Of a stretch of 25,004 nt of DNA, positions 1 to 25,004 are shown piece by piece. Both the position numbers and the translations under genes were made by a program. The stretch is taken from the IMG/VR virus record IMGVR_UViG_3300030090_003676, positions 1-25,004 of that record. One strand, written 5' to 3'. The notes beneath the pieces are model-generated. The model was not told where the DNA came from. It saw nothing but the letters and a program-made list of their open reading frames with translations, and did no database searches. Numbering within the stretch: position 1 is the stretch's first letter; each line of letters begins with the position of its first letter. The stretch comes from a virus.

Positions 1-42
1 TAGCCGGAGGCGCGCGCAGGGTGCGCCAATTTGCCTTCCCTA

Positions 43-69
43 GCAACGCACGCGATTGCGGAATTTTTT
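43..69 (+). terminator. possible terminator of a gene left of the window
   Basis: GCAA at 43-46 and TTGC at 56-59 can pair, with further pairing possible inside (CGC/GCG), and the stem is followed by six T at 64-69. This is the shape of an intrinsic terminator, or of an archaeal T-tract terminator, for a + strand gene ending before the window. The stem is short and imperfect, and no coding sequence is seen in 1-132, so the call is weak. Confidence 0.3.
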
Positions 70-78
70 CATGAAAGG

Positions 79-108
79 GTGTTATATTCTACAAGAGAAA
101 TATAACAC
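79..108. promoter_or_regulatory. perfect 10-bp inverted repeat with TATA-like arms
   Basis: GTGTTATATT (79-88) and AATATAACAC (99-108) are perfect reverse complements separated by 10 bases. Each arm contains a TATA-like core. The right arm is followed by A7 (109-115), which reads as T7 on the minus strand just after the stop of the minus-strand gene at 133-558. It could be an operator, a pair of outward TATA boxes, or an RNA hairpin with T-run ends acting as a bidirectional terminator. The sequence does not decide between these. Confidence 0.5.
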
Positions 109-132
109 AAAAAAATTTGCGGATTTGCCACG

Positions 133-558
133 TCATTCTTGCAAATCGAACGGGTTTCGCTTCTTAGTGATAGTCTCGTATGAGAACAGTTGATTGTACT
201 CACTAACTATACTTTTCAGCGTACCGCGCTCTTTGAAATGCCGCGCACGATTGGCATGCGGGCTTTCTGCGACAAGCGTACCTCGTTTGGTATGGCTCAT
301 GTCAGGTCCACCTTTGCCAGCAATACCGCGCTTTCTGCGCTCACTTAGCAACTCTTCGCGGTATTTGAGACGCTCAGGTGTGGATTGGAACTTGGTATCG
401 TACTTGGACTTGTGACGCTTGGCCGCAGGTGACTCTGCGTGTTTGACTACTGTAAGTGATGCACGGCGACGCTTTGGGCGTCTGACATAAACACGGCTAC
501 GCTGACGAGACGGGTGTCTTGTTTTAGGGCGACGTGGTCGTCGGCCGGGTCGGCGCAT
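133..558 (-). CDS. small basic protein of a type seen in tailed viruses
   Basis: This minus-strand gene encodes 141 aa from the ATG at 558; an ATG at 624 would add 22 residues but would overlap the divergent + gene more deeply. The N-terminal 50 residues are very rich in Arg, Lys and Pro. The second half reads SKYDTKFQSTPERLKYREEL, then a Gly-rich turn and a segment with SHTKRGTLV and NRARHFK. This resembles a family of short basic proteins that I recall from many marine tailed phages and algal viruses, where the pattern is Tyr-Asp-x-Lys, Ser-x-Pro-Glu-Arg, then Asp-x-Ser/His-His and Asn-Arg-Ala. Their function is unknown to me; nucleic-acid binding is likely from charge. No good Shine-Dalgarno precedes 558. 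The family match is from memory, but the pattern is strong enough to prefer this gene over the antisense frame. Confidence 0.75.
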   Translation of the reverse strand: MRRPGRRPRRPKTRHPSRQRSRVYVRRPKRRRASLTVVKHAESPAAKRHKSKYDTKFQSTPERLKYREELLSERRKRGIAGKGGPDMSHTKRGTLVAESPHANRARHFKERGTLKSIVSEYNQLFSYETITKKRNPFDLQE

Positions 559-575
559 ACTACCCCGAAGAGGCA

Positions 576-594
576 CGGAACCTTCATGGTTCCG
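576..594. promoter_or_regulatory. 7-bp perfect inverted repeat between divergent genes
   Basis: CGGAACC (576-582) and GGTTCCG (588-594) are perfect reverse complements with a 5-base spacer. The repeat lies in the 53-base gap between the minus-strand start at 558 and the + strand start at 612. The position suggests an operator controlling both genes, or a hairpin in the leader of one. No clear TATA box is visible beside it. Confidence 0.4.
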
Positions 595-611
595 ATGCGC
601 TTCCGCGTCAC

Positions 612-1760
612 ATGGCGCACGCATTAGAAGAAGCGTGGGCTGTTCTCAAATACGATTACGAAGACGATTACTACTCTGATGATGACGCTGACGAGTTTAT
701 GACTTTGGACAGCGAAGAAGAAGAGTTGACTGACGAGGAGATAGAAGAGCGGAAGCGTGCTTTGGAGCAAATGGCTTACCAACCGAACCCTCTTGAATTG
801 CCCACGATTGGTCGTGAGTTGGATGACGTTGCTGGCTCACAACAAGAGCAAGATGTGCGCGAGCAATGGGGCGATGATTTAGGTGAATTGAGGTCAGAAA
901 GGCACAAGCGTGACTACAGTCATTTAGACCCTAACGAGGCTGGTTGGCATCGTGAAATGGACCGACGCGCGAGCAACATAGCGGCCGCCTATATGCCATA
1001 TCTTACTGAACTTTACGAACGACACAAGCGTGCTGTTGAAGAAGGTAATACTCAAATTGCGAATGACGCCATAAGTGAAATGAATAAACAAGGGGGCAGA
1101 CTTCGTATTGGTGAATTGTTGGGTGATGAAGAAGCCATTGAGGAATTGAAGCAGTTTGACCTATCAAGTGCGGCAAGAGACATGGGTTTTGGTGGAGATG
1201 ATGAAGAAGTCATGGATGTTGACGATGAGCCGGACAAGCCCCCTCGTAGCAGAAAAGAGATGAATCTTGACGAACAAATGCTACAATCAGGCCCGGTAGG
1301 GGTAACATCACAACGTCGATACACAGGTGGTAGAGGTGTCCGTGAAGACAGGGGTTACGAGACGCGTCAAGTCCGTGTCAAACCAGCAAGCAGAAGTGCT
1401 TGGTTGGGTGGCGCAGATAGAGCCGCTCGTACAGACAAAAGTGGGCGCATCATCATAGGTGACAAAGAAAGTGAGGCGGATTTGTCTCGCCAAGGAAGAC
1501 TCGCATACATCAACGCGCATCAAAAATACGCAAGACTTCATCAACAGCGTGCCAATAGCGAAGGGGCATGGGCGTATCAGCGCCCTGAAACTCATCCTGA
1601 CTTTGAGGGCGAACTGCCCCCACCCGGCTCGGTAGTGGTTCGTAACCGTCCAACTCATCGGGGCGGACAGCGTGACCCAAAGAGTGAAAAAGTTGCTATT
1701 CCGGCATCTACTTACAAAAAGCCGCACCCATCATTGGTCGACAATGAAGAGGAAGAGTGA
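612..1760 (+). CDS. acidic hypothetical protein, probably structural or virus-specific
   Basis: I do not recognise this 382-aa protein. The ATG at 612 is chosen because it gives MAHALEEAWAVLK, a start that resembles the N-terminus of the protein at 16672-17100 (MMSAFSQAWQILK). A GTG at 534 would run through the divergent minus-strand gene. Residues 14-50 are strongly acidic (runs of Asp, Glu and Tyr). A helical, charged middle part follows, with a second acidic patch near residues 190-210. The C-terminal half is basic and Arg/Gly-rich (near QRRYTGGRGVREDRGY), and the end is EEEE. No Shine-Dalgarno is visible, so the mRNA may be leaderless or the start may differ. It overlaps the next gene by 4 bases, so the two are probably co-expressed. 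The low-complexity, mostly polar composition suggests disorder. Confidence 0.8.
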   Translation: MAHALEEAWAVLKYDYEDDYYSDDDADEFMTLDSEEEELTDEEIEERKRALEQMAYQPNPLELPTIGRELDDVAGSQQEQDVREQWGDDLGELRSERHKRDYSHLDPNEAGWHREMDRRASNIAAAYMPYLTELYERHKRAVEEGNTQIANDAISEMNKQGGRLRIGELLGDEEAIEELKQFDLSSAARDMGFGGDDEEVMDVDDEPDKPPRSRKEMNLDEQMLQSGPVGVTSQRRYTGGRGVREDRGYETRQVRVKPASRSAWLGGADRAARTDKSGRIIIGDKESEADLSRQGRLAYINAHQKYARLHQQRANSEGAWAYQRPETHPDFEGELPPPGSVVVRNRPTHRGGQRDPKSEKVAIPASTYKKPHPSLVDNEEEE

Positions 1761-4492
1761 ATGTCATGGTAGATGAAAAGACCAACAAAGTGCGCATCGT
1801 TGATGATGAGACAGAAGCGGCAGAAGCGGCACTTCGCGGTGGGACACCTCGCCCGTTCAGTGGTAAAATGACTTGTCCCGGTTGCGAAAATGGTAAGGCT
1901 TTGGGTCTGAAAGTACCTCCGTCGGACCCATCATACAAAGTGTTCCAGCATTTGAAGAGTCATCACGAACACAACACATGGAACATCAGGCGACTCCCTG
2001 AAGGACGGATGACGCGCGATGACGTTTTGGGATTTCAAGTGCCTCATCCTCACGAAATGATTCATCATGGTGAAGATGGCAATTCACGCGTGGGTGGGTT
2101 TTTCAACACGCAAGGTCATCTTGCGCACAGAAAAGGGCACCCAACACCAAATATAGGAATGGGGCAGGCGAAGCAGTTAATCAATTATCTTGAAAATGAG
2201 GCGCCTATGGCCGGTGCATTCAACAATCCCGAACTCAACAAAATTCTCGGGCTTGGTCACCCACAAACTGGTATGAATAGTGTTCAAAACATCACTACAG
2301 GTGAATGGACCCATCAGCCTGTAGAATTTGGCAAAATGCGAGCAGGTGACGACCTTCACTGGCACAATATCGGCATGAAGAAAATTATGCGGATGGGTAA
2401 CAACAATGTCGCCAAAGAAGTAAATGTGCCCGACCCTGACCACCCATATCCCGGTCTTGGGCCGTGGTTGCAGTGGCAACATACTCAAGGCCCCGTAGCA
2501 TTGCATAATGAAGCAGAAGAGCGACTGAATAAATTCAATCAGCATGACCATTTGCGAAGTGTAGGGGAAAAGGTGAGGGTAGGGAAGACCCCTTGCGGCT
2601 ATTGCGCAGGTCACGGAACAGTGCAAGGGTTCAGAGTAATGGCTTATCTTGGCGCGTTCCCTGATTGGCATACAATAACAACGGTGCCTGTAAAGACAGG
2701 TCAGACTTGGTCTGCTGGTGTGGACAGACCTGAGACAGAGGGCATAACGTGGGGCGCAGAACTCAACACTCAGCACGAAGAGCATGACCAACACCATGAT
2801 GAAGTTAATCAGTATCTTTCTGTTCATAGTGCGCCTTTTGGTAGACAATGGGCAACCAATGACCCATTTACGGAATTGCAAGAGGACCAAAGTAACACTT
2901 ACCTGTGCCCTGAATGCTCAGGGCTTGGTATTTGCACACCCTGTGGCGGTGACGGCGAAATACCTGTGGTTGACCCATCAATGAGCGAGGAAGAGGCGCA
3001 AGAATTCAATGAATCATGGCCGCGCTGGAAAAAAGCAACAAACATTGCATTTAGCGCGCCGGGCCAACCATTCATGCAACCCGGCGTTAGTGCGTCAGGC
3101 GAACCACTCCCGTCATTCTTCCAAACTGAGCCGGGACCGGGTCAGTTCAAATTGCGGACGGATTACACTGATGCGCCGCCTTATATCGCGCCACCATCAG
3201 GTTTGTCGAGAGGCATTGTGCCTGTTGTACGACCTCAACGCGGACACATGACTGCAAGACAAAAAGAAAAGGCGGCGGAAAGAGAGGAAAAGCGACGTGA
3301 AGCAAGAGCGAAAAGAGGGCGAGTAGGAGTTGGCAATGAAAATTGGTTGGATGACCTGCGTCAAAAATTAAGACAGCCTAGTTTAGGCATGCCCCCTGTA
3401 AAATTAGTCCAGTCACCATTGCCACAACCAGTTGCACCACCATTACAAGCACAAGAAGCCATCTTTGATGAAGGAGGTAGAATGACAGGTGTTATCGGTA
3501 GTAGCGGGGTTCCCGCGTCGTTACAGCGTGATGATGATGATGATGATGATGAAGTCGGTGAAAACGAACTTTATCACGCTCACGACGAAAGTGACCACCG
3601 CAATTTCAAATTGATTGATAACAAAACGCCATTTGAGCATCATGGTAACCAAGCATGGGATGAGTGGGACGACCGCAAATTTATTCCAAATCAGTTCAAA
3701 CAACCAAAAGAAACCAACTCGTATGGTCAAGGTATAGGGTTCCGCATTGATGATAAAGGGCGTGGTTTTATTGACGATACCGTCGCTAACGAAAAGTGGA
3801 AAGAAGCACACGCTGATAGCAAAAGCGAATGGGAATCGCGTCGTGCTTCGGGCTTGGTGTTGCCACCTGACACACCAACACAAGACGATGATATAGCAAG
3901 CATTAACCAAAAGAAGCAAAAAGATTTGAATGCTTCACGCAAAAAAATAATGCAACAAATGACAAGTCGCATTTACAGGTCACCGAATACAATATGGCGT
4001 GACCGTTCATTCCGTGATTTGCAAGCGGCGCTTAAACACGGCGGGCTTGAAGGTACACGCGTAACTGGTAGCAAGTTAGACAATTCTCACTTGTTACGAG
4101 AGTTTGAGAAGCGTGGTGGTGGTGATGGTGCTAAGGGCAAGATTGATGATGAGGAGCATGTCATGAATTCGCCTTTGGCAGAAATGGCTCTCTTCCGTAT
4201 GATACGCGCTGTTCATCCTGACTGGTTACCTAGCGCGCATGATGATTTGCGCATGCCCCATGATGATTATATCAGCATGGCTACAGCGAAACAAAAACAA
4301 CTGGATGAGGCAGTTGACTCACTTAATTTGTCTGAAGGTGCGTTAATGCGCGATGCGCTTGCGATACTGAAATTTTATGATGAACATGCGCCTGCGCGTA
4401 AACGGGTCGGGGTCGTTGACACCGTCGCATCCGTGTCGTCTCTCAACCACGCGGCTTCGGCCCACCCTAGCAAAATCGGCGTCAAAAGATGA
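1757..4492 (+). CDS. large protein with split DnaJ-type CxxCxGxG zinc motifs
   Basis: This is a 911-aa protein starting at GTG 1757 (GAGG at 1749-1752 upstream, 4-base overlap with the previous stop); ATG 1766 is the alternative. Near the N-terminus CPGC at residues 40-43, followed by His65 and His69/70, forms a C2H2-like zinc site. CGYCAGHG (280-287), CPECSGLG (384-391) and CTPCGGDG (393-400) each match the CxxCxGxG repeat of the DnaJ cysteine-rich domain. Only three repeats are present, and a stretch of about 96 residues separates the first from the other two. There is no J-domain HPD motif in a suitable position, so it is not a normal DnaJ. The middle is Pro-rich (QPVAPP at 557-562) and then Lys/Arg/Glu-rich, followed by seven Asp in a row. 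The C-terminal part is helical and charged. The role is unknown; a zinc-bound protein-interaction or chaperone-like role is inference. Confidence 0.8.
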   Translation: MNVMVDEKTNKVRIVDDETEAAEAALRGGTPRPFSGKMTCPGCENGKALGLKVPPSDPSYKVFQHLKSHHEHNTWNIRRLPEGRMTRDDVLGFQVPHPHEMIHHGEDGNSRVGGFFNTQGHLAHRKGHPTPNIGMGQAKQLINYLENEAPMAGAFNNPELNKILGLGHPQTGMNSVQNITTGEWTHQPVEFGKMRAGDDLHWHNIGMKKIMRMGNNNVAKEVNVPDPDHPYPGLGPWLQWQHTQGPVALHNEAEERLNKFNQHDHLRSVGEKVRVGKTPCGYCAGHGTVQGFRVMAYLGAFPDWHTITTVPVKTGQTWSAGVDRPETEGITWGAELNTQHEEHDQHHDEVNQYLSVHSAPFGRQWATNDPFTELQEDQSNTYLCPECSGLGICTPCGGDGEIPVVDPSMSEEEAQEFNESWPRWKKATNIAFSAPGQPFMQPGVSASGEPLPSFFQTEPGPGQFKLRTDYTDAPPYIAPPSGLSRGIVPVVRPQRGHMTARQKEKAAEREEKRREARAKRGRVGVGNENWLDDLRQKLRQPSLGMPPVKLVQSPLPQPVAPPLQAQEAIFDEGGRMTGVIGSSGVPASLQRDDDDDDDEVGENELYHAHDESDHRNFKLIDNKTPFEHHGNQAWDEWDDRKFIPNQFKQPKETNSYGQGIGFRIDDKGRGFIDDTVANEKWKEAHADSKSEWESRRASGLVLPPDTPTQDDDIASINQKKQKDLNASRKKIMQQMTSRIYRSPNTIWRDRSFRDLQAALKHGGLEGTRVTGSKLDNSHLLREFEKRGGGDGAKGKIDDEEHVMNSPLAEMALFRMIRAVHPDWLPSAHDDLRMPHDDYISMATAKQKQLDEAVDSLNLSEGALMRDALAILKFYDEHAPARKRVGVVDTVASVSSLNHAASAHPSKIGVKR
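3530..3550 (+). repeat. GAT trinucleotide repeat, seven copies
   Basis: Seven consecutive GAT codons give seven Asp residues in the 911-aa protein. Slippage here would change the length of the Asp tract without shifting the frame. Confidence 0.9.
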
Positions 4493-4497
4493 GTAAC

Positions 4498-4519
4498 TTT
4501 TCTTGGTTTTCTTGGTTCT
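4498..4519 (+). terminator. T-rich stretch with tandem TTTTCTTGG
   Basis: TTTTCTTGG occurs twice in tandem (4498-4506 and 4507-4515), followed by TTCT, beginning six bases after the stop of the 911-aa gene. Pyrimidine-rich T tracts after stop codons are typical of archaeal transcription termination. This is the first real gap after the two upstream genes, which fits a transcript end. Confidence 0.45.
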
Positions 4520-4560
4520 AATCAGTAATTGTAATACACCTATATCTTTACTGATTAGAA
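4516..4560. promoter_or_regulatory. 13-bp perfect inverted repeat around a TATA-like box; candidate promoter
   Basis: TTCTAATCAGTAA (4516-4528) and TTACTGATTAGAA (4548-4560) are perfect reverse complements with a 19-base spacer. The spacer contains a TATA-like CTATATCT ending at 4547. The ATG of the next gene (4577) lies about 30 bases after this box, and no Shine-Dalgarno precedes it. This is the geometry of an archaeal promoter giving a leaderless or nearly leaderless mRNA. The repeat could be an operator overlapping the promoter; as RNA it could also form a strong hairpin and serve the upstream gene as a terminator. Confidence 0.5.
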
Positions 4561-4576
4561 GTAAGAATACCAATAA

Positions 4577-5170
4577 ATGCCACATCAAAGTGATTATGAA
4601 GGGAGCCCTGCCTCGGGGAGCCGAGAGGCGAGACCTATGCCGGGCTATACACCACCACCACAGCGAAACGAAGACGAACTGAAAGTCATGGGGTTAATTG
4701 CTTTCATCTCACTACTTGTAGGTGGGGCGATTGCAATTTTCGATGCACGATTGTGGCTACGAATGGATGATTCAGTTTACACCAACGCACTGACTTACAC
4801 AATGGGTGCATTCACCCTCCAAGGTATTTCATACTTCATTTACAAGATGCTCATGCAAGACAGCATGGACAACCGAGCCGTTTATGCTCGTCAGCAAAAA
4901 GACCGTGACAGAAAAATCATGCACATGCAACAAATGTTCAGTAACAGGCAAATGGAACAAGAATTGCGGTTGCAAGAGTTGCAATTGGAAGCACAATTGC
5001 GCATGATGGAAAATGACCCGGAAGTATTGATGAGAGGGCTTGCGTACAGCGCGGCCGAACCACCTCGTGAAGAATTCGCACCTGCCCCAAAGCATGAAGC
5101 GAAGTCTGACAAACCACTTGACCTTGGTGCGAGTAAAGTGGTTGAAGAGAAAACCAAGGGGAAGAAGTGA
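4577..5170 (+). CDS. two-pass membrane protein with long coiled coil
   Basis: This 197-aa protein has no recognised family. A polar, Pro-rich N-terminus (1-35) is followed by two hydrophobic segments at about 37-55 (VMGLIAFISLLVGGAIAIF) and 70-90, joined by a short loop. A Gln/Glu/Met/Arg-rich helix at about 98-152 (MEQELRLQELQLEAQLRMM) looks like a coiled coil, and the tail is Lys/Glu-rich. The ATG at 4577 has no Shine-Dalgarno and follows a candidate TATA box at about the leaderless distance. It is the first gene of a cassette that contains two more membrane proteins and a GTPase. The coiled coil may bind a partner in the cytoplasm or virion; this is inference. Confidence 0.85.
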   Translation: MPHQSDYEGSPASGSREARPMPGYTPPPQRNEDELKVMGLIAFISLLVGGAIAIFDARLWLRMDDSVYTNALTYTMGAFTLQGISYFIYKMLMQDSMDNRAVYARQQKDRDRKIMHMQQMFSNRQMEQELRLQELQLEAQLRMMENDPEVLMRGLAYSAAEPPREEFAPAPKHEAKSDKPLDLGASKVVEEKTKGKK

Positions 5171-5413
5171 ATGGGTTGGTTGTTCAAAACCCCAAGCGAT
5201 GATGCGGTCGAGCGCACAATGCGCGCATGGAACACACAAAATCTTGTTGACCGTGAGTATCAGCGCTTTTGGGGTTGGTTAAAGGTCGCACTCGCGGTTC
5301 TCATCACAACATTTGTGATTTCAGCCGTCGAATTCTATTGGGGGATGAGTCTATGGGAAAAGACAGTCACCCGCATTAGTGAATGGGCTAGTCATCAATT
5401 GGACAAGTTGTGA
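5171..5413 (+). CDS. small one-pass membrane protein
   Basis: An 80-aa protein starting at ATG 5171, immediately after the previous stop. One clear hydrophobic segment lies at about 38-58 (VALAVLITTFVISAVEFYW). It is flanked by a polar, Trp-containing N-terminal region and an amphipathic C-terminal helix. A GGGGAAG sequence about 12 bases upstream could serve as a weak Shine-Dalgarno. I recognise no family. It sits between a two-pass membrane protein and the GTPase gene, so a role as a membrane partner or receptor for the GTPase is a reasonable guess from context only. Confidence 0.8.
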   Translation: MGWLFKTPSDDAVERTMRAWNTQNLVDREYQRFWGWLKVALAVLITTFVISAVEFYWGMSLWEKTVTRISEWASHQLDKL

Positions 5414-5419
5414 TGTCAC

Positions 5420-6142
5420 ATGGTTGCGATGGCAGGTTCTGCGCTAGTTGGCGCGGCAGTATGGGGCCAGCAACTCTACAACTATTGGAAGCCGCGCCGT
5501 GTTGGGTTCTATGGCCCAACGATGGTGGGAAAGACCACGCTTGACCAATTTATGACGACACCCGGTGAAATGGCTGAAATCCCTGAAGATATGCGCACTG
5601 CGCACCCAAAGCGATTGCTAAAGGCGGGCTATGTGTTACCGCGCCCAACACGCAAGCGCATTCGATGGAAGGGCGAAAGACGTGTCATACATAGTGCGGA
5701 TGTCGGTGGGCAACAACGGTTTTGGAACCTGTGGATTGATGATATGGTAGACAGGCAAGTAGAAATTGTCGTGTTTATGATAGATGAGCGCACACTCAAG
5801 GGCGGTAACGGCGCGATAGATTGTGTTGGTGGCTTCAAATTCCTTGTGGACTCAATTGTCAACCAGCGATGGAATTATCGCAGAATGTGGACTCGTTGGC
5901 GTGGTAAACGGTATAAGCCACGTCTTGTTTTGCTTGTAGCGAACAAAGCCGATGTGTGGTGGGACGAACAGGCGAACGTGCTATGGCAACAGCAACGGTT
6001 GCGTGAGCATCGTATCTTCGATAAGTTGCGCGATTCGATGGTGGAATTGCAAAAAGCAGGTGTTCCATGTCGCGTGTCTATGATGGCAACACGCATTGGT
6101 TGGAACGTAGAAAGCACTTTAATTGACATGGTGTCGTGGTGA
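5420..6142 (+). CDS. Arf/SR-beta-like small GTPase with hydrophobic N-terminus
   Basis: This 240-aa protein carries the ordered motifs of a small GTPase: G1 P-loop GPTMVGKT at about 32-39, G3 DVGGQ at about 94-98, G4 NKAD at about 175-178, and a possible G5 at MMATR near 220-224. DVGGQ followed shortly by LW, and a hydrophobic strand ending in an acidic residue (IVVFMIDE), is characteristic of the Arf, Arl, SR-beta and G-alpha group rather than Ras or translation GTPases. The first 15 residues (MVAMAGSALVGAAVW) are hydrophobic and could anchor or insert in a membrane, as the N-terminal segments of Arf and SR-beta do. A basic insertion (about 150-166, Arg/Trp/Lys-rich) lies before G4. Neighbouring membrane proteins support action at a membrane. 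Nucleotide binding is well supported; what it controls is unknown. Confidence 0.88.
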   Translation: MVAMAGSALVGAAVWGQQLYNYWKPRRVGFYGPTMVGKTTLDQFMTTPGEMAEIPEDMRTAHPKRLLKAGYVLPRPTRKRIRWKGERRVIHSADVGGQQRFWNLWIDDMVDRQVEIVVFMIDERTLKGGNGAIDCVGGFKFLVDSIVNQRWNYRRMWTRWRGKRYKPRLVLLVANKADVWWDEQANVLWQQQRLREHRIFDKLRDSMVELQKAGVPCRVSMMATRIGWNVESTLIDMVSW

Positions 6143-6159
6143 TTTGAGGGGCGAACAGT

Positions 6160-7110
6160 ATGATGCAACCTATATTTGGGCAGAGGCAACAACCACTTGC
6201 GCAAAATACACATGTGGAATTGGCGCGCATAGCGTCGAATACAAGTAACGCATCTCTTGCACAATTGCAGGGGATGGCGCAAGCACAAGGGATAATGCAA
6301 GCGGCGGCAGAAGAGCAACCGCACATTGAGATTCCTCGCGTCAATTTTTATCCTTCAAACCACCCAAACCCGCGAAAAGCGCGCAGAAGAGACATCAAAC
6401 AGGCATATCGTTTGTTGAGTCCGACAAAACGTAAATGGTATTCGCCGTTGCGATGGTTGGGTAGCAAATATCGCTACAACAAGAACACATCACAGTGTGT
6501 AGTCGATGGGTGTGATGTTGACTATCTTCTCAAGGTTATGGGCAACGTCTATGATGAAATTCGTGACGAAGAGACAGGTAAGTCGCTTTGGGAGATGTAT
6601 TTCGTTGACCCTGTGTCAGGCGAACCGCGAGCATTCCTTGCAAGAGAAGGTGTAACAGGTGGGCGCACAATGCGCGGCACATATTGCCCTGAGCATTTGC
6701 ATCTATATCACGTCTTGACCAAATGGGAGAAGGAAGAAGAACGTGAGCGCGACGGGTCAAAAAGCACGTTGCGTGAGCGAGTCAAGAAGGGTGTGAGCAT
6801 GGTCGCAGTACCTATTACTGCTGTTGCCGCAAGAGATAACACGCCCCCAACACTTCAGAAGTATGAGCCGTTCTTCCGTATGTTGCGCGCTGATAAAATT
6901 CCCGTCCAGCATCTCAAAAATACACAGACCGGTGAAAACCGCCTAACAATTGTCATTTTCGATGCAGACCAATTCGCGGACGGTGCGTCAGGCGAACCTC
7001 TTTTGACGGGGCAACTTCAAACAGGTGAGCCTGCTCCGGTAGGTGCGGGCTTGCAACAATTGCTCGTCGAAACACAAGCATCGCGCGATAATTTACCCGA
7101 GGTGGAATAA
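6160..7110 (+). CDS. hypothetical protein with possible zinc site, GTPase cassette
   Basis: A 316-aa protein starting at ATG 6160, with GAGGGG at 6146-6151 as Shine-Dalgarno. The first 55 residues are Gln/Ala-rich and probably helical. A basic stretch (about 70-105) follows. Cys113, Cys118, Cys176, His179, His181 and His184 (in TYCPEHLHLYH) could bind one or two metal ions. The C-terminal third contains a Lys/Glu/Arg helix and a predicted beta-strand segment (NRLTIVIFDADQF). I recognise no family. Its stop and the next gene's start overlap by one base, so it belongs to the same transcript as the GTPase and the membrane genes. Confidence 0.8.
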   Translation: MMQPIFGQRQQPLAQNTHVELARIASNTSNASLAQLQGMAQAQGIMQAAAEEQPHIEIPRVNFYPSNHPNPRKARRRDIKQAYRLLSPTKRKWYSPLRWLGSKYRYNKNTSQCVVDGCDVDYLLKVMGNVYDEIRDEETGKSLWEMYFVDPVSGEPRAFLAREGVTGGRTMRGTYCPEHLHLYHVLTKWEKEEERERDGSKSTLRERVKKGVSMVAVPITAVAARDNTPPTLQKYEPFFRMLRADKIPVQHLKNTQTGENRLTIVIFDADQFADGASGEPLLTGQLQTGEPAPVGAGLQQLLVETQASRDNLPEVE

Positions 7111-7730
7111 TGGTTTGGCCGTTTTCAAACAATAATCAACAACAACCGACTAACACAATGAATCTTGGTTTACCAAATGGTGCGCAGACTACGCAAGGGG
7201 GAGGGCAATTCCCCAGCGCGTGGGGTGCAGGTCCTCCCCCTCAAGGTCAAAATCCATTTTTGGCTGGTATGGGTGTGCCCAACCAACCCATGCAACCACC
7301 ATCTGAGTTAGAGTTGATTGCAATGTTACAGCAGTCAGCGGCACCTGTAGATGCGTGGGTCGCAGGGAATAATTTCCAACAAATGCTCGGTGTTATCTCA
7401 TCGCTTGTCACACTCAATCTTGTGACATTTTTTCGTGACGCACGGTTTGTTGATGACGGAAACGACGGATTAAAATTGGATATTTCATCACTACCGAGCG
7501 ATATGCAGACAATGAGTGCGGAAAACGTCACCGCGGCTTTGAGTCAATTGCAACAGGCCGCCAATCAGGCTGTTGTCGAGAGTGTGGGGCGACAGCAACA
7601 AATTTTGATGATGGGGCAACAGTCCATGCTCAACTCCCTCATGAACAATGAAGGTGTGTTGGAAAGAGCAGGGCAGGCGACCGGTGGGTTAATGCGTGGG
7701 ATGTTTAACGCCGCTACAGGAATGAGATGA
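7110..7730 (+). CDS. Gln/Pro/Gly-rich hypothetical protein, GTPase cassette
   Basis: A 206-aa protein starting at ATG 7110, overlapping the previous stop by one base, with GAGGTGG just upstream (7098-7104). Residues 1-65 are low complexity and rich in Asn, Gln, Pro and Gly, probably disordered. Residues 66-205 look helical. They include a short hydrophobic run near 88-104 (MLGVISSLVTLNLVTFF), which is borderline for a membrane segment, and a Gln/Met-rich helix at 145-185. No family is recognised. Linked by spacing to the membrane and GTPase genes around it. Confidence 0.8.
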   Translation: MVWPFSNNNQQQPTNTMNLGLPNGAQTTQGGGQFPSAWGAGPPPQGQNPFLAGMGVPNQPMQPPSELELIAMLQQSAAPVDAWVAGNNFQQMLGVISSLVTLNLVTFFRDARFVDDGNDGLKLDISSLPSDMQTMSAENVTAALSQLQQAANQAVVESVGRQQQILMMGQQSMLNSLMNNEGVLERAGQATGGLMRGMFNAATGMR

Positions 7731-7734
7731 TAAC

Positions 7735-7992
7735 ATGGATGCAAGCATTAAACCAACCAACCCGTTTTCTCCGGCGACATTGACAATTGCTATGAGTGAT
7801 ATGACCAATCTCGGTCGCTCTGTTGTTGTCGATTTAATCATGGTGCAAGTTATCGCAATGGTGCTTGGCACATTCTTGCTTATTGTGACCAACGGCTATC
7901 AAATGACCTCGACGCAGTTGGTTTGGTCAATGCTCATTCTATTCACAGCCTTCACAATGACTGGTGTAGTTTACAGGCGACTATCTAATTAG
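7735..7992 (+). CDS. small two-pass membrane protein
   Basis: An 85-aa protein starting at ATG 7735, five bases after the previous stop. Two hydrophobic segments, at about 30-52 (VVVDLIMVQVIAMVLGTFLLIV) and 60-79 (LVWSMLILFTAFTMTGVVY), make a hairpin membrane protein with a short basic tail. It has the size of a holin, but so do many small viral membrane proteins, and no lysis gene is next to it. It is the last + strand gene of the cassette. Its TAG stop overlaps the stop of the convergent minus-strand gene. Confidence 0.8.
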   Translation: MDASIKPTNPFSPATLTIAMSDMTNLGRSVVVDLIMVQVIAMVLGTFLLIVTNGYQMTSTQLVWSMLILFTAFTMTGVVYRRLSN

Positions 7993-8240
7993 TCCCATTT
8001 GCCAAGCGGGCATTTGCTGTTTTTGAGTGTCGTCTTGGTTTTCATAAAACAACCACATTCACGACACCGTGAGCCTGTCCATGCAGGGCACTCAAGACAT
8101 ATTTTCATGCGCTCTTCTGCCTTTTCGGGTGTTACTTGATTGCGCATAGCCATGTCTTTTGCCGCTTTCATCAAGTCTTTTGCTGTCTTTGCCGTGATAG
8201 GTATGCCAGCAACGCGCGGCGCTCGGTTAAGTCGTCTCAT
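7989..8240 (-). CDS. small cysteine-rich zinc protein
   Basis: This minus-strand gene encodes 83 aa from the ATG at 8240; a TTG at 8261 would add seven residues. A helical basic N-terminus is followed by a Cys cluster: CLECPAWTG, then SRCRECGCFMKTKT, then SKCPLGKW. This CxxC / CxxCGC-FMK / KCPLGKW layout is a familiar short zinc protein in marine tailed phages. I know no confirmed function for it. It lies antisense between two + strand units: its stop overlaps that of the convergent gene ending at 7992, and its start faces the divergent gene at 8293 (or 8239). The family resemblance, not the reading frame alone, is the reason for calling it. Confidence 0.85.
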   Translation of the reverse strand: MRRLNRAPRVAGIPITAKTAKDLMKAAKDMAMRNQVTPEKAEERMKICLECPAWTGSRCRECGCFMKTKTTLKNSKCPLGKWD

Positions 8241-8292
8241 GAGTGTGGCGTCTAGCCGCAACCCCTTTGAGTTATCGGCCTATCGGAGACTG

Positions 8293-8973
8293 ATGGCGGA
8301 GAGAATCACCCGAGCGTCGTGTCGGCTTTGCCAGCACGAAGACCGTGATGAATTGGAAAAAGAATTGCGCGAAGGTATTGTCACACCAAAGGAACTCGAC
8401 AAGCGCATGGGGTGGCGTGAAAACACAACTGACCGGCATTTTAGAAACCACATGGGTGACTACCACATGGCGTCCAATTCAGAATGTAAAGTCTGCACCC
8501 ATTTCAATCGATTTGCAATCGAAGAGGATTTCTACAACGGTGACACAACAACCGAGGCAATTGCGGAACAGTGTGGTTGCTCGGAGACCACAGTGTATCA
8601 TCATTTCAAGCATCATCTCAAACCCCTAGTGCAAGCATCAGCCGCGCCAGTTATTGCGATTAAAGCCGGGCAAGAGATGGAAACACTGCGTTCAAACGTC
8701 GAGAAATTGAATGGAGAATTGGGACACCTGTTTGATAATCCTGACCGCAACGACCCTGCGTTCTACGCCAATTTGACGCGTATGCACAAAGAGACGCGCG
8801 AGACAGTCAAAGACATTCTCAAAATACAAGAGCGCGCGATGGGTGGTAACACTGAGTCGTCCATTACCGCCAACACTGTGAATCTCATCAAAGTTGAATT
8901 GGCAAAAGAATCGCCTGAAGTATGGCGACGTATTCGTTCACAGTTGGTCGAAGACGGAGAGGATGAAAGTTGA
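8293..8973 (+). CDS. tandem zinc/helix-turn-helix protein, probable small terminase subunit
   Basis: A 226-aa protein from the ATG at 8293, with GGAG at 8285-8288; ATG 8239 in frame would add 18 residues and overlap the start of the divergent gene. It contains two copies of one module: Cys10-x2-Cys13 with His49 and His53, then Cys65-x2-Cys68 with His104 and His108. Spacing is identical in both. Each module carries a helix-turn-helix-like segment (TPKELDKRMGWRENTTDRHF and TEAIAEQCGCSETTVYHHF). CxxC plus HTH plus HxxxH proteins of this kind are found beside phage packaging genes and are often annotated as terminase small subunits. The C-terminal half is helical. TerL lies about 4.8 kb downstream, farther than usual, so another DNA-binding role remains possible. 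Confidence 0.7.
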   Translation: MAERITRASCRLCQHEDRDELEKELREGIVTPKELDKRMGWRENTTDRHFRNHMGDYHMASNSECKVCTHFNRFAIEEDFYNGDTTTEAIAEQCGCSETTVYHHFKHHLKPLVQASAAPVIAIKAGQEMETLRSNVEKLNGELGHLFDNPDRNDPAFYANLTRMHKETRETVKDILKIQERAMGGNTESSITANTVNLIKVELAKESPEVWRRIRSQLVEDGEDES

Positions 8974-9395
8974 CTCACGTCCCTATGAATGTCTTGACGT
9001 GCAGTGACATAGAAGGGCATCAACTATTGCACTTTTACGGGCCATTGGCTCACCAAGAAGTGTCGTTGTATTTTGATTTGCTACAGATGACATTCGATAG
9101 ATGGTATGAGGTCGTGGGTCATATTGGGCCTGCTGTTTATGCCAATTATTCACAAAACAAAGAGTTGCTTGGTGACATACAAGATTTGTTCGATGAAGTG
9201 CTGGAAGAGGATGACCCGATGCAGGCATGGAAAGTGCGCAAAGAGTTGCGCATGCGCCTTGACGCACTGGATGTTGTCGTTGCAAATATGGCACAGGTGT
9301 TCCATGCTCCGCGTTTACTCCACGAATTCTATTACAACCTCGCTTCGCGCCTTCGCGCCACCTATGATTATATCATAGGGGGTGATGCGCAGTGA
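8970..9395 (+). CDS. hypothetical 141-aa helical protein
   Basis: The TTG at 8970 is preferred as start because GGAGAGG (8956-8962) lies seven bases upstream and the TTGA overlaps the previous stop. The ATG at 8985 is too far from that site. The protein is acidic in the middle (DEVLEEDD, about 70-80) and appears mainly alpha-helical, with many aromatic and Leu residues but no membrane segment. I recognise no family. Its position directly after the probable TerS and before the large structural-like genes suggests a packaging or virion assembly role, by context only. Confidence 0.75.
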   Translation: MTHVPMNVLTCSDIEGHQLLHFYGPLAHQEVSLYFDLLQMTFDRWYEVVGHIGPAVYANYSQNKELLGDIQDLFDEVLEEDDPMQAWKVRKELRMRLDALDVVVANMAQVFHAPRLLHEFYYNLASRLRATYDYIIGGDAQ

Positions 9396-10666
9396 CAATG
9401 ACCGACGACAGTCTATTGAAAACAGGCAATACTTCCGGCGGTCAATCCGGCCTTCGATATAACCCGCGTGAGACTGCTGGTGATGAGGTGGGTTATGGCG
9501 TATCACACACCAAATACAACCCTCGTGACCCTGAAGAAAAAGCGAACGAAGAGGAAGAGAAGGCAAAGAAGAAGGAAAAGCGCGCACATGCCAAAGCGGG
9601 CTTACAGCATATTAAAATCAAAATTCCGAACAAAAAGCGCGAAGAAGAAGAAGCGCGTAAAAAGGAAGCAGAAATTTCAGAGTTGACTGGACCGGCCGCC
9701 TCGCGCGGCGGTGACTTAGACCAAGCCGTTGGCACAAAAACCGGAACCGGTAGTGCAATGGGTGGTGGTGTTGATGGGATGCCGCCAAATCTTCCTATTG
9801 CGGGTGCATTCGGTCAAGGTGGTGCGTTTGTCCGTGCATTCAATGTCCTCAAAGACCGACAAAGTATGGGAACCGAGACAATCGAATCGGTTCGCGCAAA
9901 AGACCGTGGTGAGAGAGGGGCACGCACTAAACGACAAGGATTTATGTCGGGAGGTGAGCGTGGCAAAAAGGGCGGTAAACCACTCAAAACACGATTCCGT
10001 GGTCCTATGCAACGCGCTCGACAACACGTTCATCAGAGAGTGGAAGAGGGCGAAAGAGCGCAAGGTAATCCAATTATTTCACATTTGTATGGTGGGGGTG
10101 GCAAACGCCGCCCTTCTATTGGGATGGACCCTCGTATTCGTGAACAACGCATTGGTCGTCAAGACAGAATGAGAGACGAACCAGCACAGGATGTTGTGAC
10201 ACCTTTGCCTCAACGAACAGGCTTTGAGGCGAAGCGAATGCCGAAAATTCGTGGACGAGCGCCACCCAAAATTAAGCAAATTCAGAAGCCGCGCAGGCCC
10301 CGGACGCCGGGTGGTGCTGGTAAAACTCCAAAGATTGGGGGAGCGGTCTCGCCTTTAGCGAAGTCAGTAACCGAAGACGTATTGGAAATTGGCAACCTCT
10401 TGACTAAGAGGCGCGATTTCAACCAAAGCCAAATTTTTGAGTTAAGGCAGTTGTTGCGTCAAGCGAAAAAATTACTCGGTGATTTGACAAAAAAGAGTTA
10501 CATGCCCGGTCAAGGAGATGATGCTGAAGGTCCTTCGCCCAATGCGTCGCGTAAGCAGACAAGTTACAACACAGGCGCAACAGAAGTCGATGATGATTGG
10601 GGTAGCCCGCTTGATTGGGGGGCGCACCCATACGGATTGCTGGTTGGACGGAGGGGACAACCATGA
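9392..10666 (+). CDS. highly basic low-complexity protein
   Basis: A 424-aa protein, start GTG 9392, with GGGGGTGAT at 9378-9386; the ATG at 9398 is an alternative two codons in. Residues 45-95 are a Lys/Glu/Arg helix, probably coiled coil. A Gly/Ala/Met-rich part follows, then long Arg/Lys-rich stretches (near EQRIGRQDRMRDE and PKIRGRAPPKIKQ), and a helical segment at about 330-365. The C-terminus has Asp-Asp-Asp-Trp-Gly and Trp-Gly-Ala-His-Pro. The strong positive charge suggests binding to DNA, for example as an internal virion protein; this is inference. It overlaps neighbours by 4 bases at both ends. Confidence 0.75.
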   Translation: MTMTDDSLLKTGNTSGGQSGLRYNPRETAGDEVGYGVSHTKYNPRDPEEKANEEEEKAKKKEKRAHAKAGLQHIKIKIPNKKREEEEARKKEAEISELTGPAASRGGDLDQAVGTKTGTGSAMGGGVDGMPPNLPIAGAFGQGGAFVRAFNVLKDRQSMGTETIESVRAKDRGERGARTKRQGFMSGGERGKKGGKPLKTRFRGPMQRARQHVHQRVEEGERAQGNPIISHLYGGGGKRRPSIGMDPRIREQRIGRQDRMRDEPAQDVVTPLPQRTGFEAKRMPKIRGRAPPKIKQIQKPRRPRTPGGAGKTPKIGGAVSPLAKSVTEDVLEIGNLLTKRRDFNQSQIFELRQLLRQAKKLLGDLTKKSYMPGQGDDAEGPSPNASRKQTSYNTGATEVDDDWGSPLDWGAHPYGLLVGRRGQP

Positions 10667-12465
10667 CGAATATCATCTATCTCAACCGAGGCGGCAAAAC
10701 CATTCGGAAAGGGCACGGAGTGTCAGCGAGTTTTGATGACGGTTCTTCGCATATTTTGGAAGGGGAGAATCACGCCCCTGATGGTTACGAATGGAACCCG
10801 TTTTTCCATGACCCTCGACCCCACGTTATGGGGCCGCGTCAGGATTTAAGCCTCGATTACTTTGGCAGAAAAGTGAACCATTTATTCCCCAAGGAAGCCG
10901 TTGCTCATAAGATGGCTAAACAACTCATTGACGCTGGACGAGTCCACCCTGACGATGCAGAAAGACATGTCAAACACGACATTATGAACGAAGCAGTGCG
11001 GCGAAAAAACGCACACATGATTAGAATGGGTCGACCTGACCAAGTCGCACCAATTCCGTGGGACGATGATATGCAACTGCATGATGATTACAAGCACATG
11101 ACAGTCTCGCCAAAATATCAAGCGAAGAATTTGATGACTCATGAGCGCGATGTCATGACAGACTACAATGGTCGCAAAGTGCCAATCAATTATTTTCCCG
11201 GCACCAATAAAAATTCAGGGCAGTCACACGTCGAATCGGCCGCGCAACACGAGTGGCGCGAAGGTCATCAAGTCCTACAAGAACTCGGTCATCGTGACCA
11301 CACGAGTGTTTACAACAAATCACATGTCGAGCCGGGGACTATGACCGGTCACAATGTGTATCGGCACCAAGCACCACCTCAAGGTGGCTCGACGGTTCCC
11401 GGCGGACATACACCGCGTGGTGCGCAAGAAAAATACAATCAGACGCGCGAACTGCCTCCGGCAGACCCGGCAAACATTTTGTTCGGTAAAGATGGGTCGC
11501 CCAAACTCCCTCCGGCGTTTTGGCTCAAAAGTAAGACAAATACGTCGAAAAATGTCGGGCCTGAACTTCAAGAAAAGTATGGTGTTCAAGACCCGCAGTT
11601 ACTTGATGCTATGGCGCATTCTGCGGTCGGTCAACTGCTTGCGGGGACCGGAAGACGCTCAGGTAACCGTTTAGACAAGTTGATGGATAAGTTGGCTGAT
11701 TTATTGGACATCGAAGGTGAAAACGCCGAAGACTACAAGATAATTCACTCAAACACACCACATTCGACTACATGGACCGGTCGGGGCTCAAAAGCAGGGC
11801 GCAATTTGGCCGCAATGATACGTCTCGCTGAATACAAGCAAATTGATTTGTCAAACTTTGACGGTGTGTCGGGAGACCAAGTGTCCGCAGGGCCGCAGAT
11901 TATGCGCGAATGGCAACGAATTGTACCAATGATTGGGCAAAATCGTGGCGGTGCGGCAGAAGCACACGATTGGGATGCGCCTATGCCTGAACGAGCGCAT
12001 TCTTCAGCGCAATTACCTCAACAAGTGCAATCAATTTCAGATGGGCCTACCACACATGCGCCTGCGCCACGCCCACCTCAAGGTCGAAGAGAGGTTGAGG
12101 AAGAACCCGCGTTACCAACAACTCCTCGTCAGCGCCCTTCACCATTTGGTGAGCGGCCACTCGATAGAAGTGGAATGGACAGTCCATTCGGTGAGCGCGA
12201 CCCAACAATGCGCATATTGCGCGCAATAGAAGATATGCAATTATCGATGGCTCGGCAAGACAAATCAATTTTGAAGCATTTGCCCACAAAACGCGACTTA
12301 AGTATTCAAAATGCGCAAGACGTTAGTCTCGTAGCATCACGTTTAGGCGTAACTTCCGGTGACGTTCACGGTCTATACGCGGCAGGTGGGGATTGGGAGC
12401 GCGTAGCGAAACAATTTAGAGTAACCCCCTCTCTCGTCGCGGCTATCAAGGTGGCCTTCTCATGA
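10663..12465 (+). CDS. large hypothetical protein, 600 aa
   Basis: Start ATG 10663 is chosen because GGAGGGG (10650-10656) lies six bases upstream and the ATGA overlaps the previous stop; an upstream GTG at 10615 lacks this. The N-terminal 300 residues are polar and His/Asp/Gly-rich with few hydrophobic runs. Residues about 325-425 look like a folded helical domain (ELQEKYGVQDPQLLDAMAHS to MREWQRIVPMIG). A Pro-rich linker follows, with SPFGER repeated twice near 492-515. The last 50 residues (VASRLGVTSGDVHGLYAAGG and WERVAKQFRVTPSLVAAIK) resemble a small helical or helix-turn-helix module. No family is recognised. Placed upstream of TerL in one transcript, so a virion or assembly role is likely. 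Confidence 0.78.
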   Translation: MTNIIYLNRGGKTIRKGHGVSASFDDGSSHILEGENHAPDGYEWNPFFHDPRPHVMGPRQDLSLDYFGRKVNHLFPKEAVAHKMAKQLIDAGRVHPDDAERHVKHDIMNEAVRRKNAHMIRMGRPDQVAPIPWDDDMQLHDDYKHMTVSPKYQAKNLMTHERDVMTDYNGRKVPINYFPGTNKNSGQSHVESAAQHEWREGHQVLQELGHRDHTSVYNKSHVEPGTMTGHNVYRHQAPPQGGSTVPGGHTPRGAQEKYNQTRELPPADPANILFGKDGSPKLPPAFWLKSKTNTSKNVGPELQEKYGVQDPQLLDAMAHSAVGQLLAGTGRRSGNRLDKLMDKLADLLDIEGENAEDYKIIHSNTPHSTTWTGRGSKAGRNLAAMIRLAEYKQIDLSNFDGVSGDQVSAGPQIMREWQRIVPMIGQNRGGAAEAHDWDAPMPERAHSSAQLPQQVQSISDGPTTHAPAPRPPQGRREVEEEPALPTTPRQRPSPFGERPLDRSGMDSPFGERDPTMRILRAIEDMQLSMARQDKSILKHLPTKRDLSIQNAQDVSLVASRLGVTSGDVHGLYAAGGDWERVAKQFRVTPSLVAAIKVAFS

Positions 12466-13793
12466 ACAAATATGATATTCTCAAACAAGAATATGCGGTA
12501 AAGCGCATTTCATCTAGTGAGGCGGAAGCCGTTGCTGAAATCATGGCAAAGGCTGATTTGAATTATGATGTGGAAGAGTGGGTGTGGACTGGTAACACAG
12601 GCGCGCTACTCAAAAATTATCCACAATTGCCACAGGCGCAGATGGGCCAAACGCCGGAATCAATGGCAATGCACCAACAAGGGGGATATGCCCCTGTTCA
12701 GTCTCATTCACAACCCGGCGGAATGTTTGGGTTGATGCCCGCCAAGCATACGATGTATGACCCAACCGGTGGAAACACTATGTCAGGCACCCGAGGGCAG
12801 ATGCAACGCCAAGCGCGTGCTACACCCGAAGGCAGTCCACAGCGCGCAATGTACCAACAGCAATTCGGTGAAATTAAGCCAAGCGCGGGTAGGCGTTTGA
12901 TGTCTGCGCTAGGTAGTGCTGGACGATTTATGGGTCGAAAGGCAGGCGACGCGGGACGATTCGCAAGAGACAAAGTCGCGCCAGCAATGATGGCCGCTGG
13001 TCGAGGCGCAATGGACCGAGGGGCCGCGGCTTTCGCAGGCGCAGATGCTGGTCTTGAGGCTGGTATGACAGGCGTGAAAAATTTCGGTACAAATCTTATG
13101 GGCGGTATCAAGAACATTGGGTCACAAGCAAGAAATGCCGCAAGAGCGGAGATGGACCGAAGGCAGAATATGCCCGAGCGTCGTCAAGGCAGTCTTTCTG
13201 ACCAAGTTGCCGCTTTAGCGGCTCAGGAACAGCCTGACGCTATGGAAGCAATGAGCATGGGACAAGACCCTACACCAGTTGCACCACCTGCTTCACAACC
13301 TGCTTCACCACCTGCTTCACAACCTGCTCCTTCACCAGTTGCACCACCGACTGGTGATGATTGGGGCATTACCGATGAAAATTGGGGCGCGCAACAAGAG
13401 CCTACACCAGTTGCACCACCTGCTTCACAAGAGCCTACACCAGTCGCACCACCACCAACGACCCCTCGTCAGACTGGTCAAGTCGCTGTTGGTAGCGGGC
13501 ACTACGGGCCATTGAAGGAAGGCAGTGCGCCTGCAAGACAATGGATGGAGTCGCAGACAGGAGACCCTCAAGACCCGATGTCCGGTTGGGAGTCTGCGCA
13601 CGCGGCGAATCAAGCACTCATTGACATGAAGGCCGGAAAACCATTCGACCCGAACATTCACAAGCCCGGTAAAGGGTTTGGACAGCGTTCCTATGAACGT
13701 GGTGCCAAACAGCCGCAAATGTTTGGTCAAGACATCAGGGCGTCAATGGATGCTCACAAAATAGCATGGGACGCGCTTCTTAAGGGGCTGTGA
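12462..13793 (+). CDS. low-complexity protein with Pro/Ala/Ser repeats
   Basis: A 443-aa protein from ATG 12462, overlapping the previous stop by 4 bases. The first 50 residues form a helical, charged domain (MNKYDILKQEYAVKRISSSE). A Gln/Met/Gly-rich region follows, then an Arg/Ala/Gly-rich part (about 140-240). Next is a repeat region with PTPVAPPASQ-type units (270-330) and two DxxWG elements. The C-terminal 100 residues look more folded and end in AHKIAWDALLKGL, which resembles the N-terminal AWxxLK motif of two other proteins here. No family is recognised. It could be a scaffold or internal virion protein; the evidence is composition and position before TerL only. Confidence 0.75.
   Translation: MNKYDILKQEYAVKRISSSEAEAVAEIMAKADLNYDVEEWVWTGNTGALLKNYPQLPQAQMGQTPESMAMHQQGGYAPVQSHSQPGGMFGLMPAKHTMYDPTGGNTMSGTRGQMQRQARATPEGSPQRAMYQQQFGEIKPSAGRRLMSALGSAGRFMGRKAGDAGRFARDKVAPAMMAAGRGAMDRGAAAFAGADAGLEAGMTGVKNFGTNLMGGIKNIGSQARNAARAEMDRRQNMPERRQGSLSDQVAALAAQEQPDAMEAMSMGQDPTPVAPPASQPASPPASQPAPSPVAPPTGDDWGITDENWGAQQEPTPVAPPASQEPTPVAPPPTTPRQTGQVAVGSGHYGPLKEGSAPARQWMESQTGDPQDPMSGWESAHAANQALIDMKAGKPFDPNIHKPGKGFGQRSYERGAKQPQMFGQDIRASMDAHKIAWDALLKGL
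13269..13453 (+). repeat. coding repeats of the PTPVAPPASQ type
   Basis: A 30-base unit encoding PTPVAPPASQ is identical at 13269-13298 and 13401-13430, with partial copies between them and after (to about 13453). The same motif, with synonymous changes, recurs in the giant open frame near 23312-23377 (APVAPP, EPTPVAPP), and 14 of its bases recur in the 911-aa gene at 3428-3441. Confidence 0.85.
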
Positions 13794-13799
13794 TTCTGT

Positions 13800-15191
13800 G
13801 TGTCTCAGTTTGATGACCCGATTCTTGAAATAGATTGGGAAATGAGCAAGAAAGACTTCACGTTCTTCTTCCAAGACATCCTCGGGTGGCAATTGTCACA
13901 TCATCACGCCGCATGGGTGCATAATCTGCATACTCACGACCGATATTGCGTAAAAGCGGCTCGTGACCACGGAAAATCCGTACTTTTTCTCTCCTACCTG
14001 CTATGGCGCGTTGCATTTACGCCAAAAACGAAGGCAATCATCTTTTCTCACTCACTTGACCAAACAATTCGTCACATGCGCTTCATGGATGACATGATTC
14101 AGTCCACACCTATCCTCAAACACCTGCGTTCAAAAGATTCGTGGGCCAAAACGTACTTTGGATTCACCAATGGGTCATTTGTAAGCGCAAAATCGGTTGG
14201 TGGCGCGGTTCGTGGCGCGCACCCTGACATTATCCTGTGTGACGACATTCTGTGGGGCACCACTGACACTGAATTGCAGAAAGTGGCCTCATGGTTCTAC
14301 GAAGTCATGGTCCCAACCCTGCACCACAGTGCGAAATTGATGATTGTCGGTACACCGTTTACACCGACTGACCTTTACACAGAACTGGAATCAAAAGACG
14401 GGTATCTTGTTGAGACATATCCCGCGATAAATGAGAGGGGTGAGTGTCTTTGGCCTGAACGATGGGACTTGGACGCACTCGATGTGCGCCGAAAAGACAT
14501 GCCCGCTGTCGCATTTGCGCGTGAATACTTGTGTGAGCCCATTGATGACGCAAGCAGTCTGTTCCCAACCGCAGTCTTGCAACCATGCCGCGACCGAGGA
14601 TTGTCGCTTTACTCGCGCAGACCTGAAGATGATGATGCGCAGTATTTCATTGGGTGGGACCCAGCGATTTCATCCGATAGGTCGGCCGACTATACTGTAA
14701 TGATTGTCTTACGGCAACAGATTGATGACCCGATTCTTGAAATTGTACATGTTGTCAGGCGAAAGGGTATGGATTTCCGCACACAAATCATGGAAATCCA
14801 GCGGTTGAATGCAAAATTCTCCCCTGACGTTATTGAGTTGGAAGCCAACCATTTTCAGCGCGTATTTGCAACCGAGTTGCGAGCCAATACTGACCTGCCC
14901 ATCAGGACATTCATTTCGTCCAAAACTAAGCGCGAATCAATGCTTATGGGTTTGGTCTTGAGGTATGAGCGCGAGCAAATACGCATGCCATACGCAGACG
15001 AATCGAGTCGTGAAATAACTCACACATTGGAAAATGAATTGCTCATGTTTGGGATGAGCCAAAAGGGAAAACTTGAATCGATTGGTCGTCACGACGACTT
15101 CGTGATAGCCCTTGCGCTCGCACAGTGGGCGACGACCGAATTCCGAGAGAGACTTGTTGATTTGTCTGATTTGATGCCGGGGCTGATATGA
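13800..15191 (+). CDS. terL: terminase large subunit
   Basis: A 463-aa packaging motor protein, which uses ATP to translocate DNA through the portal and cuts it with its nuclease domain. The start is GTG 13800, six bases after the previous stop. Visible motifs: Walker A AARDHGKS at 53-60; the typical segment AVRGAHPD leading to Walker B DIILCDD at 143-149; and a coupling segment with VGTPF near 182-186. The RNase H-like nuclease has Asp287 in FIGWDPAISSD, acidic Asp343/Glu346 in DVIELEAN, and a final acidic pair at 432-433 in GRHDDFVIALA. Length and order match a complete TerL. It is followed, with a 4-base overlap, by the LAGLIDADG-containing gene and then portal, a usual packaging order. 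Confidence 0.96.
   Translation: MSQFDDPILEIDWEMSKKDFTFFFQDILGWQLSHHHAAWVHNLHTHDRYCVKAARDHGKSVLFLSYLLWRVAFTPKTKAIIFSHSLDQTIRHMRFMDDMIQSTPILKHLRSKDSWAKTYFGFTNGSFVSAKSVGGAVRGAHPDIILCDDILWGTTDTELQKVASWFYEVMVPTLHHSAKLMIVGTPFTPTDLYTELESKDGYLVETYPAINERGECLWPERWDLDALDVRRKDMPAVAFAREYLCEPIDDASSLFPTAVLQPCRDRGLSLYSRRPEDDDAQYFIGWDPAISSDRSADYTVMIVLRQQIDDPILEIVHVVRRKGMDFRTQIMEIQRLNAKFSPDVIELEANHFQRVFATELRANTDLPIRTFISSKTKRESMLMGLVLRYEREQIRMPYADESSREITHTLENELLMFGMSQKGKLESIGRHDDFVIALALAQWATTEFRERLVDLSDLMPGLI
13810..13831 (+). repeat. 22-base direct repeat within terL, copy 1
   Basis: The 22 bases here are identical to 14722-14743 in the same gene and the same frame, 912 bases apart. Both copies encode DDPILEI. 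Confidence 0.9.
14722..14743 (+). repeat. 22-base direct repeat within terL, copy 2
   Basis: Second copy of the 22-base repeat. It lies just after the first nuclease aspartate of TerL and gives QIDDPILEI. Confidence 0.9.
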
Positions 15192-16675
15192 TGTGGGGGA
15201 GCAGATTGGTGGGTGATAATTACGACGCACCTGTTGAAGGCTTAGACCCTAATCTTGCACTCATTGTCAAAGAATTGGCACAACACCCCGAATTCAGTAA
15301 GTCCGGTGATATATCATTGCCTAAAATGGGCGATGCTACGCCAACACCTTCCCAAGGCCAAGGGACATTGAGCCCAAAACAAAATGAAGGGATAGCCGAC
15401 CCTAGAGCAGAAAAAGAGCGCCGTCAGAAATTGATGGCAACGGCTCAACAACTTGGTGTAGAGGCTGGCGGCGCACCTCCTGAGCAAATGCAGTTATCCA
15501 TGCCCGTCTCGGGCAATGGGTGGTTTGAGACATATTTCGGCAAACCTGCTGAAACACTTGTCAAGGATTTGAGAATGGCGCGACGGACTCACAAGGATTT
15601 CAAAGTGGACATTGATGATGCAATTACAGCAGTGCGTCTTGTCAAGCGCATGGAAGTCGATGAGACGTTGAAAGCAATACCGTGGAGCGGCAATCATGAA
15701 AATTCTATGCGCAATCTTGGTTTATCAGACCGTGACTTGACAGCATTGCGCAAGTATGCTACACCGCGCGAAGTAAGTTTGAGACAGGCGTGTGTTATGT
15801 GGGAACGTGCAGATTCTACAATTGAGCGATTGAACAAACACGAAGACGTGTGGGGTTCAGTTGAGCAAGCGGAATGGCTTGAGGCGTTGCAGTTGAAGAA
15901 GGATGCGAAGAAGCAGTGGAAGAATACATTGCATCAAGTTGACAATCTCTCAAAGAGCGAGGCCACATGGCTCACAAAATCCGTTCATTTCCTCGATACT
16001 AATGGTGTGACACAGACTCGCGCACTGTGTGAGAACATCAATGACCGCAATTTGACTACGCAGAAACTTGGTACGTTACTCAAAATGTATGGTGAAGACT
16101 TTGGTATTGTCAAAGCATCACGCAGTGCGTGGTCTTTGTTGCGCACCAATGGTACTATTCTTGTAAAAGACCCGTGGGCATACGCGGCAGGCTTTATTGA
16201 CGCTGATGGTTACATCACCATCACCAAACGTGGTGAGCCGCGCGCTGGAATAATTGCCACAGGTGAACGAGGACGTGTTCATTGTGAGAATTTGCACAAG
16301 GTTCTTGGTTGTGGCGTTCTACAACTCGACCTGAAAATTCACAAGAACAGTGTCCGTAGTCAACATCGACTTCAATTCTATTCCAAAGCCGATTTGCATA
16401 AATTGCTGAAAGGTGTTGAGCCACACTTGCACTTGAAAAAACAACAGGCCCGTGCCGTTATGGAACTCTTGGGACTTGGGCGCGAGGATATAGCAAAAGC
16501 ACGCAAGGCTGAATTGCAACGAATTGTCAAGTGGAACAATTGGAAAGACACAAAGGCGGATGACCTACTCGCGGAATGGGGCGTAGATGTGGAGACGGTC
16601 GAAAAATGGGAGACGCGCGACCCCGAAATCGTGCAACTTGGTATCGAAGCCGAGCGTTTGATGGGTGGTCTATGA
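15188..16675 (+). CDS. protein with C-terminal LAGLIDADG endonuclease-like domain
   Basis: A 495-aa protein from ATG 15188, overlapping the terL stop by 4 bases (ATG 15191 is also possible). Residues 1-90 are polar and probably flexible. About 95-320 is a charged helical region, with a possible winged-helix-like segment at about 290-325 (LTTQKLGTLLKMYGEDFG). YAAGFIDADGYITI at 332-345 is a clear LAGLIDADG motif, followed by the expected beta-rich part (LDLKIHKNSVRSQHRLQFYS) to about residue 430 and a helical tail. One motif means that, if active, it would work as a dimer. No intein splice residues are seen and the gene is unbroken. It may be a homing endonuclease fused to a viral domain, or a LAGLIDADG fold reused for DNA binding. 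The N-terminal half is unrecognised. Confidence 0.82.
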   Translation: MMWGSRLVGDNYDAPVEGLDPNLALIVKELAQHPEFSKSGDISLPKMGDATPTPSQGQGTLSPKQNEGIADPRAEKERRQKLMATAQQLGVEAGGAPPEQMQLSMPVSGNGWFETYFGKPAETLVKDLRMARRTHKDFKVDIDDAITAVRLVKRMEVDETLKAIPWSGNHENSMRNLGLSDRDLTALRKYATPREVSLRQACVMWERADSTIERLNKHEDVWGSVEQAEWLEALQLKKDAKKQWKNTLHQVDNLSKSEATWLTKSVHFLDTNGVTQTRALCENINDRNLTTQKLGTLLKMYGEDFGIVKASRSAWSLLRTNGTILVKDPWAYAAGFIDADGYITITKRGEPRAGIIATGERGRVHCENLHKVLGCGVLQLDLKIHKNSVRSQHRLQFYSKADLHKLLKGVEPHLHLKKQQARAVMELLGLGREDIAKARKAELQRIVKWNNWKDTKADDLLAEWGVDVETVEKWETRDPEIVQLGIEAERLMGGL

Positions 16676-17100
16676 TGAGCGCGTTTTCACAGGCATGGCA
16701 GATTCTCAAAAGAGAAGACGATTACATCAGGGAAGAATTGGCACGGATGGGTGGACAGCACGAACAAGAAATCTTTGGTGCTGGTGCCGATGATGATGCC
16801 GCACTTTCTGCCATTCGCTCTACTGATGGTGGCTCATGGTATGACCATTTGAAGCGACTCAAGCAACGCGAAGAAGATGTGTTTGATGAAGCGAGTCAAG
16901 AGGCTGAATTGTCCATGAGTCAGCCCCCCTTCCTTACCCCATCTGAGAGACAGAGAGCAATCGAGAATTTGAAGTGGGGCAAGCGCCACGCTGTAAGGCG
17001 GATATATCCGCCTATGGGTCACCACGACCGCCGGGAGATTCACCGTCGTGCAGGGAGTCTGCCTGAACGCTTTTCTGAATATAGGGTTGATGTAGAATGA
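16672..17100 (+). CDS. small hypothetical protein with AWxxLK N-terminus
   Basis: A 142-aa protein from ATG 16672 (ATGA overlap of 4 bases; GGGTGGT at 16664-16670 upstream); ATG 16675 is equally possible. The N-terminus MMSAFSQAWQILKRED resembles that of the protein at 612-1760 and the C-terminus of the one at 12462-13793. The rest is charged and helical, with a basic C-terminal part (WGKRHAVRRIYPPMGHHDRR). No family is recognised. It lies between the LAGLIDADG gene and portal in one transcript. Confidence 0.78.
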   Translation: MMSAFSQAWQILKREDDYIREELARMGGQHEQEIFGAGADDDAALSAIRSTDGGSWYDHLKRLKQREEDVFDEASQEAELSMSQPPFLTPSERQRAIENLKWGKRHAVRRIYPPMGHHDRREIHRRAGSLPERFSEYRVDVE

Positions 17101-17300
17101 AGAAGCCAAAGGGTGTCGCTGTGATGCGCATTATGATTAAGCCGAAGAAGGGCGGGTCGGATGAGTCACCTGTTGACGACGACCCGGACGACGACTATGA
17201 CGGCCCACAGGATGATGAGAGCGGGCACGGTGAAGGCATGAAGGAAGCCATGAAATTGATTCAATCGTTGTTAGGCGGAGGTGACGAAGAAGATGCCTGA
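17097..17300 (+). CDS. small acidic protein before portal
   Basis: A 67-aa protein from ATG 17097, with a 4-base overlap with the upstream gene. A basic N-terminal 20 residues is followed by a strongly acidic, Asp/Gly/Pro-rich middle (about 21-46) and a short amphipathic helix (MKEAMKLIQSLLGGG). No family is recognised. Its end overlaps the portal start by 8 bases and contains the portal's Shine-Dalgarno, so translation of the two is probably coupled. Confidence 0.65.
   Translation: MKKPKGVAVMRIMIKPKKGGSDESPVDDDPDDDYDGPQDDESGHGEGMKEAMKLIQSLLGGGDEEDA
17277..17283 (+). promoter_or_regulatory. ribosome binding site that sets the portal start
   Basis: GGAGGTG lies nine bases before the ATG at 17293. 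The alternative GTG at 17281 falls inside this site, so ATG 17293 is taken as the start of the portal gene. Confidence 0.75.
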
Positions 17301-19158
17301 TGAAGAGCAGTCCCGAATCGGCCGATTTCTCGGTGCGCTGACCAAACCGTTCCGGCGTTCCTCTACACCTGAACCACAAATGCCCTTGTGGAAGGCAGGT
17401 ATTCAAGAGCCTGTCCTCGTGCAGGGTGTCACAATTCCCGCGCTGTATGCGACAGTGCAAGAATCCATCATTCTCCGTACCACAATCAACACACTGTGTC
17501 AGGAAATTTTCAGGCGCGGTTACTATTGGGAGAAGAAATTCCACAAGAAGTGTATAGAGTGTGATGAGGAATATCAGCATGATGTTGAAGTTTGCACATT
17601 GTGCGGTGGTGAAGTTAGGGAACCTGATGTTGACCAATTGATGTACCCAAAGTGGTTGCTTGAACAGCGTAATGACCAAGACCAATCCTTCTACGATGTG
17701 ATGCGCGAAGTCGAATGGGACCTGAATATCGTCGATGATGCGTTCCTTGTAATGCAGAAGGAATACTTCATCGATGAGAAGACCAAAGAGACAGAGTTTT
17801 TCCGTATCAAGTCCTTGATGCGCGCTGACCCTACGTTCATGCGACTCGTTGCAGACAAGCGTGGTGTGCGCGGTGGGCGCTGGTTGATTTGCCCACGCGC
17901 GTCATGCAGAGACAAGACATACCCGCATAACGACGAGCATTCAGAATGTGAGCGATGTGGGCAGATGTTGCAAGATGTGTGGTTTGTCAACAGCGCGGGT
18001 GCTGGCAAAACGCAGTATTATCTTGAAGGTGAAGTCATCCACATATCAAAATTCAATCCATCCAAACTCTATGGGCGCAGTCCTGTCGCGACCATGTGGC
18101 GCCAAGCGATGACGCTGGCCGCGATGGACAACTACATGTATTTGGCATACTCAAAGCGCAGAATCCCGCGTGGTGTTCTTGCGATTACTACGGACAACAT
18201 TCAATCTACTGCATCGTTTTGGAAGGGTGCCGAAGAGAAGATGGAGCGCGACCCGCACTACATTCCGAAAGTCGGTATCGAAAGTGCGTCAGGTCGCGGT
18301 AAAGTCGAATTCGTTAGATTCATGGACAGCATGGACGAGATGCAATATGCACAAGTGCGTGACGAGATTCGTCAGCGCATTGCATCGTTCTATGGTGTGT
18401 CCAACATCTTCATGATGGACACCGGTAAAGGTGGACTCAATAACGAAGGTATGCAAATCCTTGTCACGAATCGCGCAGTCGAGTTTGGACAGCACATTTA
18501 CACCCGCGATTTATTCCCGCGCATGTTGGAAGAAATGGGTGTCACTGATTGGAAAGTCACACTCTACCCGAACGAAGAAGAGGATGATGTCACACGACTA
18601 CGGCGCGACGAGATGGAAGTCAATGTCGCACAGCGTATGACCCAACTTGGGTTCCAACCTGAATTGAAAGAAGATGCCGCGCGTGATATTCGTTTTGTTT
18701 ACAAGAAGCCTGAACCGGAGGAAGCCGCTATGGGAGGCCAGCCACCTATGGGAGGAGGCGCGCCACCTATGGGAGGTGGGATGCCACCACCAATGCCGGG
18801 TGGAATGCCCGGAGGTATGCCCGGAGGTATGCCCGGCGGGCGCGGAATGCCACCCGGACGCGGAATGCCACCCGGAGGTGCGCCACCTATGGGAGGTGGA
18901 ATGCCACCCGGAGGCATGCCAATCCAGCGCGGTGAGCCAATGGCAGGTCTCGGTGAAAGCACAGGGATGCGTGACAGAGGCCCTGCGCCTGTTGAAGAAG
19001 TGCAAGGTCAAAGTGGTCATCCGACCGGCGGTAAGAAGAAACAGCGCGGGTCAGAAAAGGGGCCAATGGAGAAAGTTGTTGACGCGATTGAAAGTGCCAA
19101 AGAAGGGGCCTATATGGGCGTGAATGGCAAGCGTAAGGAATCAGGCTTCAATCAGTAA
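17293..19158 (+). CDS. portal protein with zinc ribbons and Met/Gly/Pro-rich tail
   Basis: A 621-aa portal protein, forming the ring at the capsid vertex through which TerL packs DNA. Portal features include the N-terminal IGRFLGALTKPF region, a core with VIHISKFNPSKLYGRSPV, a helical stem region (AMDNYMYLAYSKRRIPRGV), and QRIASFYGVSNIFM with TGKGGLNNEG, typical of portal wing and crown segments. Two zinc-ribbon-like sites are inserted: CIEC (87-90) with CTLC (101-104), and Cys200/Cys205 with Cys219/Cys222. Residues about 480-545 are a repetitive Met/Gly/Pro-rich tract, followed by a charged tail. ATG 17293 is supported by its Shine-Dalgarno. Position after terL agrees. The call rests on core motifs and context, not on a search. 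Confidence 0.88.
   Translation: MPDEEQSRIGRFLGALTKPFRRSSTPEPQMPLWKAGIQEPVLVQGVTIPALYATVQESIILRTTINTLCQEIFRRGYYWEKKFHKKCIECDEEYQHDVEVCTLCGGEVREPDVDQLMYPKWLLEQRNDQDQSFYDVMREVEWDLNIVDDAFLVMQKEYFIDEKTKETEFFRIKSLMRADPTFMRLVADKRGVRGGRWLICPRASCRDKTYPHNDEHSECERCGQMLQDVWFVNSAGAGKTQYYLEGEVIHISKFNPSKLYGRSPVATMWRQAMTLAAMDNYMYLAYSKRRIPRGVLAITTDNIQSTASFWKGAEEKMERDPHYIPKVGIESASGRGKVEFVRFMDSMDEMQYAQVRDEIRQRIASFYGVSNIFMMDTGKGGLNNEGMQILVTNRAVEFGQHIYTRDLFPRMLEEMGVTDWKVTLYPNEEEDDVTRLRRDEMEVNVAQRMTQLGFQPELKEDAARDIRFVYKKPEPEEAAMGGQPPMGGGAPPMGGGMPPPMPGGMPGGMPGGMPGGRGMPPGRGMPPGGAPPMGGGMPPGGMPIQRGEPMAGLGESTGMRDRGPAPVEEVQGQSGHPTGGKKKQRGSEKGPMEKVVDAIESAKEGAYMGVNGKRKESGFNQ
18730..18935 (+). repeat. Met/Gly/Pro coding repeat in portal
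   Basis: Short units such as ATGCCCGGAGGT and CCACCTATGGGAGG recur many times and encode GGMPGGMPGGMPGG and PPMGGG blocks. The DNA is a degenerate tandem repeat prone to length change. Most units are multiples of three, so the frame is kept. Confidence 0.85.
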
Positions 19159-19190
19159 GTTGAATAAGTCGATGTGCGTGGGGTGAGAAC

Positions 19191-19550
19191 ATGGCGAGTG
19201 ACGCGATTACCAAGATGGACCCAATGCTCCGCAAGTTGGAGAACGACGTTGCGGCGGTCAAAGACGCATTAAAGAACGAAGATATGATAGCCGCACAACA
19301 ACTACTGCGCAGTATCAATCAGACCAGCGATTTCCTAGCAGATGATGTAATGAGCATTCAGAAAGGGGCTATCGAAAAGCCTGTCGGGCCTAATGATATG
19401 TTCGCGGGCGGTGTACCAATTCGACAATTCAACGAGACTGAGCAACTTCTCGATGTTGGGGACCGAAGCGGTTTACTCAAAGGTACAATCATGCCTGCGC
19501 GCATTGGTAGCATTATGAAGCCACAGCGGTCCCCCGGACAAAGGCTGTGA
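19191..19550 (+). CDS. small helical hypothetical protein
   Basis: A 119-aa protein from ATG 19191, with GGGGTGAG three bases upstream. The first 65 residues look like a long helix or helical hairpin (MLRKLENDVAAVKDALKNED, then LLRSINQTSDFLADDVMSIQ). The C-terminal half is Gly/Pro-rich and polar. No family is recognised. A 32-base gap separates it from portal, and it begins a run of four small genes that may be portal-associated or head-completion proteins; that is context only. Confidence 0.75.
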   Translation: MASDAITKMDPMLRKLENDVAAVKDALKNEDMIAAQQLLRSINQTSDFLADDVMSIQKGAIEKPVGPNDMFAGGVPIRQFNETEQLLDVGDRSGLLKGTIMPARIGSIMKPQRSPGQRL

Positions 19551-19554
19551 TACC

Positions 19555-19839
19555 GTGCGACGAGTTGCGGCCGGTGAAGCGACAAAGTTTGATGGCCTTT
19601 TGCACAAAGGCTTGCCGTTACGCGTTTTGAGTGATAACGACCTGATATTGAAGGATGATGGTTTCTATGACACCGAAGGTGACGAAGGGCCTGACAAAGA
19701 GCAGGCAATGCAATTGTGCAGATACTTGAGCATGGCTATTTCCGCCGCTGTGGAATTAGGCGATGATGAAGTGGAAGCCGAGTTGGCTGATTTGTCTGAC
19801 CGTTGTGAATTAAAGTATGGGGTGAATCCCCATGAGTGA
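19555..19839 (+). CDS. small acidic hypothetical protein
   Basis: A 94-aa protein with start GTG 19555, four bases after the previous stop; GGCTGTGAT just upstream is a weak Shine-Dalgarno. Residues 5-40 look beta-rich (LPLRVLSDNDLILKDDGFYD), and 48-90 are acidic and helical (ISAAVELGDDEVEAELADLS). No family is recognised. It overlaps the next gene by 8 bases. Confidence 0.72.
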   Translation: MRRVAAGEATKFDGLLHKGLPLRVLSDNDLILKDDGFYDTEGDEGPDKEQAMQLCRYLSMAISAAVELGDDEVEAELADLSDRCELKYGVNPHE

Positions 19840-20203
19840 AGAAGACCCCGTTCACCGATTGCTTAACGCGCTCATCACCAAGATGGAAAAGATGGACGTT
19901 GAAATGGGCGAAATGCGCCAACAGATGCGCAATCCTGATACAATTCTCAAGCGTGCTGGTTTTGTCCGCGCGCATTCCCCAAGTGTCAATGATGTGTGGG
20001 GCGACCCCTTGCGGGGTGACCGCAGTGGCGTTATTGAAAAGGCCGGTGACGGTTCTGAAATCGACGTAGTCGGTATGCCATCATCTAACCAAGAATGGCA
20101 CGACATGGAATGGGCCGACATTCACGCGCTGGCTGAATCAGCAGGCGCACCAGCAGACCGAGGATTCACAACAAATAGACGAGCAGTCGAGGCAGGTGAG
20201 TAG
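19832..20203 (+). CDS. small hypothetical protein
   Basis: A 123-aa protein from ATG 19832, with GGGGTGAAT (19819-19827) as Shine-Dalgarno inside the end of the previous gene. The N-terminal 35 residues form a Met/Glu-rich coiled-coil-like helix (LLNALITKMEKMDVEMGEMR). The middle contains NDVWGDPLRGDRSG, and the end is polar. No family is recognised. Translation is probably coupled to both neighbours. Confidence 0.75.
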   Translation: MSEEDPVHRLLNALITKMEKMDVEMGEMRQQMRNPDTILKRAGFVRAHSPSVNDVWGDPLRGDRSGVIEKAGDGSEIDVVGMPSSNQEWHDMEWADIHALAESAGAPADRGFTTNRRAVEAGE

Positions 20204-20204
20204 A

Positions 20205-20645
20205 ATGGTAAGACCGATTAAAGTAGAACCGGGCGAATGGTCCGAAGTGCAAGACCTTCTTGAGAAGGCAAACGAGTTAGAAGAGCGACTGGTAAAGGCG
20301 AGTGAATACGTCGATGACAGCGAATTGCGCGATGTGAGTGGTGTTGAAGAAGTAAGACCTGTCCATTATTGGACAAATCAACAACTACCTGATGACCCTG
20401 AAGTTGTTCAGCGTTCACAGCCCAAAGCAGAATCGGTTCGATTCTTGCAGGCGAATCCTCACGCTGACGGTGGCGCATTAAGTGCGCACGTTACTGAAGG
20501 CGGTACAGGTAGACCTGAAGGAATCACCAATGAAAAGACCATTTTCGGTAAGTCAGAATTACTCGGCGCATGGAAGGAAGACAATCCCTTCGTGCTAAAG
20601 CAACTTGTTGAGAAAGCCGAAGCCCTCGCCCGCCGTGTTCAGTAA
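20205..20645 (+). CDS. small hypothetical protein, helical ends
   Basis: A 146-aa protein. ATG 20205 is chosen because AGGTGAG (20194-20200) lies four bases upstream; the in-frame GTG at 20196 is inside that site. The N-terminus is a Glu/Lys/Leu helix (WSEVQDLLEKANELEERLVK), the middle is polar and Gly-rich, and the C-terminus is another helix (VLKQLVEKAEALARRVQ). No family is recognised. Last of the four small genes after portal. Confidence 0.75.
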   Translation: MVRPIKVEPGEWSEVQDLLEKANELEERLVKASEYVDDSELRDVSGVEEVRPVHYWTNQQLPDDPEVVQRSQPKAESVRFLQANPHADGGALSAHVTEGGTGRPEGITNEKTIFGKSELLGAWKEDNPFVLKQLVEKAEALARRVQ

Positions 20646-20659
20646 ACGGCGGTGATGGG

Positions 20660-23600
20660 ATGCGAGAAGGCGCAAAAGAAGTTTGGGCGCGCGCTCGCTT
20701 TGATTTTATCAACAGCGATTACGACAAAGATGATGCCGCGGCTTTGCTATATGCGGCACTTGATGCCGACAGAAGGGGCGTGCCTGTATTACGCAGTGAC
20801 GCCGTGTTTGTCGAATACGCGTCTCAGATTATCAAAGCAGACCGCTTTTTGAGTAGACCATATCCCGAAAAATATCTTGATGAACAACTCAACCCCGGCT
20901 ATACGCGGGGGTCTCCACCCATTGTGCCAAATTCTCTTTTGCGTCAAATCGCGAGGCCGCATCAGGAATATCTTAGTTCTAGTGATGAGGAGAAGCGACA
21001 ATACCACCGTAACATCATGAGTGGTCGTTTTGAATATGATTCACCGGACGAAGAGCAAACAGGTACGCAAGACATGTTGCATCATGATTCTCACCCAATA
21101 CAGCAGTTGAATGTCTTTCGTTACCGTTCCAAAAAAGACAGGTATTCGCCATTTAATATGCTGATGCGCTCATTGTATCACCCCGAAGGTGGAGGTTGGT
21201 CGAAAATATACAGTGAGGGCGAACGAAAGCATGAGCAGGCCACACTGAAAAGCAAGCACCCTCATCATTCACCGACCAATTTAGGCCAATACACAGGCAA
21301 CATCACACTTGATACTCTTCATGAACGCGGAAAGGAAAGATGGTTGAATTGGTATCGTGGTGAATTTCAAAAAGAGCCTAAAAACCCTGATAGAGATTAT
21401 TTCAATTTCAAATTGCGTGAGTGGGATGGATATAATGCACTCAAATGCTATGACGCCGATGGTGAATTGCTGAATGATGAAGACATGGCGCAAGCGATGT
21501 TAGTTGACCCTAGCATATATGACGCGGACAACCAAAAAGGATGGCGCATGGGTCGTAATGCTTTCACATACGGTGTGGAAAATTTGAGTCCACAAGAGCG
21601 TCACTTTGTTGGTCAATGGGTTGCAGAAGGTAAGCCGCAAAACGCAAAGCATATTTTTGATGCGAATGGTATGGGTAAGGATTCTGATTGGATTCCCTTC
21701 TTGAAGCGACAAGAATTGGTACGCCTGTCTCGTGAAGCGCACAAAGCGCGCACGCCCGGCATTTCTCCCGGCATTATCAACCAAAGGGCCGACCATAGTG
21801 GGACACAAGCAGGGACAACAAGTGTTGCGGATGCAAATGCTAAGACCATTGAGCGCTCATTGTCCAAGTTACAACTCGACAAAAACGGTGATTTTTCGCA
21901 CTATGGGTCACCTGATTCAGATGACCAAATGAGTGCCTATGAATGGATTCGCAAACAAGCGTTTGAGAAGGGCTTGATGGGCAATGAGGATATTGATGAA
22001 AGCGTGCGTGAGTATTATGGTTTACCGAATATGGCTGAAGACGGTACGCTACATTACAAGACTGACAAGCATGGGCATCATGTCTCTGACAAAGAAAAAA
22101 ATGACAACCCATATCTTCGTCTCGCTAAATATGCGGAAATGGGCTTACTGCCTGTAGGTGCATTTACACAACTGACAACTGGAACAGAAGAAAACCAAAA
22201 CAGCCCATACATCACTCGGGTTGAGAATTCGCAAAAAGCCGGTGAAATGATACGAGACGGTATGGGCTCATTCGTTCATAATATCAACAGCGATGGTGAC
22301 CCATCATTTTCATGGATTTTCGGCACAATGTACGGTGACACTGGTGGGCAGGGTCTTGACCCAAACGCGTTATTGTATGCTGACGATGAAATACATCCCG
22401 GTTTATTCACTGAATCATTGCCCGGCGATTTCATGCCGATGATTCACGAAGGTAGAGAAGTGTCTGATAGTACGCCTCAAGAAAGATTTGATGCACAAAA
22501 AGACATGTTTGCCGCATTCCAAGAGGGCACGCCTAATTTAGGTGGGATGGGGAGACAGATACGAGAAGCACACCGAGGAACGCGCAACGTCATGGCGTCC
22601 GACGTTATGAGTAATACTGAACAGCAAGCACACCATAGGTTGCATCAGCAACCGTGGAAATCTGTTAACCGAATGTCAATCAATGGTGATGTTAGCAGAT
22701 TTCCCGGTGGCGTTGACCCCCATACGCGAGGAGAAGAGAGCGTTACATCCACTAAGTCTCGTGGTAAATTGCCTGTGAAATATGGACTCATGCTCGCCCT
22801 TAGTGGTGCGGCGCGACATCTTGATGACACTTCTGAATCACAACCACATTGGATTGTAGATACAAGCAACCTACAAAAAACGCTCCAAGACTCTGAATTT
22901 TGGAATGCGCGTGGTGGTGTTCCGTTTGTTGATGCCGGTGAAGATAATCGTCTCAATGAAGAGCAATTGCGCACTATGTTGGGAGATATGGGTGTTCTTA
23001 CAGAAATGCGTGACATTGAGCGTGGGGATGAGCCGGTGCGTGCAGGGGGAACTGCGTCAGAAGACTATTATGGTGGATTTAATGTGTATAACACAGCACC
23101 TCCGGCCACTTTGGCAGAAGGCGCGGGTGATTGGTCACACTTTGAAAATGTGTTAGGTCAAGATTTGGACAAAATTGACCCTATGCAATCCATTGCTACG
23201 TTTGACCCGCGCCATTTTATTGCTTCCGACCAAACCCACGGTCATGAATTGAGTAACCTTGGTCGGGAAGATACTGCACGCCATCTTATGGATAGTGTGC
23301 ATAGTAGCACTCTACCACCTGCGCCTGTCGCGCCACCATCCGCTTTACAAGAGCCTACGCCTGTCGCGCCACCAATTGATGATGCGCAATTTGCTACTCG
23401 TTCTGTACCATTACCCACACCCTCTGACCCAACTGAAAGAGGAAAGTATGTCCGCATGGCCGCACAACAAGGCGTGTGGGGTGACAACAATTCTCTAGTT
23501 ACCCCGTGGGACCTTGATGAGACCGACTCTAATCACCCACGAAACAATACGTTTGTTCGCAATAATGGCGAAGGTGGTGTTGTGTCATACAGCAACCCGC

Positions 23601-25004
23601 ATGATTTGGCACAGAAGTATTTGGAAGGGTTACACAAATTGTATGACACCTACATGGGCACACCTATGGCGGGCAAGAGTGAATATCGGGACCCGACTGA
23701 TGAAAAAGAAGAGTTGGAATTTGCGCAAAGGATTGAGGACGCACTCAAAGACCCTGATTTCAAACCCGAAAAAATGGGTGCAGAGGACTTAGCCAACCTA
23801 AGAGACAAAATTGACCAACAACAGCAAATTGTCAATGAGTTGAAGTCGGAGTATTACCCAATGGAAGCGGCAGATGAAGAAGAGGCGAACCATCAACATG
23901 GTAAACTCAAGAGAAGGTATCAGCACATTTACAACATGAATGACACCATGCACGCTATTGCCCAAGTTGCGCCCAAGTTGCGCGAAATTGTAGAAAAGCA
24001 AATGCCCGGTATATTCAACCCCGAAATCGATGCCGCTACAGGCGAAGAGGATTGGAACCGCGCTAATATCGCTTCGTATGCGCTCATAGAAGCCGCTGAG
24101 AGATACATCCTCGGCCACATGACAGACGAGTCGAATAAGAAATTGGGCATCGGTGATGTTATGTCATACCACCCTCGACCTGTTGCGCATACGAAAGATG
24201 TTGAACCTAAACAGCCTGATTTACATGAACATGTGAGCAACCGTGTTGCTGAAGGGCACGACACTATGCTCAAACTCATACTCAACAATCTCACAAATGG
24301 TCTTCATGGGACCATAGCACCACCACACACAGAAGAACAGTCAATTGTACACAATATGTTCAAACACGCCGCGGCGCGTATGAACGCTATTCGTGATAAT
24401 CCTGAAATGGCAAAGCATGAGCATGTAATGGAAACAAGACCGGATAAGATGGGCACGCGCAGAACTGCGGGTAACAAGGCATGGAAAGCCCATGTCAGTC
24501 AGAAGGCTGATGAGATAACGAATGAAGAGTTGAAGCGCATTATCCATGATGACCCTGAAGCCTTCTTGCAATCGTTAGAGCAACGACATCGTGTCAATTT
24601 CAGTACAGGCACGACATACGACGAAGAAGGTTCTCGTCGCTCAGGTTTGGGTGAAGGTGGTGCAATCGGTATTCAACCACAGTCGAATGTCCATCACGTC
24701 AGTGCAAGGGATGAGAACAAGGCACTGAAATCAATTATCGGGCAGACTCAGCGCCATATATTGGGCAATACCAATTGGGAAACGCCGCGTGTTCGGGGCC
24801 AAAGCAAGACTCGATTTATTACTGATAAAGACGGGAATGTCTTGGATATTGGTCAGGGTTACAAAGGGCGAGGTGGAGGCAAAATGGGCGAAGCGCGTAA
24901 TGTGTACCGCAACCTATTGCAACTAAAACAGCCCATCCAAAAGAAGACTCAAGACACAACCTCAAGTGAAAAAATTGTACCATTGCGCCGAGTAATAGAT
25001 GGCA
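20660..25004 (+). CDS. giant hypothetical protein, 3' end beyond the window
   Basis: An open frame without a stop from ATG 20660 to the window end, at least 1448 codons. GGTGAT at 20651-20656 serves as Shine-Dalgarno, 14 bases after the previous stop. The N-terminus is MREGAKEVWARARFDFINSD. The protein is rich in His, Asp, Glu, Asn and Gln, with no membrane segment and no long hydrophobic stretch. Around residues 885-907 it has APVAPP and QEPTPVAPP linkers like those of the protein at 12462-13793. The region 1010-1110 is charged and probably coiled coil (LANLRDKIDQQQQIVNELKS). I recognise no domain. The size recalls tape measure proteins or giant internal virion proteins of tailed viruses, but the polar composition does not specifically support tape measure. 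Incomplete at the right end. Confidence 0.85.
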   Translation, partial: MREGAKEVWARARFDFINSDYDKDDAAALLYAALDADRRGVPVLRSDAVFVEYASQIIKADRFLSRPYPEKYLDEQLNPGYTRGSPPIVPNSLLRQIARPHQEYLSSSDEEKRQYHRNIMSGRFEYDSPDEEQTGTQDMLHHDSHPIQQLNVFRYRSKKDRYSPFNMLMRSLYHPEGGGWSKIYSEGERKHEQATLKSKHPHHSPTNLGQYTGNITLDTLHERGKERWLNWYRGEFQKEPKNPDRDYFNFKLREWDGYNALKCYDADGELLNDEDMAQAMLVDPSIYDADNQKGWRMGRNAFTYGVENLSPQERHFVGQWVAEGKPQNAKHIFDANGMGKDSDWIPFLKRQELVRLSREAHKARTPGISPGIINQRADHSGTQAGTTSVADANAKTIERSLSKLQLDKNGDFSHYGSPDSDDQMSAYEWIRKQAFEKGLMGNEDIDESVREYYGLPNMAEDGTLHYKTDKHGHHVSDKEKNDNPYLRLAKYAEMGLLPVGAFTQLTTGTEENQNSPYITRVENSQKAGEMIRDGMGSFVHNINSDGDPSFSWIFGTMYGDTGGQGLDPNALLYADDEIHPGLFTESLPGDFMPMIHEGREVSDSTPQERFDAQKDMFAAFQEGTPNLGGMGRQIREAHRGTRNVMASDVMSNTEQQAHHRLHQQPWKSVNRMSINGDVSRFPGGVDPHTRGEESVTSTKSRGKLPVKYGLMLALSGAARHLDDTSESQPHWIVDTSNLQKTLQDSEFWNARGGVPFVDAGEDNRLNEEQLRTMLGDMGVLTEMRDIERGDEPVRAGGTASEDYYGGFNVYNTAPPATLAEGAGDWSHFENVLGQDLDKIDPMQSIATFDPRHFIASDQTHGHELSNLGREDTARHLMDSVHSSTLPPAPVAPPSALQEPTPVAPPIDDAQFATRSVPLPTPSDPTERGKYVRMAAQQGVWGDNNSLVTPWDLDETDSNHPRNNTFVRNNGEGGVVSYSNPHDLAQKYLEGLHKLYDTYMGTPMAGKSEYRDPTDEKEELEFAQRIEDALKDPDFKPEKMGAEDLANLRDKIDQQQQIVNELKSEYYPMEAADEEEANHQHGKLKRRYQHIYNMNDTMHAIAQVAPKLREIVEKQMPGIFNPEIDAATGEEDWNRANIASYALIEAAERYILGHMTDESNKKLGIGDVMSYHPRPVAHTKDVEPKQPDLHEHVSNRVAEGHDTMLKLILNNLTNGLHGTIAPPHTEEQSIVHNMFKHAAARMNAIRDNPEMAKHEHVMETRPDKMGTRRTAGNKAWKAHVSQKADEITNEELKRIIHDDPEAFLQSLEQRHRVNFSTGTTYDEEGSRRSGLGEGGAIGIQPQSNVHHVSARDENKALKSIIGQTQRHILGNTNWETPRVRGQSKTRFITDKDGNVLDIGQGYKGRGGGKMGEARNVYRNLLQLKQPIQKKTQDTTSSEKIVPLRRVIDG

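Follow-up and report, generated by a model that had tools for sequence, protein, structure and literature searches.

Why should a tailed virus carry a gene whose product reads like an Arf-type molecular switch? We know of no tailed viruses that use Arf/Ras-type switches, and the open reading frame (ORF) that raises this question, at positions 5420-6142 of the 25,004-nt viral sequence analyzed here (hereafter, the window), had been described in an initial annotation made from the letters alone as an Arf/SR-β-like GTPase with a hydrophobic N terminus and adjacent membrane-protein genes. Herein we ask whether the protein is a GTPase at all, to which family it belongs, which viruses encode it, and what it may do for them.

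Sequence motifs and fold of the GTPase

The ORF and its motifs are as follows, with conservation given as counts among relatives:

5420-6142, plus strand: small GTPase of the Ras/Arf superfamily (240 aa, ATG start)
5423-5488, plus strand: N-terminal hydrophobic Gly/Ala-rich helix, residues 2-23, candidate membrane-binding element (AlphaFold2 secondary structure, hydropathy, and moment)
5513-5539, plus strand: G1/P-loop GPTMVGKTT, residues 32-40 (G32, G37, K38, and T39 invariant, 93/93)
5594-5605, plus strand: switch-I candidate RTxH, residues 59-62 (T60, 93/93; R59, 74/74; H62, 73/74)
5699-5734, plus strand: G3/switch II DVGGQQRFWNLW, residues 94-105 (D94, G97, and W105, 93/93)
5942-5953, plus strand: G4 NKAD, residues 175-178, guanine specificity (N, K, and D, 93/93)
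6083-6112, plus strand: G5-like MATRIGWNVE, residues 222-231 (SAQHGMNVE or SALHGYDVE in relatives)

Relatives of the GTPase were collected from IMG/VR (129 by one scan and 249 by an alignment-based scan), and scans from divergent members widened the family to ~33% identity; 326 loci, some fetched twice, condensed to 93 proteins at below 90% pairwise identity. All 93 contain GxxxxGK[ST], DxxG, and NKxD in order, i.e., the P-loop small-GTPase motif set, and the ordered G1-G3-G4 set was obtained in 0/200,000 shuffles of the window protein. The motif order and spacing first read from the sequence are confirmed. In the window protein, G1 lies in YGPTMVGKTTLDQF, G3 in HSADVGGQQRFWNLWIDDM, and G4 in LLVANKADVWW. 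Residues G32, G37, K38, T39, T60, D94, G97, W105, N175, K176, D178, and G227 are invariant in 93/93 relatives; the switch-I Thr60 among them, and the G5-like MATRIGWNVE, had both escaped the initial annotation.

Switch II has the Arf-like form GGQxxFxxLW, within a G3 consensus of DxGGQxxFxxLW; the second residue pair of G3 is GG in 71 and AG in 22 of the 93 relatives, with W105 present throughout. The G5-like region retains Ala or Ser at position 223 (93/93), G227 (93/93), N229 (82/93), and V230 (92/93), and in distant relatives it reads as the Ras/Rab "SAxxGxNV" motif, textbook SAxxGxNVE. Position 98, which holds the catalytic Gln of Ras and Arf, is Q in 58, E in 20, D in 13, and H in 2 of the 93 proteins; this variation amid otherwise frozen motifs suggests that hydrolysis may be slow or partner-assisted. 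Comparison of the window gene with its L002 counterpart (82% protein identity) revealed 43, 18, and 124 differences at codon positions 1, 2, and 3, respectively, a pattern indicating that the ORF encodes a selected protein under purifying selection.

An AlphaFold2 model built from 64 diverse sequences reached a pLDDT of 88.5 and a pTM of 0.85, the diverse alignment having cured the poor P-loop of an earlier model from near-identical sequences (pLDDT 70.5). The best 50 matches of the fold in the PDB were all small GTPases (Rab, Rho, Rac, Ral, and Ras-type), with E-values of 3e-8 to 5e-7 and a probability of 1.00. With TM-scores of 0.40-0.51 (query length) and 0.49-0.69 (target length), the similarity was moderate, presumably owing to the N-terminal helix, the longer switch-I region, and the greater overall length of the viral protein. 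Among predicted viral structures, searched with the first model, the top matches were small GTPases of giant eukaryotic viruses. Taking motifs and modelled fold together, we conclude that the window ORF encodes a genuine small GTPase of the Ras/Arf superfamily, predicted to bind and hydrolyze GTP.

In the model, the helix of residues 2-23 directly adjoins β-1 on its N-terminal side. It is hydrophobic, which confirms the N terminus claimed for the protein, yet in 65/71 relatives simple hydropathy does not score it as a full transmembrane (TM) span. Its amphipathicity is weak in the clade of the window and stronger in the L093-type clade.

Affiliation within the Ras/Arf superfamily

The Arf label holds as a likeness but is only partly supported as a classification. 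Against the Pfam Arf model (PF00025), the window protein scored 14.7 bits, below the curated cutoff of 22.3 bits, so Arf membership by this route was rejected; a search of the window's own record with the same model returned 0 matches, and the best match among the relatives had an E-value of 2.5e-4. Weak matches of single viral GTPases were to the Roc, Arf, MMR_HSR1, Ras, EF-Tu, SRPRB, and RagA models, all of them GTPases. The Roc model reached a best E-value of 3e-4 in 27/64 family members, below its cutoff, and left the window protein itself unmatched. SRPRB was among the weakest (7/64 members, best E-value 0.017, likewise below cutoff), and no SR-α-like gene was seen in the GTPase gene cluster.

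Leaning toward Arf are the G3 motif with its LW and two profile comparisons. Searched against the PDB, the family profile matched 8oun ("GTP-binding protein," E 4e-6), presumably the structure of an Asgard ArfR, and, at weaker E-values, Arl8 and Rab33; the 8oun match covers the helix-plus-P-loop (including the segment before the P-loop) and the GGQxxFRxLW segment. When 28 GTPases from a single Asgard genome bin were compared with the family, the highest scores (58 and 62, probability 95-96%) went to the two Arf proteins with an N-terminal helix. Alignment of the family with Asgard groups by hhalign, however, gave 96.8% for Arf-type and 97.1% for Ras-type proteins, over 159-168 columns. The phylogeny with Asgard GTPases was equally even-handed: in the maximum-likelihood tree, the viral proteins all grouped together with full support, and a long stem set them apart from Asgard Ras and Arf on the opposite side, but constrained trees cost nothing (p-AU 0.48 for virus plus Arf, 0.47 for virus plus Ras), and placing or rooting the family by tree was abandoned because neither grouping was favored.

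ArfR is described as exclusive to Asgard archaea, and Arf-type switches as exclusive to Asgard archaea and eukaryotes (PMC12554972). With Asgard ArfR and eukaryotic Arf/Arl/Sar, the viral protein shares DxGGQ/DxAGQ followed by xxFxxLW, as well as a helix directly before β-1; it differs in being longer, both overall (240 aa versus about 180-190) and in its switch-I region, in having RTxH instead of TIG, in its Rab-like G5 (SAxxGxNVE), and in a Gln that is often Glu or Asp. The overall fold and the G5 motif are those of Ras/Rab/Rho (RasL of archaea), as is the hhalign probability of 97.1%, whereas in G3 the viral family has Dx[GA]G[QED] plus LW where Ras types have DTAGQ, the candidate membrane anchor is N-terminal rather than C-terminal, and the viral family is a separate long-stem clade. 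SR-β resembles it in its N-terminal hydrophobic segment and relaxed hydrolysis residue, unlike it in the scarce SRPRB matches and lack of an SR-α-like neighbor noted above. Finally, the Ras/Rab-type GTPases of giant eukaryotic viruses are also virus-encoded and supplied the top viral fold matches, but those are named as eukaryotic Rab/Ras homologues, whereas the present one is divergent and belongs to the core genes of tailed viruses that infect prokaryotes. By its sequence, the protein represents a new family, deeply set apart within the Ras/Arf superfamily, that combines an Arf-like G3 and helix with a Rab-like G5 and for which "Arf/SR-β-like" is a fair description of resemblance, not of membership.

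A conserved gene cluster around the GTPase

The GTPase gene lies third in a co-directional cluster (order A, B, GTPase, D, E, F):

4577-5170, plus strand: gene A, membrane hairpin (1-2 TM segments) with a long charged helical tail (TM scan, alignment)
5171-5413, plus strand: gene B, 80-aa single-TM protein (TM scan; two sequence families, 68/74 loci)
6160-7110, plus strand: gene D, 316 aa, no known family (87/88 loci by profile, 74/74 by clustering)
7110-7730, plus strand: gene E, 206 aa (88/88 loci)
7735-7992, plus strand: gene F, 85-aa two-TM protein (TM scan; 66/74 loci)
8140-8973, plus strand: DNA-binding-type protein, terminase small subunit (TerS) candidate upstream of the terminase large subunit gene (weak PHROG DNA-binding matches; 74/74 loci; true start may be about 8191)

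The presence of adjacent membrane-protein genes, stated in the initial annotation, is confirmed by the TM segments of A, B, and F, which accompany the GTPase in other viral contigs as well. By profile, A, D, and E flank the GTPase gene in 88, 87, and 88 of 88 non-redundant loci, with A upstream in every case; the single D exception (L055) has D beyond the distance limit by profile, and clustering found it. Clustering over 74 non-redundant loci recovered A, D, E, and the TerS candidate in 73-74, B in 68, and F in 66. The GTPase gene lies 8.0-9.1 kb upstream of that for the terminase large subunit (TerL) in 24/24 loci with enough upstream sequence, and is absent in none, in a count anchored on a TerL query that reaches fairly close relatives only. 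The GTPase is a core gene of these genomes, which are magrovirus-like (see below).

Gene D has invariant C113, C176, and P177, conserved H179/H181/H184, and a basic motif, NPRKARRRDIKQ; its Cys and His residues are a possible Zn site. Gene E combines an N-terminal MVWPF with a Q/G/N-rich, low-complexity region and a conserved C-terminal domain. Neither protein had relatives among PDB profiles, nor D in Pfam, and consequently no GAP, GEF, or effector was identified among them.

The order A-GTPase-D-E recurs in a second, ~128-kb lineage, at L360 (in a Poseidoniales bin) and L379 (in IMG/VR). Beyond the cluster, the L360 contig has just a chaperonin and one small protein detectably in common with the magrovirus-like genome, and no TerL or portal relative was found on it. 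Because the order is kept in an otherwise barely related lineage, A-GTPase-D-E is likely a functional unit.

Other genes lie in or near the cluster. Upstream, at 1757-4492, is a gene for a 911-aa protein with DnaJ-like CxxCxGxG-type Cys/Gly motifs. A Cys-rich 90-aa gene (7989-8261, minus strand) sits inside the late cluster and is conserved at this place, likewise on the minus strand, in 37/74 loci. At about the same position, another clade encodes a small protein on the plus strand (L093, 10671-10955; L186, 10588-10839; L192, 10566-10832), in which Cys/His residues accompany an EF-hand/dockerin-like DxDGDGDFDxxDVK motif.

The viruses and their host

That the window derives from a tailed virus is confirmed by two genes:

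13800-15191, plus strand: TerL (Pfam, PHROG)
17281-19158, plus strand: portal protein (Pfam, PHROG), about 29% identical to the portal of Druskaviridae (HCTV-5)

Between them, an ORF at 15188-16675 contains a LAGLIDADG homing-endonuclease-like motif in AYAAGFIDADGYITI and has no Pfam match; downstream of the portal gene, an ORF of at least 1,448 aa (20660-25003, plus strand) runs off the window end.

Related contigs are up to 118 kb long, and PolB was detected in 19 of 25 records searched (two of these being cellular genome bins). In a 106.9-kb genome (G001), the left arm, on the minus strand, carries two large genes and the A, B, GTPase, D, E, F region, followed by the TerS candidate, TerL, portal, a relative of HCTV-5 gene 118, the major capsid protein (MCP), the tail tube, and finally a giant gene; PolB lies on the right arm, which is opposed to the left. 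The GTPase cluster therein opens the morphogenesis arm at its 5′ end. The giant tail-arm gene (7627-24264, minus strand; loci L088 and L089) is apparently a single ORF of some 5,500 codons that crosses the junction of two sequence pieces, with an open frame on either side.

With PolB, ~90-118-kb genomes, opposed arms, HK97-type head genes (portal and MCP) related to those of Druskaviridae, and a Poseidoniales host, these viruses fit the published description of the Magrovirales and are here called magrovirus-like. As host, Poseidoniales is supported by the single-cell genome AG-422-I20, in which portal, TerL, and the cluster lie on one 106-kb contig (GTPase 36% identical). The magrovirus literature covered, including ICTV profiles, makes no mention of a GTPase, although the gene may have been annotated before. 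Unlike these viruses, Druskaviridae HCTV-5 has no relative of the GTPase, and a halovirus origin of the gene was rejected on this ground.

The second virus-like Poseidoniales lineage (G280:C65, with loci L360 and L365-L370, plus L379) encodes a chaperonin and a PAPS reductase, with no portal or terminase recognized.

Distribution in cells and other viruses

A host origin of the GTPase was likewise rejected: the gene had no close cellular relative, and among 319 Poseidoniales genomes the family occurred in two, both times on virus-like contigs. Of 146 Poseidoniales genomes, none passed the Arf model cutoff, one (G106) passed the Roc cutoff, and 19 passed that of Ras, mostly through long frames (374-678 aa) with partial matches. 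G106 (C7, C15) also contains a full-length Ras (E 6e-33), along with another Ras or fragments interrupted by stops; this looks like eukaryotic contamination.

Matches in metagenome-assembled genomes (MAGs) labeled "Maricaulis," "Asgard," and "Cytophagaceae" (L082, L083, and L084) were rejected as cellular genes and judged to be viral contigs in bins, probably through misbinning: all three contigs have the viral GTPase gene, the Asgard-bin contig carries the whole viral cluster, and the Cytophagaceae contig coincides in length and coordinates with an IMG/VR virus record.

Searches of 50,697 phage records with two family members as queries found no recognizable relative, in keeping with the view that such a GTPase is unusual for tailed viruses. 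An Asgard Arf protein also found none there, and an Asgard Ras protein gave three weak matches, in unannotated records.

Possible functions

We favor a reading in which the GTPase is a membrane-tethered GTP switch that controls a virus-encoded membrane complex late in infection, for assembly or exit, and put its probability at roughly 45%. The N-terminal hydrophobic helix and the membrane partners A, B, and F would place the GTPase on the host membrane late in infection. GTP loading would then alter the switch regions, whereby the viral partners D (Cys/His), E (low-complexity), and A (hairpin) would be recruited or ordered. Hydrolysis would reset the switch, probably with help from a partner, as Glu or Asp often replaces the catalytic Gln. 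The resulting complex would most likely build a membrane site, either one at which assembly or packaging is docked or one at which the membrane is opened or remodeled for exit. The partners are probably viral, given that 0/146 Poseidoniales genomes pass the Arf model. Membrane localization, GTP cycling, a physical complex, and the role in assembly or exit are what we infer here, and adjacent genes are no proof of a complex. Speaking against this reading, the N-terminal helix does not amount to a TM span in most of the family and has only weak amphipathicity in the clade of the window; the G domain could instead be a soluble one working in packaging. The broader proposition, that large archaeal viruses run a late membrane event by their own Arf/Ras-type switch with dedicated viral membrane partners, we advance more tentatively.

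The same genes can be read differently. The GTPase might be an accessory of packaging or head assembly, a nucleotide-dependent timer or docking factor working with TerS and TerL, with the membrane genes as mere neighbors; its place in the late arm and its co-direction with TerL at a near-constant spacing in every testable locus fit such a role. We nonetheless consider this unlikely, as the hydrophobic helix is conserved and the most constant partners are the hairpin protein A together with D and E. These three are kept even in the ~128-kb lineage, in which the Pfam model detected no portal and a comparison against the magrovirus-like proteins yielded neither a TerL nor a portal relative. If instead A, B, GTPase, D, E, and F formed a particle-borne, membrane-penetrating apparatus for entry, their universality in the lineage would be that of structural genes, and their shared orientation with head and tail genes and several TM proteins would be expected; the cluster lies before TerS, however, and not among the tail genes, and a GTP switch requires an intracellular nucleotide pool, which together make a virion or ejection apparatus improbable.

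A role in host takeover is scarcely more appealing. Hijacking of a host secretion route had been suggested at the outset, and a mimic of a cellular switch could redirect membrane traffic, polarity, or an archaellum-type system in an archaeal cell with its own membrane systems, for which an Arf-like G3 would be apt. The sampled Poseidoniales genomes, however, have no Arf-type and almost all have no Roc/MglA-type GTPases, and those that pass the Ras model do so mostly by the partial matches described above; because no corresponding host pathway was found, we regard this role, too, as improbable. Finally, that the protein is no GTPase but a P-loop ATPase (Sak4/RadA/KaiC-like) with an accidental NKAD is hardly credible. 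Sak4-like proteins in PHROG did match weakly (18/64 members, best E 0.004), as did RecA polyprotein chains via the P-loop; these RecA matches, however, cover only about 16 P-loop residues, G3 and G4 are invariant, and the fold search was unequivocal. In hhalign, P-loop ATPase controls reached 0.4-25%, with scores of 17-33 versus 58-78 for GTPases, and RadA, RFC, TMP kinase, and TerL, all from a halovirus, aligned solely over the P-loop (14-26 columns), so that neither a different fold nor a better match to KaiC or terminase, either of which would have overturned the GTPase assignment, was found.

Significance

To our knowledge, how archaeal tailed viruses exit from cells or assemble at the archaeal membrane is largely unknown, and a GTP switch that is conserved together with several membrane partners constitutes a concrete candidate machine in a very abundant group of ocean viruses. 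It is surprising to find a GTPase as a standard gene in large tailed viruses of abundant ocean archaea, the sampled hosts of which have no Arf-type one. A deeply diverged relative of Arf-type proteins, as a core gene in viruses of another archaeal phylum, also bears on where and how such switches have spread. If the proposed reading is true, no earlier example of a membrane machine under small-GTPase control would exist among the tailed viruses of prokaryotes, and the family would represent a viral branch within the GTPase group from which eukaryotic membrane traffic arose.

What the first reader, a model, noticed from the sequence alone, without database searches (positions are those of the whole stretch)
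15188..16675. LAGLIDADG domain fused to a long viral protein between terL and portal
YAAGFIDADGYITI is an unmistakable LAGLIDADG motif, but it sits at residue 332 of a 495-aa protein that is part of the packaging transcript with overlapping genes on both sides. Free homing endonucleases near terL are known. A fusion to a 330-residue helical region is unusual and could mean the domain was adopted for DNA binding or cutting in packaging.
Basis: partly seen in the sequence, partly recalled or inferred. Interest (0 to 1): 0.7.

Follow-up and report, generated by a model that had tools for sequence, protein, structure and literature searches.

The report
Homing-endonuclease domain kept as core gene
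A family of tailed viruses, probably of marine archaea, keeps a DNA-cutting-enzyme fold, normally found in selfish genes, as a permanent single-copy gene between its DNA-packaging motor and portal genes, which suggests it was taken over to handle viral DNA during packaging.

Summary
In detail: 15188-16675 is one intact 495-aa gene whose residues 327-430 form a single-motif LAGLIDADG domain of the I-CreI/I-MsoI type (Z about 14.8). It is not a free homing endonuclease. In every relative of the group found through the portal gene alone (127 loci) the same fused protein is present; in 149 distinct loci it is one open frame in the fixed order TerL - LAGLIDADG protein - portal. It is single-copy in 17 of 17 records, follows the portal phylogeny and is under purifying selection like TerL and portal. 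The LAGLIDADG domain is the best conserved part of the protein, and the equivalents of I-CreI Asp20 and Lys98 are invariant in 130 of 130 sequences. The N-terminal half was never found without it. More distant druskavirus-like relatives (18 of 18) lack it; some have TerL directly next to portal, others a sporadic HNH gene there. Most likely it is a domesticated DNA-recognition and probably DNA-cutting factor of the packaging module, acting like the HNH packaging nuclease of HK97 but with an unrelated nuclease fold. The packaging role and the cutting activity are inferred, not shown. A separate TerS-like gene lies upstream. The viruses resemble magroviruses.

The parts
15188..16675 (+). LAGLIDADG protein, 495 aa, single ORF between terL and portal
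15503..15952 (+). residues ~106-255: conserved all-helical domain of unknown family
   Evidence: AF2 model; alignment A2; no convincing sequence match in PDB or PHROGs
15953..16138 (+). residues ~256-317: predicted winged-helix-like segment (H-s-H-H-strand-strand)
   Evidence: predicted topology only; no curated HTH family convincingly matched
16166..16477 (+). residues 327-430: LAGLIDADG domain, single motif, I-CreI/I-MsoI type; D340 and K417 invariant
16478..16672 (+). residues 431-495: C-terminal helical tail (lost in the deviant subclade)
13800..15191 (+). terL, large terminase; ATPase and nuclease motifs intact
16672..17100 (+). 142-aa protein of unknown function, found only in the closest relatives
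17097..17300 (+). 67-aa acidic protein, close relatives only
17281..19158 (+). portal protein; closest named relatives are Druskaviridae portals
8293..8973 (+). candidate small terminase: tandem Cys/HTH modules followed by helices; first gene of the packaging operon (226 aa from ATG 8293)

Best explanation
The gene encodes a domesticated LAGLIDADG protein that is a permanent part of the virion-assembly/DNA-packaging module of a group of magrovirus-like tailed viruses, presumably of marine archaea. Shown: a real I-CreI-type fold (predicted structure), fused to a helical plus winged-helix-like N-terminal region, vertically inherited at one fixed place, with the two key catalytic residues invariant. 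Inferred: the LAGLIDADG domains of two protomers pair, bind a specific site in viral DNA and nick or cut it in concert with TerL at the portal (initiation or genome-end processing), as the unrelated HNH protein gp74 does for HK97 TerL; the N-terminal half would supply docking to TerL or portal and extra DNA contacts.
For: Presence and place: all 80 loci of a portal-only scan and all 47 further group members of a second portal scan carry the fused protein; order TerL < N < C < portal in 149 of 149 distinct loci, 125 with the portal match starting within 30 nt of its stop. Single copy in 17 of 17 records. Vertical descent: supported splits of the N-part tree compatible with the portal tree 87/89, C-part 64/72, against 70/77 for TerL versus portal. 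Constraint: median dN/dS 0.044 for the LAGLIDADG part, 0.037 for TerL and for portal; mean identity of the LAGLIDADG region 0.76 against 0.31-0.53 elsewhere in the protein (set chosen through that domain) and 0.63 for the C part against 0.44 for the N part in the wider set. D340 (I-CreI D20) and K417 (I-CreI K98) invariant 130/130 (mapping). The strands that contact DNA in I-CreI are among the most conserved stretches, as expected if the DNA target is shared by the whole group. Known analogue: HK97 gp74 promotes cos cleavage (PMC9410871); HEG domestication for genome-end processing was proposed in PMC10448857.
Against: TerL has its own intact nuclease motifs and a TerS candidate lies upstream, so packaging may not need another nuclease. 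I-CreI Q47 is replaced by Thr (T358). A five-sequence subclade has a deviant motif (AADFLESDG), loses the C-tail and varies at T358, though D340 and K417 stay. No conserved DNA target was found near the module: an 18-bp palindrome in the window is not conserved, and exact 15-mers are shared by at most 10 of 34 diverse loci. The long contigs start at scattered positions relative to the gene, so fixed genome ends are not supported. No physical interaction with TerL or portal was tested.
Confidence: 0.5

Rival explanations
1. Domesticated but non-cutting: the LAGLIDADG domain is only a DNA-binding or dimerisation scaffold, as in WhiA, and the protein serves as a structural, regulatory or DNA-docking factor of the head module.
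For: The deviant subclade tolerates loss of the motif Gly and first Asp and changes at T358. WhiA is a precedent for a LAGLIDADG domain plus HTH kept without catalysis (PMC3781837).
Against: Unlike WhiA, the equivalents of I-CreI D20 and K98 are invariant in 130 of 130 sequences.
Confidence: 0.25
2. It is itself the small terminase of this group, with the LAGLIDADG domain as pac/cos-site reader.
For: Winged-helix-like plus helical regions and adjacency to terL and portal.
Against: A better TerS candidate (tandem HTH, helices) heads the same operon at 8293-8973 and is conserved in more than 20 loci; the LAGLIDADG protein lies downstream of terL and is long for a TerS.
Confidence: 0.1
3. An anti-competitor nuclease: it cuts genomes of co-infecting related viruses and is retained for superinfection exclusion.
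For: Key catalytic residues kept; such use of phage homing endonucleases is known from other phages (own knowledge).
Against: Universal presence in the group leaves few site-bearing competitors without the same enzyme; fixed fusion and operon position.
Confidence: 0.07
4. An ordinary selfish homing endonuclease that happens to be fixed.
For: LAGLIDADG fold; terL neighbourhoods are hot spots for homing endonucleases (PMC10448857); the sister druskavirus-like group has sporadic HNH genes at the same spot.
Against: No empty site within the group in 127 portal-found loci, congruent trees, purifying selection, one copy per record, no intein features.
Confidence: 0.05

Closest known systems
I-CreI / I-MsoI (homodimeric LAGLIDADG homing endonucleases)
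   Same: Fold (Z 13-15), single motif, positions of D20 and K98
   Different: Fused behind about 325 extra residues; no intron or intein seen; universal in its group and vertically inherited; Thr instead of Q47
HK97 gp74 and other HNH proteins of phage packaging modules
   Same: Nuclease-family protein encoded beside terminase/portal and conserved with the module
   Different: Unrelated nuclease fold; no biochemical evidence yet; much longer protein
WhiA (LAGLIDADG-HTH transcription factor)
   Same: Domesticated LAGLIDADG domain combined with an HTH-type module
   Different: WhiA order is LAGLIDADG then HTH and its catalytic residues are lost (PMC3781837); here the order is reversed and key residues are kept; no WhiA Pfam model matches
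Druskaviridae HNH gene between terL and portal (HCTV-5 gene 106)
   Same: Nuclease gene at the equivalent position next to a homologous portal
   Different: HNH fold, free-standing, sporadic among relatives

Membership tests
LAGLIDADG superfamily | alpha-beta-beta-alpha-beta-beta-alpha core with the motif helix | tested here: met
   AF2 model versus I-MsoI: 2fld_A Z 14.8, 128 residues at 2.3 A
LAGLIDADG superfamily | conserved acidic motif residue and active-site Lys | tested here: met
   D340 and K417 in 130/130
Mobile homing endonuclease | sporadic distribution with empty sites among close relatives | tested here: not met
   present in all 127 portal-found group loci
Mobile homing endonuclease | gene tree independent of the host genome tree | tested here: not met
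   splits largely compatible with portal and TerL trees
Mobile homing endonuclease | sequence-specific double-strand cleavage of a target | not testable with these tools
   needs biochemistry
HNH packaging protein (HK97 gp74 type) | HNH domain | tested here: not met
   domain is LAGLIDADG
HNH packaging protein (HK97 gp74 type) | conserved gene beside terminase/portal | tested here: met
   149/149 distinct loci
HNH packaging protein (HK97 gp74 type) | stimulates TerL cleavage | not testable with these tools
   needs biochemistry
WhiA | WhiA_N / LAGLIDADG_WhiA / HTH_WhiA domains in that order | tested here: not met
   none found in 24 members; order reversed
Small terminase (TerS) | pac/cos-binding oligomer that activates TerL | not testable with these tools
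   a separate TerS-like gene exists
Intein-borne endonuclease | Hint splicing domain and flanking exteins | tested here: not met
   no Hint/intein Pfam hit in 24 members; N-terminal part predicted helical and no C-terminal extein
Magrovirus-like viruses (virus group, not the protein) | about 90-118 kb genome, PolB, chaperonin, druskavirus-related portal | tested here: inconclusive
   Cpn60 in 16 of 16 long records, PolB in 4 of 14 records searched, many of them fragments, portal 29% to HCTV-5; no named magrovirus reference available

The most novel reading that the evidence does not exclude
An active, site-specific LAGLIDADG endonuclease serves as an obligatory extra subunit of the genome-packaging machine of a major group of marine archaeal viruses, cutting the viral concatemer at a conserved site.
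Probability: 0.3. Interest if true: 0.85.

Novelty: new variant of a known kind. Interest (0 to 1): 0.6.

Why it matters
Domesticated homing endonucleases are few (WhiA and yeast HO are the usual examples; HO from own knowledge), and nuclease helpers of packaging are known only with the HNH fold as far as I found. Here a LAGLIDADG domain has become a universal, strongly constrained core gene of a widespread uncultured virus group. If it cuts at packaging, it would show how a selfish nuclease at the terL hot spot turns into genome-end machinery, and it makes the open question of selfish versus domesticated nucleases beside terminases testable.

Tried and rejected
Frame error or chance motif: rejected (one frame in 149 loci). 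Intein: no Hint domain. Free homing endonuclease: distribution and trees argue against. N-terminal half as a free-standing family: no match without the LAGLIDADG part; an alignment scan with it alone could not be run because it has no stretch conserved enough, so the test rests on portal-found loci. Fold of the helical N-terminal domain: not identified; its sequence profile gave nothing, and the fold searches are filled by LAGLIDADG rows, so a known fold is not excluded. BFVD hit A0A516LD89 (533 aa, 472 columns, E 1.6e-19) may be a full-length relative in another virus, but it has no name here and no full-length match exists in INPHARED. Host marker AmoC: no hit, but the control was silent too. 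Target site: conserved palindrome or shared word searched near the module, none found. Paper searches combining LAGLIDADG with magrovirus, terminase or portal terms found no description of this gene; the main magrovirus papers Philosof 2017 and Prabhu 2025 are not held.

Full report
Check of the observation. The window is the first 25 kb of a 38.3-kb IMG/VR virus record. ORF 15188-16675 is open, 495 aa, overlaps terL by 4 nt and the following gene (true start 16672) by 4 nt. TerL and portal are confirmed by PHROGs and Pfam. Residues 330-433 match phrog_5046 (2.2e-11), and the family profile matches I-MsoI and I-CreI in the PDB through the motif helix and the helix that carries I-CreI K98. An AlphaFold2 model from 24 relatives (mean pLDDT 77; LAGLIDADG blocks mostly 85-90, lowest 75) gives the canonical LAGLIDADG order of helices and strands at 329-429, and aligns with I-MsoI/I-CreI at Z 13-15. 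The overall model has pTM 0.44, so the domain arrangement is not reliable.

Architecture. Residues 1-110 are mostly low-confidence, 112-248 helical, 256-317 winged-helix-like by predicted topology, 327-430 LAGLIDADG, 431-495 a helical tail. No family was found for the helical part.

Distribution without ascertainment through the LAGLIDADG domain. The first relatives were found through the protein itself, which biases toward its presence, so portal-only scans were run. Scan 1 kept 80 loci, and all 80 have N and C parts just before the portal. Scan 2, ranked by similarity to the portal of halovirus HCTV-5, added 65 new loci: 47 belong to the marine group (portal about 30% to HCTV-5) and all carry the protein; 18 belong to a druskavirus-like group (portal 55% or more) and none does. 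In that second group TerL lies directly next to portal (L218, L220) or an HNH gene sits between (L216, L217, L231). So the gene is a clade-wide feature, not a sporadic insert. Exactly one copy was found in each of 17 records. Each portal scan kept only its best 80 of more than 400 hits, so lower-ranked relatives were not inspected, and some loci of different scans come from the same contig.

Inheritance and selection. In 149 distinct loci that hold all four parts, the order is always TerL, N, C, portal, in one open frame, and in 125 the portal match begins within 30 nt of the stop. Supported splits of the N-part tree are compatible with the portal tree in 87 of 89 cases, of the C part in 64 of 72; TerL against portal gives 70 of 77. 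dN/dS medians are 0.064 (N), 0.044 (C), 0.037 (TerL), 0.037 (portal). Within the protein, the LAGLIDADG region is by far the most conserved (a set biased to this domain; the wider set gives 0.63 against 0.44), including the strands that contact DNA in I-CreI. Homing endonucleases usually decay after fixation (PMC13405050); this gene does not look like that.

Active-site residues. By the profile alignment, D340 corresponds to I-CreI D20, K417 to K98 and T358 to Q47 (I-CreI numbering from own knowledge). D340 and K417 are invariant in 130 of 130 distinct proteins; T358 is kept in 125. Five proteins (L194, L199, L204, L206, L209) read AADFLESDG, so the motif Gly and first Asp are gone, T358 varies, and the tail is lost, yet D340 and K417 remain; their C part evolves faster (omega about 0.08-0.15). 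This leaves both a cutting and a binding-only role open for the family, with the balance toward retained chemistry in most members.

Which viruses. The portal's nearest named relatives are Druskaviridae, to which magroviruses are distantly related (PMC10768690). Sixteen of 16 long records encode a Cpn60 chaperonin and several PolB, both listed for magrovirus relatives. Host assignment to marine archaea is inferred; no named magrovirus record was available for comparison.

Mechanism. A TerS-like gene (8293-8973; tandem Cys/HTH modules, then helices) heads the same operon, and TerL keeps its nuclease motifs, so the protein need not replace either. The best analogue is the HNH protein gp74 of HK97, which promotes cos cleavage with TerL (PMC9410871). 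The sister group's HNH genes at the equivalent place fit the view that the terL/portal spot is repeatedly visited by nucleases that can be selfish or domesticated (PMC10448857). I therefore favour a domesticated packaging nuclease or DNA-docking factor (0.5), with a non-cutting WhiA-like role as the main rival (0.25). A search for a shared DNA target near the module was negative, and the scattered contig starts give no support for fixed ends, although metagenomic contigs cannot settle that.

The reported LAGLIDADG-like pattern in the herpesvirus terminase subunit pUL56 (PMC6950143) is a short motif claim and was not used as evidence.

Noticed in passing
window 8293-8973: TerS candidate with two Cys-rich HTH modules and a helical C-terminal half, conserved upstream of terL; the mechanical ORF start at 8140 is too early.
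   Followed up: partly
L194, L199, L204, L206, L209: Subclade whose LAGLIDADG motif has changed to ADFLESDG and whose C-terminal tail is lost, while the D20 and K98 equivalents remain.
   Followed up: partly
window 17281-19158: Portal proteins of this group carry conserved CxxC pairs that look like zinc-binding inserts; several are also kept in the HCTV-5 portal.
   Followed up: no
window 16996-17013: Perfect 18-bp palindrome AGGCGGATATATCCGCCT inside the 142-aa gene; about 0.2 palindromes of 16 bp or more expected by chance in the window, and it is not conserved in relatives.
   Followed up: yes
L089 (PAUP01000076.1): A contig filed in a Cytophagaceae MAG carries this viral module; probably a misbinned viral contig.
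   Followed up: no
window 16166-16477 (phrog_5046): PHROGs labels phrog_5046 'HNH endonuclease', although the matching region here is a LAGLIDADG domain.
   Followed up: no
window 7989-8261 (-): Small minus-strand ORF just upstream of the TerS candidate; the DNA there aligns across relatives.
   Followed up: no
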